Below are positions 1 to 64,000 of a DNA stretch of 64,000 nt, in pieces. The notes beneath the pieces are model-generated. The model did no database searches and was not told where the DNA came from. It was given only the letters and a program-made list of their open reading frames with translations. The translations under genes and the position numbers were made by a program. The DNA comes from Nocardioidaceae bacterium SCSIO 66511 (GTDB lineage Bacteria > Actinomycetota > Actinomycetes > Propionibacteriales > Nocardioidaceae): NCBI GenBank assembly GCA_023100825.1, contig CP095846.1, forward strand, positions 682,001 to 746,000. The letters are read 5' to 3'. Position 1 is the first letter of the stretch. Every line of letters begins with the position of its first letter.

Positions 1-849
1 CGACGCGCCGTAGGTGAAGAGCCGCAGCCGCGAGAACAGCTTGATCGCATCTTCGCCGGCCGCCAGGATGCTGGCCGCGACGGCCGGTACGAGGAACGCG
101 TGGTTGGCGCCGCCCATGATCGCCGCCGCCAGGGCAGCCGGCTCCGGATCGCGGGTCATGATCGAGTGAACCCCGTCGTGCAGCCCGAACATCACGTACG
201 AAGTGCCGCCCACATGGAACAGCGGCATCGCGACCAGGCAGACGTCGCCGACTTCGAACTCCCAACCCTCATGGGCGTTGCGCGTATGCGTCATCAGGTT
301 CCGATGCGTCAGCATCACGCCCTTCGGGTGGCCGGTCGTACCCGAGCTGTACATCACGAGGCATACGTCATCGGGCTGCACGGAGTCGAGACGGCCGATC
401 GGATCCTGGTCGGCCAGCCACTGCTCGTACTCGTCGCCGCCGTCGGGCGCGACCTCGATGACGCGCTCGACCGATGTCAGCCGGTCTCGGATCGGGTCGA
501 CGGCGGGCATCAGCTCCGAGCCGACGAACAGCACGCGGGCGCCCGAGTCGTTGATCGTGTAGTCGAGCTCGTCGCCGGCGAGCCGCCAGTTGATGATCGC
601 GTGCGCTGCGCCGATTGCCGATGCCCCTAAGGTCACCTCGACGCATGCCGGGTGGTTCTTGTCGAGAAACGCGACCCGGTCTCCGTGGCGTACGCCCGCG
701 GCGACCAGACCCGCTGAGACTCGCCCGACTCGGTCGGCGAGCTGCGACCACGTCCAGGTGCGTTCGCCGTACGTCAAGGCCGGGTCGTCCGGTTTCGCCT
801 GCGCCCAGTGCTCGACGCGGTCGGTGAGGTAGACGGCGGCGTCCGGCAT
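1..849 (-). CDS. AMP-dependent acyl-CoA synthetase/ligase (N-terminal part, cut by window edge)
   Basis: Adenylate-forming enzyme that activates a carboxylic (probably fatty) acid with ATP and joins it to CoA. The translation starts MPDAAVYLTDRVEHWAQ at an ATG preceded by AGGGAG. It contains the family phosphate-binding loop YSSGTTGHPKGV and, further on, AMPLFHVGG. The reading frame is open to base 1, so 283 codons are visible. The family usually runs to 500 or more residues, so the C-terminal half lies outside the window. Acid specificity cannot be read from this part. Confidence 0.9.
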   Translation of the reverse strand, partial: MPDAAVYLTDRVEHWAQAKPDDPALTYGERTWTWSQLADRVGRVSAGLVAAGVRHGDRVAFLDKNHPACVEVTLGASAIGAAHAIINWRLAGDELDYTINDSGARVLFVGSELMPAVDPIRDRLTSVERVIEVAPDGGDEYEQWLADQDPIGRLDSVQPDDVCLVMYSSGTTGHPKGVMLTHRNLMTHTRNAHEGWEFEVGDVCLVAMPLFHVGGTSYVMFGLHDGVHSIMTRDPEPAALAAAIMGGANHAFLVPAVAASILAAGEDAIKLFSRLRLFTYGAS

Positions 850-927
850 GGTGGCTCCCTGGTGCTCACACATCGGGTGGGCCGACTGTGACACGCATCA
901 CCTAGTCACGCAATGGGTGCGAGGTGA

Positions 928-2181
928 CTACTTGCGCGCGCCGTCCAGGCGCAGGAACCACCGGGTCACCGCGGCAGTGCCGGCGACGTTCGTGCCGAGG
1001 TGCCTGGAGCCGCCGTACGTGGGGCGGCCGGGGAGCCGGACCGGGATCCGGGCGCCCGTCGTACGAAACGACTTGCGACAGCTCCACGTATTGGCGGTCG
1101 CGGCTTGCTCGTCCTGTCGTGCTGCGTACAAGCGAGTCGGTGTGGCGGGGCGCCAGTTCTTGCACACGCTGTCGGCGACCCGAAGCGCCTTGCGCAGCCG
1201 GCGCGGCGGGTGCTCGAGAAGCGCGCGCCCGCGATCGGTGAGAAGCCGGTCGAGGTCGCCGGGTAGCTTCGCCAGCATCTGCGCGCCCGGAGTCGAACCG
1301 TCGAAGACTCGCTCCACTCGACCGGCATACGGGCGTTTGAAGACGTCGGTCGGATCGTCGTACAGACCGTGCAGCCGATTCCAAGCCACCAGGAAGTACG
1401 CCGCGTACGCCACGCTCATCTTGGGTTCGAGTCGCCCTTGCAGCATCGCCGGGATCTCCGCCCCTGCCAGGTCGTACGCGCCGCTGATCGGTGCGGTTGC
1501 GGCCGGCCGAAACCACCGGTGATCGGCTCGTTGCAACCGCCGCGCCGTACCGAGAGCGGCCGAAGCGCCTTGCGAGAAGCCTGTGACGTACGCCCCGCGC
1601 TTCAGCTCGCGTCCTTGCCGACGAGCAAGCATGCGTGCCGCACGAAGCAGGTCGACTGACGCCGAGGTCTCTGATGGCACGTGCATCCAGGGATGCGTGC
1701 CCGGACTCGCACCGAGCCCGAGGTAGTCGGGGAGCGCCGCGGCAAACCCGGCCGATGCGTACGTGAGCCCGGGCGAGGTGAGGAAGTCATCGGAGAATCG
1801 CGATGCTACGTCGTGCCGATAGCTCGTCGTCCCATGTGCGTACGACACGACGCGTAGTCGACGCTTGGCGCTGTCGGGAAGCGCGACGAGCCCGCTGGCG
1901 ATCGTCGGCTCACCGTCGACGGCGACGGTGCGGTAGACGACTCGGTACGTATCGACGCCATGCCGGGTGTGAGATGCGTCCCAGCCAGCCTTGTGGAGGT
2001 AGCGATTCACCTGCTTTTTGGACAGTTCTCGGACCTTCTCGGCCGAAACGAGCCGGCCGCGATCGTCGGCTCCTGCCCGGATCGCGGGCCGCCCAGTAGA
2101 GTCGTCTGCGGTGGCGGGTGCGGCACTCAAACCGACCGCGAGGGCGGCTCCGAAAGCGGTACAGGTTCGTAGGATCGTCAT
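928..2181 (-). CDS. Secreted alpha/beta hydrolase (lipase family)
   Basis: Predicted exported lipase or esterase of 417 residues. The chosen ATG gives MTILRTCTAFGAALAVGLSA followed by an Ala-rich cleavage region (APATADD), a Sec signal peptide. The upstream in-frame extension to 2364 has no signal character and would run into the divergent kinase gene. The nucleophile elbow GFSQG is clear. Upstream, YAHGTTSY resembles the HG oxyanion region, and GSRHLG near the C-terminus is a likely catalytic His. The whole resembles the secretory lipase family (PF03583-like) of actinobacteria. It is divergent from the Ser/Thr kinase gene with about 150 bp between them. The substrate is unknown. Confidence 0.8.
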   Translation of the reverse strand: MTILRTCTAFGAALAVGLSAAPATADDSTGRPAIRAGADDRGRLVSAEKVRELSKKQVNRYLHKAGWDASHTRHGVDTYRVVYRTVAVDGEPTIASGLVALPDSAKRRLRVVSYAHGTTSYRHDVASRFSDDFLTSPGLTYASAGFAAALPDYLGLGASPGTHPWMHVPSETSASVDLLRAARMLARRQGRELKRGAYVTGFSQGASAALGTARRLQRADHRWFRPAATAPISGAYDLAGAEIPAMLQGRLEPKMSVAYAAYFLVAWNRLHGLYDDPTDVFKRPYAGRVERVFDGSTPGAQMLAKLPGDLDRLLTDRGRALLEHPPRRLRKALRVADSVCKNWRPATPTRLYAARQDEQAATANTWSCRKSFRTTGARIPVRLPGRPTYGGSRHLGTNVAGTAAVTRWFLRLDGARK

Positions 2182-2332
2182 GCAGTCGACGCTAAGTACG
2201 GCCGGCCCGCGATTCGATGGCGCAGCATCTACGAATGACGTGGACCTAGCACCATCGACGCGCCTCGTTGGCGCGTGCGACACGCGTGGAACCATAGATG
2301 CATACGCATGAGACATCACGAAGGGAACAGGG

Positions 2333-3853
2333 ATGGACACGGCCTCTGATCTGCCGGAGGGCACCCGTCTGGGCGAGCGCTATCGCTTGGGCAACGTCCT
2401 CGGACGCGGCGGTATGGCGGTCGTCTACCGGGCCGAGGACGAGTTGCTCACTCGGCACGTCGCGGTCAAGGTGATCTCCGGCGCTTCGGCGACTCCGGAC
2501 GCTCTGCAGCGGCAGTTCTCCGAGGCACAGATCGGTGCCAAGCTGAACCATTCCGGTCTGGTCGCCGTGTACGACGTGCAACCGAACGCGACGCCACCGT
2601 TCATCGTGATGGAGCTCGTCGAGGGCATGACGCTGTCCGATGCGCTCAAGCGCGGCACGCTTCGGCCGGCGGCGGTCGCCGAGATCGGGGCGCAGCTGTG
2701 CGAGGCGCTCGCGGCAGTGCATGACGCCGGGATCGTGCATCGCGATATCAAGCCGTCGAACGTGATGCTGGTCTCCGACGACGCACACACCGTGAAGCTC
2801 ACCGACTTCGGCATCTCCTTGCTGGTCGACTCCACTCGTATCACCGCAGCCGGCAGCCTCGTCGGCACGGTTCGCTACCTATCGCCCGAGCAGGTCCTCG
2901 GCCAGCGCGTCGATCGGCCCACCGACATCTACGCGTTGGGGCTCGTGCTGATCGAGTGCCTCACCGGCGAAAGCGTCTTCCCCGGTACGCAGACCGAGAC
3001 GATGTCTGCGCGACTGCACCGAGACCCCGATATGCCGACGAACGTCGGCCCGGACTGGATCCGCGTACTCCAGGCGATGACCGCGCGCGAGGCGTCGCAG
3101 CGTCCGGACGCGCGTACGGCGGCCTCCGCACTCCGCGATCTCGCAGCCGGGCGTACGCCAAGTGCCCTCGGCGTCGCTCCGGTCCCCGCGGCGACGCAGG
3201 CCGTCGCGGCCCCGCCGGCAGACCAGACCCGCGCGCTCACTACGCCGATGGCAGCGGCAGCACCCGCCGCCGACCCGACTGCCGAAACGCCGGTCGCGCA
3301 TCGTGATGACGATGGCCGTCGCCGTGGACGTACGGTGCTGATCGCGGTGCTGGCGGTCGTGGCGATCATCATCATCGGCGCAGTGCTCGTCCAGGCGATG
3401 CCGTCCGGTGACTCGAGCGACGACGATCCGAGTGACACGCCGACGTCCGGTCAGACCGACGACCAGGGCAATACCGACGATGGTGGCGGGCAGACCGACG
3501 ACGGCGGACAGACCGACGACGGCGACACGGGCGACTCCAACACGAATGAGCCGACGGATGATTCCACCATCACCGATGGCACCGACGAGCCCACCGACGA
3601 ACCGACGGACGAACCAACTGACGAACCCACCGACGAACCGACCGACGAACCGACCGATGAACCCACGCTGAGCCCCACCGAGGACTCCACCGGTGAGGCG
3701 ACCGACGGGTCCACCGAAGGCTCGACCCAAGGCACGGACGACGGCACCGGCGAGGGGCAGACGGACGGTGGGGCTCAGGGGCAGACCGACGGCACGACAC
3801 AAGGCCAGACCGACGGTACGACGCAGGGCCAGACGCCCGACGGCGGACAGTGA
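2333..3853 (+). CDS. PknB-type membrane serine/threonine protein kinase
   Basis: Eukaryotic-like signalling kinase of 506 residues. The N-terminal kinase domain (about 17-270) has the Gly loop GRGGMAVVY, Lys46 in VAVKV, the catalytic loop HRDIKPSN at 136-143 and DFG at 158-160. An Ala/Pro-rich juxtamembrane linker leads to one membrane helix (about 335-355). The outside part (about 356-506) has no PASTA domain. It is low complexity: Asp/Thr/Gly-rich, with seven exact TDEP units and later GQTDG-type repeats. The start has a purine-rich ribosome site (GAAGGGAAC). The ligand and substrates cannot be deduced. The repeat tail may act as a wall-spanning stalk. Confidence 0.92.
   Translation: MDTASDLPEGTRLGERYRLGNVLGRGGMAVVYRAEDELLTRHVAVKVISGASATPDALQRQFSEAQIGAKLNHSGLVAVYDVQPNATPPFIVMELVEGMTLSDALKRGTLRPAAVAEIGAQLCEALAAVHDAGIVHRDIKPSNVMLVSDDAHTVKLTDFGISLLVDSTRITAAGSLVGTVRYLSPEQVLGQRVDRPTDIYALGLVLIECLTGESVFPGTQTETMSARLHRDPDMPTNVGPDWIRVLQAMTAREASQRPDARTAASALRDLAAGRTPSALGVAPVPAATQAVAAPPADQTRALTTPMAAAAPAADPTAETPVAHRDDDGRRRGRTVLIAVLAVVAIIIIGAVLVQAMPSGDSSDDDPSDTPTSGQTDDQGNTDDGGGQTDDGGQTDDGDTGDSNTNEPTDDSTITDGTDEPTDEPTDEPTDEPTDEPTDEPTDEPTLSPTEDSTGEATDGSTEGSTQGTDDGTGEGQTDGGAQGQTDGTTQGQTDGTTQGQTPDGGQ
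3581..3664 (+). repeat. 12-bp tandem repeat encoding seven TDEP units
   Basis: Seven consecutive 12-base units, all of the form ACN-GAY-GAR-CCN, encode TDEP in the extracellular tail of the kinase. Third-position differences between units show that they are not freshly duplicated. Copy number may vary between strains. Confidence 0.9.
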
Positions 3854-3897
3854 TCGACCCGACCCACCGTGGGTCATCGCAAGGCCTCTGAGTCGCC

Positions 3898-3912
3898 TAC
3901 ACTTGGCACGTG
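3898..3912 (+). promoter_or_regulatory. Probable leaderless promoter of purF
   Basis: A TACACT -10 hexamer at 3898-3903 is followed by exactly six bases and then the GTG start at 3910. There is no room for a ribosome site, so transcription probably begins at the start codon. The inverted repeat GACCCA-CCG-TGGGTC just upstream (about 3860-3875) may end transcription of the kinase gene. Confidence 0.5.
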
Positions 3913-5403
3913 CCACGCGGAGACGGTCGACTCACGCATGACCTCGACCCCAACGATCTCGGTCCCCAAGACGCCTGTGGAATCTTCGGCGTATGGGCTC
4001 CCGGCGAAGAAGTCGCCAAGCTTTCGTACTTCGGGCTGTACGCGCTGCAGCACCGTGGCCAGGAGTCGGCAGGCATCGCGGTCAGCAACGGTGAGCAGAT
4101 CCTGGTCTACAAGGACATGGGCCTCGTCTCCCAGGTCTTCGACGAGCCGACGCTGAACTCGCTTTCCGGCCACCTCGCCATCGGTCACTGTCGGTACTCC
4201 ACCACGGGTGCGAGCGTCTGGCAGAACGCGCAGCCGACGTTCCGTCCGACCTCGACCGGATCTCTCGCGATCGGGCACAACGGCAACCTCACCAACACCC
4301 ATGAGCTGGCCCAGCTCGCCAAGGAGTGGGCGAGCCAGTCCGGCCAGCTCGACGCGTTCGGCCGGCTGCATGACGTGATGACCTCCGACACCGGCGTCGT
4401 CTCCGCGCTCCTCTCGTCTTTTCCCGACCGCACGATCGAGGACGCCGCGATGGATGTCCTGCCGCGGTTGCGGGGCGCGTTCTCGCTGGTCTTCATGGAC
4501 CAGACGACCGTGTACGCCGCGCGCGACCCGCAGGGCATCCGACCGCTCGTACTCGGCCGGCTGGAGCGTGGCTGGGTCGTCGCGAGCGAGACCGCGGCCC
4601 TCGACATCATCGGCGCGTCGTACATCCGCGAGATCGAGCCGGGGGAGTTCGTCGCGATCGACGAGGACGGCGTACGCAGCCGCCGCTTCGCCGAGGCCGA
4701 GCCAAAGGGCTGTCTTTTCGAGTTCGTCTATCTCGCCCGGCCCGACACGCTGCTGTCCGACACCCGCCTGTACGAAGTGCGCGCCGAGACCGGCCGACGC
4801 CTCGCCCACGAGCTGCCCGTCGAGGCCGACCTGGTCATCCCGGTGCCGGAGTCGGGCACGCCGGCGGCGATCGGGTACGCCGAAGAGAGCGGCATCCCGT
4901 TCGCACACGGGTTGGTCAAGAACTCCTACGTCGGGCGTACGTTCATCCAGCCGAGTCAGACGCTCCGTCAGCTCGGCATCCGGCTCAAGCTGAACCCCCT
5001 CACCTCGGTGATCGCAGGCAAACGTCTCGTCGTCGTCGACGACTCGATCGTGCGTGGCAACACCCAGCGCGCGCTCGTACGGATGCTCCGTGAGGCCGGG
5101 GCAGCGGAGGTGCACGTACGCATCTCGAGCCCGCCGGTCAAATGGCCCTGCTTCTATGGCATCGACTTCGCGAGCCGCTCCGAGCTGATCGCCAACGGCG
5201 CCGCGGTCGACGAGATCGCGGAGTCGATCGACGCCGACACCCTGGCGTACATCGCCCTTGACCGGCTCGTCGAGGCGACCGGCGTACCCAATGACCGGCT
5301 GTGTCGCGCCTGCTTCGACGGCGTCTACCCCGTCGAGCTCCCCGACGCCGCCCACCTCGGTAAGAACCTGCTCGAGATGCCTGCGGAGGCCATTTCATCG
5401 TGA
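3910..5403 (+). CDS. purF: Amidophosphoribosyltransferase
   Basis: First committed step of purine synthesis: PRPP plus glutamine gives 5-phosphoribosylamine. The protein has 497 residues. A 22-residue propeptide precedes Cys23 in DACGIFGV, the N-terminal glutaminase nucleophile exposed on processing. The PRPP-binding segment VVVDDSIVRGNT is present. KGC, WPCFYGID and CRAC supply the cysteines that hold the 4Fe-4S cluster in the Bacillus-type enzyme. The GTG start fits a leaderless transcript. The stop overlaps the purM start in a GTGA motif, so the two are translationally coupled. Confidence 0.97.
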   Translation: MPRGDGRLTHDLDPNDLGPQDACGIFGVWAPGEEVAKLSYFGLYALQHRGQESAGIAVSNGEQILVYKDMGLVSQVFDEPTLNSLSGHLAIGHCRYSTTGASVWQNAQPTFRPTSTGSLAIGHNGNLTNTHELAQLAKEWASQSGQLDAFGRLHDVMTSDTGVVSALLSSFPDRTIEDAAMDVLPRLRGAFSLVFMDQTTVYAARDPQGIRPLVLGRLERGWVVASETAALDIIGASYIREIEPGEFVAIDEDGVRSRRFAEAEPKGCLFEFVYLARPDTLLSDTRLYEVRAETGRRLAHELPVEADLVIPVPESGTPAAIGYAEESGIPFAHGLVKNSYVGRTFIQPSQTLRQLGIRLKLNPLTSVIAGKRLVVVDDSIVRGNTQRALVRMLREAGAAEVHVRISSPPVKWPCFYGIDFASRSELIANGAAVDEIAESIDADTLAYIALDRLVEATGVPNDRLCRACFDGVYPVELPDAAHLGKNLLEMPAEAISS

Positions 5404-6458
5404 CGGACAGCTCGCGCACGACGTATGCCGACAGCGGAGTCTCCATCGAAGCGGGCGACCGGGCCGTCTCGCTGATGCGGGACTGGGTCGAGAACGCCCG
5501 GCGCCCCGAGGTTGTCGGTGGCATCGGCGGCTTTGCCGGCCTGTTCGACGCCTCGTCGTTCAAGAACTACGACCGCCCGTTGCTGGCCGCCTCTGCCGAC
5601 GGTGTCGGTACGAAGGTCGTGATCGCCCAGCGGATGGATGTGCACGACACGATCGGTTTCGATCTCGTCGGCATGCTGGTCGACGACCTGGTCGTCAGCG
5701 GTGCGGAGCCGCTGTTCTTGACCGACTACATCGCCTGCGGCACGGTCGTGCCCGAGCGCATCGCGGCGATCGTGAAGGGCATCGCCGAGGCGTGCATCGA
5801 GGCGGGCTGTGCGCTGCTCGGTGGCGAGACCGCCGAGCATCCGGGCCTCCTCAGCCCCGAGGAGTACGACGTCGCCGGCTCGACCACCGGCGTCGTTGAG
5901 GCCGAGAAGGTGCTCGGCGCCCACCTCGTACGCCCGGGCGATGCCGTGATCGCCATGGCGTCGTCGGGTCTGCACTCCAACGGCTACTCACTCGCCCGCC
6001 ATGTGTTCTTCGACCAGGCGGGCTGGGAGCTCGAACGCCACGTCGACGAGCTCGGCCGCACGCTCGGCGAGGAGCTCCTCGTACCCACCCGGCTCTATGC
6101 GCGGGCCTGTCTGGCACTGGCCGATACGGCCGGTGTGCACGCGATGTCGCATATCACCGGCGGCGGGCTGGCCGCGAACCTCGCCCGCGTCGTACCCGAT
6201 TCGGTCTCCGTACGCGTCGACCGTTCGACGTGGAGTCCGGCGCCGATCTTCGATCTGATCGGTTCGGTCGGCGAGGTGACCCGGGACGATCTGGAGGCGA
6301 CACTCAACATGGGTGTCGGCATGGTCGCGGTGTGTGCTGCGGACGCCGCTGAGCGAGTTCTGGCGACGCTGAGTCAGCACGGGATCGACTCCTGGCAGTG
6401 CGGCACGGTCACCGAGGGTGGAGGCGGCTCGGTCGGCCTGGTGTCCGATTATCGGTGA
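5400..6458 (+). CDS. purM: Phosphoribosylformylglycinamidine cyclo-ligase
   Basis: Makes aminoimidazole ribotide from FGAM with ATP in purine synthesis. The 352-residue length matches the family. Visible family features are TYADSGVSIEAGD at the start, DGVGTKV, FDLVGMLVDDLVVSGAEPLFLTDY, GGETAEHPG and HITGGGLAANLARV. The GTG start overlaps the purF stop by four bases. Confidence 0.97.
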   Translation: MTDSSRTTYADSGVSIEAGDRAVSLMRDWVENARRPEVVGGIGGFAGLFDASSFKNYDRPLLAASADGVGTKVVIAQRMDVHDTIGFDLVGMLVDDLVVSGAEPLFLTDYIACGTVVPERIAAIVKGIAEACIEAGCALLGGETAEHPGLLSPEEYDVAGSTTGVVEAEKVLGAHLVRPGDAVIAMASSGLHSNGYSLARHVFFDQAGWELERHVDELGRTLGEELLVPTRLYARACLALADTAGVHAMSHITGGGLAANLARVVPDSVSVRVDRSTWSPAPIFDLIGSVGEVTRDDLEATLNMGVGMVAVCAADAAERVLATLSQHGIDSWQCGTVTEGGGGSVGLVSDYR

Positions 6459-6466
6459 GGCATGGC

Positions 6467-6490
6467 TCACCCCGTCGCGGGCGGGGGTGA
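6467..6490 (+). terminator. Possible terminator hairpin after purM
   Basis: TCACCCC (6467-6473) and GGGGTGA (6484-6490) pair over a ten-base GC-rich loop just past the purM stop. There is no U run, so it may only attenuate. Confidence 0.3.
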
Positions 6491-6571
6491 TGTGCGGTTT
6501 CTGGGATACAACAGGTACGGTTGTCGTACGACATATCGACTTACGAGACTGTGTGCGAGGGGGTCGACCCA

Positions 6572-6763
6572 ATGGGGCGCGGCCGTGCGAAGGCAAAGCA
6601 GACGAAGGTCGCTCGGGACCTGAAGTACCGCACGATCGAAACGGATTTCGATCAGTTGCAGCGTGAACTTCATGGCGAGGATCGTTCGCATTCGTCGGGT
6701 TCTCACGACGATTCGACCGATGATGACCTCGCCGAGTACGGCGAGGACTCGTCTCGCCGATAA
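6572..6763 (+). CDS. DUF3073 small conserved protein
   Basis: 63-residue protein with the DUF3073 signature MGRGRAKAKQTKVARDLKY at the N-terminus and an acidic, Ser/Asp-rich tail. The ATG at 6572 is chosen because the conserved family begins exactly there and GAGGGGG lies just upstream. It usually sits beside purM in actinobacteria, as here. Function unknown. Confidence 0.88.
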   Translation: MGRGRAKAKQTKVARDLKYRTIETDFDQLQRELHGEDRSHSSGSHDDSTDDDLAEYGEDSSRR

Positions 6764-6773
6764 CGCCGGGAGC

Positions 6774-7988
6774 TCAGCTCTCGCGTGCCGTGGTCACGGT
6801 TCCACGTACTTCCGCCAGGCCAATGCGCCCGCCGGAGTTCGACGGTGCCGTTGCGGTGATGGCGACCTCGTCGCCGTCCTCGAGGAACGTGCGCGTTGTG
6901 CCGTCGGCGAGTGCGACCGGGCGGGTGCCGGCGTGGGACAGCTCGACGAACGAGCCGACCTGATCCGACGCCGATCCGCTGATCGTGCCGGACGCGAAGA
7001 TATCGCCGGTCCGTACGGACGCGCCGTTGACCGTCAGATGCGCGAGCATCTGCGCCGGCGACCAGTACATCGCGGAGTACGGCGGCCGTGAGACGGTCGT
7101 GCCGTTCCAGTCGACGGCGAGGTCGATGTCATATCCGGCGCGCTCGCCCGTACGCAGGTAGGCGAGCGGCTCGGGATCCTGGCCGGGCAGCTCGACCCGG
7201 GCGGACTCCAGAGCCTGCAGCGGGGTGATCCACGCCGCGATGCTGGTCGCGAACGACTTGGCCAGATGTGGCCCGAGCGGCTGGCCCTCCCAGCCCTGGA
7301 TGTCACGTGCCGACCAGTCGTTGAGCAAGAACACGCCGAACACGTGGTCGGCGAACTCCTCGGTGGTGACGCGATCGCCGTGCGCGCTCGGCGTACCGAT
7401 GACGAACCCGAGCTCGGCCTCGATGTCGAGCCGCCCCGACGGGCCGAACGTCGGAGTGTCGTCGGTCGACGCCTTGCGCTGACCGAGCGGTCGTACGACG
7501 GGCGTACCGGACTCGACGACGGTGCCGGACCGCCCGTGGTAGCCGACCGGCAGGTGGCGCCAGTTCGGCAGCAACGGCGGGGAGTCCGGCCGCAGGATCC
7601 GCCCGAGGTTCGTGGCGTGGTCGATCGAGGCGTAGAAGTCGATGTAGTCGCCGATCTCGATCGGCAGGTGGGTACGAACGTCGGCGAGCGGGTGCAGATG
7701 TGGCTCGACTGTGGCTCGGTGGGCGTCGTCGCTGAGCAGCTCGACGAGCCAGGCGCGTGCGGTGTGCCATGCGTCGCGGCCCAGTGCGAGGAACGGGTTG
7801 AGGGTCGGCGCCTGCCAGACCTCGCCGAGGTCGGGGCCGAGCCCGAGCGCCGCAATGGGAGCGACATCGAGCGCGTAGTCGCCGATGCGCACCGCGACGC
7901 GTGGCTTCGCATCGCCGTGCGACACCACGCCGTACGGGAGGTTGTCGACGTCGTACAGGCCGCCGGCGGCGCCCGGAACCCACGTCAT
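6774..7988 (-). CDS. fahA: Fumarylacetoacetase
   Basis: Last step of tyrosine/homogentisate breakdown: hydrolysis of fumarylacetoacetate to fumarate and acetoacetate. 404 residues. An N-terminal SH3-like domain is followed by the FAH catalytic domain, with DYIDFYASIDHATN, LPVGYHGRSGTVV and a metal-ligand region around DIEAELGFVIG, LLNDWSARDIQ and GTISGS. The ATG overlaps the stop of the upstream conserved unknown gene (ATGA), so the two form a translationally coupled pair read away from divergent hmgA. Confidence 0.95.
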   Translation of the reverse strand: MTWVPGAAGGLYDVDNLPYGVVSHGDAKPRVAVRIGDYALDVAPIAALGLGPDLGEVWQAPTLNPFLALGRDAWHTARAWLVELLSDDAHRATVEPHLHPLADVRTHLPIEIGDYIDFYASIDHATNLGRILRPDSPPLLPNWRHLPVGYHGRSGTVVESGTPVVRPLGQRKASTDDTPTFGPSGRLDIEAELGFVIGTPSAHGDRVTTEEFADHVFGVFLLNDWSARDIQGWEGQPLGPHLAKSFATSIAAWITPLQALESARVELPGQDPEPLAYLRTGERAGYDIDLAVDWNGTTVSRPPYSAMYWSPAQMLAHLTVNGASVRTGDIFASGTISGSASDQVGSFVELSHAGTRPVALADGTTRTFLEDGDEVAITATAPSNSGGRIGLAEVRGTVTTARES

Positions 7989-8857
7989 TCGATCAGCCCG
8001 AGTTCGCTGAGATCGGTGACCGGCTCGTCGATGCTGCAGCTGCCGAATGAGGTGAACCAGCGTCTGGTCGACTCCGCCGCTGCGTCGTCCCAGCTCAGCA
8101 GCTCCGACGCGATCGCGGTGGAGTCGCGTCGCGCGAGGATCTGCGCGGCGTCGTCGGTGCTCGCGCCGTCGAACAGCGCCCGGGTCGCGAGGAGCACGTT
8201 GCAGAAGCCGTGCTGCTCGTACCCGTGCTCGGCGTCGGTGTTGCGGACGGCGTGGTGGAGCCCGGCGGTGAGCTTGAATGCGCATTCGCGGTCGAGTGCG
8301 GCGTCGATGAAGCGGGCCAGCTCGTGCTCGGAGGGGTGGGAGTCGGCGTACTCGCCCCCGGTACGCAGCTTGAGCCGGTGCTCGTCGGCGGCGATCGTGT
8401 CGAGTGCCTCCCACCACGATCCGGTGGGCTCGCGGTCGTACGTACGCGGGACCTCGATCGCCGCGGTCGCTGCCTCGGGTAGCTCGAGGTCGAGCATTCG
8501 TACGATCCGCTCGGCGTTGCGGGCGAGGTCGTCTTCGTCGCGCAATGCGATCTCGACCGCGACCACATCGACGTGCTCGTTGCTGGTCGCGTGCGCGATC
8601 GCCGGGCCGATTGCGCCGGCTCCGCCGCTGACCACCACGCCGACCTCGATGCGATCGGTGACCGCATCGCCCAGCTCGCGCAGGAATCGGTCGCTGCACA
8701 GCAGCGGGCCGACCAGCGGTGCGTACGAGGAACCGAGGTGGTCGTGGTGGGAGGTGATGGCTTGCGGGAGTGGGGCATTGCCGGGCGGGAACATCGCGGC
8801 GTCGTCGATGAGGTTGCGCCAGAGCCCTTGCACGTTCGTTGGCATCGGGTGCAGCAT
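7985..8857 (-). CDS. Conserved unknown protein of the homogentisate locus
   Basis: 290-residue cytoplasmic protein with no family I can name. It begins LWRNLIDDAAMFPPGNAPL and has two striking motifs later: KLRTGGEYAD and FKLTAGLHHAVRN. The alternating beta-strand and helix pattern (VGVVVSG, VDVVAVEIAL, HRLKLRTGG, CAFKLTAG) is compatible with a TIM-barrel-like fold; that is inference. It is first in an operon with fahA and is transcribed from the promoter region shared with hmgA, so a role in aromatic amino-acid breakdown is likely. A second ATG at 8845 is possible. No gene for maleylacetoacetate isomerase is seen nearby. Confidence 0.8.
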   Translation of the reverse strand: MLHPMPTNVQGLWRNLIDDAAMFPPGNAPLPQAITSHHDHLGSSYAPLVGPLLCSDRFLRELGDAVTDRIEVGVVVSGGAGAIGPAIAHATSNEHVDVVAVEIALRDEDDLARNAERIVRMLDLELPEAATAAIEVPRTYDREPTGSWWEALDTIAADEHRLKLRTGGEYADSHPSEHELARFIDAALDRECAFKLTAGLHHAVRNTDAEHGYEQHGFCNVLLATRALFDGASTDDAAQILARRDSTAIASELLSWDDAAAESTRRWFTSFGSCSIDEPVTDLSELGLIE

Positions 8858-8864
8858 AACGTAA

Positions 8865-8899
8865 GACCGAAAAACGGACTATCCGTCCGAAAAACGAAC
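8865..8899. promoter_or_regulatory. Operator-like repeats between fahA operon and hmgA
   Basis: In the 54-bp divergent gap, two 15-base direct copies of the form GWCCGAAAAACGRAC start at 8865 and 8885, exactly 20 bp apart. Between them CGGAC and GTCCG form an inverted repeat at 8875-8889. Two helical turns of spacing suggests one regulator controlling both directions. Confidence 0.5.
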
Positions 8900-8911
8900 A
8901 CGGAGCGACTT

Positions 8912-10195
8912 GTGGCGCATTACCAGCGGGTCGGGCGCGTACCCGATAAGAGGCACACCCAGTTGCGCGACGACGAGGGCAACCTCTACCGCGAGGAGCT
9001 GATGGGCGAGGAGGGCTTCTCGTCCGACTCGTCGCTGCTCTACCACACGGGCGTGCCGTCGGCGCTCGTCGATTCGACCGTGTGGGACCTGCCGGACCAG
9101 TCGTTGCAGAGCAACCATCCGCTGAAGGCGCGGCATCTGAAGCTGCACACGCTCTTCGATACCGACTCGAATGACTGGAAGGCCAACGACCCGGTCACCG
9201 GTCGCCGGCTGGTGCTCGGCAACGGCGACGTACGCATCAACTACGTCATGGCCGGATCCGCGTCGCCGTACTACCGCAATGCGGTCGGCGATGAGTGCGT
9301 GTACGTGGAGAAGGGCGCGGCGACGGTCGAGACGGTCTTCGGGGCGCTGCCTGTGCGCGAGGGTGACTACGTGATCGTGCCGCGGGCCACCACCCACCGC
9401 TGGGTTCCCGACGACTCCGCCGGGCCGCTGCGCGCGTACGCGATCGAGGGCAACAGTCACATCGCGCCGCCGAAGCGGTACCTGTCGCGGTACGGGCAGT
9501 TCCTCGAGCACGCCCCGTACTGCGAACGTGATCTGCACGGTCCGTCGGAGCCGCTCGTCGTCGACGGCACCGACGTCGAGGTCCTGGTTAAGCACCGGGT
9601 TTCGGGGATGCCCGGTGGCATCGGCGGGAGCAGGCTGGTCTACGCGACACATCCGTTCGACGTGGTCGGCTGGGACGGCTGTCTCTACCCGTACACGTTC
9701 AACGTCGAGGACTTCATGCCGATCACCGGGAAGGTGCATCAGCCGCCGCCCGTGCACCAGGTGTTCGAGGGCTACAACTTCGTGGTGTGCAACTTCTGCC
9801 CGCGCAAGGTCGACTACCACCCGCTCGCCATTCCGGTGCCGTACTACCACTCCAACGTCGACTCCGACGAGGTGATGTTCTACGTCGCCGGCGACTACGA
9901 GGCGCGTAAGGGCACCGGCATCAACGTCGGGTCGATCTCGCTGCACCCGGGCGGGTACGCACACGGCCCGCAGCCCAGCGCGATCGAGGGTTCGCTCGGT
10001 GCGGAGTACTTCGACGAGCTGGCCGTCATGGTCGACACGTTCCGCCCGCTGGATCTCGGTGAGGCGGGGGTGGAGTCGGATGACGGCGCGTACGCCTGGA
10101 CCTGGAGCGGCGAGTCGCGTAGCGAGGGACGAGCGGAGCGCGAGCGCGACCAAAAGGATGAGAGCGGCGAGTCGGGTCGGTACTCGATCGGCTAA
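8912..10195 (+). CDS. hmgA: Homogentisate 1,2-dioxygenase
   Basis: Opens the ring of homogentisate to maleylacetoacetate with O2 and Fe(II). 427 residues. The cupin iron region is visible as HQVFEGYNFVVCNFCPRK, YYHSNVDSDEVMFYV and HPGGYAHGPQPS. The GTG at 8912 follows CGGAG and gives VAHYQRVGRVPDKRHTQ, the usual start. The last part is odd: after YAWTWSGES there is a 19-residue Arg/Glu/Asp-rich insert before a second SGES. It comes from a 57-bp in-frame insertion bounded by 13-bp direct repeats. Confidence 0.95.
   Translation: MAHYQRVGRVPDKRHTQLRDDEGNLYREELMGEEGFSSDSSLLYHTGVPSALVDSTVWDLPDQSLQSNHPLKARHLKLHTLFDTDSNDWKANDPVTGRRLVLGNGDVRINYVMAGSASPYYRNAVGDECVYVEKGAATVETVFGALPVREGDYVIVPRATTHRWVPDDSAGPLRAYAIEGNSHIAPPKRYLSRYGQFLEHAPYCERDLHGPSEPLVVDGTDVEVLVKHRVSGMPGGIGGSRLVYATHPFDVVGWDGCLYPYTFNVEDFMPITGKVHQPPPVHQVFEGYNFVVCNFCPRKVDYHPLAIPVPYYHSNVDSDEVMFYVAGDYEARKGTGINVGSISLHPGGYAHGPQPSAIEGSLGAEYFDELAVMVDTFRPLDLGEAGVESDDGAYAWTWSGESRSEGRAERERDQKDESGESGRYSIG
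10105..10174 (+). repeat. 57-bp in-frame insertion in hmgA flanked by 13-bp direct repeats
   Basis: GAGCGGCGAGTCG occurs at 10105-10117 and again at 10162-10174, 57 bp (19 codons) apart. The stretch between is purine-rich (AGCGAGGGACGAGCGGAGCG type) and codes a charged peptide unlike the rest of HmgA. This fits insertion of a small repetitive element with target duplication, or slippage. The frame is kept. Confidence 0.6.
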
Positions 10196-10274
10196 CCCCC
10201 CCCGCTGGGCCGCACGTTTCGGCCTCATTTCCGCGAGAATCGGGGCTGAAACGTGCGGCTCAGCGGGGTGGGGG
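10196..10274. repeat. Palindromic intergenic element, copy 1 (REP-like; terminator position)
   Basis: Imperfect inverted repeat whose arms (about 10196-10225 and 10242-10274) pair over a short AT-richer centre containing GAGAATC. The 26 bases at 10242-10267 are identical to 42621-42646 in the second copy. It lies between the convergent ends of hmgA and the amino-acid dehydrogenase, where it could end transcription from both sides. Confidence 0.7.
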
Positions 10275-10281
10275 TTGCCGG

Positions 10282-11367
10282 TTAGGGCAGCCAGACCGAG
10301 CGGAGTCGACCGACGTCGCGCATCCGCTGCTCGGCCAGCGAGTCGGCGGCGATCGACGGGGGTACGTTGTCGGAGTCGGCCCGGCGGAGTACGTCGAGCG
10401 TCGTGTCGTAGATCTTCGCGGCCCGCGACTTCGCGCGATCGAACGAGAACCCTTCGAGCTCATCGGCGACCTGGATGACCCCGCCCGAGTTGACGCAATA
10501 GTCGGGCGCGTACGTGATGCCGCGTTCGTCGAGGACCTTCTCGATGCCCGGGTGCGCGAGCTGATTGTTCGCCGCGCCGCATACGATCTGGGCCTTGAGC
10601 ACGTCGGTGGTCGCGTCGTCGAGCGCACCGCCGAGCGCGCATGGGGCGTACACGTCCAGGTCCATTCGCACGAGCGCGTTCGTGTCGGCAGCGGTCGTCG
10701 TAGCCGGGTGGTCGCTCACGACCCTGGCCACAGCGTCGGCGTTGACATCGGTGACGACGATCTTGGCGCCCTCATCGGCGAGGTGGCTGACGAGGTGATG
10801 GCCGACCTTGCCGACGCCGGCGACGCCGACCGTGCGGCCCTCGAGCGACGGCGAGCCCCAGCGGTGCTGCGCCGATGCGCGCATTCCCTGGTAGACACCG
10901 AACGCAGTCAGCACCGACGAGTCGCCCGCGCCGCCGTGCTCGACCGTACGGCCGGTGACGTACGAACACTCCCGCGCGATCACGTCCATGTCGGCTGAGT
11001 ACGTGCCGACGTCGCAGGCGGTGTAGTAGCGGCCGTTCAGCGACTGGACGAAGCGTCCGTACGCGCGTAACAGTGCCTCGGACTTGTCGGCCTTAGGGTC
11101 ACCGATGATGACAGCCTTGCCGCCGCCGAGATCGAGCCCGGCAAGTGCGGCCTTGTAGGCCATGCCCTGCGAGAGGTTGAGGACGTCCTCGATCGCGTCA
11201 TCTTCGCTTGCGTACGGATAGAAGCGGGTACCGCCGAGCGACGGCCCGAGTGCGGTGGAGTAGATGGCGATGATCGCCTTGAGACCTGAGTGCTTGTCGT
11301 GACAGAAGACGACTTGCTCGTGGTCGGTGCCACGGGAGAATACGGCGGATACTGGCCGGTCGGTCAC
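10282..11367 (-). CDS. Valine/leucine dehydrogenase (Glu/Leu/Phe/Val dehydrogenase family)
   Basis: NAD-dependent oxidative deamination of branched-chain amino acids, feeding 2-oxo acids to catabolism or branched fatty acid primers. 361 residues. The N-terminal substrate domain has [19 protein letters not shown] and the catalytic Lys in [14 protein letters not shown]. The Rossmann domain has [13 protein letters not shown]. It most resembles actinobacterial valine dehydrogenase, but valine and leucine preference cannot be separated by eye. GTG start with a strong AAGGAAGG site upstream. Confidence 0.88.
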
Positions 11368-11556
11368 GGTAGTGAACCTTCCTTGAGTCGGGGTAGGTGC
11401 CTGCGGGGGTGGTGCAGGTCACTTCCACTCTATCCGCGTCGGCGCGCACCTCGGTACACGCATGACCGCGTACGTCGGCGGCTTCCGAGCGAAGGTCGGG
11501 GAATGCGCCCGAGGCCTCGACGGTTCGGACGGAGTATGGAATGGGAGCTTGACGTC

Positions 11557-12375
11557 ATGCGCCGCGAGCGGGTGCTCGCGGGGCTCGATGTGGCTCCAAC
11601 GGCTCGGTGGGTGCTCGTCATCGACGGTGAGGCCGCCCTGCACACCGCCGCTGCGCACCGGACGCTCGCGCCCGGTGACGCTGTCCTCGTCGACGCGCGC
11701 ACGGCGTACCGGCTGACCGCGATCGCTGACACCGAGATCGTTCACGCCGATCTCCGTCAGGTCGTGCCCTCGCCTCGGCTACCCAGCCCGCTCGTCGTCT
11801 CGGACTTCTCCCGGCAACACCCCGGCGTCGCCGAGCTGATCAGCGCGTGTCCGCTGGCTGCCGAATGCCGTTCGACGTTGTTCGCGGTGAGCTATGCCGG
11901 CCTGGTCGGAGCCGCGATGACCTCCTCCTGGCTCGCGGACGAAGCGCAGGGCACCGCGCGAACAGACGAGCAGGTCGCAGATGTGTTGGCGGAGCTCAGC
12001 TCACGACCGGGCGAGTCATGGACGCTTGACCGGATGGCCGATGTCGCTCATCTCTCGCGCTCCGCGCTGACCGATCGATTCCGTCGTACGGTCGGTCGCA
12101 GTCCGATGCAGATGGTGCGCGAGGTGCGGATGCAGCAAGCGCGCAGGCTGCTCAGCGAACAAGCGATGCCGGTGACCCGGATCGCGTTCGCCGTGGGGTA
12201 CGGGTCGGTTGCGGCCTTCAGTCGCGCATTCACCGCCCAGCATGGTGTCTCGCCGCATGCCTGGCGATCGTCAACGCTCGTCGGGGATGCGCAAGAGCGC
12301 CCAGAGCAACCCAGCCGCGGCGGCGGCAGCAGCGCCGACGACCAGCGGTACGCGTACGCCGAAACCGTCCAGTAG
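11557..12375 (+). CDS. AraC-family transcriptional regulator with cupin domain
   Basis: DNA-binding regulator of 272 residues. The N-terminal half is an AraC-binding cupin (WVLVIDGEAAL, APGDAVLVDARTAYRL). The C-terminal two-HTH domain is complete (LDRMADVAHLSRSALTDRFRRTVGRSPM and VTRIAFAVGYGSVAAFSRAF). The ATG at 11557 is chosen for its GGGAG site at good spacing; an in-frame ATG at 11536 is also possible. The last 105 bp overlap the 3' end of the MFS gene on the other strand, so the Gly/Ser-rich tail after SPHAWRSS is probably not conserved. Related neighbours often regulate the adjacent transporter. Confidence 0.85.
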   Translation: MRRERVLAGLDVAPTARWVLVIDGEAALHTAAAHRTLAPGDAVLVDARTAYRLTAIADTEIVHADLRQVVPSPRLPSPLVVSDFSRQHPGVAELISACPLAAECRSTLFAVSYAGLVGAAMTSSWLADEAQGTARTDEQVADVLAELSSRPGESWTLDRMADVAHLSRSALTDRFRRTVGRSPMQMVREVRMQQARRLLSEQAMPVTRIAFAVGYGSVAAFSRAFTAQHGVSPHAWRSSTLVGDAQERPEQPSRGGGSSADDQRYAYAETVQ

Positions 12376-13434
12376 TGCCCCGCCCAGCGCCGATCCGAGC
12401 GTGATCGCGACCTGGAATGCCGTGACCTGAAGCCCCATCGCCGACTCGGCTCGCTCAGCCTCGACTCGCGTGACCCACAACTGCGTCGCGACCGGGATGA
12501 TGTTCATCGCTACACCCCACAGCACGACCGCGATGGTCAGCGTCGTGAGGGAGCTCGCGACCGCCGTGCCGAGTAGCCCCAGGGCCAGTACGACAGGCGT
12601 TACGGCCGTGAGGGGTCGCAGCCAGCGCGCGAGTACGCCGGCGCTGACCGTTCCCACGACGCCGCCGATGCCCCAGGTGAGCAGCAGCCAGGTAGTCGCC
12701 GACGGATCGATTCGCTCGATCGCCACGCGGATATAGGGGTACGCGGTGAAGTTGCCGAACGCCACGCCCGCGACGCCCGCTATGCCGGCCATCAGCCGCT
12801 TGTTGGCGACGGCTTGGCGCATCATCCGGTAACCGGCAGCCGGATGCGCACTCACTGGCGGCAGCGCCCGTGCCACCACGACAGCACTCAGACCGGTGAG
12901 CGACGCCGCGCCGACGAAGGCCGTGCGCCACCCGAGCTGATCGCCGACGACCGATGAGACCGGTACGCCGATGACGGTCGCGAGGCTGACACCGGATGCG
13001 ATGCCGGCCGAGACGATGTTGGCGCGCCCCGGCACTGCGCTCACGCCGGCGCCGAAAGCGAACGCCCAGTAGCCGGCGAGGGCGGCGCCGAGAAGCAGCC
13101 GCCCGGCCAGCAGTACGACGAGATCGGGTGCCGCGGCAACGATGAGGTTCGAGAGCGCGGCGAGGACGAGTAGCCCGATCAGGACGCGGCGTCGGTCGGC
13201 GCGCGGCACGATCATCGCGATCGTAGGCGCGGTCAACGCTCCCGCGATCGCGGTGGCAGCGGCCGCCAGCCCTGCGGTGCCTTCGCTGACACCGATGTCA
13301 GCTGCCAACGTGGGCAGGACGCTTGCGGGCAGGAACTCGCTCGCGACGACCATCGCGATGCCCAACGACAACGCGATGATCGGGGTCCACTGCGGCTGAG
13401 AGGCGCGTACTCGGGTGGTGGTCGGTGTGGTCAC
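12271..13434 (-). CDS. MFS transporter (DHA1/AraJ-like exporter)
   Basis: Twelve-helix major facilitator of 387 residues, probably a proton-driven drug or metabolite exporter. It starts WTPIIALSLGIAMVVASEFLPASVLPTLAADIGV. Regularly spaced hydrophobic segments and the cytoplasmic loop PRADRRRVLIG (motif A position) fit the AraJ/Bcr-type arabinose-efflux group. Convergent with, and overlapping by 105 bp, the AraC regulator gene. Confidence 0.88.
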   Translation of the reverse strand: MTTPTTTRVRASQPQWTPIIALSLGIAMVVASEFLPASVLPTLAADIGVSEGTAGLAAAATAIAGALTAPTIAMIVPRADRRRVLIGLLVLAALSNLIVAAAPDLVVLLAGRLLLGAALAGYWAFAFGAGVSAVPGRANIVSAGIASGVSLATVIGVPVSSVVGDQLGWRTAFVGAASLTGLSAVVVARALPPVSAHPAAGYRMMRQAVANKRLMAGIAGVAGVAFGNFTAYPYIRVAIERIDPSATTWLLLTWGIGGVVGTVSAGVLARWLRPLTAVTPVVLALGLLGTAVASSLTTLTIAVVLWGVAMNIIPVATQLWVTRVEAERAESAMGLQVTAFQVAITLGSALGGALLDGFGVRVPLVVGAAAAAAAGLLWALLRIPDER

Positions 13435-13529
13435 GCCTCAACAGTCGGCCGCCGTACGCCGATCTGGTTGACGGTACGACCGGCGTCGTTGATCGAGCGA
13501 CCGAGCTTGATCCCGACGGCCGAGGTCCG

Positions 13530-14423
13530 CTACCTGTCGTGAGCCTCTTCGGCGTCCTGGGCAGACTCGACCGGCAACAAGGCGGCTCCGGCGAGGAAGC
13601 AGATCGCGCCGACGAAGGTGCCTGAGTTGACCAGTGCGACGTTCGCCGGCTCACCGGTCGAAGGCAGGTAACGGGCGGCGACTGCCGCGGCGCCGAAGGC
13701 GATCGACCCGATGAGGTTCACCATGCAGATCCGCCACCCGATCGACCGGTCCGAACGTGGGCGTACGCCCGGGTTCACCTCCGTGTACGCGAGCCAGCTC
13801 GCGATCAGGAAGCAGATGGATCCGGCCAGATCGGGCACCCAGATCAGGTTCTGTTGCCGGTCCGGGTCCAGATCCGAGCGGGTCGCTGCGAACGTGCTCA
13901 CGTTGAAGCACACCGTGCCGACGAGTTGCACCGTGCAAGCCCACCAGGCGATCCGTCGCGGTTTCCAGCCGATGAGCGTACGCAGCCCATGCGATCGTCT
14001 CGACTCGTCGAAGATGCCTGCCGGCTCGGCCAGGACCTCTCGATACTGGAGGTAGCCGGCCGCGGTGAACGGGATCGAGCCGACGAAGAACGTCCACGCG
14101 GTCACGGCGGGAACGACGTTGTTGAAGTACATCGGCACTGAGCCGAGCGCGAAGCAGACGGCTCCGGCGCCGAACAAGGCGCCGAGCCACCAGCTCATCG
14201 TGGTTGGCGAAGTGCCCCAATGCAGGCCGATCCGAGTGCCGCCGTGGTGACCCGCCGGCCGTACGCCGAGACGCTTGCGCTGACGGCGAGACGTCCATTC
14301 GACCCGTCGGCCGTCCGGCCCTTCGACTACGGCGCGGGTGATGAAACCCAACGGACCCGATCGGCGTACGACCTGCCAGCCCTCGGGACTGCTGTCTGTG
14401 CCGGACTGCGGCGTGCGCGACAT
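13530..14423 (-). CDS. YrhK-like multi-pass membrane protein
   Basis: 297 residues. A basic N-terminal cytoplasmic region precedes six or seven hydrophobic helices, the first in SWWLGALFGAGAVCFALGS and the last in GAICFLAGAALL. Helices recur with a G-x-x-x-F pattern (VQLVGTVCFNVS, DLAGSICFLIAS, VNLIGSIAFGAA), as in YrhK-type domains. The ATG at 14423 is chosen because the longer frame adds an Arg-rich stretch overlapping the upstream decarboxylase gene. Function unknown. Confidence 0.7.
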   Translation of the reverse strand: MSRTPQSGTDSSPEGWQVVRRSGPLGFITRAVVEGPDGRRVEWTSRRQRKRLGVRPAGHHGGTRIGLHWGTSPTTMSWWLGALFGAGAVCFALGSVPMYFNNVVPAVTAWTFFVGSIPFTAAGYLQYREVLAEPAGIFDESRRSHGLRTLIGWKPRRIAWWACTVQLVGTVCFNVSTFAATRSDLDPDRQQNLIWVPDLAGSICFLIASWLAYTEVNPGVRPRSDRSIGWRICMVNLIGSIAFGAAAVAARYLPSTGEPANVALVNSGTFVGAICFLAGAALLPVESAQDAEEAHDR

Positions 14424-14439
14424 CGACGGTCCCCGACGG

Positions 14440-15852
14440 TCAGCGGGAAAATCCCATCCTAGCTTTGCTGTGCGCCGCCGACTTCTCCGGTGCGGTCCAC
14501 AGATCGGGCTTCGAAACCTTGCGGGGAGGTGGGGACTCCGCCGCCAGCGCTTCGTACGCATGGTCGAGGTCGCGTAGCAGGACGTCGACCATTTGCCGGC
14601 TCAGATCGAGGCGTACGACGATCCGCATCAGATGTACGTCGTCCGCGTCCGGCGGGAGGCTATAGGCCGGCACGATCCAACCGTTCTCCCGCAGGCGCGC
14701 CGACAGGTGATACACGTCGAACCCCGGATCCCCGCGAAGCCTGAACGTCACGACGGGCTCCGCGAGTCCCGGATTGAGAATCTCGTACTTGCCGCTCGCA
14801 GCGAGTGCCTCGTTGATGTGTCGGGCGTTCGCGAGCATATTCGCCACGATCGAGGTGTATCCCTCTCGGCCGAGCCGGAGGAAGGAGTACATCTGCGCCT
14901 GGATCATGCCGGACCCGCGAGAGAAGTTGAACGTGTACGTCGGCTGCGCTCCACCGAGGTAGTTGACGCTGAACACGAGATCACCGGGCAGTTTGCTCGC
15001 GTCGCGGAAGATCAGCCAACCGACACCGGGATAGACGAGCCCGTACTTGTGCCCGGATACGTTGATCGAGGCCACCTGCTCCAGCCGGAAGTCCCAGCGG
15101 AACTCGGGGTCCGCGAACGGTGCGATGAAGCCGCCGCTGGCTCCGTCGACGTGCAGCGGAATGTCCCAGCCCCGGGTGTTCTTGACCCGGACGAGCAGTT
15201 CGTCGATCTCCTCGATCGGGTCGGACTCGCCGATATGGGTCGTACCCACCACCGCGCCGACGGCGATCGTGTTCTCGTCGACCCGCTCCTCCACATCGGC
15301 GGCGCTGATCACGAACCGATCGGGCTTCATCGGTATCTTGCGCATCTCGACATCGAAGTAGTTGGCGAACTTGTCCCACACGACATGGGTCTCCGCTCCG
15401 TACACGATGTTCGGACGATCCGTCGGCAGACCTGCTTCCTCTCTCCGATGGCGCCAGCTGCGCTTGTGGGCGAGGAGCCCGAGCATGATCGCCTCGGATG
15501 ATCCGATGGTGCCGACACCGACGACCTTCGCGGGGTCGGGCGCATTGAAGAGCGCACCGAGCATGTGCACGCAGCCTTCTTCGACCAGCGCGGCCGCGGG
15601 GTACTCCTCGTGGTCGATGTGGTTCTTGGGCAGGCTGTGGTGAATGAGCGCCTCGGCCTGCGGTTCCATCCAGGTCGTGACGAACGAAGCGAGATTGAGC
15701 GTCTCGCGTCCGTCCAGCATGAGGCGGGTACGCAGCAACTCGTACGCCTCATCCGCATCCATCGAATCCTGCGGAAACTGGAACGGATCGATATGCGTGC
15801 GGAACCCCTTCTGGCCGTGGATCGGGCCGGAGTCGTCGTCGCTCTTGGTCAT
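14440..15852 (-). CDS. gadB: Glutamate decarboxylase
   Basis: PLP enzyme converting glutamate to GABA with proton consumption, usually for acid resistance or GABA supply. 470 residues, about the family length. Family features: MEPQAEALIHHSLPKNHIDHEEYP, GTIGSSEAIMLGLLAHK, HVDGASGGF and the PLP lysine in NVSGHKYGLVYPG. The ATG follows GAGGG; the 22-codon upstream extension is Ala/Arg-rich and is rejected. No glutamate/GABA antiporter lies beside it here. Confidence 0.95.
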   Translation of the reverse strand: MTKSDDDSGPIHGQKGFRTHIDPFQFPQDSMDADEAYELLRTRLMLDGRETLNLASFVTTWMEPQAEALIHHSLPKNHIDHEEYPAAALVEEGCVHMLGALFNAPDPAKVVGVGTIGSSEAIMLGLLAHKRSWRHRREEAGLPTDRPNIVYGAETHVVWDKFANYFDVEMRKIPMKPDRFVISAADVEERVDENTIAVGAVVGTTHIGESDPIEEIDELLVRVKNTRGWDIPLHVDGASGGFIAPFADPEFRWDFRLEQVASINVSGHKYGLVYPGVGWLIFRDASKLPGDLVFSVNYLGGAQPTYTFNFSRGSGMIQAQMYSFLRLGREGYTSIVANMLANARHINEALAASGKYEILNPGLAEPVVTFRLRGDPGFDVYHLSARLRENGWIVPAYSLPPDADDVHLMRIVVRLDLSRQMVDVLLRDLDHAYEALAAESPPPRKVSKPDLWTAPEKSAAHSKARMGFSR

Positions 15853-16083
15853 GGTCAGCCCTCTGGATCGTGGCGCAGCACCGCAGGCCGGAGCTGCGGC
15901 TGGACTCGAGCGTCGCAAGACCGAACGCCGGACGCATCATCCGCCGCGGGTGAGGCGCGGCCGCGACGCACAACCACCACTCGCTGCGACCACACGCTCA
16001 TCCTGCGTGGGTGATCCGTGGTGCGTTCCCACCGCCCATACTTGGCAGGACACAGACACTTCTCGGTACGGATTCTGGTCGTG

Positions 16084-16293
16084 ATGGCGGGTACTTATGA
16101 GATCGTCGCTCTCGGGGCTGCCGGCCCGATCGTTCGGGCAGCCTTCGAGGATTTCGAGATCGAGGACCTCGCCGACGGGCGTATTCGGTTGGTCGGGGAA
16201 GTCGTCGACGATGCTGCGTTGCACGGCGTACTCCACCGTTTGCAGGACCTTCGCCTGACGATCGTCGAGCTACGACGACGCGATCGAGATTGA
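16084..16293 (+). CDS. Small conserved protein upstream of LuxR-type regulator
   Basis: 69 residues, MAGTYEIVALGAAGPIVRAAFEDFEIED..., acidic with a beta-alpha-beta pattern ending in LHRLQDLRLTIVELRRR. It looks like the small unannotated proteins often found beside large LuxR regulators in actinobacteria (from memory, not searched). An in-frame GTG one codon earlier is possible. Co-directional with the regulator 44 bp downstream. Confidence 0.6.
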   Translation: MAGTYEIVALGAAGPIVRAAFEDFEIEDLADGRIRLVGEVVDDAALHGVLHRLQDLRLTIVELRRRDRD

Positions 16294-16336
16294 CGAATCT
16301 GCATCGCAGCGCACTCGGATCTGACACGCTGATCAC

Positions 16337-18925
16337 GTGTCGGCGCCGTACCCGGCGGACCGATCGGTTACGCCACGGGTCCCCCGGCCCCGGTTGAGTC
16401 AAGCACTCGACTCGATCCCGTCGGGGGGTACGGGTCTGCTCATCGCACCGGCCGGCTCCGGAAAGTCGGTGCTGCTCGAGGAGTGGGGGCGTACGAACAA
16501 CGTCATCTCACTGTCGGTACGCGCGGCGCACGACGACTCGGTACGTCTCGCCCGTGACCTGGTGGCAGCCGTGCATGAGGCGTATCCCGCCGTCGACCCG
16601 GCGATCGCGGCATTGTCGGTGACCGGCGGTAGCCGACTCGGCTCTGTCTTCGTCGATGCCCTGGTCGCCGACCTGGCGGACCTTCGAGAGGAGATCGTGC
16701 TGGCGCTCGATGACCTGCATGCGATCACGAACTCCGACTCGCTGAGCGATCTCGGCGATCTGCTGCTCGCCATGCCCGACAACGTACGCGCGGTGATCGC
16801 GTCACGCTGGGACCAGCCGCTGCATCTCGGCCGGCTGCGGTTGCAGAACCGGCTCGTCGAACTCCGGCTGAGTGATCTCGCCTTCGGACCGACCGAGGCG
16901 GCACGGCTCCTCGAGGGAGTCTCGGGGAGGGCGATGTCGAGCCGGCAGGTGGAGACTCTCGTGTCGCGTACCGAAGGGTGGGCGGCCGGACTCCAGCTCG
17001 CTGCGTTGTCACTGCAGAAGCTGCCCGACGTCGATGCCTTCGTCGCGGGTTTCGCCGGCGATGACCGCCTTGTCGCCGAGTATCTTGCCGATGAGGTCGT
17101 GCGTTCGCTGGAGCCGTCGGTGCGAGAGTTCGTCCTTCGTACGTCGGTCCTGGAGTGGCTGACTCCCGACTTGTGCGAAGCCGTCACCGGACACGATGGA
17201 GCGCGGGCAATGCTGCGGTCGCTGGTCGATCGCGGGTTGTTCCTGACCCGTGTCGACGGGGAGATCGAGCGATTCCGCTACCACCAGCTGTTCGCCGACC
17301 TGCTCCGGTTCCAAGTGCGCGGAGAGGACGGCGATGCGGAGCCGGAGTGTCGGCGTCGCGCCGCGCGCTGGTTGCTTGCGAACGGTGAGCATCGAGCAGG
17401 TGTCGAGCAGCTGCTCCGATGTGGCGACTACGGCGAGGCATTCGAGATCGTCGCGGTTGAGGGGCATCGGCTGTTCGAGCGAGGTGAGACGGCGACGCTC
17501 GCCAGTGCTCTCGCCGCGATCCACGACTACACGGCCGCACCGAGCACGAGGATGTCGATTGCACTGCTGGCGAGTCAGATCGCAGCCGATCAGTACGGAG
17601 CCGCGGCCGAGACGTACCGGGTGATGGCGCGGCACGCGTTGACTCCGGGCGAGCAGGTCGCCGCGGACACGCTCGGCTCGATCGCCGGCCTCGGGGACCT
17701 GCCGGTTGACGAGATGAGACGGCTCGCCGACCGCGTACTTCGGCTGCTGCCGACGGTGGAGCCGGAGTCGGTCGTCGACTTTCTCGGCGCCGGCGGTGCG
17801 GAGTCGTGCGAGGTCATGGCCACGACCGCATTGGCGCTTGCGGACTTCTTCGACGGGAGACTCGCAAGGAGTGCCTCCACGTTCGCCGGTGCGCTGGAAC
17901 TGCCCGGCGCGAAGTACGCCGTGTGGCGGATCAACCTGTTGGGGATGCTCGCATTTACCCAGTCGGTTGCGGGGCATCTGAACGAGGCCGAGGGTTACGC
18001 GTTCGCGGCCGTCGATCTTGCTCGCGAGGTCGGTGCGATGGACCACGTCGCCCTGGCGATGGCGCAGCTCGCGCTGGGTGCGATCGGTGTCGAGCGGCTG
18101 AACTACGGGTTGGCCGGAGTTCATCTCGATGCTGCGGCGCAAACGATCGCGCACTGTCAGCGTCCGATCTACCACCACCTGCTGCAGCTGCTGAAGGCAC
18201 GACACACCGCGGCCGTCAGAGGTGTGCAGCCGGCGCTCGCCCAGCTGCGCGAGGTGACGTTCAGGGGACCGCAGCGGTTGATCGTGACACGCTCGCGAGT
18301 CGCTCTCGAGACGCAGCTGCTCGTACGTGCAGGGGCCGTACGCGAGGCGCGTGCGGTACTCGCCGCGGCGGTCGAACCTCCGCCTGCGGCGTCGTTCGAC
18401 GTGCTGGTCGCCGACGGTGACCTGGCCGGGGCGCGGCGCATCCTTCAATTGTGGCGGGTCGATGACGGTGAACCGCGGTATGCGCTGGCGAAGAGCCTGC
18501 GCGAGGCCGTCTTGATGCAATGCGAGGGTCACGCAGGTCTCGCTGGCACTGCCATCGCGGATGCTGCAGAGGTGGCCGAGGCCGAAGGTCTCCTGGCGCC
18601 GTTCCTGGAGACGCCACGGGCGCAGAACATCCTTCGTACGATGGCACCTGCCAGGCAATTGCGGCGGGTGAAGGAGCTGCTGGACACCGCCCCGTCGGAC
18701 GACGGCCGCCTGCAGGCCAACTCAACCTTGATCGAGCCGTTGACCCCGCGTGAGCTCACCATCCTGGCGTACTTGCCGAGCCGGTTGAGCAACGACGAGA
18801 TCGCGGATGCGTTGTTCGTCTCGGTCAACACGTTACGTACTCATCTGCGCAGCATCTACCGAAAGCTCGACTCTCCTGGACGCGATGCCGCCGTCGCGAG
18901 CGCCGCGATGATCGGGCTGACCTGA
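16337..18925 (+). CDS. Large ATP-binding LuxR regulator (LAL/MalT family)
   Basis: 862-residue STAND-type transcription activator. The N-terminal NTPase has the Walker A APAGSGKSVL (about 37-46) and the Walker B-like IVLALDDLHAI. A long helical, TPR-like middle follows, then a C-terminal LuxR HTH in LTPRELTILAYLPSRLSNDEIADALFVS. The first GTG is used; a six-base gap after CACGCT (16325-16330) suggests a leaderless transcript. The inducer is not known. Confidence 0.92.
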   Translation: MSAPYPADRSVTPRVPRPRLSQALDSIPSGGTGLLIAPAGSGKSVLLEEWGRTNNVISLSVRAAHDDSVRLARDLVAAVHEAYPAVDPAIAALSVTGGSRLGSVFVDALVADLADLREEIVLALDDLHAITNSDSLSDLGDLLLAMPDNVRAVIASRWDQPLHLGRLRLQNRLVELRLSDLAFGPTEAARLLEGVSGRAMSSRQVETLVSRTEGWAAGLQLAALSLQKLPDVDAFVAGFAGDDRLVAEYLADEVVRSLEPSVREFVLRTSVLEWLTPDLCEAVTGHDGARAMLRSLVDRGLFLTRVDGEIERFRYHQLFADLLRFQVRGEDGDAEPECRRRAARWLLANGEHRAGVEQLLRCGDYGEAFEIVAVEGHRLFERGETATLASALAAIHDYTAAPSTRMSIALLASQIAADQYGAAAETYRVMARHALTPGEQVAADTLGSIAGLGDLPVDEMRRLADRVLRLLPTVEPESVVDFLGAGGAESCEVMATTALALADFFDGRLARSASTFAGALELPGAKYAVWRINLLGMLAFTQSVAGHLNEAEGYAFAAVDLAREVGAMDHVALAMAQLALGAIGVERLNYGLAGVHLDAAAQTIAHCQRPIYHHLLQLLKARHTAAVRGVQPALAQLREVTFRGPQRLIVTRSRVALETQLLVRAGAVREARAVLAAAVEPPPAASFDVLVADGDLAGARRILQLWRVDDGEPRYALAKSLREAVLMQCEGHAGLAGTAIADAAEVAEAEGLLAPFLETPRAQNILRTMAPARQLRRVKELLDTAPSDDGRLQANSTLIEPLTPRELTILAYLPSRLSNDEIADALFVSVNTLRTHLRSIYRKLDSPGRDAAVASAAMIGLT

Positions 18926-18928
18926 CCA

Positions 18929-19678
18929 TCAGCCCTGGGACTCGAGCGCGTCGAGGTCACGGACCGCGTAACGGTGATGCTCCCACTCCTCATCAAGGAT
19001 CGTGTGTATGCAGGAGAGAACGGTCTCCTGGTGCCGGGGGTCATGCGGGTTGTTGCGCGGCGCGTGCAGCTCGTCGGAGGTGACGGCGTCGAGGTAGTCG
19101 CGGACCATCGTGACCCGCTCGGTGCGAGCAGCGAGCACTTCTTCGTACGAGGGGGTAGCCGTCGTCAACTGTGCTGGCGGGTCGGCATCGGGGTCTTCGT
19201 GCATCAGGCCGAGCGGGTGGTACGGCTGCTCGACGCCGAGGACCGCCTTGCGCAACCAGACGTCCGTTGCGAACGTCAGGTGGCGCAGTGTTTGTGCGAA
19301 CGACCACTCACCGGCGACCGAAGCGTCGACGGTGCCGACGGGCATCGTCGCGACACGTTCGAGGGTTGCGGCCCACGTACGCTCGAGCGCGGCCCAGGCG
19401 TGCCGGAGGCCTTGCGGATCGGACGCCTGCCGATCGCCTCGACCGGGGAACCGTCGGTTCAGCTCCGCCTCGACGAACGGCAGTACGTCGACACCGTTGA
19501 CCCGTAGGAACCCATCGCCGTCGAACAGCCACGGCGAGTCGATCTCTACGTCGCGTACCTCGACACCGCGGAACACCGCGCCAGCAAGATCGACCGCGAC
19601 AAACCGAGCACCGCGCAGGTCGACATTGGAGAACTCCGCTCCCTCGCGGCGTTCGGGGTGGCCAGGGAACGTGGTCAT
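18929..19678 (-). CDS. DinB-family protein with N-terminal pentapeptide-like repeats
   Basis: 249 residues. Residues about 12-45 form pentapeptide-like steps (AEFSNVDLRGARFVAVDLAGAVF). The rest is a DinB four-helix domain with the metal-type histidines in FAQTLRHLTFATDVW and TILDEEWEHHRYAVRDLD. DinB proteins include mycothiol-dependent transferases, but no activity can be assigned. The ATG at 19678 is chosen over a Cys/Arg-rich extension. Convergent with the LuxR regulator, with a gap of only a few bases. Confidence 0.82.
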   Translation of the reverse strand: MTTFPGHPERREGAEFSNVDLRGARFVAVDLAGAVFRGVEVRDVEIDSPWLFDGDGFLRVNGVDVLPFVEAELNRRFPGRGDRQASDPQGLRHAWAALERTWAATLERVATMPVGTVDASVAGEWSFAQTLRHLTFATDVWLRKAVLGVEQPYHPLGLMHEDPDADPPAQLTTATPSYEEVLAARTERVTMVRDYLDAVTSDELHAPRNNPHDPRHQETVLSCIHTILDEEWEHHRYAVRDLDALESQG

Positions 19679-19834
19679 GGGAACTCCTTCAGCGCGGCCA
19701 TGGCGTCGTGTCATGACAGCACAAAGGACTGACACCGCCGGTGGCCTTCGCCCACATGCAGCGCAGTGACAGCGGATCGACAGTGCCGGAGGCCAGAGTC
19801 CCTGATCGAAGCATCGCATACATCAGGGAGAGGC

Positions 19835-21463
19835 ATGACCCGCCGTTTCGTCGGCCCGCTCGTACTCATGGTCGGCTTGATTCTCGCGGGCTGTACGGGA
19901 TCGCCCGACGATGAACCGCAGCCGACGGTCTCCGACGCGCTGCACGATAAGGGACCGGCCGAGCAGGTTGAGCTCGAGGCGGAACGCCCTGCGGGTGCTC
20001 AGGATGCGGCGGCGGTGAGCGCCGCGCTCTGGCGAACTGACCCATGCGCGCTCCTACCGAACGACACCGACCCGACTCGCATCGAGCGGGACAGTCCGCA
20101 TGTGTGCTCGATCGACTACGAAGATCACGCCGTCAGCGTCAAGGTCGGATCGTTTTTCGGCGAGGGAGAGAAAGCCGACTACGAGCCGATCACCATCGCT
20201 GATGGTAGGGCATACGAAATCGGCACCGATCGCAACAAGACCCTGTGCTATCTCTGGATACCGGTCAGCCCGACCGCGTCGATTTTCATCCAGGACATCG
20301 ACTACGGCATAGGCAAGGTCTCATGCCGGCTCAGCAAGCGCATCGCGGCACATGCCATCGATAGGATCGGAGCTGGCAAGACCGGCACGCCACCGGCGAA
20401 GGGGGTCAAACCTCCCTGCCAGGCGCTCCGCGCGGCATTGAGCGACAAGCTCGGGGACCGCCGGCTGGTCGTCGGCGGACATCGGACGAGTATCGACTCC
20501 TGCTCCGCGGTCTCGGCCGAGTCTCCGAATCCGCACAGCAACTTCGAGCCGCCTGCGTACGCGTTGCTCGAAGTATCGAACGACTCCTCGATCGACGGCG
20601 CGGCGAGCTTGCGGGTACGCGGACACGAGGTTCGGCGACGGATCTTCGTCTGGGAATCGACGAATAGTCGACGCTGCGAGATGGAGTGGAGTGGGCGGGC
20701 CGGGTTCGTCACGGTGACCACGCGTTCGTGCCCGCTCACGCAGAAGACCATGCAGAAGGTCATCCCCCAGTACGAACAGCCCGCGTCCAATCAGCCGGGT
20801 GAAGCGAGACTCCGGGCGTACAGGCAGGGAGAGTCCGACCTGGATGCCGTCGGCGCCTGTGACGCCTACGTTTCGTCCTGGCTTGTTCCCGGCGACGGCC
20901 TCGACGCATCGCTCTTGCCCGCAGCACCCGGATGCCGTACGTACGAGACGGTTGAGCTTCCCCCCGAGCCGGCAGAGATACTGCACGACGCTCACGTCGA
21001 TCCACGCGTCACCTGCGAGCTGGCGCGGGAGGCGATGAACGCGCACGACGAGTCGGCGACGCCCGTGGTTCTCACCGACGTCCCGGAAGAGATCGCGAGA
21101 CCGTATGGCGTGAAATCGCGCCCGTGCGCATTCGTCGACTCGCGAACCGATCGGCAGTACCTCGTCGTAGCGTCGGCAGATCCGCCGCCTGGGCCGCTCG
21201 TACGTCGCAGTCTCTACCGAGGCGACGATGAGGCCGACGATCGCCGCTTCACGCCGGATCCCAAGAAGAACTGGGATTTCGGCACGTCCACCCAAACGTT
21301 CGGGCACGCTGACGGCGACCAGGGTTACCTCACTGTCATGGTCAGTGAGGTCACCCGGTTCGACGACATCGAGTCATCCAGTTTCGTCACGCCCGAACAA
21401 TCCGAGACCGCCGAGGAGATCCTCGACGCGATCATCGACGAACACTTCAAGGAGGCTCAGTGA
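19835..21463 (+). CDS. Lipoprotein A of a tandem paralogous pair
   Basis: 542-residue predicted surface lipoprotein. The signal MTRRFVGPLVLMVGLILAGC has an LAGC lipobox. The mature part has four Cys-containing blocks, the first with SAALWRTDPCALLPND, reminiscent of DUF3558 lipoproteins (weak). The same order recurs in the next gene: ALWR-DPC near residue 70, the HVC/HRC pattern, a CxTYE/CHPF block and a final CAFVDSRTDRQYLVV block. The ATG follows AGGGAGAGG. It overlaps the paralogue by four bases (GTGA). Confidence 0.8.
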   Translation: MTRRFVGPLVLMVGLILAGCTGSPDDEPQPTVSDALHDKGPAEQVELEAERPAGAQDAAAVSAALWRTDPCALLPNDTDPTRIERDSPHVCSIDYEDHAVSVKVGSFFGEGEKADYEPITIADGRAYEIGTDRNKTLCYLWIPVSPTASIFIQDIDYGIGKVSCRLSKRIAAHAIDRIGAGKTGTPPAKGVKPPCQALRAALSDKLGDRRLVVGGHRTSIDSCSAVSAESPNPHSNFEPPAYALLEVSNDSSIDGAASLRVRGHEVRRRIFVWESTNSRRCEMEWSGRAGFVTVTTRSCPLTQKTMQKVIPQYEQPASNQPGEARLRAYRQGESDLDAVGACDAYVSSWLVPGDGLDASLLPAAPGCRTYETVELPPEPAEILHDAHVDPRVTCELAREAMNAHDESATPVVLTDVPEEIARPYGVKSRPCAFVDSRTDRQYLVVASADPPPGPLVRRSLYRGDDEADDRRFTPDPKKNWDFGTSTQTFGHADGDQGYLTVMVSEVTRFDDIESSSFVTPEQSETAEEILDAIIDEHFKEAQ

Positions 21464-23157
21464 GGCGTCTGCTCGTCTGCGTACTCGTAGCGTTTGCGCT
21501 AATGGTCGGAGGCTGCTCGGGAGGGGGCAGCGACGACCACGCGGACAAGAAGGCACTCGACAAGAACCTGTCGAAGCGGATCGACGCCGTTGATGAGCCG
21601 ACCGAGTGGTCCCAGGAGGACGATGCGACCACGGAGCGCGATCCGAAAGCGACTTCCGCGGCATTGTGGCGGCTCGATCCGTGTCGGCTCGTTGCTCCGA
21701 AGAAGGGAAAGCCGGGAAGAGTCGAGCAGAGCGCACCACATCGGTGTCAACTGTCGATCGGCGCGACCGAGATCCGCTTCGTCCTTGGTGCGATCCTGAC
21801 CACGAGCGAGCGTAAGCAGATCGGTGCGACGAACGTGCGGGGTGCGAAGGCCTACATACAGCGGGGTAGCCGTCGACTCGGTGGGTGCACAGGATGGCTG
21901 CCGGTCAGTCGTGACAACACGATCCGGGTCGAGGACGAGTTCGCCGAGTGCTGGAGAGTACGACCAATCCTGCGGCGTGTGGTCGATCGCATCGACGCTC
22001 CATCGAGCACAAGGACCGTACCGGGCCTGGGTGCTGTCGAGACGTGTCCGCTGTTGGAGCACGGGCTCGGATCTGCGATCAAGGGTCGAAAAGTAGAGTA
22101 CGGGGCCGACAACCGCGACTACGGACTCGACCATTGTGCCGCTCTCGATTCGGGGCAACAGGATACGGCGCACTCGACGATTTACGAACAGTTCGCGTCA
22201 CTGGAATTGGATGCGTACCAGGCACAAACGCTGACCTTCGAGGAAGGTGTTTCCGATACGCCTACTCCCGATGCCTACGCCTCCTCTGGGTGGCCCGCGG
22301 ATTTCGGAACCATCCGCGGCCGGTCGGTTTTCGGCTCGCGTGGAGACGGCGGCGACTACGAATGCATCATGCGTTGGGCCGAGTCCACGACGATACTGCA
22401 ACTCGAAGCGAGGACCTGCGCTCGTGCCAAGCCGTTGGTGAGGCGGATGATCAAGTTCCTGGACAATCGGCCGCAGCCGTCCGCCTCCCCGCAGAAGCCG
22501 TTGCTTTACGACGCCGGTGACGACGATTTCGAGGCACGAGGGGGGTGCGCCGACTACCTTCCGCTGTGGTTCGGACCGGAATACGGCGGGACCATGCCGT
22601 CTTTGGATGGTCCGGCATGCCATCCGTTCACGGAATCGGATGTCCCGGACGACCCGGCCGAGATCGTCGTAGCCGCACAGGCGGATCCCAACGTCACCTG
22701 CGATCTGGCGACCGACGCCGTACGGGACGAGTTCGGCGATCGACTCGAGCCTGCGACCTTGGAGGTGGGTGGCTACTCGCCTGTGGGGCCCCTTCACGAC
22801 GAGACTGTGCCTCCCCCGCTTCGCGTGCGGCCGTGCGTTTTCGTCGACCCCCGTCGCAAGGTTCAGGTGCAAGTCTTCGTCTCGTCCGATCCGATGGCGG
22901 TGAGCCGGTACCAGGCCAAGCAGCTCGAGAAGAACGACACGCCTACACGAGCACCAATCGGGCCGGGAATCTATGGCATCGGGAACGGCGACATGGTGGG
23001 CCTTGGTGAAACGGCGGACGATGCGGGGTTTGTCGCGGTCTTCGCCGGCAAGCGACCGAAGGAACCGGAAGTGCTGTCGTTCCTTCCCGTGGACGGGATA
23101 CCCCAGTCGCTCGAACGTGTCACGGACGCCATCATCCGCGACCACCTCGCCGAATGA
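21460..23157 (+). CDS. Lipoprotein B of a tandem paralogous pair
   Basis: 565-residue paralogue of the preceding gene, with lipobox VGGC after MRRLLVCVLVAFALM. Matching landmarks: SAALWRLDPCRLVAPKK, APHRCQLSIG, DPNVTCDLATDAV (against DPRVTCELAREAM in A) and CVFVDPRRKVQVQVFV (against CAFVDSRTDRQYLVV). The GTG start sits in the stop codon of lipoprotein A. Function unknown; possibly a cell-surface complex, as paired secretion suggests. Confidence 0.8.
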   Translation: MRRLLVCVLVAFALMVGGCSGGGSDDHADKKALDKNLSKRIDAVDEPTEWSQEDDATTERDPKATSAALWRLDPCRLVAPKKGKPGRVEQSAPHRCQLSIGATEIRFVLGAILTTSERKQIGATNVRGAKAYIQRGSRRLGGCTGWLPVSRDNTIRVEDEFAECWRVRPILRRVVDRIDAPSSTRTVPGLGAVETCPLLEHGLGSAIKGRKVEYGADNRDYGLDHCAALDSGQQDTAHSTIYEQFASLELDAYQAQTLTFEEGVSDTPTPDAYASSGWPADFGTIRGRSVFGSRGDGGDYECIMRWAESTTILQLEARTCARAKPLVRRMIKFLDNRPQPSASPQKPLLYDAGDDDFEARGGCADYLPLWFGPEYGGTMPSLDGPACHPFTESDVPDDPAEIVVAAQADPNVTCDLATDAVRDEFGDRLEPATLEVGGYSPVGPLHDETVPPPLRVRPCVFVDPRRKVQVQVFVSSDPMAVSRYQAKQLEKNDTPTRAPIGPGIYGIGNGDMVGLGETADDAGFVAVFAGKRPKEPEVLSFLPVDGIPQSLERVTDAIIRDHLAE

Positions 23158-23177
23158 CCACGCGGCACGAGTTCCGC

Positions 23178-23216
23178 GTCGGCTTTGCCGCAGTATGGCA
23201 AGCGCAAAGAGCCGAC
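23178..23216 (+). terminator. Probable terminator hairpin after lipoprotein pair
   Basis: GTCGGCTTTGC (23178-23188) pairs with GCAAAGAGCCGAC (23204-23216) with one bulge, 20 bases past the lipoprotein B stop. No T run follows. Confidence 0.45.
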
Positions 23217-23285
23217 ACGGCCGCTGCTCGGCGTCAGCCAATGACAGCGCTTCTGTGACAGTTCGCTTCTTTGCTCGATGCGAGG

Positions 23286-23864
23286 ATGGGTCACGTGTTG
23301 TTGCTCGTCCGCCACGCGATGCCGCTCGCAAGCGAGTTGACGCCCGCGAACCAATGGCCGCTGTCCCCAGACGGACTGCGCGCCGCGGACCGACTGCGAT
23401 CTCGACTGCCGCATGACGCCGAACTCGTGGCGAGCGACGCGCGCCGAGCGTACGAGACGGTCGGCGGGCTAGACGGGGTGGTCGAGCGCGACAGCCGATT
23501 CAACGAGATCGCGCGACCCGACGAACCTTGGGGCGGTGACTACCGCGAGCCGCGCCGACGGTACGTCGAGGGCATTGCACAGCCGGGTTGGGAGCCGCAG
23601 CGTGATGCCGCCGCCCGATTCGACGCCGGTGTCGCCGACTTGCAAGGCCGTTTCGGCGGCCGTCCCATCGTGATCGGTACGCACGGAATGGCGCTCACCG
23701 TCTGGCTTGTCAGGATCGGCGCAGTCGCGCCCGACGAGGCGGCAGTCTTCTGGGCTGGCTTGCGATACCCCGACTGCATCGAAGTGCGCACCGACGGCCC
23801 GGCCTGGACGAGATTCGACGATGCGGGGCGAAACTCCGCAGACCTCATGCCAAGGGAGCATTGA
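23286..23864 (+). CDS. Histidine phosphatase family protein
   Basis: 192-residue branch-1/2 histidine phosphatase (phosphoglycerate mutase fold). The catalytic motif is LVRHAMP at the N-terminus, where the usual RHG has Ala. The second His lies in IGTHGMALTVW and the acidic residue in FNEIARPDEP. The ATG after GCGAGG is preferred to one five codons earlier. The stop overlaps the next start (TGATG), coupling it to the dehydrogenase gene. Confidence 0.85.
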   Translation: MGHVLLLVRHAMPLASELTPANQWPLSPDGLRAADRLRSRLPHDAELVASDARRAYETVGGLDGVVERDSRFNEIARPDEPWGGDYREPRRRYVEGIAQPGWEPQRDAAARFDAGVADLQGRFGGRPIVIGTHGMALTVWLVRIGAVAPDEAAVFWAGLRYPDCIEVRTDGPAWTRFDDAGRNSADLMPREH

Positions 23865-24994
23865 TGCGCGAACTGCAGTTCATCAGCAGCGGTCACCTGG
23901 AGTGGCGAGAACGCGATAGTCCGCGGCTTCGTGACGCGGGAGACGCAATCGTGCGCCCGTTCGTCGCTGCGCGTTGTGACGGCGACACGCTGCCGCTCCA
24001 CCGACCGGTCTCGCGGCCGATGCAGATCGGGCTGCGTACGGGGCTGATCGATCCGGTCGTCGGTTCGATCTGCGGTGACATTCCGTTCCGCGGACCGTTC
24101 GGCATCGGACACGAGTGTGTGGCACAGGTGGTGTCAGTCGGCGCCGACGTACGCGATCTGCGGATCGGGCAGATCGTGGTCGTGCCCTGGTCGGTGTCGT
24201 GCGGAGACTGCATCGAGTGTTCGCGCGGTCTCACCGCCAAATGCTCCACGACCCGCCACGAAACCCTTGCGGCGTACGGCTTCGGACCACGGTGCGGCGA
24301 TTGGGGAGGCATGGTCGCCGACGAGATCAGGGTGCCGTACGCCGACCACATGCTGGTGCCGGTGCCCGATGGCGTCGACCCACTGCGCGTCGCAGCGGCC
24401 AGCGACAACCTCTCGGATGCGTGGCGGTCCGTCGTACCTCAGCTCGCACACAGGCCGGGCGGATCGGTGCTCGTACTCGGCGGGGGAGGCAAGAGCATCG
24501 GGCTGTACGCGGCCGGATTGGCAGTCGCACACGGTGCCGAGGTCGTCGACTACGTCGACAGTGATCCGCGGCGCCTCGAGATCGCGGCGGACTTCGGCGC
24601 GCGCGTACACAAGATCGACAAGCCCGGGCAGTCCTCGCTCCGACGGGTGTTGCCACAGCGCTACGACATCGCCGTCGAGGCGTCCTCGCGTGCTTCGGGC
24701 GTACGCGCGGCGCTGCGTGCGCTCGAGCCCGGCGGGGTGTGCACGGCCGTCGGCTACTACGTCTCCACGGGTACGAAGGTTCCGTTGATGCACATGTACG
24801 CGAACGACGCGACCCTGAAGCTGGGCGTATCACACGTACGCCCGCACCTGCCTGACGTGCTGGACTTCGTCGCGCGTACGGACTTCCCTGCCGAGCGGAT
24901 CACGACGCTGACCGCAGACTGGGAGGATGCGCCGACCGCGTACGCAGAGCGCACGGTCAAGCTCGTGCTGCAGCGCGCGCCGCTCGAACTCTAG
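23864..24994 (+). CDS. Zinc-dependent alcohol dehydrogenase (MDR family)
   Basis: 376-residue medium-chain dehydrogenase. Catalytic zinc region: AARCDGD and GIGHECVAQV. Structural zinc: four cysteines in CGDCIECSRGLTAKC. The Rossmann loop reads VLVLGGGGKSIGLYA instead of the usual GAGPVG, an atypical form. Co-transcribed with the phosphatase by one-base overlap. Substrate not deducible. Confidence 0.87.
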   Translation: MRELQFISSGHLEWRERDSPRLRDAGDAIVRPFVAARCDGDTLPLHRPVSRPMQIGLRTGLIDPVVGSICGDIPFRGPFGIGHECVAQVVSVGADVRDLRIGQIVVVPWSVSCGDCIECSRGLTAKCSTTRHETLAAYGFGPRCGDWGGMVADEIRVPYADHMLVPVPDGVDPLRVAAASDNLSDAWRSVVPQLAHRPGGSVLVLGGGGKSIGLYAAGLAVAHGAEVVDYVDSDPRRLEIAADFGARVHKIDKPGQSSLRRVLPQRYDIAVEASSRASGVRAALRALEPGGVCTAVGYYVSTGTKVPLMHMYANDATLKLGVSHVRPHLPDVLDFVARTDFPAERITTLTADWEDAPTAYAERTVKLVLQRAPLEL

Positions 24995-25085
24995 GATCCT
25001 GGATCTGCTGCGCGCGGAACCGATGAGGTCTGCGTACGGATCACGTCTTCACTGACGCGAGCATGCGCACGATGAGGAGAGACCC

Positions 25086-25664
25086 ATGGCAGACCTGATG
25101 GTTGACTACATCATCTCCCTGGACGGCTACGGCGCAGCCGAGGGCTGGCCGGGCTACTGGGGTATGGAGAGCAAGGAGTACCTCGAGTGGGTGGGACAGG
25201 ATGAGGGGCTCGATCACACGGCGTTGATGGGCGCGACGACCTACCGGCTGATGTCCGGGTTCGCCGCGGAGATGGGCGACGACCCAGGCTTCGCCGCGCT
25301 GACGGCGCTGCCGAAGGTGGTGTTCTCGTCGACGCTCGAGGAGCCGCTGACGTGGGCCAACACGGAGCTTGTCGCCGGCGACGCGGTCGAAGCCGTGCGG
25401 CAGATGAAGCGGACCGGATCGCAGCCCTTACGTACGATCGGCAGCCTCACTCTCGCGCGGTCGCTGCTCTCGGCGGGTGTCGTGGACCGCTTCCGGGTCG
25501 TCGTGTTCCCTGTCATCACCGGCGCCACCGGCACTGACCGGATCTTCGACGCGTACCCCGATATCGCCCTGGAGCTCAAAGAGAGCAGGACGTTCGAGGG
25601 CGGACTCCAACTTCTCGAGTACGCTCCGACGATCCTCGACGGCCCGCCACTGTCTGCGTCGTGA
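25086..25664 (+). CDS. Dihydrofolate reductase-like protein (RibD C-terminal domain)
   Basis: 192 residues, starting DLMVDYIISLDGYGAAEGWPG, with LMGATTYRLM, PKVVFSSTL and IGSLTLARSLLSAGVVDRFRVVVFPVITG. This is the RibD_C/DHFR-like fold found in many stand-alone actinobacterial proteins that bind NADPH. The role of the stand-alone type is mostly unknown. Good GAGGAGAG ribosome site upstream. Confidence 0.85.
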   Translation: MADLMVDYIISLDGYGAAEGWPGYWGMESKEYLEWVGQDEGLDHTALMGATTYRLMSGFAAEMGDDPGFAALTALPKVVFSSTLEEPLTWANTELVAGDAVEAVRQMKRTGSQPLRTIGSLTLARSLLSAGVVDRFRVVVFPVITGATGTDRIFDAYPDIALELKESRTFEGGLQLLEYAPTILDGPPLSAS

Positions 25665-25727
25665 GATGTAGCCGATCGGTTGGTATAGCGTTTCTCATCA
25701 GACGGACGAATCCATTTTGGGGGCGGC

Positions 25728-26348
25728 GTGGACGGTCGGCTGGCATCTCTGCTCGATGAACTGCATCAGTTCGGCGTCAACCACGATGCTGACAAGGAAG
25801 ATCGGCTCGATCGGCTACGCAACCTCGAACCCGACACCGCCGCGTTACTTGCGCTTTTGGTGCGAGCGACAGGTGCCAGAGAGGCGTTGGAGCTGGGCAC
25901 CTCGAATGGCTACTCGACCCTGTGGCTTGCCGACTCGCTGCGTAGCAACGGAGGGCATCTGGTCAGCGTCGAAGTGGACGAGGGTCGGAGCGCACAAGCA
26001 GCCGTCAACCTTGACCGGGCCGACGTGCGGTCCGTTGTCGAGCTGCGAGTCGCGGACGCCGCCGATGTCTTGAGAGAGTCCGCGGACGAATCCTGGGACC
26101 TCGTCTTCCTTGATGCTGAGCGTCCGGCGTACACGACGTACTGGCCCGACCTTGTCCGCGTGCTGAAGCCGGGTGGCCTGCTCGCCGTCGACAATGTGAT
26201 CTCCCACGCCGAACAGGTCGCGGATTTCCGAGCTGTCGTCAACGACGACGCTCGCGTCACCGAAGCGCTTGTTCCTACGGGCGCAGGGCTCTTGCTCATC
26301 GCACGCTCTCGGGAGCCAGTCACGGCGCAGCTGCCGACGGGTCCCTGA
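25728..26348 (+). CDS. Class I SAM-dependent O-methyltransferase (family 3)
   Basis: 206 residues resembling the CCoAOMT/catechol type. SAM motif I is ALELGTSNGYSTLWLA, motif II VSVEVDEGR, then VFLDAERPAYTTYW and GGLLAVDNVISH. The GTG follows GGGGG. Substrate unknown. Confidence 0.87.
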   Translation: MDGRLASLLDELHQFGVNHDADKEDRLDRLRNLEPDTAALLALLVRATGAREALELGTSNGYSTLWLADSLRSNGGHLVSVEVDEGRSAQAAVNLDRADVRSVVELRVADAADVLRESADESWDLVFLDAERPAYTTYWPDLVRVLKPGGLLAVDNVISHAEQVADFRAVVNDDARVTEALVPTGAGLLLIARSREPVTAQLPTGP

Positions 26349-26365
26349 GCGTACGCGGGATTGGG

Positions 26366-26803
26366 TCACAGGGGCGAGCGTCCCATCCACCGTCGGCGGA
26401 TAAGTGCGCACATGTACGAGGCGATCCCGGCAATCATCCCCAGACCGAGCGCCGAGCCGGTGAAGAGCAAAGCGGCGCCAAGGGGCCAGAGGTTTGCGCC
26501 GGCTGGGCACTGGTCGCTGACCGTTGCCGAGTCGAACGACCAAAGGACAGTCAGGCAGAGTACGCACGAGATCGCGGATGACCACGCATGTCTATGCCAA
26601 GCCGCAACGCTGACAACGAGTGCCAGTCCCATGGCGACGCCCATGACCTGCCACGGTTCGTACGGACCGTGGCACTCGCCGTTCGGCAAGAGCGTCATCT
26701 CGGCGTGCCAACCCAAGAGCGCGACGTACAACGCCGTCGTCGCGGCCACAGTGCCCGCGACCCAAAGGAGTTCGCTGAGGCGGGGAAAGCGGTGAACGCG
26801 CAT
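26366..26803 (-). CDS. Small four-helix membrane protein
   Basis: 145 residues with four hydrophobic segments (LLWVAGTVAATTALYVALLG, VMGVAMGLALVVSVAAW, AISCVLCLTVLW, ALLFTGSALGLGMIAGIASY). A loop contains NGECHGPYEPWQ. A start 12 codons earlier is possible. No family recognised. Confidence 0.6.
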   Translation of the reverse strand: MRVHRFPRLSELLWVAGTVAATTALYVALLGWHAEMTLLPNGECHGPYEPWQVMGVAMGLALVVSVAAWHRHAWSSAISCVLCLTVLWSFDSATVSDQCPAGANLWPLGAALLFTGSALGLGMIAGIASYMCALIRRRWMGRSPL

Positions 26804-26935
26804 GTACTGATCCTGAGCGATGCGAACCTGCGCGCACATGAGTATGCGTACTCATCCGATGCGTCGGAATCCGTGCCGTTACGTGTATCGAGTTCTGCTG
26901 CAGAACGTTTCGCCGGGTGATGTGCGACGCCACGT

Positions 26936-27415
26936 CTAGCGGACCACCTCGAGCGGACCCTCTTCGGGCGTCGGTGGCTCGAATCGCTCGAAGTACTCCG
27001 TCGCCGTCTGTTCGGTGAGTGGCCAATCGTCCGCCCGCCTGCCGTGTCGGTCACCGACCCGGCTCAGGATGGTCTCCAGGCTCGTCGCAATGTAGACGGT
27101 CTCCGGCACGATGCCCTCCGGTGCGAGCAGTGCGCGGAACTCATCGCGCTGTCGCCGGAACCAGAATCCGAAGTCGAGCACGACATCGTTCCCCGCCACG
27201 ACCTGGCGCAACAAGCGTGCCTTCAGCTCTGCGGCCACCTCGGCGACCACTTCGGCCGAGGGCATCGTCGTGATTCCACGATCCCAGAACTCCACCTCGA
27301 ACGACAAACGCGTCCAGCCATTGCCCTCCAGGCGCTTGGCGTACGTGGTCTTGCCGGCGCCACCTGGACCGCACATCATCACGACTCGGGCTAGTCGCGC
27401 CTTGTTCTCTGTCAT
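26936..27415 (-). CDS. P-loop AAA/kinase-like protein
   Basis: 159-residue small NTPase/kinase. Walker A is MMCGPGGAGKTTYAKRLE, followed by the DFGFWFRRQRDEFRALL region and ETVYIATSLETILSRVGDRHGRR, a lid-like Arg segment. It resembles small ATP-binding kinases of the chloramphenicol phosphotransferase/zeta-like type. The phosphate acceptor is unknown. No antitoxin-like partner lies beside it. Confidence 0.78.
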   Translation of the reverse strand: MTENKARLARVVMMCGPGGAGKTTYAKRLEGNGWTRLSFEVEFWDRGITTMPSAEVVAEVAAELKARLLRQVVAGNDVVLDFGFWFRRQRDEFRALLAPEGIVPETVYIATSLETILSRVGDRHGRRADDWPLTEQTATEYFERFEPPTPEEGPLEVVR

Positions 27416-27488
27416 CGGGCCGAGGTTACGCTCCGCAACTGACGTTGAGCTCTGCAAACCTGGATCATCTGCACGGCCTTGGTGCTGA

Positions 27489-27929
27489 TCACGGCTCGAG
27501 GTTGGTCACTCCGGTGCCGCTCGCCAGGTCGAACGGTACGGAGACGTGGTCGTGCGTTATCAACCAGTTGCCGTCGATCTTGCGGAAGCAATAGGTGACC
27601 CGGACCCACATGCCGTTCGTGACCGTCCCGTCCTGCAGCGTTCCGCTGAGCCGACCGAAGGCGTGCCCGTAAGCCACGTCGTCGCCCACCGTGAGTGTCA
27701 GGTCGCGGAGTTCATAGCGTGAATCGTGGATGAACGCGAACGCGCTCGCCCAGTTCTTCGACTTCGCGGCCAGCCCGGCATGTTGTAGCGGCGGTTCGAT
27801 GTCGAAGGACTCGACATCAGTTGCGTAAAGCTGTTTCAGACTCTCGAGATCCTGGGTTTGGATTCCTTCGACGATCTTGTCGATCTGCTGCCTGATCCTG
27901 GCGCCGTCCACCTCGCGTTGGCTTGGCAT
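27489..27929 (-). CDS. NTF2/SnoaL-like domain protein
   Basis: 146 residues; a single cone-shaped NTF2-like domain (IDKIVEGIQTQDLESLKQLYATDVESFDIEPP..., then VTYCFRKIDGNWLITHDHVSVPFDL). This is the SnoaL/ketosteroid isomerase-like superfamily, which holds many enzymes and non-enzymes. No activity can be assigned. Confidence 0.8.
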   Translation of the reverse strand: MPSQREVDGARIRQQIDKIVEGIQTQDLESLKQLYATDVESFDIEPPLQHAGLAAKSKNWASAFAFIHDSRYELRDLTLTVGDDVAYGHAFGRLSGTLQDGTVTNGMWVRVTYCFRKIDGNWLITHDHVSVPFDLASGTGVTNLEP

Positions 27930-28237
27930 CGCTTCGCATCCTCCACTCGAGCTTCAGCCGTGGCTTCTCGCCCGTACGACGACGCAGCACCCTGGTATGT
28001 GACACTCCAGGTCCGTTACGTCACCCGCGACGACTGCGGCGTTCGTTGAGGCCCAGGCCCGGTTGTGGTCGGGTAAAAGGCAATGCAGACCAATCAACGG
28101 CACGCACGCTGGTCGACGTGTTCGGCCCGGTGTCCGCGCACCGTCACCACGCAGGCGTGTCGCGTGAACCGGAGAGCGGTCCACGTGCGACATCTCCCGG
28201 CAAACGACGGTCAATCATGGTCAGATGCGGTGAGGTG
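27930..28237. other. Gene-free chromosomal flank of the integrated element, with a decayed copy of its right end
   Basis: No convincing gene. Short stretches match, in the same order, the sequence inside the right end of the element: 28156-28172 matches 41582-41598 at 16 of 17 bases, CGGCAAAC is at 28198 and 41711, and GACGGTCA is at 28206 and 41729. This suggests a deleted remnant of an earlier related insertion at the same tRNA. Confidence 0.45.
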
Positions 28238-28309
28238 GATCGGGACTTTGGCCCGGAATTCTGGGTGGCCAGGGGCGGGATCGAACCGCCGACCTTCCGC
28301 TTTTCAGGC
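28238..28309. repeat. att direct repeat, left copy (3' half of tRNA-Phe)
   Basis: Matches 41752-41823 over 72 bases with two adjacent mismatches; 28263-28309 is identical to 41777-41823 (47 bp). It holds the tRNA 3' part from the anticodon loop to the discriminator base, then unrelated sequence. It is the displaced chromosomal 3' end left by integration, just past the integrase gene end. Confidence 0.93.
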
Positions 28310-28326
28310 CTAGCCATTTCCGCAGG

Positions 28327-29499
28327 TCAGGAGGGTAGTTCATCGTCCGTGCAACCCTCACGCAACTCATCGCCGCTGTCTTCGGCGCCATCGGTCTCAG
28401 CCGGCCGATCATCGGGGCGCGCGCTGGCAAGGTCGCTCAGCGCCGCCGCGATCACTGAATCACGGCCCTCCACTGCGTGCAGGTAACGGTTGGCCGCAGC
28501 CGAGGACGAGTGGCCGAGCCGCAGCTTGAGGTCTGCGAGGTTGGCCCCAGCGGCGGCCGCGAGGCTCTGTCCCGTGTGTCGTAGATCGTGAAACGCGAGG
28601 TCGAGTCCGAGCTTCTTGCGTGCGCGGACGTGCGCCTGGTACACCGCGTTGCCACGCATGCGCGAACCGTCCCGACCGACGAAGAAGTACTCCTCACCCG
28701 CCCAGTCCTGCGCATGCTCGCGTACGACGGGCAGAACATGAGGCGGAATCGTGACTGGCCGACGACCGGCGCGGGTCTTCGGGTCCTTGTCGTACGCACG
28801 CTGCGATTCCAGCAGCTCGACCCGGTTCCGTCGTACCCACACGGTCCCCGCTTCCAGGTCGACGTCCTCCACGCGAAGCGCACAGACCTCACCGCGCCGG
28901 ATACCGCACCAAGCAGCCAACGCGACGGCCGCCCGATATCGAGGTGTGATCGTTTCTATGAGCTGGGCGACTTCGCGAGCCGTGGCAATCGGGCGTTCAT
29001 CAGCCATGTCAGCGGTCGCACCCTTGATGGTGCACGGGTTCCGCTCTATCGCATCGTCGCGCACCGCGGCATTCATTACGGCGTGCAAGAAGGCGTACGA
29101 CTGTTGAATCGAACGCCGACCTCCCTTGCCTGCCAACGCTTTCCGGTACCAGGCACGCACGATGGCCGGGGTGATCTCCGCGAGCGTCATGTCGAGGAGA
29201 TCGCCCATGTGCAGCCGCATGTTGCGATGGCACGTTTCGGCCCACCGCTCACCGATATCGGGACTCTCCTCGAGGTAGTCCGTGGCGTAGTCCTCGAACA
29301 GTGCACGAGCTAACGCCTCGTTTCGCCAGGTTCCACGGCTAAGGTCCGACTCCACCTTCGAGAGCCACCGCGACGCGTCTGCCTTCCTCGTAAAGGTGTG
29401 CGGAGCGTACTGTCGGCGGCCATCAGGCCCGATGAACGACGCTTGATAGCGGCCGGAGCGTTGCCGAACAACCTTGCCGAACTGCCGTCTGGCCATCAT
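28327..29499 (-). CDS. int: Tyrosine-family site-specific integrase
   Basis: 390-residue phage-type recombinase that integrates and excises the element at tRNA-Phe. An N-terminal arm-binding/SAM-like domain (about 1-170) precedes the catalytic domain. Arg is in LAAWCGIRRGEVCAL, the HxxR box in HDLRHTGQSLAAAAG and the nucleophile Tyr in ANRYLHAVEG. Its stop lies 17 bp from the left att repeat. The start overlaps the xis stop (ATGA). Confidence 0.95.
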   Translation of the reverse strand: MMARRQFGKVVRQRSGRYQASFIGPDGRRQYAPHTFTRKADASRWLSKVESDLSRGTWRNEALARALFEDYATDYLEESPDIGERWAETCHRNMRLHMGDLLDMTLAEITPAIVRAWYRKALAGKGGRRSIQQSYAFLHAVMNAAVRDDAIERNPCTIKGATADMADERPIATAREVAQLIETITPRYRAAVALAAWCGIRRGEVCALRVEDVDLEAGTVWVRRNRVELLESQRAYDKDPKTRAGRRPVTIPPHVLPVVREHAQDWAGEEYFFVGRDGSRMRGNAVYQAHVRARKKLGLDLAFHDLRHTGQSLAAAAGANLADLKLRLGHSSSAAANRYLHAVEGRDSVIAAALSDLASARPDDRPAETDGAEDSGDELREGCTDDELPS

Positions 29500-29702
29500 G
29501 CGGCCCTACCACCTGACCACGAGACCACCAGCGGCTGAATCGTCTGTGCTTCGACATACTCGGCGATCGCAGCCTCAGGGATTCGCACATGGCGACCGAC
29601 CTTGACATACCGGATTCGACGTTCGGCGATGAGACGACGAGGAAATCGTTCCGTCGTCCCAAGCACCTCTGCGGCCTCATCAACTCTCAGTAGGCGTTCC
29701 AT
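29496..29702 (-). CDS. xis: Excisionase (MerR-like helix-turn-helix)
   Basis: 68 residues, MERLLRVDEAAEVLGTTERF...RIRYVKVGRHVRIPEAAIAEYV, a typical HTH_17 excisionase that bends DNA to direct excision. The ATG is placed at the conserved start; the longer frame adds ten basic residues. Lies 19 bp after the rep gene and overlaps int by four bases. Confidence 0.9.
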   Translation of the reverse strand: MERLLRVDEAAEVLGTTERFPRRLIAERRIRYVKVGRHVRIPEAAIAEYVEAQTIQPLVVSWSGGRAA

Positions 29703-29721
29703 CGTGTGCTGTCCCTTCCGG

Positions 29722-31356
29722 TTATGCCGCATCGGACACGGCGGTTGATTGAGTTGCCGAACAGTTTTCGGGTGGTCGGTCGCGGGAGGCGATGACCTCG
29801 CGGGCTCGTTCGTATTGGGTGCGCCATCGGTTGCGTTCGGTGATGGCTTGGCGGACGAGTTCGCGGAAGATGGGCACGTTGTCGGCGTCGCCGTCGGCCA
29901 GGTCGAGGTTCAGTGATTCCCACCGGTAGCGTGGGTCGCCGTCGTCGTTGACGGCATCGGCGGCGTACCGGTCGGTGTCGGGCATCTCGATACCGGCCTC
30001 GTCGAGAACCTCACGCACGACGGCGGCACGGTCGGCCTTGTGCTCGTCGAGTCGTTTGCCGGACCACTGACGTGACACGAGGACACGTCTGCCGCCGTGG
30101 CCGAGGTTGTTGAGCTCGTGGGCCTTCTTGCCACACTCACCGGGACGCATCCCCTCGGCAGCGTCCTTGGGCTGGACCCCGAACCGCAGCCAGTTCGCAC
30201 ACTTCGGGGAACACGGCAGCCACCGAACCTCACGGTGGAGCCGGTCACGGTGCTCGCGCTGTGGCTTGCTCAGGGTGTCGGGGTCGTAGGTTTCCGCGAT
30301 CGACTTGGTGAGGTACTTCGTCAGATACCGCACCGAGTTCGCGACCTCACGCTCGTTGGTCGCGATCAGGCCCTGGTAGTCGAACTGCTTGCCCGCGCGG
30401 ATCACATATGCCGGCTCGTCGTTCTCGGGGTCGATCGCATCAATCGCCTGATCCCACGACGGCAACAGGACGCGGCTGTCGGGGTCGACGTAGCCGCCCT
30501 GGTAGTCGTCCCAGACCGGAAGCCGGCCACCGGTGTAGACGGGTTCGGTGTGTTGGGGCCACCAGACCTGGTGGTAGGTGCCGTCCACGACCTGACGCAC
30601 TGTCTTGCGGGGAATCGTCCCGCGTACCGCGGCGTGCAGATGCAGCGCGAGCCGGTGCTGTGGTTCGACGGTGGCGAAGTACTGCACCTTGTAGTCCGCC
30701 GCCCGGCGCAGGTTCTGAAACAGCCTGTCGACGAGCTTGGGAAAGTGCAACGCATCCAACGCGGCCTTGCGGTAGTCGTAGCCGTATTTCGGATCGATCG
30801 GCGTCCCCGCAATCCCCTCCGACTCCGAATGCCTGCCACCGCACCGGCACCGCACAACCCGCCCACCCCGACGACTGGCGGTGTGAACCGGCCCGTAGGA
30901 CGGGAGTGTGAAGGTCAGGAACATTGACGGCCGATACGACTTCCCGTCCGGTGACGTGAATGTCCGCCCGAGTGTCGTGTCCGCTGTTGGTGACTTCGGC
31001 AGATCGCCCGCATCATCGCGCCGTCTGGTCGAACGCCTACGACGAGCAGAAGCCTCCTCGACCTCCTCAGGCTTATCGGCCTGGTCACCGTCCTGCTCAG
31101 GGTCGGGTCCAGGTTCGACGTCGAATCCGTCGGGCTCGACATCGCGGTGCCAGCCTTCGCGGCATTGGGTGATGCGCAGCTGGCGCGCCTTCTCGGCACA
31201 CGGGCCGCACACGTTCGCCCGCGTCGAGCCGCACGGAATCGGCACATAGTGCTCTTCACCGGTGTCGAGGTCGATGCGTTTACGGATCACCGGACGCACG
31301 CAGACCCCGGCCAGTTCGGCCATCTCCAACAGTTGGGCGCCGTTCATGTCAGTCAT
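29722..31356 (-). CDS. RepSA-like rolling-circle replication initiator
   Basis: 544 residues. Replication initiator of AICEs that nicks the double-strand origin of the excised circle. An N-terminal Cys cluster (CGSTRANVCGPCAEKA), a middle VVRCRCGG, the HUH-like LALHLHAAVRGTIPRK region (His-hydrophobic-His), a tyrosine-bearing YLTKYLTKSIAETY segment and a late CSPKCANWLRFG match RepSA-type proteins. The chosen ATG begins MTDMNGAQLLEMAELAGVC, the usual start, and overlaps the 137-residue gene end. Confidence 0.85.
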   Translation of the reverse strand: MTDMNGAQLLEMAELAGVCVRPVIRKRIDLDTGEEHYVPIPCGSTRANVCGPCAEKARQLRITQCREGWHRDVEPDGFDVEPGPDPEQDGDQADKPEEVEEASARRRRSTRRRDDAGDLPKSPTADTTLGRTFTSPDGKSYRPSMFLTFTLPSYGPVHTASRRGGRVVRCRCGGRHSESEGIAGTPIDPKYGYDYRKAALDALHFPKLVDRLFQNLRRAADYKVQYFATVEPQHRLALHLHAAVRGTIPRKTVRQVVDGTYHQVWWPQHTEPVYTGGRLPVWDDYQGGYVDPDSRVLLPSWDQAIDAIDPENDEPAYVIRAGKQFDYQGLIATNEREVANSVRYLTKYLTKSIAETYDPDTLSKPQREHRDRLHREVRWLPCSPKCANWLRFGVQPKDAAEGMRPGECGKKAHELNNLGHGGRRVLVSRQWSGKRLDEHKADRAAVVREVLDEAGIEMPDTDRYAADAVNDDGDPRYRWESLNLDLADGDADNVPIFRELVRQAITERNRWRTQYERAREVIASRDRPPENCSATQSTAVSDAA

Positions 31357-31762
31357 CGGATTCGTCGCCCTTCTCGGTACGTGTCCAGCGCCGAAGACCA
31401 GACGGGCTCGGGTGGGTTTCGATGAGTCCGGCATCGACGAGCGCGGCCACGATGCGGCCCTGGTCGTCGACCTCCGGAAGGGCCAGCCGGGCAACGGGTC
31501 CGGCTGCCTCGACCTCGCACACGATGTAAGCCAGAACCTGGAGCAGGGGGCGCAGTTCGACCGGCACCCGTTCGATGAGAGCCGCGGTGCCGCCGGGTGG
31601 TTCCCAGCCGTCGAGGGGGAACCAGACGTGATGGCATTGCACGCACATGCGCGGCATCGCCACGTCCGGTTGCTGCGATGGCGACAGTGTGCCCGGCCGT
31701 CCTGGTTCGGCGTTCTGTTGTGCGTGCTTCAGCACACACTGTGCGCAGGTGCAGTCACTCAT
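31349..31762 (-). CDS. AICE protein with two CxxC pairs
   Basis: 137 residues, MSDCTCAQCVLKHAQQ..., with a second pair in MCVQCHHVWFPLDGWEPPGG. The C-terminal half looks like a small winged-helix segment (GRIVAALVDAGLIETHPSP). The four cysteines suggest a zinc ribbon. It sits between the methyltransferase and rep genes with overlaps at both ends (ATGA upstream, 8 bp downstream). No named family; a role in replication or its control is inferred from position only. Confidence 0.65.
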   Translation of the reverse strand: MSDCTCAQCVLKHAQQNAEPGRPGTLSPSQQPDVAMPRMCVQCHHVWFPLDGWEPPGGTAALIERVPVELRPLLQVLAYIVCEVEAAGPVARLALPEVDDQGRIVAALVDAGLIETHPSPSGLRRWTRTEKGDESDD

Positions 31763-32952
31763 GCCGCCTCCTTGGTTGTGACGTGCTGGGTGTCGTCGAG
31801 CCCGATTCCGAGTCCGAGTGCGGTTGCCAGATGGGCTGCGAGTGGGGGTGGGATCGCGTTGCCGACCTGTTCGTACTGCTTGGTGCGTGAGCCTTGCCAC
31901 GGGTAGTCGGGCCGGAACCCCTGCAGGACGCCCGCCTCGACGACCGAGACACGGACCCCGCCGTCGGCGTTCTGCCGGGAGGTGCGGGTGCGGTAGCCCG
32001 GAGGTGCGATCACGTCGGGGCTGTAGGAGCCGACCACCGTCGTCGCGGGTCGATGGCGGAACCAGTCGCCATCACTTGGGCGAGTTGGAAGCCAGACGGC
32101 GGTTCCTTTGCCGGTCACCGTGTCCGCTGGCCCTGCCTCGGCGTCTTTGGGTGTGGCGAGTCCGGTCGACCCGGCTGCGGCCATGTGGGTGGCGAGTTTG
32201 TGGCGGTAGCGGGCGTTCGCGAACGGCTCTGCGCCACCGGTCTGTGTGCCGCCCGACGAGACGGTGCACGACGGCTGGTCGTCGATGCCCCAGCCGAGCG
32301 CGGCAGCCATCGACACCCACGGCATGCGGGCGCCGCCGAACAGGTCGCCGTCGTCGCCGTCACGTGAGTGCGTCGGTTCGGGTGGGAGAACGAGCCTGTC
32401 GGAGCGGGCCAGCAGGATGGCGCGTTTGCGAGTCTGCGGGACGCCGTAGTCGGCGGCGTTGATGACACCGACCCACGTCGTGTAGCCCCATCCGGACAGG
32501 ATGCGGGCGAAGTGTTCCCACAGCCCGCGTACGGGTGGGACTTCCTCGAGCCCGACCACGGCCGGTCGGAGCTCGCGTATCCAGCGGATCGGCTGACAGA
32601 CCAGCGCCGAACGTGGATCGGCCCATGCGGTCCAGGCCGTCGAGTCGTCGCCGTCGGCCATGCGGTCGGCCAGCGTGTGGCAGTTGGTGCGGTCGTCCTC
32701 CCCGCGGCGTAGACCGGCCGGAGACCAGGCCTGACACGGCGGCGAGGCCACCAACCCGTACACGCCGGCGTACTCGCACGGGTCGGTAGCCGCGACGTCG
32801 GCGCACACGCGGGCATGACCTGCGGCTCTGGCGGTCGCACACGCGGCCTCGTCAACGTCGATCCCGGTCACCGACGTGCAGCCCGCAAGGCGCATGCCCT
32901 CGTCCCAGCCGCCCGGGCCAGCGAACAGGTCGACCACCGTTGCGCCGTTCAT
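31759..32952 (-). CDS. C5-cytosine DNA methyltransferase
   Basis: 397 residues; transfers methyl from SAM to C5 of cytosine. Motif I is VVDLFAGPGGWDEGMRLAG, motif IV has the catalytic Cys in ASPPCQAWSPAG, motif VI is LEEVPPV (usually ENV), motif VIII is QTRKRAILLA and motif X is YEQVGNAIPPPLAAHL. No restriction enzyme lies beside it, so it is probably an orphan that shields the element from host restriction. Overlaps both neighbours by four bases. Target sequence unknown. Confidence 0.92.
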   Translation of the reverse strand: MNGATVVDLFAGPGGWDEGMRLAGCTSVTGIDVDEAACATARAAGHARVCADVAATDPCEYAGVYGLVASPPCQAWSPAGLRRGEDDRTNCHTLADRMADGDDSTAWTAWADPRSALVCQPIRWIRELRPAVVGLEEVPPVRGLWEHFARILSGWGYTTWVGVINAADYGVPQTRKRAILLARSDRLVLPPEPTHSRDGDDGDLFGGARMPWVSMAAALGWGIDDQPSCTVSSGGTQTGGAEPFANARYRHKLATHMAAAGSTGLATPKDAEAGPADTVTGKGTAVWLPTRPSDGDWFRHRPATTVVGSYSPDVIAPPGYRTRTSRQNADGGVRVSVVEAGVLQGFRPDYPWQGSRTKQYEQVGNAIPPPLAAHLATALGLGIGLDDTQHVTTKEAA

Positions 32953-33326
32953 GCCGCCGCCCCCTGGTCGTCGAGGCGTGGCCGGATGGTCTCGACGAGG
33001 ACCGCGTCGACCGACACACCGCGATCGAGTGCGGACAGCATCCGGGCGCGGTCGGCTTCGGTCGTTCCGCCCCAGATGCCTTGTTCGGCGTTGAGCAGCG
33101 CAGCCGCGCGGCAGGAGGACCGGACCCGGCATCCGTTGCACGTCGCGAGCGCAGCAGCCTCCATCGATGCGCCCCGTTCGTCGAGTTCGGGGAAGAACAC
33201 GTCGCCGTGGGTGTCGCCGCAGGCGGCCTGTGTCTGCCAGCCCGGCGTGATCCGGCGTGCAAGCTGCGCGGCATGGTCGGGGTCGGGTACCGGCAACACG
33301 AGCTGCCCGTCGAGGTTCGCGCTCAT
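32949..33326 (-). CDS. WhiB-family iron-sulfur regulator
   Basis: 125-residue Wbl protein. The 4Fe-4S cysteines are in QAACGDTHGDVFFPE and CNGCRVRSSC, followed by the GIWGGTTEADR turn motif of the family. WhiB proteins bind the primary sigma factor or respond to redox state. Here it is embedded in the transfer operon between translocase and methyltransferase, so it may tune element or host genes; that role is inference. Confidence 0.92.
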   Translation of the reverse strand: MSANLDGQLVLPVPDPDHAAQLARRITPGWQTQAACGDTHGDVFFPELDERGASMEAAALATCNGCRVRSSCRAAALLNAEQGIWGGTTEADRARMLSALDRGVSVDAVLVETIRPRLDDQGAAA

Positions 33327-34852
33327 GACGCTTCCCCCTCCTCAGCCTGCGCGTCGTCGGTCTCGGTCTGCTCGGCGTCAACGTCGGTGTCGCTCGACGA
33401 GGTGTCGCGCCGTGCGTCGAGGTCGATCACTTCCGCGTCGCGCGGTGCGGGATGCGCGGCCGCGAGAGCGCGAATCTGCTCATCGGAGGTGAACGGAAAG
33501 CGGAGCCGTACTGGGTCGGGAACCCCGTCGACCACGGCATAACCCGTTCCGGGCAGCGCCAGCGGAATCTGGTCACACAGCGCGCCCCGTTCCCGGGCTC
33601 CGTCACCGAGCACCATGTCGACCTGCTCGGACGTGCGCAGACTCAGCGCGACACGGGACGGGAACAGGTCCCGCATGGACAGAATCTCCTTACGCGGGTC
33701 CTGGACCGCGCCGACCACGGTGATGGCCTGTGCCCGTCCTTGGGTGAGCAGCGTCGACAACGCCGCCTCGATCCGCTTCTTCGCGGCCTTGTCGGCCATG
33801 TAGGCGATCAGTGCGGCCAGCTCGTCGACGAGCACGAGGTAGAACGGCTCGTCGACGGTCGGGACGTGCAGACGAGACCTACCGCGCATCGCCTTCTTAC
33901 GTTCGTCGTTGACGGCGACCAGGCGCTCGAGGCCGTCGGCCATCACCGACCCGTCCCCGTCGTACAGCTGGTGGAACAGAGGTGCGCCCATGGTCAGCTC
34001 GTTGAACTTCGGATCAAACCCGACCACCCGCACCAGCCCCGAGGAGATGCCGGGTGCAACGTGGTTGACGATCGACCACAACACGGACCCTTTGCCCGCG
34101 CCGGTCTGACCGACGATCAACAGATGCGTGCCGAGCAGCCGCAGCCGATACGGTGTGCCGTCCTCAGTGAGCGCGACCGGGAGCCGTTTCAACGCGGGCG
34201 ACTCAGCCACGCCGAAGGGCTGCACCGGCTGCGAGAGAACGTCGTGACGGATCAGCTCGACCCGCACCACCCGCCGTTCAAACCCACGGCGACGTGTCCA
34301 CGGCATGACCCCGGCACGCCTGCCGGGTGTGCGAATCCGACACGACTCGGCATTCAACCCCACAGCCAGCGCGTCGGCCTTAGCCGTCCAGTCGCCGATG
34401 GTCTGACCCGCAGGAATCCGCGTCAGGAACCGGTCCATCGACGGCGACGACACCACCGAACCCACCGACGGGAACACCACGCTGCCGTCCGGGTCCTTGC
34501 CCGTCAGCCCGCAGCCCGCGATCACGCCGTCCCAGCGGCGACGCAGCCGGAACCGCCGCAGCCGTCCGTGTAGCCGCCAGACCACCCGCTGACGGAATGC
34601 CTCAGGTCGACGCCACGCCCACAACCCGAGACCAGCAAGGCCGAACAGGACCAGGCCGGCGAGAAGCGGGAGGCCGTAGGAGCTGAGCGACCAGCCCAAC
34701 AGGCCGCCCAGGCCGAGGGCAACGAGACGGACCGGGCGGAGGAGCAGCCAGCCGACGATCCGGGCAACTTTGACGATCAGCCACCCGGCTGCCAGCAGCC
34801 ACAGCGAAATGCGGAGCTTCGCCGGGCGGATACGGACAATCTCGGTAGTCAT
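33323..34852 (-). CDS. FtsK/SpoIIIE-type conjugal DNA translocase (TraB/TraSA-like)
   Basis: 509 residues. Two to three N-terminal membrane segments (about 15-85) anchor it. The motor domain has Walker A LIVGQTGAGKGSVL and Walker B FYLVLVDELAALIAYM, with a GAVQDPRKEIL sensor-like segment. The C-terminal tail is acidic (Asp/Glu/Thr-rich) and lacks a clear gamma domain. In AICEs this single protein moves double-stranded DNA between mycelial cells. ATGA overlaps on both sides. Confidence 0.92.
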   Translation of the reverse strand: MTTEIVRIRPAKLRISLWLLAAGWLIVKVARIVGWLLLRPVRLVALGLGGLLGWSLSSYGLPLLAGLVLFGLAGLGLWAWRRPEAFRQRVVWRLHGRLRRFRLRRRWDGVIAGCGLTGKDPDGSVVFPSVGSVVSSPSMDRFLTRIPAGQTIGDWTAKADALAVGLNAESCRIRTPGRRAGVMPWTRRRGFERRVVRVELIRHDVLSQPVQPFGVAESPALKRLPVALTEDGTPYRLRLLGTHLLIVGQTGAGKGSVLWSIVNHVAPGISSGLVRVVGFDPKFNELTMGAPLFHQLYDGDGSVMADGLERLVAVNDERKKAMRGRSRLHVPTVDEPFYLVLVDELAALIAYMADKAAKKRIEAALSTLLTQGRAQAITVVGAVQDPRKEILSMRDLFPSRVALSLRTSEQVDMVLGDGARERGALCDQIPLALPGTGYAVVDGVPDPVRLRFPFTSDEQIRALAAAHPAPRDAEVIDLDARRDTSSSDTDVDAEQTETDDAQAEEGEAS

Positions 34853-35154
34853 GACAGGTCGCCTCCAACTGTTGTGGCGAGGGCGCGTCGGGCGGGTTCA
34901 AGAGCCCAGGCCGGACGCACGGTGTAGGAGGGGCAGACGCCGCCCGTTCGATGCGGCCCCGAGACACCACAGAACGGACAAGCGCCCACCCGAGAATGCG
35001 AAGCCGCCTCGGCGGCCAGACAGGAACCGAACGCCGCACCCAGCCGGGGATCGTCGAACACCACCGCAGCGGGTGCGCCGCAGGTGCAGACCTCACCGGC
35101 CAGGGCAGGCCGCCCGAGCGACCCACCCCGACCACGACTACGTAGCGAGAACAC
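34849..35154 (-). CDS. Small AICE zinc-ribbon protein (101 aa)
   Basis: 101 residues with paired cysteines in EVCTCGAP and ACPFCGVSG. The start is basic and the middle is Ala-rich. It overlaps the translocase start by four bases and lies in the transfer operon. Comparable small ribbon proteins often precede TraB in AICEs; function unknown. Confidence 0.6.
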   Translation of the reverse strand: MFSLRSRGRGGSLGRPALAGEVCTCGAPAAVVFDDPRLGAAFGSCLAAEAASHSRVGACPFCGVSGPHRTGGVCPSYTVRPAWALEPARRALATTVGGDLS

Positions 35155-35160
35155 GACGAC

Positions 35161-35361
35161 TCACCGACCGCTCTCGCAGTGAATGCACGGCCCGTACTGC
35201 TCCTGCACACCACCGCACCGCGTGCACACCACCACGCCCGTGAGCGAGCAGAACCCGCACAGATCGCCAGCAGCCTGCGCGGCCAGGTCATTGCACACCG
35301 CGCACGGGTACCCGAGTTCGGCACCGGTCGAGACGACGATCGGGTCGGCCAGGCCACGCAT
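35161..35361 (-). CDS. Small AICE zinc-ribbon protein (66 aa)
   Basis: 66 residues with four CxxC pairs: PCAVC, LCGFC, VCTRC and PCIHC. This is enough to bind two zinc ions. The start shares one base with the stop of the SCO3933-like gene (TAATG). Function unknown. Confidence 0.65.
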   Translation of the reverse strand: MRGLADPIVVSTGAELGYPCAVCNDLAAQAAGDLCGFCSLTGVVVCTRCGGVQEQYGPCIHCESGR

Positions 35362-35762
35362 TACGCGGCCTCTTCCTTGCTCGCGCTACGCGCCGACTTG
35401 CCCGCCGCCGGCGTTGAGGTCGACCCGGCATCGGAGCCGATCGGGACGAGCTGCTCGACGGTGATCGACAGCGCCATGCGCTCGTTGCTCTCGTACGGCT
35501 GGACCCAGACCCGGCCGCGCGCTTCGTAGAACGTCCCGAACTCGTAGACCGTCGCGGGCTTGAGCACGTGCACGCTCGCGGTCTTGTCCGGCTGCACGCT
35601 GCCGTCCTTGCGCTGCACCATCAGAATGCAGCCCGAGCTGTGGGTCTGCTCGCCGGTCGGAGCCGCCTTCTCACGCGGCTTCACCGGAGCACCCATCCCG
35701 CCGACCACGACGGCCCAACGGTCAGCGGTGGTCTCTACCGGAAGTGAAGTACCTACGTTCAT
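35361..35762 (-). CDS. SCO3933-family regulatory protein
   Basis: 133 residues, MNVGTSLPVETTADRWAVVVGGM..., first gene of the long minus-strand operon. Length and position next to the GntR repressor match the SCO3933-type proteins of Streptomyces AICEs. A GGAGAG site precedes the ATG. The C-terminal third is Ala/Ser-rich. Exact role unknown. Confidence 0.65.
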   Translation of the reverse strand: MNVGTSLPVETTADRWAVVVGGMGAPVKPREKAAPTGEQTHSSGCILMVQRKDGSVQPDKTASVHVLKPATVYEFGTFYEARGRVWVQPYESNERMALSITVEQLVPIGSDAGSTSTPAAGKSARSASKEEAA

Positions 35763-35783
35763 TGCTCTCTCCTTCAAATCGAT

Positions 35784-35859
35784 ACTGGCTTAAGCCAGTT
35801 GCTATGTGACCGATTGAACACTGGCTTGAGCCAGTTGTCAAGTACTGGTCCAAGCCAGT
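35784..35859. promoter_or_regulatory. Three operator palindromes in the AICE divergent promoter
   Basis: ACTGGCTTAAGCCAGT at 35784-35799 is a perfect palindrome. Near-copies are ACTGGCTTGAGCCAGT at 35820-35835 and ACTGGTCCAAGCCAGT at 35844-35859. They fill the gap between the transfer operon and the GntR gene and are the obvious binding sites of that repressor. A TATACG at 35864-35869, close to the GntR ATG at 35878, suggests a nearly leaderless transcript repressed by its own product. Confidence 0.8.
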
Positions 35860-35877
35860 TGGGTATACGCTCGCTGC

Positions 35878-36666
35878 ATGGGTACGACCGAAAGAAGCGC
35901 GCAAGGCGCTGGAACACCGAGCAGACAGCTCGCCGCATACCTTCGCGAACAGATCGCAGCCGGTGAACTCGCGCCGGGTGACCGCCTCCCCTCGGAGCGC
36001 GCATTGGCAACGGAGCACGACGTGGCCCGCAATACGGCTCGTGAGGCGATCCGCCAGCTCGCAGAATCCGGACTCGTCACGGCGGAGCACGGCAGAGGCG
36101 TGTTCGTGCGTAACAAGGCACGGCTGATGAGGTTCGGTCAGAGCCGCTACTCGAAGCGTCTACGCGACGAGACCGGCATCTCGCCGTACCACGCCGAGGT
36201 CACCGCTCAGGGCCGGGAGCCTTCCGCGAAGTGCACCAGCGTGACGACCGTGACCCCGCCCGACGACGTGGCCGAGCGGCTCGACCTCGATGCCGACAGC
36301 ACCGTGATTCGTCGCGAGAACTGGTACTACGCCGACGAGGAGCCGATGCAGGTCGGCATCACCTACATCCCGTCGCAAATCGCCGACGGCTCACCGCTCG
36401 CTATGACGGGTGACCGTCTCGGCAAGGGCGACCTGTACGCCCGGTTTGAGGAGAAGGGACACGCGATCACCTACACACGCGAGGAAGTGACCGCCCGCAT
36501 GCCGTCGCCGGCCGAGGCCGACGGACTGCAGCTCCCCGAAGGCGTACCTGTGCTCGAAGTCGTACACACCGGGATCGACCAGGACCGAACCCCGTTCGAG
36601 GTCACCCGATTCGTGATGCGGGCCGACTTCATGGGACTTGACTACCGGATGCCGGTCGACGACTGA
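35878..36666 (+). CDS. GntR/HutC-family repressor (KorSA-like)
   Basis: 262 residues. An N-terminal winged helix (PSRQLAAYLREQIAAGELAPGDRLPSERALATEHDVARNTAREAIRQL) is followed by a UTRA effector domain (about 105-255). In pSAM2 the equivalent KorSA silences transfer and replication genes. Here it is divergent from the transfer operon across three palindromic operators, as expected for the master repressor. Confidence 0.9.
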   Translation: MGTTERSAQGAGTPSRQLAAYLREQIAAGELAPGDRLPSERALATEHDVARNTAREAIRQLAESGLVTAEHGRGVFVRNKARLMRFGQSRYSKRLRDETGISPYHAEVTAQGREPSAKCTSVTTVTPPDDVAERLDLDADSTVIRRENWYYADEEPMQVGITYIPSQIADGSPLAMTGDRLGKGDLYARFEEKGHAITYTREEVTARMPSPAEADGLQLPEGVPVLEVVHTGIDQDRTPFEVTRFVMRADFMGLDYRMPVDD

Positions 36667-37211
36667 TGCCCGGCCAAGCCGCACTCGTCCGACGACGCCA
36701 CGAGGACGACCTAACCGAACTCGCTCAGGTACTCGTTCGAGTCCATGCGCTCGACGGATACCCCGTCGAGGGCGTTGCCGATCCCGAAGCATGGCTCACT
36801 CCCGACACAGAACTCGCAAGCTGGACCGCCGAGTACGACGGCACGATCATCGGCCAGATCACGCTGGCGCAAGCGACACCAGACGACGACGCCGCCCAAG
36901 TGTGGCGCGATGCAACCGACGGCAGCATCGAGGAGCTCACGATCCCTCTACGCCTGTTCGTCGACCCTGCGCATCGCGACCTCGGCGCAGGACGCGACCT
37001 GATGCTCGCCGCCGGAACCTACGCGGTGACGCACGGACGCCCGATCGCGTTCGACGTGATGCTCAAGGACAAGCGAGCCATCGCCCTCTACGAGAGCATC
37101 GGATGCCGCCGCCTCGGCACGATCACGCATCGACACAGCGAAGGCCTCACCGAGCCCGCCGCTGTTTACGCCGGACCCGAAGTACTACCCACCGGACCCG
37201 CGCAGCCCTAA
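36666..37211 (+). CDS. GNAT-family N-acetyltransferase
   Basis: 181-residue acyl-CoA-dependent transferase. The acetyl-CoA loop is in LFVDPAHRDLGAGRDLMLAA, followed by LKDKRAIALYESIGCRRLG. The start lies in the repressor stop (TGATG), so it is made with the repressor. GNAT genes coupled to KorSA-type genes are usual in AICEs; the acceptor is unknown. Confidence 0.87.
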   Translation: MPGQAALVRRRHEDDLTELAQVLVRVHALDGYPVEGVADPEAWLTPDTELASWTAEYDGTIIGQITLAQATPDDDAAQVWRDATDGSIEELTIPLRLFVDPAHRDLGAGRDLMLAAGTYAVTHGRPIAFDVMLKDKRAIALYESIGCRRLGTITHRHSEGLTEPAAVYAGPEVLPTGPAQP

Positions 37212-37282
37212 CGCGATCAGCGCCGTGTTCCAGATTCCTCCGTTCTTGCCTATAACTCCCTACGAGTCTGTAGTTTCCTTCC

Positions 37283-38041
37283 ATGAGCGAGCCGGACGAG
37301 CCACACCGGACGCCGAATGCTTGCTGGTGGTGCGGCGACCCCGAAACGACGGGGGAACACAAGTTCAAGCACAGCGACTTAAAGCGTCTTGCACGGGAGA
37401 ATGGACAGGTCGACCCCACATCGGTCTACAAGGGCGGCGAGGGGTACTCCGGGACCCTGCGAAGCCTGAAGAAGGGTGCAGGTCTTCGCTGGGAGCAATC
37501 CCTCTGCGGTGCCTGTAACAACCACCGCTCACAACCGTTCGACATCGCGTATACGCGCTTCTCCGAGTATGTGTGGGAACGACAAGACCACTTCGAGCAC
37601 TGCAACACCCTCGACTTCAACGATGTGTTCGGCATGTCGTGGTCAGCACAAGCCACAAACCTAGCTCGCTACCTCGGTAAGCAACTCGGGTGCGTGCTTG
37701 CTGAGAAGGGCCTACCAATCGCGCCGAGTATCATCCGCTTCCTGAACGGCGACTCGGGCTGCTCGGACGTCACGTTCGTCCTCTGGCGAGACCGCGCCAG
37801 ACGTGAGCTGCATCGGATGGGCCAGCTGGACGAACTCGACGTTCGCGGATACTGGCTTCCACCCATGCCGCGGTACACCGACGAAGTCGGCGCGTTCGTC
37901 GGGACGGACTATGCATACATCATTGGCTTCTTTGGACTATGCGCCCGCTACCGCACCAACGTGGAGGCGAGCGCATCCTTCTTCGAATCCGCTACTGTGC
38001 CCGTCCCGCTCGATGACCAACCATTCAGCCTCCCGGACTGA
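37283..38041 (+). CDS. HNH-like zinc protein of unknown function (AICE cargo)
   Basis: 252 residues. The N-terminal part has CWWCGDPETTGEHKFKHSDLKRL and, some 60 residues later, SLCGACNNHRSQPFD. Two CxxC pairs, a GEHKFKHSD histidine cluster and a C-x-x-C-N-x-x-R end look like an HNH nuclease finger, the N/R replacing the usual final residues. The remainder is mostly alpha-helical with a hydrophobic patch near ATLARYLG-like text (ATNLARYLGKQLG) and a late FVGTDYAYIIGFFGL segment. It has no ribosome site; TTGCCT and TGTAGT upstream could be a promoter giving a leaderless mRNA. More A/T-rich than the transfer genes. Nuclease or defence role is inference. Confidence 0.65.
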   Translation: MSEPDEPHRTPNACWWCGDPETTGEHKFKHSDLKRLARENGQVDPTSVYKGGEGYSGTLRSLKKGAGLRWEQSLCGACNNHRSQPFDIAYTRFSEYVWERQDHFEHCNTLDFNDVFGMSWSAQATNLARYLGKQLGCVLAEKGLPIAPSIIRFLNGDSGCSDVTFVLWRDRARRELHRMGQLDELDVRGYWLPPMPRYTDEVGAFVGTDYAYIIGFFGLCARYRTNVEASASFFESATVPVPLDDQPFSLPD

Positions 38042-38475
38042 ACCTCTCGATCGTCTCACCCGAGTTACACACGCGGTCGCGTCACCGGTCGCGTGACCAC
38101 GTTGCCGATTCCGGCTCTCTCCTTATCAAGGGCGCGCGCCGCTACGCGGCGCGCTTCGCTCCGTCGCGCCACGCGCCCGGGCATGCGGACCTTCGGCCCG
38201 TTCCGGGCCGCTCGCGCTCGGAGCTACACGCCTCGCTACCGGCGCGCGCACAGAACGCAGGAGTCGTCAGGCATCAGCTCGTGCGGCGAGTTCGTCGACC
38301 TGGCCGTCGAGCCCCGTCCCCTGATCGGTCCAGTCTTCGGCCTCCGCTCCACGAGTCAAGGGCGCTCCTACGTCGCGTCACTCCGTGATGGCGCAAGCGC
38401 CACCCTTGACACGCTCCACTCCGACCTACGAGCGGCACCTATCAGGGGATGGGGCAGGTGTGCCCGGACCTTCCA
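38042..38475. other. Non-coding AICE region with GC-rich inverted repeats
   Basis: No convincing gene. It holds a perfect hairpin at 38134-38154 (GCGCGCCGC, TAC loop, GCGGCGCGC). TCAAGGGCGC is repeated at about 38126 and 38358, and an inverted partner GCGCCACCCTTGA lies near 38399. Repeated inverted motifs in an otherwise empty stretch fit an origin or transfer locus, or a double terminator between the convergent neighbours. Confidence 0.5.
38134..38154. repeat. Perfect 9-bp inverted repeat with 3-base loop
   Basis: Arms GCGCGCCGC and GCGGCGCGC around TAC. It lies between convergent cargo genes, with no T run on either side. Confidence 0.8.
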
Positions 38476-39927
38476 TCATCGCCAGGGACGGTTCCAGGCC
38501 CTCGTGAGCGCATTGTGGAGGACGAACCCGTACCGTGCCGTGAATCCGGCACCAGAGACCTTACGGAAGACGAAGTCCGTATGCTCAATCTTTCCCGACG
38601 CGTTCCTAATACCGATTCCGCCGACCTCAAACATCTGCTTCAGAAGCATCATGGTCTCGCGTGGCTCTAGGCTTCCCTCAAGGTCTTCTTGTACCTCGCT
38701 GAACACAAACACGCGAGTTGGAAGTGTGCGCATTGCATCACGAAAGGCCGAGAGCTTGCGCTCGTTCCCGTACGGGAGCACCCCAGCGAGATTGTCGAAT
38801 ATCTCGCCTTCAAAGTAGTGCTCACTGTAGCTTTTTACGGCCTCGCGCGCATGATCGGATGTTACCGGCGTCGAACCACGGTGCGACGTCTGGACGTACC
38901 CCATGAGCGAGACCAGATCGCGAGGTATAAGTCGAGTGTAGTCGAGCAGATACTCTGAGACTTCGGTGTACGGGCCGAGGTCAACCGGTCCACGCAGGTA
39001 GGTCTTGACCAGGTTCTTTAGGTCTGGGCGCGCCACCGCGGCCTTACTCTCGACAAGACTCCACAACTTGTTGCCAGCTCCGATGCCGAGAGCGCTCCAG
39101 TCGAGGTGGACCGAATGCGGCTTGATCTTGTTGAGCTCGGCGCTGGGCAACACGTCGAAGATGTCTGACCGTACGGCGGCCACCACGGATATACGAGAGT
39201 CAAGGCCTCGGAGGTATCGATTGATCGACTCAATCGCGTGCATTAGGCCTGCTAACGATCGCAGCTCGTCCTCGGTCTCGAAGAAGAAGGAGTCAAGGCC
39301 GTCGAGCGCCACAAGATGTTGGCTCGTCGTCTCAACTCTTGCGATCGCGGCCTTCAAGATGGAGCACAGCTCGAGAGGCGTCGCGGACTTGACGGTCGTC
39401 CTTGAGGTAGTGACATCGACGACCTTGAGCTTGATTTTGACCGTCAGTGACGACCATTCAGCAACCTTTGCCCTCCAGTCTGTTGAGATCAAACCTTGCC
39501 GTTGCAGGTCGTCACGGAGCGTGTAAAACTCTCGAGGCGCGTTAATGCCCTCATCCTCCGCTAGCGACCCGAATATTCTTAAGAGAAGAAGGAACTCCCA
39601 TGCGGACTGCGCACGAGAGGCACCCGGAGTCTGCCCGGTCTGGATCCGTGTGACGTCATTCACTGGAAAGGAACGCAGGTCCCACCAAACAAAGAACCGG
39701 TCCCAGCGGTCGAGCCACTCCAAACGCAGGTGTTCTAAGACTGCAGACTTTCCTGCACCCTTAGGACCAAGTAGGACCCACGTGCGGCGCGCGGCGATGC
39801 CATACGCCGCCTCGAGGTAGTCATAAAAGCCAGCCCGCAGGAGTTCTGGTTGCTCGACTGCCTCCATGTTGGCGTCGAGGTGACCGAAGTGCAGTTCGCG
39901 CAGAGGCGTTGGCTTTGCTGGTGGCAT
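38476..39927 (-). CDS. P-loop ATPase, Sll1717-type (AICE cargo)
   Basis: 483-residue STAND/AAA-like ATPase. An N-terminal DANMEAVEQPELLRAGFYDYLEAAYG leads into Walker A VLLGPKGAGKSAVLEHL (about 51-67) and Walker B HLVALDGLDSFFF. A sensor segment is ISVVAAVRSDIF. RLIPRDLVSLMGYVQ then matches the R-P-R-D-L segment of Sll1717-type proteins, ending in a winged-helix-like part. The gene is visibly richer in A/T and uses more AGA/AAG codons than its neighbours, so it is probably a recent import. Relatives occur in defence islands, but no function is proven. Confidence 0.75.
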   Translation of the reverse strand: MPPAKPTPLRELHFGHLDANMEAVEQPELLRAGFYDYLEAAYGIAARRTWVLLGPKGAGKSAVLEHLRLEWLDRWDRFFVWWDLRSFPVNDVTRIQTGQTPGASRAQSAWEFLLLLRIFGSLAEDEGINAPREFYTLRDDLQRQGLISTDWRAKVAEWSSLTVKIKLKVVDVTTSRTTVKSATPLELCSILKAAIARVETTSQHLVALDGLDSFFFETEDELRSLAGLMHAIESINRYLRGLDSRISVVAAVRSDIFDVLPSAELNKIKPHSVHLDWSALGIGAGNKLWSLVESKAAVARPDLKNLVKTYLRGPVDLGPYTEVSEYLLDYTRLIPRDLVSLMGYVQTSHRGSTPVTSDHAREAVKSYSEHYFEGEIFDNLAGVLPYGNERKLSAFRDAMRTLPTRVFVFSEVQEDLEGSLEPRETMMLLKQMFEVGGIGIRNASGKIEHTDFVFRKVSGAGFTARYGFVLHNALTRAWNRPWR

Positions 39928-40350
39928 CCGGACAACTTACCGGGACAGCGACTGGCGCGTAGTCCGATTCCGGAAGATCAGCCCCGAGGATCGTCGATGC
40001 GAGTGTCTGGATGCTCCGAGGTGTGCAGCAACGGCTGTTCAAGCACAGACCCGGCGAGCGTCGTGGGACCTCGACAGGTCCCGGGCCCGATCGCGATCGA
40101 CACGGACCGTCGACTTGTAGCGAACTGCGTACTGCTTCCCCAGGTCTATCGAACCATCGAGTCTGGCACAGGTCGGGCCGCTCGGGCAGGGCTTTCGGCT
40201 GGGCACCAGGTGACCCCCAAACTGACCCCAACGCCCCCAGTCGAAGGTCGTTGCGCGCGACTCGACGGGACCGACCGAGCAACGGAATCACGGCATGGCC
40301 GCAGTCTCGCCGACGCCTTTTAATCCGCGGGCGAGGCTCCGCCGCAGAGG
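39928..40350. other. Gene-free AICE stretch
   Basis: Between the start of the ATPase gene and the end of the DUF6226-like gene. Reading frames here lack family features and ribosome sites. It must contain the ATPase promoter, which I cannot place with confidence. Confidence 0.4.
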
Positions 40351-41007
40351 TCACCACCAAGCCGTCCCCGACACGACCGGATAGGCGGACCGCTTCGCCC
40401 TGGCATCAGCGAGTACTTGCTCGGCCTCCGCAAAGCCCCATGGCCCGCTCGCGGACCAACCGTCGCGTTCGCCCTGCACGGTCCCTCGTGGAGTGGCGAC
40501 GTGGGTGAACGCGCCGGTTACCACGTCGAGGATGTGATCATCCAATTCCTCTAGTAGCTCCGCAGACCCCGAGTCGCAGGCATCGCAGCCGCAGTCGGGG
40601 AGCAGCACGATCTCAACCGCTGGAGTACCGGCTCCAAGCAGAACGCCGTTGTCGGTCGGGCCTTTAAAGCCGCTAGTGCACACCAGGAGTGCGATGGCGT
40701 CGGTTCGGTGTGGTCGCACCCAGCGCGCCTGGCTGATCGGACCGCTGTCGGGCTTCTTCCCGCGCCACATCGCGCTCATGTCGTCGACCGTGCTGACCGT
40801 CGCGAGACCCAACCCGGTCAACGCACGAAGCCACGCCTCGACCCGAGCGCCGAGAATCCGATACTTCGCAGGATCGGAGACACGGGAGTACTCGGCCTCA
40901 TCAGGCTCGTCCTCTGCGCCCGCATGCGGATCGGGCCAGGAGGGCGTGTTCGCTCCGGTCACCCTGAACTCAGCCTCGACGGCGGCACGAACCGTGTCTA
41001 CGTTCAT
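40351..41007 (-). CDS. DUF6226-like protein
   Basis: 218 residues. The centre has LLPDCGCDACDSGSAELLEELDDHILDVVTGAFTHV, a Cys-rich metal-type loop followed by an acidic helix, which I associate with DUF6226 proteins of actinobacteria (from memory). It ends with WGFAEAEQVLADARAKR. Function unknown. Part of the right-end cargo. Confidence 0.7.
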   Translation of the reverse strand: MNVDTVRAAVEAEFRVTGANTPSWPDPHAGAEDEPDEAEYSRVSDPAKYRILGARVEAWLRALTGLGLATVSTVDDMSAMWRGKKPDSGPISQARWVRPHRTDAIALLVCTSGFKGPTDNGVLLGAGTPAVEIVLLPDCGCDACDSGSAELLEELDDHILDVVTGAFTHVATPRGTVQGERDGWSASGPWGFAEAEQVLADARAKRSAYPVVSGTAWW

Positions 41008-41372
41008 GACTTCAAAGCGTATGACAGCCGTGGTCTCATTTGCGGTCTCATTCGGTCCCGTTCGCGGGCGTACGGGTCACGGGTCGTGTACCGATGGTTC
41101 CAAGTCGCGAGCATTCCCGAACTCCGCCGATCGACTGACGACAGGCTTGGAAAGCGTGTTGGCGGCATAGCCCGCCCTGCGGCCTCTAGGCCATGCTCTG
41201 GCCCATGCGATTGGTCGCGAAACGACCGGAACTCGTCCGTATCGCCCGCGGGCGCCAGAGTGGCATCTGCGCAGGTCAGGGGCCACTTTCCGACCTGAAC
41301 GCAAATCGGCAAGAAGCGGCAAACGCTAATCAGTGGCTTCCGGGTCGGGTGGAGATAAGCATCCTCAGACGC
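41008..41372. other. Gene-free AICE right-end stretch
   Basis: No frame with family features. A short stretch around 41125-41165 (AGGCTTGGAAAGCGTGTT) looks like a tRNA-Ser(GGA) anticodon arm, but no acceptor or T arm follows. It holds the promoter region of the DUF6226-like gene. Confidence 0.35.
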
Positions 41373-41615
41373 TCAGAAGCCGTCGTGGGCTTCGGGCGTC
41401 GTCGGGGACGTGCGGACGGGAGCGAGGTGTTCAGCCGATAGCCAGCGTTGGACGAACACAGCGCGGTTGGTGTCGTCTGAGCGGACCAGGACGACGAGCG
41501 CGCTCCACTTGTACGCGTGTCGTCGCCATTCCAGAACGAAGCCTTGCTCTGGCTCCTGGCCGCGGTCTGTCGCCACCCATACGTGCCGCGTGAACCGGGG
41601 CGGGGGCGCGTACAT
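41373..41615 (-). CDS. Small AICE right-end protein
   Basis: 80 residues, MYAPPPRFTRHVWVATDRG..., with GFVLEWRRHAYKWSALVVLV and VQRWLSAEHLAPV. The aromatic, well-ordered central segment and its place just inside the att site resemble short conserved proteins at the ends of actinobacterial elements. An ATG six codons earlier is possible. Function unknown. Confidence 0.6.
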   Translation of the reverse strand: MYAPPPRFTRHVWVATDRGQEPEQGFVLEWRRHAYKWSALVVLVRSDDTNRAVFVQRWLSAEHLAPVRTSPTTPEAHDGF

Positions 41616-41751
41616 CGGTCTGCGTCTACCCACGACACCAGCGTACGACGAGTTCGAACACGTGTTCTATGTCTGCTCGATCACGTGCAACCCCCATGCA
41701 ACCCAAGGGTCGGCAAACAGGGGTCAACGACGGTCACTGAGGGGGAGAGGC

Positions 41752-41823
41752 GATCGGGACTTTGGCCCGGAATTTCGGGTGGCCAGGGGCGGGATCGAAC
41801 CGCCGACCTTCCGCTTTTCAGGC
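41752..41823. repeat. att direct repeat, right copy (within intact tRNA-Phe)
   Basis: Partner of 28238-28309. 41777-41823 is the 47-bp identical core covering the 3' half of the tRNA gene. Integration here rebuilt a complete tRNA. Confidence 0.93.
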
Positions 41824-41853
41824 GGACGCTCGTACCAACTGAGCTACCTGGCC
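41780..41853 (-). tRNA. tRNA-Phe (GAA)
   Basis: 74 nt from 41853 down to 41780. The acceptor pairs GGCCAGG with CCTGGCC. The D arm is GCTC/GAGC, the anticodon stem TCCGC/GCGGA with loop CTGAAAA (anticodon GAA), and the T arm GGCGG-TTCGATC-CCGCC. The discriminator is A and CCA is not encoded. Its 3' half is supplied by the integrated element. Confidence 0.97.
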
Positions 41854-41938
41854 GTGTCCGTGGCGCGCGTACGAGCCGGACGGACGAGTGCCCGGCGTGC
41901 GCCGGGCTCCAGCAAGTATAGGGCCAAGGGTTCGGGGC

Positions 41939-42550
41939 TTACGGTGCGGGGACGCGCAGCACGGTGACGGCGAAGGACGCGTCGTCGTGCCAGGGGCGGA
42001 GGTCCCAGGTGGCGAAGCGGTGTTCGATGGGCAGACCGGCGGTTTCGAGGTCGGCGTCGAACTCCGCGAGCGAGTACTCCCGGTCGGTTCCGAAGCCGAT
42101 CGAGATCGGACCGTCGGGGCGTACGTGGCGGCGCAGGTTCGACAGCACGGTGGCGCCTGTGCCCGGTGCGAGGAAGGGCATCACGTTGCCGGCGCAGATG
42201 GCGGCGTCGAACTTCTCGTCGATGCCGGCCGAGGGCAGATCGAGAGTCGACAGGTCGGCGTTGATCCACGTGGGGCCGGGATGGTCGACACGCGCGGCCT
42301 CGATCAGCTCCTGGTCGACGTCGACGCCGACGACGGTGTGGCCGCGGTCGTGTAGCTCCGCACCGATGCGGCCGGGCCCGCAGCCGGCGTCGAGGATGCG
42401 GGAGCCGCGTTCGACCAGGGTGTCGAGGAACCGCGCTTCGCCGGCGAGGTCTGCACCGTCGGCGGCCATCTTGCGGAACCGCTCGATGTACCACTGCGAA
42501 TGGCCGTCGCCGGTCGCCGAGAACCAGCGTGGCGTGGGTGTGTCAGTCAC
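41939..42550 (-). CDS. Class I SAM-dependent methyltransferase
   Basis: 203 residues. SAM motif I is RILDAGCGPGRIGAELHDRG, then VVGVDVDQELIEAA, FDAAICAGNVMPFL and a late beta-strand pair. Begins with a GTG at TDTPTPRWFSATGDGHSQWYIERF. Substrate unknown. It is the first host gene beyond the tRNA. Confidence 0.87.
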   Translation of the reverse strand: MTDTPTPRWFSATGDGHSQWYIERFRKMAADGADLAGEARFLDTLVERGSRILDAGCGPGRIGAELHDRGHTVVGVDVDQELIEAARVDHPGPTWINADLSTLDLPSAGIDEKFDAAICAGNVMPFLAPGTGATVLSNLRRHVRPDGPISIGFGTDREYSLAEFDADLETAGLPIEHRFATWDLRPWHDDASFAVTVLRVPAP

Positions 42551-42577
42551 GCGTCCATCCTGCACCACGGCCAGAAA

Positions 42578-42646
42578 GCCCCGGTGGGCCGCACGTTCCA
42601 GCCCCAAAATTCGAGAATCTGGGGCTGAAACGTGCGGCTCAGCGGG
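42578..42646. repeat. Palindromic intergenic element, copy 2 (REP-like)
   Basis: Arms at about 42578-42605 and 42621-42646 pair almost fully around an AT-richer centre with GAGAATC. 42621-42646 is identical to 10242-10267. It lies after the transaminase gene and before the methyltransferase gene, both on the minus strand, and could act as a terminator. Confidence 0.7.
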
Positions 42647-42667
42647 CGGGTCAGCCGGGGAAAACGG

Positions 42668-44053
42668 TCAGGCGACCAGCTTGTCGGTGTAGGTCAGCGC
42701 CTCGTCGATCACGTCGAGCCCGCGGCGCAGGTCGTCCTCCGAGACCACAAGGGGCGGCGCGATCTGGAGCCGGTTGAAGTGGATCATCGGCCAGACGCCC
42801 GACGCCTTGCAGCGGGCCATCAGCTCGGCCATCGGAGCCGCGTCGGCGCCAGATGCGTTGTACGGGACGAGCGGTTCGCGCGTCGCCTGGTCGCGGACGA
42901 GCTCAACCGCCCAGAACAGCCCGCGTCCACGTACCTCTCCGACGCTCGGATGCTTCGACGCCCACTCGGCGACGGTCGGGCCGACCACCTCGGACCCGAG
43001 CCGGCGCGTACGCCCGAGGATGTCGTCGCGCTCGAACACCTCGAACGTCGCGAGCCCGGCAGCGCACGCAAGCGGGTGACCCGAGTACGTGAGCCCGCCC
43101 GTGTACGCCCGATCGCCATAGTGCGTGGCGATCTCGTCGCGGATCACGACACCGCCCAGCGGTACGTACCCGGAGTTGATGCCCTTCGCGAACGAGATCA
43201 GATCCGGCTCGATGTCGTACGCGTCGAAGGCGAACCACTCGCCGATGCGGCCGAATCCGACCATCACCTCGTCGGCGAGATAGAGGATGCCGTGCCGGTC
43301 GCACAGCTCGCGTACGCCCTGCAGGTAGCCGGGCGGCGGGATCAGCACACCGTTGGTGCCGACGACCGTCTCCAGCGCGATTGCCGCGATCGTCTGCGGC
43401 CCCTCGAGCATGATGACCTCTTCGAGGTGGCGCAGCGCGCGCTCGGTCTCCTGCTCGGGGGAGTCGGAGTGGAACGCCGACCGGTACGGGTACGGGCCGA
43501 AGAAGTGGACAACCGACGAGTCGCTCGGCTCGTTCGCCCACCGCCGCGGGTCGCCGGTCATGCTGATCGCAGACCCCGTCGCACCGTGGTACGAGCGGTA
43601 CGTCGTGAGGATCTTGCGCCGGCCGGTGTAGCCGCGCGCCATCCGAATGGCATTCTCGTTCGCATCGGCGCCGCCGTTGGTGAAGAACACCTTGTTCAGC
43701 CCGTCCGGCGCCTTCGAGGTGATCAACCGCGCCAGCTCGCCGCGTACGTCGTTGGCCATCGACGGCTGGATCGTCGCCAACCGACCGGCCTGCTCCTGGA
43801 TCGCGCGGACGAGATCCGGATGCTGGTGCCCGAGGTTGAGGTTGACCAGCTGCGAGCTGAAGTCGAGGTACTCGTTGCCGTCGTAGTCCCAGAAGGTTGC
43901 GCCCTCACCGCGCGCAACGGGCGTCGGGTCGATCAGGTTCTGCGCAGACCAGGAGTGGAAGACATGCGCACGGTCGTCGCGACGTACCTGCTCGTTGGCG
44001 GCACGATCGGGCAGCGGTGCGGTCGTGCCGTCCCTTCGGGTGTATTCAGTCAT
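42668..44053 (-). CDS. Class III PLP aminotransferase (beta-alanine/GABA-type)
   Basis: 461 residues; moves an omega-amino group to pyruvate or 2-oxoglutarate, giving a semialdehyde. PLP-fold features: FTNGGADANENAIRMAR, YRSYHGATGSAISMTG, ILYLADEVMVGFGRIG and the Schiff-base Lys in LISFAKGINSGYVPLGG. Ten bp after the dehydrogenase gene. The pairing with a methylmalonate-semialdehyde dehydrogenase suits beta-alanine or 3-aminoisobutyrate; the substrate is an inference. Confidence 0.9.
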   Translation of the reverse strand: MTEYTRRDGTTAPLPDRAANEQVRRDDRAHVFHSWSAQNLIDPTPVARGEGATFWDYDGNEYLDFSSQLVNLNLGHQHPDLVRAIQEQAGRLATIQPSMANDVRGELARLITSKAPDGLNKVFFTNGGADANENAIRMARGYTGRRKILTTYRSYHGATGSAISMTGDPRRWANEPSDSSVVHFFGPYPYRSAFHSDSPEQETERALRHLEEVIMLEGPQTIAAIALETVVGTNGVLIPPPGYLQGVRELCDRHGILYLADEVMVGFGRIGEWFAFDAYDIEPDLISFAKGINSGYVPLGGVVIRDEIATHYGDRAYTGGLTYSGHPLACAAGLATFEVFERDDILGRTRRLGSEVVGPTVAEWASKHPSVGEVRGRGLFWAVELVRDQATREPLVPYNASGADAAPMAELMARCKASGVWPMIHFNRLQIAPPLVVSEDDLRRGLDVIDEALTYTDKLVA

Positions 44054-44062
44054 GGCAAGCTC

Positions 44063-45547
44063 CTACCCGTTCGCCGGGAATCCGAGATCGATGCGAGAGG
44101 TCGCCGGGTCGGGCCAGCGGCTCGTGACGACCTTGCTTCGAGTGTAGAAGTGCACGCTCTCCGGGCCGTAGATGTGGGCATCGCCGAACAACGAGTCCTT
44201 CCAGCCCCCGAACGAGTACGAGCCGACCGGCACCGGGATCGGCACGTTGATCCCGACCATGCCCGCTTCGACGTCGAACTCGAACTGCCGAGCGACGCCA
44301 CCGTCGCGGGTGAACAGGGCGGCGCCGTTGCCGTACTGGTTCTCGTTCACGATCTGCAGCGCCTCCTCGTACGTTGACGCGCGTACGACCGACAGCACCG
44401 GCCCGAAGATCTCATCGGTGTACACGGACATATCGGTCGTCACCTCGTCGACCAGGCTGACGCCGAGGAAGTAGCCATCGCCGTAGAAGCTCTGCTCGCG
44501 CCCGTCGACCACGACCTTGGCACCCGACTCGCGCGCCGCATCGATGTACGAAGCGACGCGGTCGCGGTGCTCGCCGGTGATGAGCGGGCCCATCTCGGAT
44601 GCGGAGTCGGTGCCGGGGCCGATCGACAACGAGCCGATGCGCTCGCGGATCGCGGCGACGAGGTCGTCGGCGATGTCGCCGACGGTGACCAGCACGCTGA
44701 CCGCCATGCACCGCTCGCCCGCCGAGCCGTACGCGGCGGACACAGCTGCGTCCGCGGCGGATGCGAGGTCGGCGTCCGGCAGCACGACCATGTGGTTCTT
44801 CGCACCGCCCAATGCCTGCACGCGCTTGCCGGTTGCGGCCGCGCGCTCGTAGACCGACCGCGCGATCGGCGTCGAGCCGACGAAGCTGACGGCCTGCACG
44901 GTTGGCGAGTCGAGGATCGTGTCGACGGCCTCCTTGTCGCCTTGCACCACGTTGAGTACGCCCGGCGGCAGACCCGCCTCGGCGAACAGTTCCGCGAGCA
45001 GTACGGACGCCGACGGATCCTTCTCACTCGGCTTGAGTACGACGGTGTTGCCGCATGCGATCGCGCTCGCGATCATCCACAGCGGCACCATCACCGGGAA
45101 GTTGAACGGCGTGATGCAGCCGACGACACCGACGGGCTGCTTGATGCTGTGCACGTCGATGCCAGACGACACCTGCTCGCTGAGTTCACCCTTGAGGTGC
45201 TGGGTCAGCCCGGCCGCGAACTCGACGTTCTCGATGCCGCGCGCGACCTCCCCGGCGGCGTCGCTGAGCACCTTGCCGTGCTCGCTGGTGACCACGGCGG
45301 CGATCTCGTCGCGGTGCTCGGTGAGCAGCGTACGAAGCCGGAAGAACACATCGGTGCGCTTCGTCAGGCTGGTGGCACGCCAGGCCGGGAGCGCGGCGGC
45401 GGCAGCGGCGATCGCTTCCTCGGTCTGCGCCCTCGAGGCGTACGCGACGTCGTGCTGCTTCTCGCCGGTCGCGGGGTTGAACACGACGCCCATCCGATCG
45501 GCCGACTCGACGCGCTTACCGTCGATGAGGTGGGGTACGACTGCCAC
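44063..45547 (-). CDS. mmsA: CoA-acylating (methyl)malonate-semialdehyde dehydrogenase
   Basis: 494 residues; oxidises malonate or methylmalonate semialdehyde to acetyl- or propionyl-CoA. ALDH features: ITPFNFPVMVPLWMIASAIACGNTVVLKPSEKDPSAS, FVGSTPIARSVYERA, LGGAKNHMVVLPDAD and the catalytic Cys in GSAGERCMAVSV, the GERCMA form of MmsA/IolA. The GTG start follows AGGAG and overrides a long unlikely upstream extension. Operon with the transaminase; divergent from the PucR gene. Confidence 0.92.
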   Translation of the reverse strand: MAVVPHLIDGKRVESADRMGVVFNPATGEKQHDVAYASRAQTEEAIAAAAAALPAWRATSLTKRTDVFFRLRTLLTEHRDEIAAVVTSEHGKVLSDAAGEVARGIENVEFAAGLTQHLKGELSEQVSSGIDVHSIKQPVGVVGCITPFNFPVMVPLWMIASAIACGNTVVLKPSEKDPSASVLLAELFAEAGLPPGVLNVVQGDKEAVDTILDSPTVQAVSFVGSTPIARSVYERAAATGKRVQALGGAKNHMVVLPDADLASAADAAVSAAYGSAGERCMAVSVLVTVGDIADDLVAAIRERIGSLSIGPGTDSASEMGPLITGEHRDRVASYIDAARESGAKVVVDGREQSFYGDGYFLGVSLVDEVTTDMSVYTDEIFGPVLSVVRASTYEEALQIVNENQYGNGAALFTRDGGVARQFEFDVEAGMVGINVPIPVPVGSYSFGGWKDSLFGDAHIYGPESVHFYTRSKVVTSRWPDPATSRIDLGFPANG

Positions 45548-45563
45548 GATGACTCCTGTCCAA

Positions 45564-45674
45564 GACACAATGTTGCGACCCGATACGGGGTCTGAAACTG
45601 CAGTGTGACACGGATCTGGCGCGACTCGAGCGGTCAGACCGTCGATGATGTGAGCTATCGTCGGACATTGTGTC
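45564..45674. promoter_or_regulatory. Inverted operator pair in the PucR/mmsA divergent promoter
   Basis: GACACAATGT at 45564-45573 and its exact reverse complement ACATTGTGTC at 45665-45674 face each other across the 145-bp divergent gap. The second lies within GGACATTGTGTCC, itself nearly palindromic. Likely PucR sites. Confidence 0.5.
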
Positions 45675-45692
45675 CGTCGACCGAGGTGCACG

Positions 45693-47282
45693 ATGCTGCC
45701 GACCGTGAGCGACGTCCTGGCGCTGACCGAGGTTGCCGCCGGGCGACCGCGCGTGCTTGCCGGGTTCGATGCGCTCGATCGCGAGGTCCGGTGGGTCCAC
45801 GTAGCCCCGGTGAGTGGCACGCGTCGGTTGCTGCTCGGCGGCGAGTTGCTGCTGACGACCGGCGTCGGATGGGAGAGCGAGCCGCGCGAACTGGAGGCGT
45901 ACGTCGACGACCTGGTCGCGGCCGGTGCGGCCGGGCTGATCCTGGAGCTCGGCGACCGCTTCGACGCCGCCCCACCGGCGTTGGTGACACGGTGCCAGCG
46001 GGTCGGCCTTCCGTTGGCCGTACTCGAACGCGAGGTTCGCTTCGTCTCCATCACCGAGGCCGTGCACGCGCTCATCATCGACAGCCAGTCGGCCGCGCTA
46101 CGCGAACGCGATCGAGTGCACGAGGTCTTCGCGACACTCAACCGTCGCGGCTGCACCGTGGATTTCCTCCTCGATCAGGTCGCCCGGATGATCGGATCGG
46201 CTGTCGTACTGGAGGATCTGAACCACCGCGCGCTGGCATGGAGTTCGTTCGGACACGATCCGGGCAGCTACCTCGACGGCTGGGTCAGGCGTTCGCGACG
46301 TGCGGCGCGGGCCGCCATTGCACGACCCGCGCCCTACGAACGCACGACCCACTGGGCCGCTGGCGGTTGGTTGCGTACGCCGGTCGAGGCACTGGGGCGG
46401 CAGTGGGGCAGCCTCATCGCCGTCGACTGCGACGATGTGCCGTCGTCGGGCGAGGTGGTCCTGGAGAACGCCGCGCTGGCCTTGTCTCTTGCGCGCCTCG
46501 CCGGCCGCGACGAGTGGACCCGTGCCGGTCACCGGGCTCTGCTCGACGGGCTCATCGACGGCGCGTACGTCGGGAGCAGCGACCTCCATGCGGCGTTCGA
46601 GGCCACCGGCTTTCGTACCGAGAATCGGACGCTCGTCGGGGCCGGGCTCCGCGGGCCGGCCGATACGTTCACCGAGGTGCTGGCTCGCGTACGTGAACGC
46701 GCGCCCGCGAACAACCTCGACGTCGTATGTGGTCCGTGGTCGCAGGCGCCCGGCGATGCTGCGATTGTCCTGCTGTCGACCGACCGAGACGGCGCGGACC
46801 GAGAAGCCTTGTTGCGTTCGCTGCTCGGGCCGGTGACGACCGAGCGCATCGTGGTCGCGGTCGGTCCCGACGCCGAGTCCCTCGACGACCTGGCCGCATC
46901 GGCCGATGCGGCGCTCGGCCTGTTGCCGTCGCTACCGGTCACCGGAGCGCCGGGAATCCAGGTGCACCATGCGCGGTCGGCGGCCTTCGCCATGTTGATG
47001 TACGCCCGCCGTGGCGAGCCGGCACTTCAGGAGTTCGTCGAGGAAACACTCGGCCCGCTGCTCGCGTACGACGCCGAGCACGGTGCCGATCTGGTCGAGG
47101 TCGCGCGGGCGTACGTACGACACCCGACCAACCGCAAACGCGCGGCGACCGAATGTCACCTCTCCCGCTCGGTGTTCTACCAGCGGCTCGACACCATCGA
47201 GCGGCTCCTCGACGTCGACCTCCGCGACGGCGACGTCGTCGGTACGTTGCACGCCGCGCTCGTCGCGCACGGCCAGCTCTGA
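45693..47282 (+). CDS. PucR-family transcriptional regulator
   Basis: 529 residues. An N-terminal PucR ligand domain (TVSDVLALTEVAAGRPRVLAG, LLLGGELLLTTG), a GGDEF-like middle and a C-terminal PucR-type HTH in VARAYVRHPTNRKRAATECHLSRSVFYQRLDTIERLLDVDLRDGD. Divergent from mmsA/transaminase, so probably their activator; relatives respond to GABA or other nitrogen compounds. Confidence 0.9.
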   Translation: MLPTVSDVLALTEVAAGRPRVLAGFDALDREVRWVHVAPVSGTRRLLLGGELLLTTGVGWESEPRELEAYVDDLVAAGAAGLILELGDRFDAAPPALVTRCQRVGLPLAVLEREVRFVSITEAVHALIIDSQSAALRERDRVHEVFATLNRRGCTVDFLLDQVARMIGSAVVLEDLNHRALAWSSFGHDPGSYLDGWVRRSRRAARAAIARPAPYERTTHWAAGGWLRTPVEALGRQWGSLIAVDCDDVPSSGEVVLENAALALSLARLAGRDEWTRAGHRALLDGLIDGAYVGSSDLHAAFEATGFRTENRTLVGAGLRGPADTFTEVLARVRERAPANNLDVVCGPWSQAPGDAAIVLLSTDRDGADREALLRSLLGPVTTERIVVAVGPDAESLDDLAASADAALGLLPSLPVTGAPGIQVHHARSAAFAMLMYARRGEPALQEFVEETLGPLLAYDAEHGADLVEVARAYVRHPTNRKRAATECHLSRSVFYQRLDTIERLLDVDLRDGDVVGTLHAALVAHGQL

Positions 47283-47322
47283 GGTCGCACACCGCGGGCG
47301 CGTACCAACCAATTTGCCAAAC

Positions 47323-47405
47323 TGTCAACACTTTCGACAATTCCGTTTGACATTTAGAAAAAGTAAATCCAAAGTGTTGACACTTCCGATTAGCGTGCGA
47401 TTTGA
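47323..47405 (+). promoter_or_regulatory. Promoter and long inverted repeat upstream of the oxidase/transport operon
   Basis: TGTCAACACTTT (47323-47334) and AAAGTGTTGACA (47371-47382) form a perfect 12-bp inverted repeat, 36 bp apart, in an unusually AT-rich gap. The second arm contains the -35 hexamer TTGACA (47377-47382), with a weak ATTTGA -10 at 47400-47405. Binding there would block polymerase, so this is probably a repressor site. Confidence 0.55.
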
Positions 47406-47433
47406 TCATGCTGCTTGATCGGAAGGAGTGGGT

Positions 47434-48573
47434 ATGACAGGTCAGCGGATCGCCGTCGTCGGCCTCGGCACGATGGGTGCCCAGTGCGCTTGGCAGCTCG
47501 CCCGGCGCGGGGTGCAGGTCGTCGGGTTCGAGACGTACGCGCCCGGCCACGCCCGTGGAGCGGCCGGCGGCGAGAACCGGCTCTATCGCACGATCGAGCT
47601 CGAAGACCCGCGCTACAGCCCGATCATCGAGCGCGCCGACGAGCTCTGGCGCGACCTCGAGACCGAGTCCGGCAGACACCTGCGTACGACGAGTGGCTCG
47701 CTGCTGATGGGCGATCCGGAGTCGTCGCAGATGGTGACTGCCCTGCGCAACGCGGCCGACACCGCTGCCCCGCATGAGATCTGGGACGAGTCCGAGCTGC
47801 GCCGGCGGCATCCGCAGTATCGGATGGATCCGGGCGATATCGCGATCTGGGACGAGCGCGGCGGGTACGTACGACCCGAGCTCACGGTGGCGACCGCTGC
47901 CGGGCTCGCCGAGAGCCACGGTGCGGAACTGCGGCGCGACACCAAGGTGCTCGATATCGCGCAGACCGGTTCGCAGGTGACGATCACGACCGCCGCCGGG
48001 CAGGAGACGTTCGATCGGGCCATCGTCGCCGCAGGCGCATGGACCCGCGTACTCCTGCCCCGGATGCGCGACGAGCTGGTCACCCGGCGGCTCATCTCCG
48101 CATGGTTCTTCGGCCGCGAGCCTGACTACCTCGACGCGATCCCGCCGTTCATCCGCGCCGAGCCGACCTATTGCTACGGGATACCGACGACGGACCACAC
48201 GGCGATGAAGCTCGGTCTCGGTTTCGACCACCACCTGCCCTTCGACGATCCCGACACCGTCGAGCGAACCACCCGCCCGGACGAATGGGCGCCGTTCCAG
48301 GAGGCCGCGGCGCGCTACCTACCCGGTCTGCAGAGTCACCCGATGAGGGTCGAGACGTACCTCGAGACGTACACCCCGACGAGGCGCGAGTGGATTGGCC
48401 CCCATCCCGATCTGCCTGATGTCATCCTGCTTGCCGGGTTCTCCGGTCACGGGTTCAAGATGTGCCCGGCCATCGGAGAGATCGGCGCCGACCTCGCACT
48501 CGGCGAGCACGCCGGTGCGGCCGCCGAGTTCCTGACCGCGCCCCGAGCCAACGACCTCGGGGTCGCACCGTGA
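47434..48573 (+). CDS. FAD-dependent amine/amino-acid oxidase (SolA/DAO family)
   Basis: 379 residues. The N-terminal dinucleotide fold is VVGLGTMGAQCAWQLARRG, and HARGAAGGENRLYRT matches the FAD-contact region of N-methyltryptophan/sarcosine oxidase types. The late GFSGHGFKMCPAIG holds the Cys to which flavin is covalently bound in sarcosine-oxidase relatives. The ATG follows AAGGAG. First gene of an eight-gene operon; oxidises an N-methylated or secondary amine, exact substrate unknown. Confidence 0.88.
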   Translation: MTGQRIAVVGLGTMGAQCAWQLARRGVQVVGFETYAPGHARGAAGGENRLYRTIELEDPRYSPIIERADELWRDLETESGRHLRTTSGSLLMGDPESSQMVTALRNAADTAAPHEIWDESELRRRHPQYRMDPGDIAIWDERGGYVRPELTVATAAGLAESHGAELRRDTKVLDIAQTGSQVTITTAAGQETFDRAIVAAGAWTRVLLPRMRDELVTRRLISAWFFGREPDYLDAIPPFIRAEPTYCYGIPTTDHTAMKLGLGFDHHLPFDDPDTVERTTRPDEWAPFQEAAARYLPGLQSHPMRVETYLETYTPTRREWIGPHPDLPDVILLAGFSGHGFKMCPAIGEIGADLALGEHAGAAAEFLTAPRANDLGVAP

Positions 48574-49655
48574 GGCGCCGACCCGAACCGCGCGCCGGCG
48601 GGATCGACCGGCGCTCCCTGCTGCGGATGGCCGGTGCAGCAGGCATGACGGCACTTGCCGCACCGGCACTGTCCGGCTGCGCGAGCGTGTTCGGCACCCA
48701 GCGCGAGAACGCCGTCGTCTTCGTCTCCGACGGCGGTGAGTACCAGGAGGCGCAGCGCCTCGCGTGGCTGGATCCGTTCCAGGCAGCACATCCGGAGCTC
48801 GAGGTCGTCGAGGACGTACCGAAGAGCTACGCCCGGCTCCAGGCGATGGTCTCGAGTGACAACGTGCTCTGGGACCTGATGACGGCGACCGGCGACTTCG
48901 GGTTCGGCGGCGACCGCGACTACCTCGAGGACTTCGCCGGCCATGGACTTCCACTCGACCAACTGCTTCCCCAGTACACCCACGAGTCGATCGTCGGCCA
49001 CACGATCTTCTCCAACGTACTGGCGTACCGAACCGACGAGCTCAAGGGCAAGAAGCCGCAGAGCTGGGCCGACTTCTTCGACCTAGATGCGTTCCCGGGG
49101 CGCCGCGGGTTGCGTAACTATCCGTCTGGCGGTGTCGTCGAGATCGCCCTGCTCGCAGACGGCGTCGACGAAGACGACCTCTACCCGCTCGACTACGACC
49201 GGGCGTTCGCGAAGCTCGACACGATCAAGGACGACACGGTGTTCTGGACCACCGGGGCACAGTCGGCGCAGCTGCTCGCCGACGGTGAAGTGTCCATGTG
49301 TCAGGTGTGGAACGGCCGCGTCTACGACCTGCAGCAGGAGGATGCGCCGATCGAGATCCAGTGGAACCAGCACCTGATCCAGGCCGACTCGCTGGTCGTA
49401 CCGCGCAACGCCAACACCGAGTACGCGATGAAGCTCGCCGAGTTCATCCTCGCGCCGGAGAACAACGCGAAGCTCTCGGAGTACATCCCGTACGGCCCGA
49501 CCAACAAGGAGTCGTTGAAGATGGTCGATCCGAAGATCCGCGATCAGTTGCCCACGACCTATCTCGACGTCGGGATCGACTTCGACAACAAGTGGCTGAA
49601 CGCACACCGGGCCGAGCTGGACTCACGCTGGCAGGCATGGGTGAGGTCGGCATGA
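48570..49655 (+). CDS. ABC transporter substrate-binding lipoprotein (PotD-like)
   Basis: 361 residues. A Tat-like RRSLLRMAGAAG precedes the lipobox LSGC, so it is probably a Tat-exported lipoprotein. The body follows the spermidine/putrescine-binding fold (SDGGEYQEAQRLAWLDPFQ, WNGRVYDLQ, NANTEYAMKLAEFILAPENNAKLSEYIPYGPTN). Its GTG start overlaps the oxidase stop (GTGA). Confidence 0.88.
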   Translation: MRRRPEPRAGGIDRRSLLRMAGAAGMTALAAPALSGCASVFGTQRENAVVFVSDGGEYQEAQRLAWLDPFQAAHPELEVVEDVPKSYARLQAMVSSDNVLWDLMTATGDFGFGGDRDYLEDFAGHGLPLDQLLPQYTHESIVGHTIFSNVLAYRTDELKGKKPQSWADFFDLDAFPGRRGLRNYPSGGVVEIALLADGVDEDDLYPLDYDRAFAKLDTIKDDTVFWTTGAQSAQLLADGEVSMCQVWNGRVYDLQQEDAPIEIQWNQHLIQADSLVVPRNANTEYAMKLAEFILAPENNAKLSEYIPYGPTNKESLKMVDPKIRDQLPTTYLDVGIDFDNKWLNAHRAELDSRWQAWVRSA

Positions 49656-50509
49656 CCACCACGACACCGGCATCGCCGCGGAGGGTACGAAGGACCGGCT
49701 GGGGTTCGCTGATCTGGCCCGGGCTGATCTTCCTCGCGCTGATCTTCATCTACCCGTTCGCAGAGACGGCCTGGCGCTCGTTCACCGATCCCGGTCCGGA
49801 GAACTACGACATCTTCCGCACCGACCCGGTGTACGTACGTTCCCTTGTGACGACCTTCGTCACGGCGCTGATCGTCACGCTGACGGCGCTGGTGATCGCG
49901 TACCCGTACGCGTACCTGATGTATCGCGCCGGACCGAAGCTGACCGTGTTGCTGACCATCCTGGTGCTCCTGCCGTTCTTCACCAGCCTGCTCGTACGTA
50001 CGTATGCGTGGACGGTGTGGCTGCAGCAGACCGGGATCGTGAACAACGCCCTGCTCGACCTGGGTGTCATCGACTCGCCGTTGTCGCTGATGCGCAACAC
50101 CTTCGGGGTCACCGTCGGGATGACCCATGCCCTGTTGCCGTTCATGGTGTTCCCGATCTTCGCCTCGATGCTTCGCATCCCGAAAGACCTGGTGCCGGCG
50201 GCCCGGACCCTTGGCGCGACCGAGCGGTACGCGTTCAGAACGGTGTTCGTTCCGCTGTCGATGCCCGGCATCGTCTCCGGCTCGTTGATCGTGTTCGTCA
50301 TGTCGCTCGGCTACTACGTGACGCCGGCGCTGCTCGGCTCGCCAGACGACGCGATGCTCTCGGAGCTCATCGTCAATCAGGTGGAGACGCAGCTGGAGTT
50401 CGGTGTCGGAGCGGCGATCGGCGTGGTCCTGTTGGTCGCGACCCTGATCGTGCTCGCGATCGGCTCACGCCTTGTCGGCTTCCGCAACATCGCATCCGGA
50501 GGTCGATGA
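49652..50509 (+). CDS. ABC transporter permease (PotB-like)
   Basis: 285 residues with six membrane segments and the EAA loop AARTLGATERYAFRTVFVPLSMPG, which docks on the ATPase. ATGA overlap with the binding-protein gene. Confidence 0.92.
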   Translation: MTTTTPASPRRVRRTGWGSLIWPGLIFLALIFIYPFAETAWRSFTDPGPENYDIFRTDPVYVRSLVTTFVTALIVTLTALVIAYPYAYLMYRAGPKLTVLLTILVLLPFFTSLLVRTYAWTVWLQQTGIVNNALLDLGVIDSPLSLMRNTFGVTVGMTHALLPFMVFPIFASMLRIPKDLVPAARTLGATERYAFRTVFVPLSMPGIVSGSLIVFVMSLGYYVTPALLGSPDDAMLSELIVNQVETQLEFGVGAAIGVVLLVATLIVLAIGSRLVGFRNIASGGR

Positions 50510-51300
50510 TGGACCGCAGGCCTTCCCTCCCGCTCCGGATCGTCGGCGGTGTGATCGGCGTTCTGCTGCTCCTGCCGACCCTGGTCGTCGTACCGATGTC
50601 GTTCTCGGACTCGGCGTTCCTCGCCTTTCCGCCCGAGGACTTCGGCACTCGCTGGTACGGCGAGTTCTTCTCCGACGACATGTGGATGTCCGCGCTCGGC
50701 GAGAGCCTGAAGATCGCGACGATGACGACGGTGTTGTCGATCCTCCTCGGTGTCCCGACGGCGATGGCGGTGATCCGCGGGAGGTTCCGCGGTAAGTCCG
50801 CCGTGCAGGCGCTCGTCCTGAGTCCGATGATCATGCCGCTCGTGGTGCTGGCCGTCGGTCTGTTCTTCGTCTTCAGCGACTGGCGGATGCTCGGCTCGGT
50901 CGGCGGCCTGGTGCTGGCTCACACGGTGGTCGCGTACCCGCTCGTCTTCATCGCGGTGTCGACGAGCCTGAGTGGGATGGACGAACGCCTGGAGCTCGCG
51001 TCGGCGAGTCTCGGCGCAGGTAGGTGGTACACGTTCCGACGGGTCACCCTGCCGATCGTGGCGCCCGGCGTCCTGACGGGCGCGCTGTTCGCCTTCACCA
51101 CCAGCTGGGACGAGCTCATCTTGTCGATCTTCCTGTCCGGGCCGACCGTCAAGACGCTGCCCGTACGGATGTGGGAACAGGTACAGACCGAGCTCAATCC
51201 GTCGCTGGCGGTTGCCGCGACCCTCGTCATGATCGTGACGGTCACCCTCATCCTCGCCGCGACGTGGCTCGCCACTCGCAGGAAGGTAGTTCAGCCATGA
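50506..51300 (+). CDS. ABC transporter permease (PotC-like)
   Basis: 264 residues, six membrane segments, EAA loop LASASLGAGRWYTFRRVTLPIVAPG. Starts ATGATG overlapping the previous stop, and is itself overlapped by the ATPase start. Confidence 0.92.
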   Translation: MMDRRPSLPLRIVGGVIGVLLLLPTLVVVPMSFSDSAFLAFPPEDFGTRWYGEFFSDDMWMSALGESLKIATMTTVLSILLGVPTAMAVIRGRFRGKSAVQALVLSPMIMPLVVLAVGLFFVFSDWRMLGSVGGLVLAHTVVAYPLVFIAVSTSLSGMDERLELASASLGAGRWYTFRRVTLPIVAPGVLTGALFAFTTSWDELILSIFLSGPTVKTLPVRMWEQVQTELNPSLAVAATLVMIVTVTLILAATWLATRRKVVQP

Positions 51301-52415
51301 CGCTCACAACGACGCGGCCACCCGAGGAGAGAGTCGGCGGCGCGCTGAAGATCGCCGGCGTACGTAAGTCGTACGGTGACCAGCGCGGCGTCGAGGGGAT
51401 CTCGCTCGAGGTCGAACCGGGCGAGTTCCTCACCATGCTCGGTCCGTCCGGTTCGGGTAAGACCACAACGCTCAACCTGGTGGCCGGCTTCCTCGAACCC
51501 GACTCCGGGCACATCGAGCTCGACGGTGCGGAGCTGTCAGGTGTCGCGCCGCACCGGCGCGGGCTCGGCATGGTCTTCCAGCAGTACGCGCTCTTCCCGC
51601 ATCTGACGATTCGCGAGAACGTCGCGTACCCCCTGCGCGTACGCAAGGTCGCTCGCGCCGAGAGACGTACGCTCGTCGACGATGCGCTCGAGCTGGTCAA
51701 GCTCGGCGACTACGCCGACCGCAAACCGGCCGAGCTGTCCGGCGGCCAGCAACAGCGGGTCGCGCTCGCCCGGGCGTTCGTGTTCAAACCACGGCTGCTG
51801 TTGATGGATGAGCCGCTCGGAGCGCTGGACAAAAAGCTACGCGCACATCTGCAGACCGAGATCGCCCGGATCTGCCGAGAGCTCGGAGCGACGGTCGTCT
51901 ATGTGACGCACGATCAGGAGGAGGCACTCGCTCTCAGCGACCGGATCGCGATCTACAACGAGGGGCGGATCGAGCAGATCGGCACGGCCGAGGAGCTGTA
52001 CCTACGACCGTCATCGATCTTCGTCGCCGACTTCATGGGGGAGTCCTCGGTGTTCGAGGGAACGCTCGACGGTGACCGTCTTCGGCACGCCGACGGCACG
52101 TTCGCGGTCGGTCCGCGTAGTGGCCAGGACGTCGCGGACGCCACCGAGGCAGCGCTCGTCGTGCGACCGGAGAAGCTTCGCCTCTCTTCGGCCGATGAAC
52201 CCGGCGAATCGGGCGACGTCAACAGCGTCGAGGCGACGGTCGAGGAGCGGGTCTATCTCGGGGTGGCCCGACGCTTCGTCCTGCGTACGAGGTCCGGGCT
52301 GGCGCTGACCGTACGGGTCGACGCCGACTCTGATGCCGCGGGTCTCAGTCTCGGCGACCGTGCGCAAGTCTCCTGGGACCCGGCGCATTCCGTACTGGTG
52401 CCGAGACCCGCGTAG
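51297..52415 (+). CDS. ABC transporter ATP-binding protein (PotA-like)
   Basis: 372 residues. Walker A is GPSGSGKTTTLNLVAG, Q-loop VFQQYALFPHL, signature LSGGQQQRVALARA, Walker B LLLMDEPLGALD and H-loop VTHDQEEAL. A C-terminal TOBE domain begins about residue 290. Energises import of the operon's substrate, probably a polyamine-like cation. Confidence 0.94.
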   Translation: MTLTTTRPPEERVGGALKIAGVRKSYGDQRGVEGISLEVEPGEFLTMLGPSGSGKTTTLNLVAGFLEPDSGHIELDGAELSGVAPHRRGLGMVFQQYALFPHLTIRENVAYPLRVRKVARAERRTLVDDALELVKLGDYADRKPAELSGGQQQRVALARAFVFKPRLLLMDEPLGALDKKLRAHLQTEIARICRELGATVVYVTHDQEEALALSDRIAIYNEGRIEQIGTAEELYLRPSSIFVADFMGESSVFEGTLDGDRLRHADGTFAVGPRSGQDVADATEAALVVRPEKLRLSSADEPGESGDVNSVEATVEERVYLGVARRFVLRTRSGLALTVRVDADSDAAGLSLGDRAQVSWDPAHSVLVPRPA

Positions 52416-52453
52416 TTCGCCAACCGATCGTATTCAGCATTCAGGAGAACGCA

Positions 52454-53125
52454 ATGCCAACGCCCCCGGTGGTCACCTTCGACTGCTACCGAACGCTCAT
52501 CGACTTCGACCTCAACGCGGCGACGCTGCCCATCGTGCGCGACCGGCTGGACGAGGTCGGCGTCGACCACGCGACGTTCCTGGACAACCTGCGCGTCATG
52601 CGGTTCCAGGGAGTCGCCAACCCGTACCAGCGCTACACCGACATCGTCCGGCAAACCCTCGAGACCTGCATGCTGCTCCACGGTGTGCCGTACCGCGACG
52701 ACGACCACCCGCGGTTGATGGCGGCCGCCAAGGAGTTCCCGGTGTTCCCCGACGTGCCCCCGGCGCTCGAGCGGTTGAAGGAGGGCGGCTATCAGCTCGG
52801 CATTCTGACCAATAGCGACGATGACCTGATTCCCCACCACCTGGAGACGATCGGCGTCGAGTTCGACTACGTCGTGACGGCGGAGCAGGCCGGCGCGTAC
52901 AAGCCGCGGCAGCAGGCGTTCGAGTACCTCTACTCGGTCCTGCCGCAGGAACGCAGCCAGATCACCCACGCCGCGCAGGGCTGGGACTACGACATCATGC
53001 CGACCCTCAATCACGGGGTGCGCCGGGTGTGGATCAACCGGTACGGCCTCAAGGGCAGCGACTACTACCAGCCGTACGACGAGCTGGGTGACCTGTCCGG
53101 GCTCCCGGCGCTCCTCGGGGTCTGA
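52454..53125 (+). CDS. HAD-family hydrolase (haloacid dehalogenase type II-like)
   Basis: 223 residues. The nucleophile Asp10 is in VTFDCYRTLIDFD, where Arg replaces the usual Gly after Tyr. Motif II is ILTNSDDDL and motif III Lys is in AGAYKPRQQAFEYL; then GWDYDIMPTLNHGVRRVWINR. It is probably a C-halogen or phosphate hydrolase; no halogen-specific residue can be confirmed. AGGAG upstream; within the oxidase/transport operon. Confidence 0.85.
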   Translation: MPTPPVVTFDCYRTLIDFDLNAATLPIVRDRLDEVGVDHATFLDNLRVMRFQGVANPYQRYTDIVRQTLETCMLLHGVPYRDDDHPRLMAAAKEFPVFPDVPPALERLKEGGYQLGILTNSDDDLIPHHLETIGVEFDYVVTAEQAGAYKPRQQAFEYLYSVLPQERSQITHAAQGWDYDIMPTLNHGVRRVWINRYGLKGSDYYQPYDELGDLSGLPALLGV

Positions 53126-53126
53126 G

Positions 53127-54128
53127 ATGCCGACCGGGGCGGCCGGGTCCGAACCAGACGAGCGAGATCGCGCGCAGGTGCGACTCGCCGTCCTGGTCGG
53201 CGATCACGAACCCGACCTGAGTGGCGTGACCGACGTCGAGGTACGAATCGCACGCCAGGATGCCCTTCCCGAAGCGCTCTCTGACGCCGATGCGCTGCTG
53301 GTCTGGGACTTCAGCGCCAAAGGCGTGGCCGAGGCGCTGCCGACTGCGCAGCGGTTGCGTTGGATCCACGTGAGCAGCGCCGGAGTGGATCGGGTACTCG
53401 ACGACGAGGTGCGCCGCCGCGACTTCGTGGTCACCAATGTCAGCGGTGTCCTCGACGAGACGATGGCCGAGTACGTACTCGGTCTCGTGCTCGCGTTGGT
53501 CAAAGACCTGCGCGGGACACTCGAACGACAGTTTCGAGCGGACTGGGAGCATCGACCGACCGGCCGTCTCGCCGGCCGCCGCGCCCTGGTCGTCGGGGTC
53601 GGCGCGATCGGGCGCGCTACTGCCGATCTGCTGCGCGGCGTGGGCGTTCAGGTCGACGGGGTCGGTCGTACGGCGCGCGACGGCGATGGGCCCTTTGGCA
53701 CCGTCTACGGACAGTCGGACCTACCCGATGTCGTCGGGGCGTACGACATCGTGGTCCTCGCCGCACCGCTCACCGCGCAGACTCGGCGAATGTTCGACGC
53801 CTCGACGATTGCTGCGATGCGGTCGTCGGCGTACCTCATCAATGCCGGACGCGGTGAGCTGGTCGACGAGCCGGCGCTGACGGATGCCTTGCGTAGCTGC
53901 GCGATCGCCGGCGCTGCGCTCGACGTGTTCGCGACCGAGCCGTTGCCGCGGGACAACCCGCTGTGGATGCTGCCCAATGTGATCGTCTCGCCGCACATGG
54001 CCGGCGACTACGTCGGCTGGCGCGACGACCTGCTGGAGGTGTTCCTCGAGAATCTCGACCGCTACCGAACGGGTCGGCCGCTACTGAATAAGGTCGACAA
54101 GGAGCTTGGCTACATACCCTCGCACTGA
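53127..54128 (+). CDS. D-2-hydroxyacid dehydrogenase
   Basis: 333 residues. The NAD fold is LVVGVGAIGRATADLL. Catalytic Arg is in INAGRGELV, Glu in VFATEPLPRDNPLW and His in VSPHMAGDY. Interconverts a 2-oxo acid and a D-hydroxy acid. It starts one base after the HAD stop, so it is part of the same catabolic operon. Confidence 0.88.
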   Translation: MPTGAAGSEPDERDRAQVRLAVLVGDHEPDLSGVTDVEVRIARQDALPEALSDADALLVWDFSAKGVAEALPTAQRLRWIHVSSAGVDRVLDDEVRRRDFVVTNVSGVLDETMAEYVLGLVLALVKDLRGTLERQFRADWEHRPTGRLAGRRALVVGVGAIGRATADLLRGVGVQVDGVGRTARDGDGPFGTVYGQSDLPDVVGAYDIVVLAAPLTAQTRRMFDASTIAAMRSSAYLINAGRGELVDEPALTDALRSCAIAGAALDVFATEPLPRDNPLWMLPNVIVSPHMAGDYVGWRDDLLEVFLENLDRYRTGRPLLNKVDKELGYIPSH

Positions 54129-54162
54129 GCCGTCGGGCTCGCCGCGAGAGAAGGGGGAGGTC

Positions 54163-54834
54163 GTGAAGGGCCTCGACAGTGTGTTTCCGCTGCCATCCGG
54201 CGCAACCGCCGATCTGATCGCCGACGTGCTACGAGCACAGATCCTCGACGGCGAGCTGGAATCGGGAGCCCATGTCAACGAGGTTCATGTCGCCGAGCGG
54301 TTCGATGTGAGCAGGGGGCCGGTGCGTCAAGCCGTGCAGCGACTCGTGCAGGAGGGGTTGCTCACGCACGCCCGCAACCGCGGTACGCGTGTCGTGGAGC
54401 TGGATCTCGCCGACGTCGCCGACGTCTATCAGGTACGCGCGGCGATCGAGCGCGAAGCCGCTCTCGCACTCCTCGGTGATGTGCCCGACACCTTGCCCGA
54501 GCAACTCGACGAGGTGCTCGACGAGATGTCGCAGGCCGTTGAGCAGGACAGCTGGAGTGCGATTTCACTCGCCGACGTGCGGTTCCATCAGACGATCGTC
54601 AACGCGGCGCAGAGCCCGCGGCTGAGTCGGGTCTTCAGCACGTTGGTGGCAGAGAGTCTGTTGTGCATCCGTCGGCTCGAGATCGCGTACCAGTCGCGCG
54701 GTCGCCTTGTGGAGCAGCACCGCAAGCTCGCCGACCTGATGACGGCCGGCGACTCCGATGCGTACCTCGCGGAGCTGGACTGGCACCTGCGCAACTCGGT
54801 CATCACCATCTCGAACTCGCTCGACGGTTCCTGA
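54163..54834 (+). CDS. GntR regulator of the FadR/FCD type
   Basis: 223 residues. The winged helix is LIADVLRAQILDGELESGAHVNEVHVAERFDVSRGPVRQAVQRLVQEGLL; the FCD ligand domain follows with metal-type histidines in RFHQTIVNAAQ and ELDWHLRNSV. The GTG at 54163 follows GGGGGAGG. Last gene of the operon, likely its own regulator, perhaps at the inverted repeat near 47323-47382. Confidence 0.9.
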   Translation: MKGLDSVFPLPSGATADLIADVLRAQILDGELESGAHVNEVHVAERFDVSRGPVRQAVQRLVQEGLLTHARNRGTRVVELDLADVADVYQVRAAIEREAALALLGDVPDTLPEQLDEVLDEMSQAVEQDSWSAISLADVRFHQTIVNAAQSPRLSRVFSTLVAESLLCIRRLEIAYQSRGRLVEQHRKLADLMTAGDSDAYLAELDWHLRNSVITISNSLDGS

Positions 54835-54840
54835 CTCGAC

Positions 54841-55719
54841 CTACGTCGGGAGGTGCTGAGCGAGGAAGTCGAGCTGGGCCGGTGCCATCCGCCGCCAGTA
54901 GCCGACGTCGTGGTCGCCGAGCTGGAAGCCACCCGCCGGGGCGTCGTCGAAACCGTCGACGTACGTGCGGGTGTATCCGTAGAACGGGTCGCCCTCGCCG
55001 CAGTCGATGCGCACCGGGATGCCATGCAGAAGGCCCTGCTGACCCCACACGAGCGCGTCGGCGAAGTCGTCCTCGCTGTCGAACGCACCAGGTGAGGTCT
55101 CGGAGTAGCTCGACCACAGGGCAGGGCTCTCGGCGACGACGCCGAACACCTTGCGCGTACCGAGGCGTTGCGCGAGTAACAGCGCGCCGTAGCCACCCAT
55201 CGACCAGCCGAGAAGTCCGATGCGTCCGACATCGAGCCCGTACTTGCCGAGCAACGGGATGAACTCGTCGACCACCATCGAGCCGGAGTCCTCGCCGCTG
55301 TCGCGAGCGTGCCAGTACGTATCGCCTCCGTCGACGCTGGCGATTGCGAACGGCGGTGCACCGCCTTCGACTGCAGCGGCAAGGAAGCGGTCGAGTCCGA
55401 GGTCGTCGAATGCCGATGAGTGGTCCATATGGCGACCGTGCAGTGCGACGACGACCGGCAGGTTGCCGCGGTGACCGGGCGGGTAAGCGAGTGACCATCG
55501 GCATCGCCGACCCGCCCTTGCCGTGGACCTGAACGCGCCGCTGACGACCCGACCCGGGCGTACGTCGGGGATAGACCCGTCGTCACCGTCGATGCCGAGA
55601 TGGCTGTACGCCCACGACCTACCCGGGAGCACACCGGTCTCGACGCCGACGGCGCCTGCAGTCGCGCCGAGTGCGACTGCGCCACCGGCGACCAGGAAAC
55701 CCCGCCTGCTCACGCCCAT
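54841..55719 (-). CDS. Tat-exported esterase (antigen 85/EstD-like)
   Basis: 292 residues. The Tat signal begins MGVSRRGFLVAGGAVALGATAGA. The alpha/beta fold has the nucleophile GWSMGGYGALLL, the acid in DCGEGDPFY and His in GDHDVGYW. Resembles esterase family PF00756. Convergent with the GntR regulator; the ATG is the last before the RR motif. Confidence 0.85.
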   Translation of the reverse strand: MGVSRRGFLVAGGAVALGATAGAVGVETGVLPGRSWAYSHLGIDGDDGSIPDVRPGRVVSGAFRSTARAGRRCRWSLAYPPGHRGNLPVVVALHGRHMDHSSAFDDLGLDRFLAAAVEGGAPPFAIASVDGGDTYWHARDSGEDSGSMVVDEFIPLLGKYGLDVGRIGLLGWSMGGYGALLLAQRLGTRKVFGVVAESPALWSSYSETSPGAFDSEDDFADALVWGQQGLLHGIPVRIDCGEGDPFYGYTRTYVDGFDDAPAGGFQLGDHDVGYWRRMAPAQLDFLAQHLPT

Positions 55720-55809
55720 CCGGGTAGTTTCGCAGATCCGGCGCATAGGGACCGGGCGGAAACGACTCAGCGCCCCCGACCCGAAGGACGAGAGCGCTGC
55801 CGTATGCGA

Positions 55810-55886
55810 TGGCGACCCTGACGAGACTCGAACTCGCGACCTCCGCCGTGACAGGGCGGCGCGCTAACCAACTGCGCCACAGGGCC
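55810..55886 (-). tRNA. tRNA-Asp (GTC)
   Basis: 77 nt from 55886 to 55810 including an encoded CCA. The acceptor pairs GGCCCTG with CAGGGTC, the anticodon loop is CTGTCAC (GTC) between CCGCC and GGCGG, and the T loop is TTCGAGT. Discriminator G. Confidence 0.96.
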
Positions 55887-55945
55887 AAGCTATTCAACTG
55901 TTTGCGATCCTCCGCGCTGCATATCGTAGCGCAGTGAGATCCGCG

Positions 55946-56018
55946 TGCCCCCAACGGGATTCGAACCCGTGCTACCGCCTTGAAAGGGCGGCGTCCTAGG
56001 CCTCTAGACGATGAGGGC
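55946..56018 (-). tRNA. tRNA-Glu (TTC)
   Basis: 73 nt from 56018 to 55946. The acceptor pairs GCCCTCA with TGGGGGC, the anticodon loop is CTTTCAA (TTC) in a GCCGCC/GGCGGT stem, and the discriminator is A with no CCA. About 60 bp before tRNA-Asp on the same strand, so probably co-transcribed. Confidence 0.96.
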
Positions 56019-56117
56019 GAGGTGTCAGGCAAGGTACTGCCGTCAGGGACCGCTACAGCATAGAGCGTCACCCGCGATGCGCCAAAATCGGCCCCGGGTG
56101 ACGTTGCGTCGGGCTGC

Positions 56118-56132
56118 CACACTTGACCCGTG
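56118..56132 (+). promoter_or_regulatory. Probable leaderless promoter of the metallopeptidase gene
   Basis: CACACT at 56118-56123, six bases, then the GTG start at 56130, the same spacing as at purF and tmsA. No ribosome site is possible. Confidence 0.45.
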
Positions 56133-56480
56133 ATCGATATCAACGAGGAGCGGTTCTTCGCCCTGGTCGAGGCGGCGTTCGCCGAGATCCCGGCCGAGCT
56201 GACCGACCTGCTCGACAACGTCGCCTTGTTCGTCGAAGACGATGCGCCGTCGTACGACCCCGGCCTGCTCGGGCTCTATGTCGGTACGCCACTGACCGAA
56301 CGCGACAGCTCGTACGCCGGGGCGATGCCGGACCGGATCATGGTCTACCGGCGTCCGACACTGCGGATCTGCCGCACCGAGGACGACGTCGTACGCGAGG
56401 TTGCGATCACGGTCGCCCACGAGATCGCGCACCACTTCGGCATCGACGACGACCGGCTGCACGAGCTCGGCTATGCCTGA
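56130..56480 (+). CDS. Zincin-like metallopeptidase (DUF1025/MPS1-like)
   Basis: 116 residues. The zinc motif VAHEIAHHFGIDDDRLHELGY is HExxH with a downstream acidic ligand region. Small cytosolic proteins of this family usually resemble minimal metalloproteases; substrates unknown. Overlaps the pirin gene by eight bases. Confidence 0.85.
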   Translation: MIDINEERFFALVEAAFAEIPAELTDLLDNVALFVEDDAPSYDPGLLGLYVGTPLTERDSSYAGAMPDRIMVYRRPTLRICRTEDDVVREVAITVAHEIAHHFGIDDDRLHELGYA

Positions 56481-57192
56481 GCGGCCGGCGGTGACGGTGC
56501 TTCGCGGAGCCGACCGCTACCGCACCCGGCAGGACGGAATCGACACCAGGCATTGCTTCTCGTTCGGCGATCACTACGACCCCGACAACGTCGGGTTCGG
56601 CGACCTGACCGCGATCAACGACGAGTCGCTCGCGCCCGGCGCCGGCTACGACCTGCACCGGCACCGCGATGCCGAGATCGTCACCTGGGTGCTCGACGGA
56701 GCGCTCGACCATGAGGACTCCGCCGGCAACCGCGGCACGATCGGACCGGGCATGATCCAGCGGATGAGCGCCGGGGCCGGAGTCGAGCACGCCGAGCGAA
56801 ACGCATCCGACGACGAGCCGCTGCGGTTCATTCAGATGTGGCTGCGCTCCGACGGGGCGGAGCGGCCGTCGTACCGTCAAGCCGACATCGGCGGCCTGCT
56901 CGATGAGGGTTCGTTCGTACCGGCCGTCTCCGGAGATGCCGACCCCCCGGCGGCGATCGACCTCGGTCGAGCCGGTGCGCGATTGTGGATCGGCCGCCTC
57001 GCCGCCGGCGCCACTGTCGAGCTTCCCGATGCGCCGCTGCGCCATGTGCACGTCGTGAGGGGGAGCGCGCGCATCGGCGACGAGGATCTGGCCGAAGGCG
57101 ACACTGCGCGCATCGTCGGCGCCGGTGAGGTGTCAGTCGAGCCCCGCGGAGTCACCGAGATCCTGCTCTGGGGGATGAGTCGGTCCAGCTGA
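56473..57192 (+). CDS. Pirin-family cupin protein
   Basis: 239 residues. The pirin core has GAGYDLHRHRDAEIVTWVLDG, with metal histidines, then MIQRMSAGAGVEHAERNAS and a second, weaker cupin. Family members act as quercetinase-like enzymes or regulators. Ends in an overlap with the convergent ATPase gene (41 bp). Confidence 0.88.
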   Translation: MPERPAVTVLRGADRYRTRQDGIDTRHCFSFGDHYDPDNVGFGDLTAINDESLAPGAGYDLHRHRDAEIVTWVLDGALDHEDSAGNRGTIGPGMIQRMSAGAGVEHAERNASDDEPLRFIQMWLRSDGAERPSYRQADIGGLLDEGSFVPAVSGDADPPAAIDLGRAGARLWIGRLAAGATVELPDAPLRHVHVVRGSARIGDEDLAEGDTARIVGAGEVSVEPRGVTEILLWGMSRSS

Positions 57193-58075
57193 CCGGATCT
57201 TTGCCGTCGATCTGGCGCACGAACTCGTCGAACTGCCAGTGCCGCACGCGTACCTGGTCCTCCGGCGGAGGCAGCGTGAGCAGCACCTTCTCGCGGCAGA
57301 ACTGCTCGGCTCGGTCGAACAGCAACGTCAGCTCGATGCAGTCGGAGCGCTCCTCGGCCCGCGTCTGGTAGTGCAGGGTCGTCGACTTCTCGCCGCGCAT
57401 GTACGCCCGGTCGAGGATCTGCTCGTCGCCGAGGAACACCGGGTTCACCTCGTCGAACCGGCGGGCTAGGTCGACGAGGGCGCTCGGTACGTCCGGATGG
57501 CGCTCGGGCTGCAGGTTGATCAGCATGATCTCGCGGCGCAGGTCGCGGTAGTACATCCGCGACTGCCACAGCAGCTCGACGGGTGTATCGAGCAGGTAGA
57601 TGTCGATCGGCGCCGTCTGCGGACGTACGGAGGTGTACTGCTCGACGAAGTCCGACTCGACCCCGTCGTCGGGCGGGGCCGGGATGAACCAGACGCATTT
57701 GCCGTCGCCCCACGGCTCGACTCCCCAACTGGTCGTCATCGCGGCCACCAGCGAGATCCCATTGCCGTTGTTGCCGGTGTCCTGGAGTGCGTCGGAGACG
57801 ACCGGTCGGGGACGGATGCGGCGCCGCGAGAGGTCGTACACGTCGACCCGCGGCTCGTCGCCGTTCTCGATCCGAAGGCCGATCCAGATAGTGGTACGGG
57901 CGTGGATCACGGCGTTCGCGACGAGTTCGGAGACCGCGAGGGTCGCGCTGTCGATCAGCTCTTCGCGGCGCAACTCGTTCAACTGCATGCGAATCCACCG
58001 ACGCGCCTGCGAGGCCGAGCGAGGGTCAGGAGGGAGCTCCAGCGCTCGATCGGGCAGAGTGCCAGCCGTACTCAC
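57152..58075 (-). CDS. Anti-sigma-like GHKL ATPase with extra C-terminal domain
   Basis: 307 residues. Residues about 1-125 are an RsbW-like HATPase_c_2 domain: N-box SELVANAVIHA, then VYDLSRRRI and the G-box DTGNNGNGISLVAAM. Residues about 130-290 are an unrecognised helical domain (VELLWQSRMYYRDLRREIMLINLQPERHPDVPSALVDLARRFDEVN). Most RsbW proteins end after the ATPase. The GTG start is uncertain. Overlaps pirin tail to tail by 41 bp. Confidence 0.8.
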   Translation of the reverse strand: MSTAGTLPDRALELPPDPRSASQARRWIRMQLNELRREELIDSATLAVSELVANAVIHARTTIWIGLRIENGDEPRVDVYDLSRRRIRPRPVVSDALQDTGNNGNGISLVAAMTTSWGVEPWGDGKCVWFIPAPPDDGVESDFVEQYTSVRPQTAPIDIYLLDTPVELLWQSRMYYRDLRREIMLINLQPERHPDVPSALVDLARRFDEVNPVFLGDEQILDRAYMRGEKSTTLHYQTRAEERSDCIELTLLFDRAEQFCREKVLLTLPPPEDQVRVRHWQFDEFVRQIDGKDPVSWTDSSPRAGSR

Positions 58076-58163
58076 GAACCAAGACTTGCACTTATGTCGC
58101 GTCGCTCGCCACCCCTTGGCGGAGTGTCGCGTGCCCGCATGGGCGCAGTTGCGCGTACGCGCG

Positions 58164-58178
58164 TAGTCTGAGCGAGTG
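58164..58178 (+). promoter_or_regulatory. Probable leaderless promoter of tmsA
   Basis: TAGTCT at 58164-58169, six bases, then GTG at 58176. Confidence 0.45.
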
Positions 58179-59561
58179 ACGACGATCGGACATACTGCCC
58201 ATCAACGAGGTGTGGACCGGCTGGTCGATTCGTACCACGCAATCCCGCCAGATCGGCCCGTACGTCTGGCGAAGAAGACCTCGAACCTCTTCCGCGCCCG
58301 CGAAGGCGTCGAGTCCGGCGGGCTCGACGTATCCGAGCTCGACGCCGTGATCTCGGTCGACGCCGAGGCCCAGACGGCCGACGTACAGGGGATGTGTACG
58401 TACGAGAACCTCGTCGACGCCACTCTCCCGTACGGCTTCATTCCGTACGTCGTTCCGCAGCTGCGCACCATCACGCTCGGCGGTGCGGTCACCGGCCTTG
58501 GAATCGAGTCGACGTCGTTCCGCAACGGTCTCCCGCATGAGTCAGTGACCGAGATGGACATTCTGACCGGTGCCGGCGAGATCGTCACGGCGACTCCGGA
58601 CGGCATCAACGCCGACCTGTTCGCGGCCTTCCCGAACTCCTACGGAAGCCTCGGCTACGCGACGCGTCTGCGCATCCGGCTGGAGCGCGTGCCCCGGTTC
58701 GTTGCGCTGCGCCATGTTCGGTTCTCCGATGTGGAGCAGGCCGCGGCCGCGATCGAGACCATCGTGCCGAGCGGCGCGTACGACGGCGAACGAGTCGACG
58801 GACTCGACGGAGTCGTCTTCTCGCCGGACGAGGTGTACCTGACGCTCGCGACCTTCACCGACGAGGTGGCGCCGACCAGCGACTACGGCGGCCAGAGCAT
58901 CTACTACCGCTCGATCCAGTCGCTGTCGCGAGACACCCTCACGATGTACGACTACCTGTGGCGATGGGACACCGACTGGTTCTGGTGCTCGCGTGCCTTC
59001 GGGGCGCAGCGCCCGGTCGTACGTCGGCTGTGGCCCCGCCGCTACCGCCGCAGCGATGTCTACCACAAGATCATCGGGCTGGAGAACCGCTTCGGCGTCG
59101 CCGCACGGATCGACCGCGCCCGTGGCCTGCCCGACCGCGAGCGCGTGATCCAGGACATCGAGGTCCCCGTCGACCGGCTCGCCGAGTTCATGGCGTGGTT
59201 CGACGCGAGCGTCGGCATGCGTCCGGTCTGGATGTGCCCGCTGAGGCTGCGACGTAGCGACGACGAGCCGGCGCGTACCTGGCCGCTCTACCCGCTGGAG
59301 ATCGACCAGACGTACGTCAACGTCGGATTCTGGGGCACGGTGCCGATCGCGCCGGGCGCCGAGGACGGCGACGTCAACCGTGCGATCGAGGCGAAGGTGA
59401 CCGAGCTCGGTGGGCACAAGTCGCTGTACTCCGACGCCTACTACGACCGCGAGACGTTCGACCGTCTGTACGACGGCGAGACCTGGGCGAAGGCGAAAAG
59501 CACCTACGACCCGCAGCAACGGCTGACGGGCATGTACGAGAAGGCGGTGAGGCGTCGGTGA
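58176..59561 (+). CDS. tmsA: FAD oxidoreductase of 10-methyl fatty acid synthesis
   Basis: 461 residues of the FAD-linked (VAO/DprE1-like) fold. The FAD region is VVPQLRTITLGGAVTGLGIESTSFRNG; then NSYGSLGYATRLRIRLE and a C-terminal substrate cap. Known as TmsA/BfaB, it reduces the 10-methylene intermediate to a 10-methyl acyl chain (tuberculostearic type). It overlaps the methyltransferase gene (GTGA). The assignment is from family and gene pairing; no third gene (tmsC) is present. Confidence 0.85.
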   Translation: MTTIGHTAHQRGVDRLVDSYHAIPPDRPVRLAKKTSNLFRAREGVESGGLDVSELDAVISVDAEAQTADVQGMCTYENLVDATLPYGFIPYVVPQLRTITLGGAVTGLGIESTSFRNGLPHESVTEMDILTGAGEIVTATPDGINADLFAAFPNSYGSLGYATRLRIRLERVPRFVALRHVRFSDVEQAAAAIETIVPSGAYDGERVDGLDGVVFSPDEVYLTLATFTDEVAPTSDYGGQSIYYRSIQSLSRDTLTMYDYLWRWDTDWFWCSRAFGAQRPVVRRLWPRRYRRSDVYHKIIGLENRFGVAARIDRARGLPDRERVIQDIEVPVDRLAEFMAWFDASVGMRPVWMCPLRLRRSDDEPARTWPLYPLEIDQTYVNVGFWGTVPIAPGAEDGDVNRAIEAKVTELGGHKSLYSDAYYDRETFDRLYDGETWAKAKSTYDPQQRLTGMYEKAVRRR

Positions 59562-60847
59562 CGACGACAAGTGCGAGAATTCGAATCGCGGATGCCCTGA
59601 CGGAGGTACTCCCGCACGGCATGCCGTTCAGGTTCACGGCGTACGACGGCAGCAGTGCCGGCCCACCCGACGCCAAGGTGCGACTGCATCTCGCCAACGA
59701 GCGCGGGCTTTCGTACCTGCTGACGGCGCCGGGCGATCTCGGGCTCGCTCGGGCGTACGTCGCGGGCGACCTCGAGCTCGAGGGCATTCACCCGGGAGAC
59801 CCGTACGAGGCGATGGGCGCGATCCTCGACGATCTGCAGCCGAAGCTGCCGTCGCCGAGCGATGCGTTCCGGCTGCTGCGCGGGCTGGGGTTGTCGCACC
59901 TCAAGCCGCCGCCCCCGCCGCCGCAGGAGCACCTGCCGCGCTGGCGCCGCACGCTCGAGGGTCTGCGGCACAGCAAGACTCGCGACGCTGCGGTGATCCA
60001 TCACCACTACGACGTGTCGAACGAGTTCTACGAGTACGTGCTCGGCCCGTCGATGACCTACACCTGCTCGGTGTTCCCGCATGAGGACGCCACGCTGGAG
60101 GAGGCGCAGGCGTACAAGTACGGCCTGGTCGCAAAGAAGATCGGGCTGAAGCCGGGCATGCGGCTGCTCGATGTCGGCTGCGGCTGGGGCGGCATGGTGA
60201 TGCATGCGGCCAGCGAGTACGGCGTGAAGGCGCTCGGCGTCACCTTGTCGGAGCAGCAGGCCGAGTGGGCACAGCGCGAGATCGAGCGGCGTGGCCTCGC
60301 CGACCTCGCCGAGGTGCGCTTCGCCGACTATCGCGACGTACCCGAGCGCGACTTCGACGCGATCAGTTCGATCGGTCTGACCGAGCACATCGGTGTTCGC
60401 AACTACCCGGGCTACTTCCGCTTCCTGTACGACCGGCTGCGTCCGGGCGGACGCTTGCTGAACCACTGCATCACTCGGCCCGACAACCACTCGCGGGCGA
60501 GCGCCGGGGCGTTCATCGACCGCTATGTGTTCCCCGACGGGGAGCTCACCGGCTCGGGCAAGATCATCACGGTCATGCAGGACACCGGCTTCGAGGTTCG
60601 CCACGAGGAGAACCTCCGCGAGCACTACGCGCGTACGCTCGCCGGCTGGTGCCGCAACCTCGAGGCCAACTGGGATGCCTGTGTGAAGGAGGCCGGTATC
60701 GGCACGTCGCGGGTGTGGGGCCTCTACATGGCGGGCTCGCGGATGGCGTTCGAGCGCAACGAGATCCAGCTGCATCAGGTGCTGGGCGTACGCCCGGACA
60801 GCGACGGCAACGCGCACTTCCCGCTGCGTCCCGACTGGGAGAGCTGA
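59558..60847 (+). CDS. tmsB: Cyclopropane-type SAM fatty acid methyltransferase
   Basis: 429 residues of the CFA synthase family. An N-terminal domain precedes the SAM domain: LDVGCGWGGMVMHAASEYG, the family SIGLTEHIGVRNYPGYFRFL and the LAGWCRNLEANWD tail. With TmsA it installs the 10-methyl branch on oleoyl chains. GTG start four bases into the tmsA stop. Confidence 0.9.
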   Translation: MTTTSARIRIADALTEVLPHGMPFRFTAYDGSSAGPPDAKVRLHLANERGLSYLLTAPGDLGLARAYVAGDLELEGIHPGDPYEAMGAILDDLQPKLPSPSDAFRLLRGLGLSHLKPPPPPPQEHLPRWRRTLEGLRHSKTRDAAVIHHHYDVSNEFYEYVLGPSMTYTCSVFPHEDATLEEAQAYKYGLVAKKIGLKPGMRLLDVGCGWGGMVMHAASEYGVKALGVTLSEQQAEWAQREIERRGLADLAEVRFADYRDVPERDFDAISSIGLTEHIGVRNYPGYFRFLYDRLRPGGRLLNHCITRPDNHSRASAGAFIDRYVFPDGELTGSGKIITVMQDTGFEVRHEENLREHYARTLAGWCRNLEANWDACVKEAGIGTSRVWGLYMAGSRMAFERNEIQLHQVLGVRPDSDGNAHFPLRPDWES

Positions 60848-60864
60848 GACGCGGCTCGTACAAC

Positions 60865-60907
60865 ACTGAGACGCCCCTTCTGCACTTTGCAGAAGGGGCG
60901 TCTCAGT
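60865..60907. terminator. Strong bidirectional terminator hairpin
   Basis: A perfect 20-bp stem (60865-60884 with 60888-60907) closes a three-base CTT loop; an outer GAGACGCG (60846-60853) and CGCGTCTC (60919-60926) can pair too. It lies between the convergent ends of tmsB and the secreted-protein gene. No long T run, as usual for actinobacteria. Confidence 0.85.
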
Positions 60908-60930
60908 ACGTCAGAAGTCGCGTCTCGGTG

Positions 60931-61605
60931 TCAGACGTTTGACCTGATCGGGCCGACCTTGAGGTGCAGCTTGTTGCCCGGGCCCGACAGGAGCTGGGTG
61001 AGCAGCGAGTTGCGCAGGTCGAGCGGCGGCACGTTGACGATGCTGCACCCGTCGAACTTCGGGATGGTGAAGGTCGAGTTGATGACCATCGCCTTCTCGA
61101 GGTCGAGCTTCTTCTTGCTGATCATCTTGATCTTGAACGGGTCGGTCGTGCAGGTGTTCTGCACGATGTTGATGCCGTTCAGGATCGGAATGTCGAGACG
61201 GACGTCGGGGATCGCCAGCCGAAGGTTGGCGGTCGAGACCAGATGGCCCTTGTTCTTGCCCTTGCGCGGCACCTTGCCGGTGATCTTCTTGGTCTGAACC
61301 ATGTTGACCTTGGCGGTGGTCGGCACGCCCGGGAGGGGTCCGATCTTGGCGTTCATATGCGCGGTGATCGTCGGCACCGACATCACGCCCTTGCGGATCT
61401 TGCCGCTCGGCAGGAACAGGCTCGTCTTGAGATTCGCGCCCTTGGGGAGAGTCAGCTTGTCGCCGGTCTTGGCGACGGTGCTGGTGCCCTGGACCTTCGC
61501 CTTGATCTTGATCTCCGACGCGGACGCTGGCCCGCCGGCCGCAACCGCTCCGGTGACCAAGGCCGTTGCGGCGGCCCCGATAGCCACACGCTTGAGAACC
61601 GACAT
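60931..61605 (-). CDS. Secreted protein of unknown function
   Basis: 224 residues. A clean Sec signal (MSVLKRVAIGAAATALVTGAVAAGGPASASE) is followed by a basic, Lys- and beta-rich body with two cysteines far apart (NTCTTD, FDGCSIV), which may form a disulfide. A ribosome site AGGGAG precedes the ATG. No family recognised. Confidence 0.75.
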   Translation of the reverse strand: MSVLKRVAIGAAATALVTGAVAAGGPASASEIKIKAKVQGTSTVAKTGDKLTLPKGANLKTSLFLPSGKIRKGVMSVPTITAHMNAKIGPLPGVPTTAKVNMVQTKKITGKVPRKGKNKGHLVSTANLRLAIPDVRLDIPILNGINIVQNTCTTDPFKIKMISKKKLDLEKAMVINSTFTIPKFDGCSIVNVPPLDLRNSLLTQLLSGPGNKLHLKVGPIRSNV

Positions 61606-61851
61606 TGAGATACTCCCTATTGCTCGACATGCGTACGCACCGAGATAGCGTACGGCTTGTGGTGATCAGGTTGTGACCCAGATCATCAGGACGGCCATAC
61701 TACTTTCGAGTAACCAGTGGTGCAACCCTGTGTTGCGGGGCTTGACGGGGTGCCCGGCGCCCAAGCGGGGTGGGCCTACGCCCACTGACGGCGCGGCACG
61801 GGTGGTCGATGATGGAACCGTCGACACCACCGCAACAGAAGGGGCAACGCC

Positions 61852-63138
61852 GTGACGGCAACCTTGGACGAGCGTGGCACAGACCGCCAGCTCGCGGCGC
61901 GCGTCAAACTGACCGCGCTCGCCGTCGCCTACGCGCTGTTGAGCGTCCCGCTCGCGATCATCTTCGCGCTGACCTCGGCCAGTGTCATCACTCTCGTGAT
62001 CGGCCTCGGAGCCATCGTGCTCTCGATGTTCCTGCCGTTGTTGCGAGCGCTCGCAAACCAGCATCGGCGGATGGCCGAGCTCACCCTCGGTGGTCGGATC
62101 GAGTCGCCGTACCTCTCGACCGCCGGAATGTCAGCGATGTGGCGGCTGCGCACCTGGCTCACCGATCCCGCTACGTGGCGCGACCTGCTGTGGGCGCTGA
62201 TCAGCTGCACGGTCGGCATCCTGCTCACGAGCTTGGCCGTTGCGTTCCTGCTCGGAGTCGGATGGTTTCTTGTCTTTCCGCTCGTATTCGCCGTGACACC
62301 GGAGGGACTCTTCGACATCAACTACGGCCTGTTCAAGATCGACACGTTCGGCGAGTCGTTCCTCGAATGGACGTGGGCGGTCGTCTCCGGTCTGCTCTGG
62401 TGGTACGGCACGCCGTTTCTCGTACGTCTGCGCGCTCAGCTCGATCGCGCGTTGCTCGCGCCGTCGCGGGCGCAGCTCGAACGCCGCGTCGCGCAAGTGG
62501 CCGAGTCGCGCGCCGAAACCATCGACCATTCGGCTGCGGAGCTCCGTCGGATCGAGCGCGACCTCCACGACGGCGCCCAGGCCCGGCTGGTCGCACTCGG
62601 CATGAACCTCGGCATGGCAGAAGACCTGATGCGCAAGGACCCCGAGGCGGCGGTGAAGTTGCTCGAGGAGGCCAGGCTGACGACCACGTCGGCGCTCGGC
62701 GATCTGCGCTCGGTCGTACGCGGCATCCACCCTCCGGTGTTGGCCGACCGCGGCCTCGACGGTGCAGTACGCGCGCTCGCCCTAGACATGGCAGTGCCGG
62801 TCGACGTCGAGATCGTGTTGGACGGCCGGGCGCCCGCGCCGGTCGAGTCGGCGGGGTACTTCGCGGTCGCGGAGATGCTCGCCAACGTCGGTAAGCACTC
62901 GGGTGCGACTCGGGCTCAGGTCGACGTCAGGCATGCCGAGGGGGTGCTCCGGATGACCGTCACCGACAACGGTCACGGCGGCGCAGACGCCGACTCGGGC
63001 ACCGGACTGGCAGGGGTGCGTCGACGGCTCGCGGCCTTTGACGGCACGATGGAGGTCGTGAGTCCCGCCGGGGGACCGACCACAGTCACCATGGAGTTGC
63101 CGTGCGTGTTGTCATCGCCGAGGACCTCGCCCTCCTGA
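61852..63138 (+). CDS. NarL-type sensor histidine kinase
   Basis: 428 residues. Several N-terminal membrane helices (about 20-200) form a sensor region. HisKA_3 has the phosphoacceptor in ERDLHDGAQARLVALGMNL and HATPase_c has MLANVGKHSGATRAQVDV and DNGHGGADADSGTGLAGVRRRL. The GTG follows GAAGGGG. It overlaps the regulator gene by 37 bp, so they are one unit. Confidence 0.92.
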   Translation: MTATLDERGTDRQLAARVKLTALAVAYALLSVPLAIIFALTSASVITLVIGLGAIVLSMFLPLLRALANQHRRMAELTLGGRIESPYLSTAGMSAMWRLRTWLTDPATWRDLLWALISCTVGILLTSLAVAFLLGVGWFLVFPLVFAVTPEGLFDINYGLFKIDTFGESFLEWTWAVVSGLLWWYGTPFLVRLRAQLDRALLAPSRAQLERRVAQVAESRAETIDHSAAELRRIERDLHDGAQARLVALGMNLGMAEDLMRKDPEAAVKLLEEARLTTTSALGDLRSVVRGIHPPVLADRGLDGAVRALALDMAVPVDVEIVLDGRAPAPVESAGYFAVAEMLANVGKHSGATRAQVDVRHAEGVLRMTVTDNGHGGADADSGTGLAGVRRRLAAFDGTMEVVSPAGGPTTVTMELPCVLSSPRTSPS

Positions 63139-63749
63139 GAGATGGCCTGACCCGTCTGCTGGAGGCCAACGAGTTCGAGGTGATCGCGGCGGTCGACAAC
63201 GCGCCGTCGCTGACCAAGGCGCTCGCCGAGGCCGACGTCGACGTCGCCGTCGTCGACGTACGAATGCCACCGACCTTCACCGACGAGGGCCTGCGCGCCG
63301 CGATCGAGGCCCGCGGTAAGCGCCCAGGGTTGCCCGTACTCGTCCTATCGCAGTACGTCGAGCAGCTGTACGCACGTGAGCTGCTGGCGAGTGGCGACGG
63401 TGCCGTCGGCTACCTGCTGAAGGACCGGGTCGCGAACGTCACCGAGTTCGTCGAGGCCGTGCGCCGCGTCGCCGACGGCGGCACCGTGCTCGATCCTGAG
63501 GTGGTGTCGACCCTGCTTGCGAAGGCGGGAAACGACACGGGCATCGGCAGTCTCACCCAACGCGAGCGCGAGGTACTGGAGCTGATGGCAGAAGGTCGAT
63601 CGAACGCCGCGATCGCGCGTGAGCTGTTCGTCACCGAGAAGGCGATCAGCAAACACTCCAACAGCATCTTCACCAAGCTCGACCTACCCGTTGACGAGGA
63701 TGACAACCGCCGGGTGCTCGCGGTCCTCGCGTACCTCCAGGGCGGCTGA
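63102..63749 (+). CDS. NarL/FixJ-type response regulator
   Basis: 215 residues. The receiver has EDLALLRDGLTRLL, the phosphorylated Asp in VAVVDVRMPP and Lys in GYLLKDRV. The C-terminal LuxR HTH is LTQREREVLELMAEGRSNAAIARELFVTEKAISKHSNSIF. Partner of the kinase just upstream. Confidence 0.95.
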   Translation: MRVVIAEDLALLRDGLTRLLEANEFEVIAAVDNAPSLTKALAEADVDVAVVDVRMPPTFTDEGLRAAIEARGKRPGLPVLVLSQYVEQLYARELLASGDGAVGYLLKDRVANVTEFVEAVRRVADGGTVLDPEVVSTLLAKAGNDTGIGSLTQREREVLELMAEGRSNAAIARELFVTEKAISKHSNSIFTKLDLPVDEDDNRRVLAVLAYLQGG

Positions 63750-63757
63750 GTCGAGCG

Positions 63758-64000
63758 TTAGTCGAGGTCGACGATCACGGGTGCGTGGTCGCTCGCGCCT
63801 TTGCCCTTGCGCTCCTCACGGTCGATCGCCGCATCGACCACGCGGTTCTCGAAGGCCGCCGAGCCGAGTATGAAGTCGATGCGCATGCCGCGCCGCTTCT
63901 GGAAGCTGAGTCGGGTGTAGTCCCAGTAGGTGAAGATGCCCGGGCCAGGTGCGTACGGGCGTACGACATCGGTCAGGCCGGCGCCGAGGACCGCCTGGAA
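63758..64000 (-). CDS. Exonuclease III family protein (C-terminal part, cut by window edge)
   Basis: Frame open to base 64000, 80 residues visible. The C-terminal text has FTYWDYTRLSFQKRRGMRIDFILGS and the final GASDHAPVIVDLD, the Asn/Asp and catalytic His motifs of XthA-type exonucleases (repair AP sites and 3' ends). The N-terminal half is outside. Confidence 0.9.
   Translation of the reverse strand, partial: FQAVLGAGLTDVVRPYAPGPGIFTYWDYTRLSFQKRRGMRIDFILGSAAFENRVVDAAIDREERKGKGASDHAPVIVDLD

What the first reader, a model, noticed from the sequence alone, without database searches (positions are those of the whole stretch)
38476..39927. Sll1717-type ATPase cargo, candidate defence component
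Clear Walker A and B, R-P-R-D-L-like segment and winged-helix-like tail. Composition differs from the rest of the element. Such ATPases are poorly understood and recur in mobile or defence regions. It lies convergent with the HNH-like gene, separated by a repeat-rich gap.
Basis: inference. Interest (0 to 1): 0.55.

Follow-up and report, generated by a model that had tools for sequence, protein, structure and literature searches.

The report
Mobile ORC-like ATPase, likely phage defence
A small mobile element carries a lone ATPase gene, built like a DNA-replication initiator, whose relatives occur on plasmids and at one fixed site in P2-like phages where anti-phage genes are known to sit, so it is probably an untested one-gene phage defence.

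Summary
The ORF at 38476-39927(-) is real: a full-length P-loop ATPase of NCBIfam NF047389 (Sll1717 family, function unknown). It is low-GC cargo of a 13.6-kb AICE in tRNA-Phe. The predicted structure is an ORC/Cdc6- or STAND-like AAA+ core with a winged-helix tail; no effector domain was recognised. Close relatives are low-GC genes in unrelated chromosomal places, and 12 of 14 (window included) have a leaderless-type -10 box before the start codon. Sister AICEs of the same genome lack the gene. Enterobacterial relatives, including that of E. coli ATCC 8739, sit between S and V of P2-like prophages, where P2 has Orf30; by my recall that Orf30 is fun, this is a published defence hotspot. All 8 phage contigs found agree. 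Some relatives lie near Gabija, Lamassu, SIR2 or type I RM genes, but this enrichment is not significant. The HNH-like gene does not travel with it (1 shared genome of 294). The 'repeat-rich gap' is a conserved 366-bp piece of the AICE. A defence role is likely but untested; searches of the held library for the family's name and identifiers found no paper.

The parts
38476..39927 (-). Sll1717-family P-loop ATPase, 483 aa (the finding)
39745..39768 (-). Walker A, GPKGAGKS (residues 54-61)
   Evidence: G54, K56, G57, G59, K60 invariant in 11 members
39292..39318 (-). Walker B, HLVALDGLD (residues 204-212)
   Evidence: D209 and D212 invariant; strand 203-209 in the model
39163..39192 (-). sensor-1-like strand with invariant R253 (residues 246-255)
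   Evidence: strand 246-253 in the model; naming it sensor 1 is inference
38917..38925 (-). P-R-D motif (residues 335-337), sensor-2-like, at the start of a lid helix
   Evidence: P335 and R336 invariant; helix 335-348; naming it sensor 2 is inference
38479..38778 (-). C-terminal helical and winged-helix region (residues 384-483)
   Evidence: the exact boundary is my estimate
39934..39939 (-). -10-like box TAAGTT, 6 nt before the start codon (leaderless-type promoter)
   Evidence: 12 of 14 close relatives, window included, have TANNNT 5-8 nt before the start
38102..38467 (.). 366-bp conserved non-coding element of the AICE backbone (the 'repeat-rich gap'), bordering the cargo slot that holds the ATPase
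37283..38041 (+). HNH-like ORF, a neighbour; not shown to be part of the ATPase unit
40351..41007 (-). DUF6226 gene, other occupant of the terminal cargo slot
   Evidence: no match in the other loci searched
28263..28309 (.). 47-bp att repeat, integrase-side end of the element
41777..41823 (.). 47-bp att repeat at the 3' end of tRNA-Phe (41778-41853, -)
28327..29499 (-). tyrosine-recombinase-type integrase of the element
   Evidence: position beside the att repeat; reading as integrase is by eye from the sequence, no family search was made
29722..31494 (-). RepSA-type replication initiator
   Evidence: PF20199, E 4e-89
31759..32952 (-). C5 cytosine DNA methylase
   Evidence: scanned as 31759-33381; start
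33323..34852 (-). FtsK/TraB-type transfer protein
35878..37211 (+). GntR/UTRA regulator (35878-36666) and GNAT acetyltransferase (36666-37211)

Best explanation
The gene is a self-contained, single-gene cassette carried as cargo by an actinomycete integrative and conjugative element (AICE), and it most likely defends the host, and so the element, against phages or other invading DNA. Shown by computation: it is mobile cargo, a promoter-like box abuts its start codon in its subfamily, and the protein is an intact ORC/Cdc6- or STAND-like AAA+ ATPase with a winged helix and no recognised effector domain. Inferred: the protein assembles on DNA in its ATP-bound state through the winged helix; DNA or a protein complex peculiar to an invader (for example replication intermediates) triggers or stabilises the assembly; this blocks replication of the invader, or recruits a host partner that does. 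Because no nuclease, toxin or membrane domain was recognised, direct interference with invader DNA is preferred over self-killing.
For: Full-length family match. Model pLDDT 83.9, pTM 0.83; best solved structures are Cdc6/Orc1 2qby (Foldseek E 4e-7, TM 0.41/0.51; Z 13.0, 322 aligned, 5.7 A) and archaeal ATPase 2fna (Z 13.4, 331 aligned), with the defence ATPases BrxC (9zdx, Foldseek E 1.6e-3) and RdrA (Z 10.8) also listed. Cargo: sister elements of the same genome share rep, TraB and the 366-bp stretch but not the ATPase; another related element has an OLD/GajA-like ATPase gene on the other side of that stretch. Lower GC than its surroundings in 25 of 25 actinobacterial loci, 7 of 7 and 8 of 8 non-actinobacterial loci. 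Leaderless-type -10 box in 12 of 14 close relatives against 35 of 254 neighbour genes (p 1.6e-8). Enterobacterial relatives lie between S and V of P2-like prophages: 3 of 3 E. coli records viewed (of 9), a Klebsiella phage and 8 of 8 viral contigs, with S-protein identity to the ATCC 8739 copy down to 52%. P2 has Orf30 there, another E. coli strain an AIPR gene. A P2 hotspot holding fun and three newly selected defence systems is reported in PMC9519451 (passages). Known or candidate defence genes lie near 5 actinobacterial relatives.
Against: No experiment. The window protein matches no PADLOC model beyond weak P-loop hits. Defence neighbours are a minority: recognisable systems or candidates at 4 of 13 close-relative loci, at least 1 of 7 other phylum loci, and no complete system among the rows shown for 11 more distant family loci (single methyltransferase and candidate matches only), against no complete system among the rows shown for 10 control stretches (which also have single matches); 5 of 31 against 0 of 10 gives p 0.31, 4 of 13 against 0 of 10 p 0.10. 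Several relatives stand among housekeeping genes. The -10 box is absent in the 6 distant members tested, 3 of them actinobacterial. No effector domain, so the block is a guess. The winged-helix region of the window protein has a net charge of only +4. That P2 Orf30 is the gene called fun is recalled; the hotspot passage names fun, not S and V.
Confidence: 0.5

Rival explanations
1. The ATPase serves the element itself: an ORC/Cdc6-like factor for replication, partition or control of transfer of the AICE.
For: ORC/Cdc6-like fold with winged helix; it lies next to the conserved 366-bp stretch, which could be an origin or transfer site.
Against: Sister AICEs with the same chassis lack it, relatives recur near housekeeping genes, and P2-like prophages of other strains have the S-V site empty or filled by other genes.
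Confidence: 0.15
2. It is a transposition-type ATPase (TnsC/MuB-like) that helps its own cassette move, which would explain copies at many sites.
For: TnsC (7rzy, Z 11.5) and MuB (8xvb, Z 10.2) are among the structural matches; copies occur at unrelated sites; recombinase- or transposase-type genes adjoin three relatives (recombinase beside L033; integrase-core gene near L044 and a weak DDE match beside L040).
Against: Those recombinase-type genes are of different kinds and none was seen to recur; only 20 neighbour proteins were scanned with Pfam. Two Microbacterium copies share one site; P2 copies keep one site across diverged phages.
Confidence: 0.08
3. It forms a two-gene system with the convergent HNH-like gene.
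For: The two genes are neighbours and convergent; the HNH-like gene is somewhat low in GC (0.607).
Against: They share 1 of 294 genomes, the window's own, the HNH-like gene is in none of the other ATPase loci searched, and a backbone stretch of the AICE lies between them.
Confidence: 0.04
4. A general stress or regulatory ATPase that spreads horizontally for reasons other than invader defence.
For: Sporadic, low-GC genes fit many selfish or niche functions; no effector domain is recognised; most chromosomal relatives examined have no recognised defence neighbour.
Against: Presence at the P2 S-V site in 8 of 8 viral contigs and restriction or Abi genes nearby on plasmids point to conflict with invaders.
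Confidence: 0.2

Closest known systems
NCBIfam NF047389, P-loop ATPase, Sll1717 family (PHROG 13260)
   Same: Full-length member; the window protein and three relatives tested, two of them phage-borne, match PHROG 13260, unknown function.
   Different: The family has a name but no function; searches of the held library for its name and identifiers found no paper.
PADLOC candidate PDC-M28C
   Same: One distant relative (L026) matches it clearly (E 3e-18) and seven others of ten weakly (E 1.5e-4 to 0.0085), so a cousin is already listed as part of a candidate multi-gene defence system.
   Different: The window protein, L021 and L033 of its subfamily do not match it, and no partner gene recurs beside them.
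ORC/Cdc6 initiators and archaeal SSO1545-type ATPases
   Same: Same overall fold, AAA+ core plus winged helix, over most of the chain.
   Different: About 12-16% identity; invariant Arg at the sensor-1 position and a PRD lid motif; patchy cargo gene rather than a fixed initiator.
BrxC/BrxD (BREX), RdrA (RADAR) and other ORC/Cdc6-clade conflict ATPases
   Same: Same ATPase clade by structure; PMC12839542 and PMC10853773 (passages) describe ORC/Cdc6 ATPases in many conflict systems.
   Different: Those described work in multi-gene systems or are fused to other domains; this one is solitary and small.
P2 fun (Orf30, recalled as the same gene) and other genes of the P2 S-V locus
   Same: Enterobacterial members sit at the same place between S and V.
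   Different: P2 Orf30 had no tblastn match in the eight viral contigs that carry the ATPase.

Membership tests
NF047389 ATPase_Sll1717 | Score over the curated cut-off along the whole profile | tested here: met
   243.6 bits against 75, positions 1-454 of 454
NF047389 ATPase_Sll1717 | Intact Walker A and B and the PRD motif (as conserved in the members aligned here) | tested here: met
   invariant columns
ORC/Cdc6-STAND-like AAA+ ATPases | AAA+ core followed by a winged helix, structural match to solved members | tested here: met
ORC/Cdc6 replication initiators | Initiates replication at an origin, loads a helicase | not testable with these tools
STAND immune NTPases (Avs type) | Fused effector domain and sensor repeats | tested here: inconclusive
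   No Pfam domain over cut-off, and 483 aa leave little room; NLR and CED-4 among the structural matches
Known defence systems in PADLOC-DB 2.0.0 | Match to a system model | tested here: not met
   best E 0.016, P-loop region only, for the window protein; relatives match PDC-M28C, one clearly and seven weakly of ten
BREX | BrxC together with a BREX methyltransferase and PglZ in one locus | tested here: not met
   none of the eight element genes scanned is PglZ or a BREX methyltransferase
Single-gene anti-phage defence | Expression protects against phage | not testable with these tools
   -
AICE (host element) | Integrase, Rep, FtsK-type Tra, att repeats in a tRNA gene | tested here: met
   (integrase by eye); features as in PMC3218068 (passages)

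The most novel reading that the evidence does not exclude
Sll1717 ATPases are a widespread, so far undescribed class of one-gene anti-invader defence: an ORC/Cdc6-type DNA-binding ATPase, shipped as a portable cassette (in the window's subfamily with its own leaderless promoter), that stops phage replication without nuclease or toxin by acting as a decoy or blocker on invader DNA.
Probability: 0.35. Interest if true: 0.72.

Novelty: new variant of a known kind. Interest (0 to 1): 0.52.

Why it matters
A named but functionally blank ATPase family gets a concrete, testable role. It is found in about 3% of sampled Actinomycetota genomes (8 of 296, the window's own included) and in some E. coli. 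A laboratory strain, E. coli ATCC 8739, carries an apparently intact copy at a P2 prophage site linked to defence, so one deletion and a phage panel would decide. If it defends, a bare ORC/Cdc6-type ATPase without effector would be a complete immune system, and AICEs would be seen to work as interchangeable carriers of defence cargo.

Tried and rejected
HNH-ATPase pairing: rejected on co-occurrence. Viral-contig searches with the window's subfamily, the HNH-like gene and the Enterococcus plasmid member found no relatives; only the enterobacterial subfamily was found there. No solved structure by sequence: the profile search gave 200 matches up to E 1, of which the 60 shown are P-loop or AAA-region matches (E 5e-4 or worse), phmmer one match at E 0.34.

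PADLOC enrichment: four gene sets were scanned (13 close loci, 147 genes; 10 control stretches, 146 genes; 11 distant family loci, 150 genes; 7 phylum loci, 85 genes). Dropped before scanning: 3 of 150 close-set genes for the residue limit, among them the L033 type I R gene already annotated; 5 of 155 distant-set genes; 3 of 13 control stretches (38 of 184 genes). Locus L032 (an ATPase fragment at a contig end) was left out of the GC table and of the scans. The controls come only from the unnamed family genomes, not from the nine named ones. Each table shows only the 25 commonest models of 44 to 152, so 'none shown' is not 'none'. Single matches in the controls (mad2, mad3, mad8, PsyrT, DpdF, IetA, MTase_II, PD-T4-6 and others) and in the distant set (MTase_I, MTase_II, PDC-S47, PDC-S48 and others) were not counted as systems; nor were PDC-S15 and PDC-M05A in the phylum set, whose loci I did not identify. 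The PcrA-type helicase of L037 is the likely second GajB match.

The empty-site test around L021 was uninformative: 4 of 99 genomes have the flanking gene; the Oerskovia test could not be run. Leaderless test: start codons of relatives were chosen by homology with some freedom (L037, L040, L043 and L044 have more than one candidate start); gene calls come from my own codon-usage scripts. L039, L040 and L041 have stops inside the ATPase frame and were left out of the structure alignment. Genome prevalence counts are lower bounds: at most 5 candidates per genome were scored. The E. coli count (9 of 5426) is by megablast with one subfamily only. A search for ORC/Cdc6 defence papers listed 10 of 57 papers; none of the titles or abstract beginnings shown names this family.

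Full report
What is there. The ORF at 38476-39927 on the minus strand is a real gene: 483 aa, ATG start, full-length NF047389 (P-loop ATPase, Sll1717 family) at 243.6 bits against a cut-off of 75. Pfam gives only sub-threshold AAA_16, STAND and ORC-like hits. It is the only such gene found in the 4.6-Mb genome. In an alignment of 11 diverse members (18-58% identity to the window protein) the Walker A lysines and glycines, D209 and D212 of Walker B, R253, W277 and P335-R336 are invariant.

The element. A 47-bp exact repeat at 28263-28309 and 41777-41823 lies at the 3' end of tRNA-Phe (41778-41853, -). Between the repeats lie an integrase-type gene (by eye), a RepSA initiator, a cytosine methylase, an FtsK/TraB transfer protein, a GntR regulator, a GNAT enzyme, the HNH-like ORF, the ATPase and a DUF6226 gene. 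This is the layout of an AICE (features as in PMC3218068, passages seen). The ATPase has the lowest GC of the nine element genes measured, 0.577 against 0.607-0.705.

Sister elements. The genome holds four further TraB genes of this kind at E 1e-60 or better, three of them 87-89% identical. The four stretches around them have att repeats of 41-46 bp at tRNA-Gly, tRNA-Lys, tRNA-Gly and tRNA-Thr genes. Three (L116, L117, L118) share rep, TraB and the non-coding stretch that in the window spans 38102-38467; it is 90-91% identical over its whole length in L116 and L117 and over its last half in L118, where the whole-length match is 78%. A further copy marks another related element, L134. So the 'repeat-rich gap' is a conserved backbone piece. 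From its end to the att repeat the slot measures about 0.13 kb in L116, 1.07 kb in L117 and 0.89 kb in L118, against 3.3 kb in the window, where it holds the ATPase and DUF6226. None of the sister elements has the ATPase (one copy in the genome). L134 has, on the other side of the same stretch, a gene with OLD/GajA-type ATPase motifs (best solved match 6p74, OLD family, E 1.7e-9, but over residues 1-43 only; GajA E 1e-5 over residues 241-368). L119 has an apparent DNA methyltransferase (weak support, E 2.6e-4 over 38 residues). The ATPase is therefore replaceable cargo.

A single-gene cassette. The codon-based gene caller missed many of the ATPase genes, being so unlike their neighbours. In 25 of 25 actinobacterial loci, 7 of 7 further ones and 8 of 8 non-actinobacterial ones (E. 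coli 0.325 against 0.54-0.57) the ATPase has lower GC than its surroundings. The genes nearby differ from genome to genome and several are housekeeping: pcrA- and sucC-like in Oerskovia, ispG in Mycetocola, an ADH and a carboxyl transferase in Brevibacterium, aconitase and a NUDIX gene in L021. Twelve of 14 close relatives, the window included, have TANNNT 5-8 nt before the start codon, against 35 of 254 neighbouring genes and 107 of 4881 ATGs (Fisher p 1.6e-8). PMC3160421 (passages) describes this as the mark of leaderless genes in high-GC bacteria. None of six distant members tested has it, three of them actinobacterial, so the feature belongs to the window's subfamily, whose gene seems to bring its own promoter to any site. 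Three of nine named relatives have stops inside the frame, which fits gain and loss.

Structure. The AlphaFold2 model (11 sequences; pLDDT 83.9, pTM 0.83) matches Cdc6/Orc1 from end to end (2qby: Foldseek E 4.4e-7, TM 0.41 by query and 0.51 by target; Z 13.0, 322 residues, 5.7 A) and the archaeal ATPase 2fna (Z 13.4, 331 residues), then Orc1/Orc2, TnsC, plant NLRs, RdrA and CED-4. A BrxC complex (9zll) is Foldseek rank 9 and BrxC itself (9zdx) rank 15. R253 ends the fourth core strand and R336 begins a lid helix, so they are likely sensor-1 and sensor-2 residues (inference). There is little room for an effector domain.

Where relatives live. The gene is patchy: 16 of 294 genomes of the window's family and 8 of 296 of the phylum, lower bounds. 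The close subfamily was found in nine named Actinobacteria. On plasmids, relatives lie near a type I system in Frondihabitans, a DNA methyltransferase, a PDDEXK nuclease and a helicase in Polaromonas, and AbiEi/AbiEii and a restriction endonuclease in Vibrio, all within about 10 kb; the Enterococcus plasmid showed no such neighbour, one Klebsiella plasmid showed VapC and an ABC-three-component gene and another neither.

The P2 site. A Klebsiella P2-like phage and nine of 5426 E. coli genomes carry near-identical copies. In the three E. coli records viewed and in the Klebsiella phage the gene sits alone between the virion-morphogenesis gene S and the baseplate gene V. All eight viral-contig relatives, including three with only 52-81% identical S proteins, sit at the same place. 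In P2 itself Orf30 is there; that Orf30 is the exclusion gene fun is recalled. Of eight further E. coli S-V sites viewed (of 60 rows listed, 995 records), three were empty, one held an AIPR gene, one a DUF6216 gene and three hypothetical genes. PMC9519451 (passages) reports a second P2 hotspot that holds fun and three of the defence systems found there; the passage does not name S and V. PMC9122126 (passages) concerns the other, old/tin, hotspot.

Chromosomal and other actinobacterial neighbours. Within about 6.5 kb of 13 close relatives, four loci have recognisable systems or candidates: Gabija GajA and GajB (L023), Lamassu LmuA and LmuB (L039, adjacent), type I RM (L033, the Frondihabitans plasmid) and SIR2-domain, PDC-S53 and Dsr1-like genes (L045). 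The Microbacterium site of L039 is shared by L038, which keeps the ATPase but only a 233-residue end piece of LmuB, so the two systems probably sat together before. Of seven phylum loci, L122 has a type I R gene close by, and M and S models match once each in the same set. Among the rows shown no complete system appears for 11 distant family loci or for 10 control stretches, though both have single matches. Five of 31 against none of 10 gives p 0.31, four of 13 against none of 10 p 0.10: the trend is in the expected direction but not significant.

A cousin in PADLOC. Of ten relatives scanned, L026 matches the candidate PDC-M28C at E 3e-18 and seven others match it weakly; the window protein does not. 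So a relative of this family has already been listed as part of a candidate defence system, which supports the reading and lowers its novelty a little.

The HNH-like neighbour. It has relatives in six other family genomes, none of which has the ATPase, and no match in the other ATPase loci searched. The pair does not travel together.

Reading. It is built like ORC/Cdc6-clade ATPases, which PMC10853773 and PMC12839542 (passages) describe as recurrent parts of conflict systems; RdrA is compared with Cdc6 in PMC9994260 (passages). It is not a member of BREX or of any PADLOC system as tested. The best-supported account is a one-gene defence cassette; how it stops an invader is inference. Searches of the held library for the family's name and identifiers found no paper.

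Noticed in passing
window 38102-38467; copies in L116, L117, L118, L134: A 366-bp non-coding stretch with inverted repeats is conserved among the AICEs of this genome (five near-full copies, the window's included, and two fragments); a cis-acting transfer or replication site is a plausible guess.
   Followed up: partly
G000: window, L116, L117, L118, L119, L134: One genome holds six related elements at different sites with different cargo, an unusual set for studying cargo exchange; the ends of L134 were not determined.
   Followed up: partly
L134:10330-12081(-): A related element carries a gene with OLD/GajA-type ATPase motifs next to the same 366-bp stretch.
   Followed up: partly
window 35878-37211; L116, L117, L118, L119: In each AICE the same slot holds a DNA-binding regulator and a small enzyme that differs: GNAT, inositol-phosphatase-like, PP2C-like, HAD-like, NUDIX-like (named by eye, except GNAT). 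The repeated pairing is unexplained.
   Followed up: no
L039, L040, L041: The ATPase frame is broken by stops in three of nine named relatives.
   Followed up: no
L038 9145-9843: A 233-residue end piece of the Lamassu gene LmuB, 85% identical to that of L039, remains beside the ATPase.
   Followed up: partly
L026:9265-10749(-) and 7348-9219(-): A distant relative matches PADLOC PDC-M28C (E 3e-18) and is followed closely by a 623-aa gene without Pfam match: possibly a two-gene version.
   Followed up: no
window 55124-55214(-): ARAGORN calls a tRNA with an odd four-base anticodon, gtta.
   Followed up: no
L053:19512-19560, E. coli ATCC 8739: A clear hairpin with a T run follows the E. coli ATPase gene by eye, though the terminator scan listed none.
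   Followed up: no
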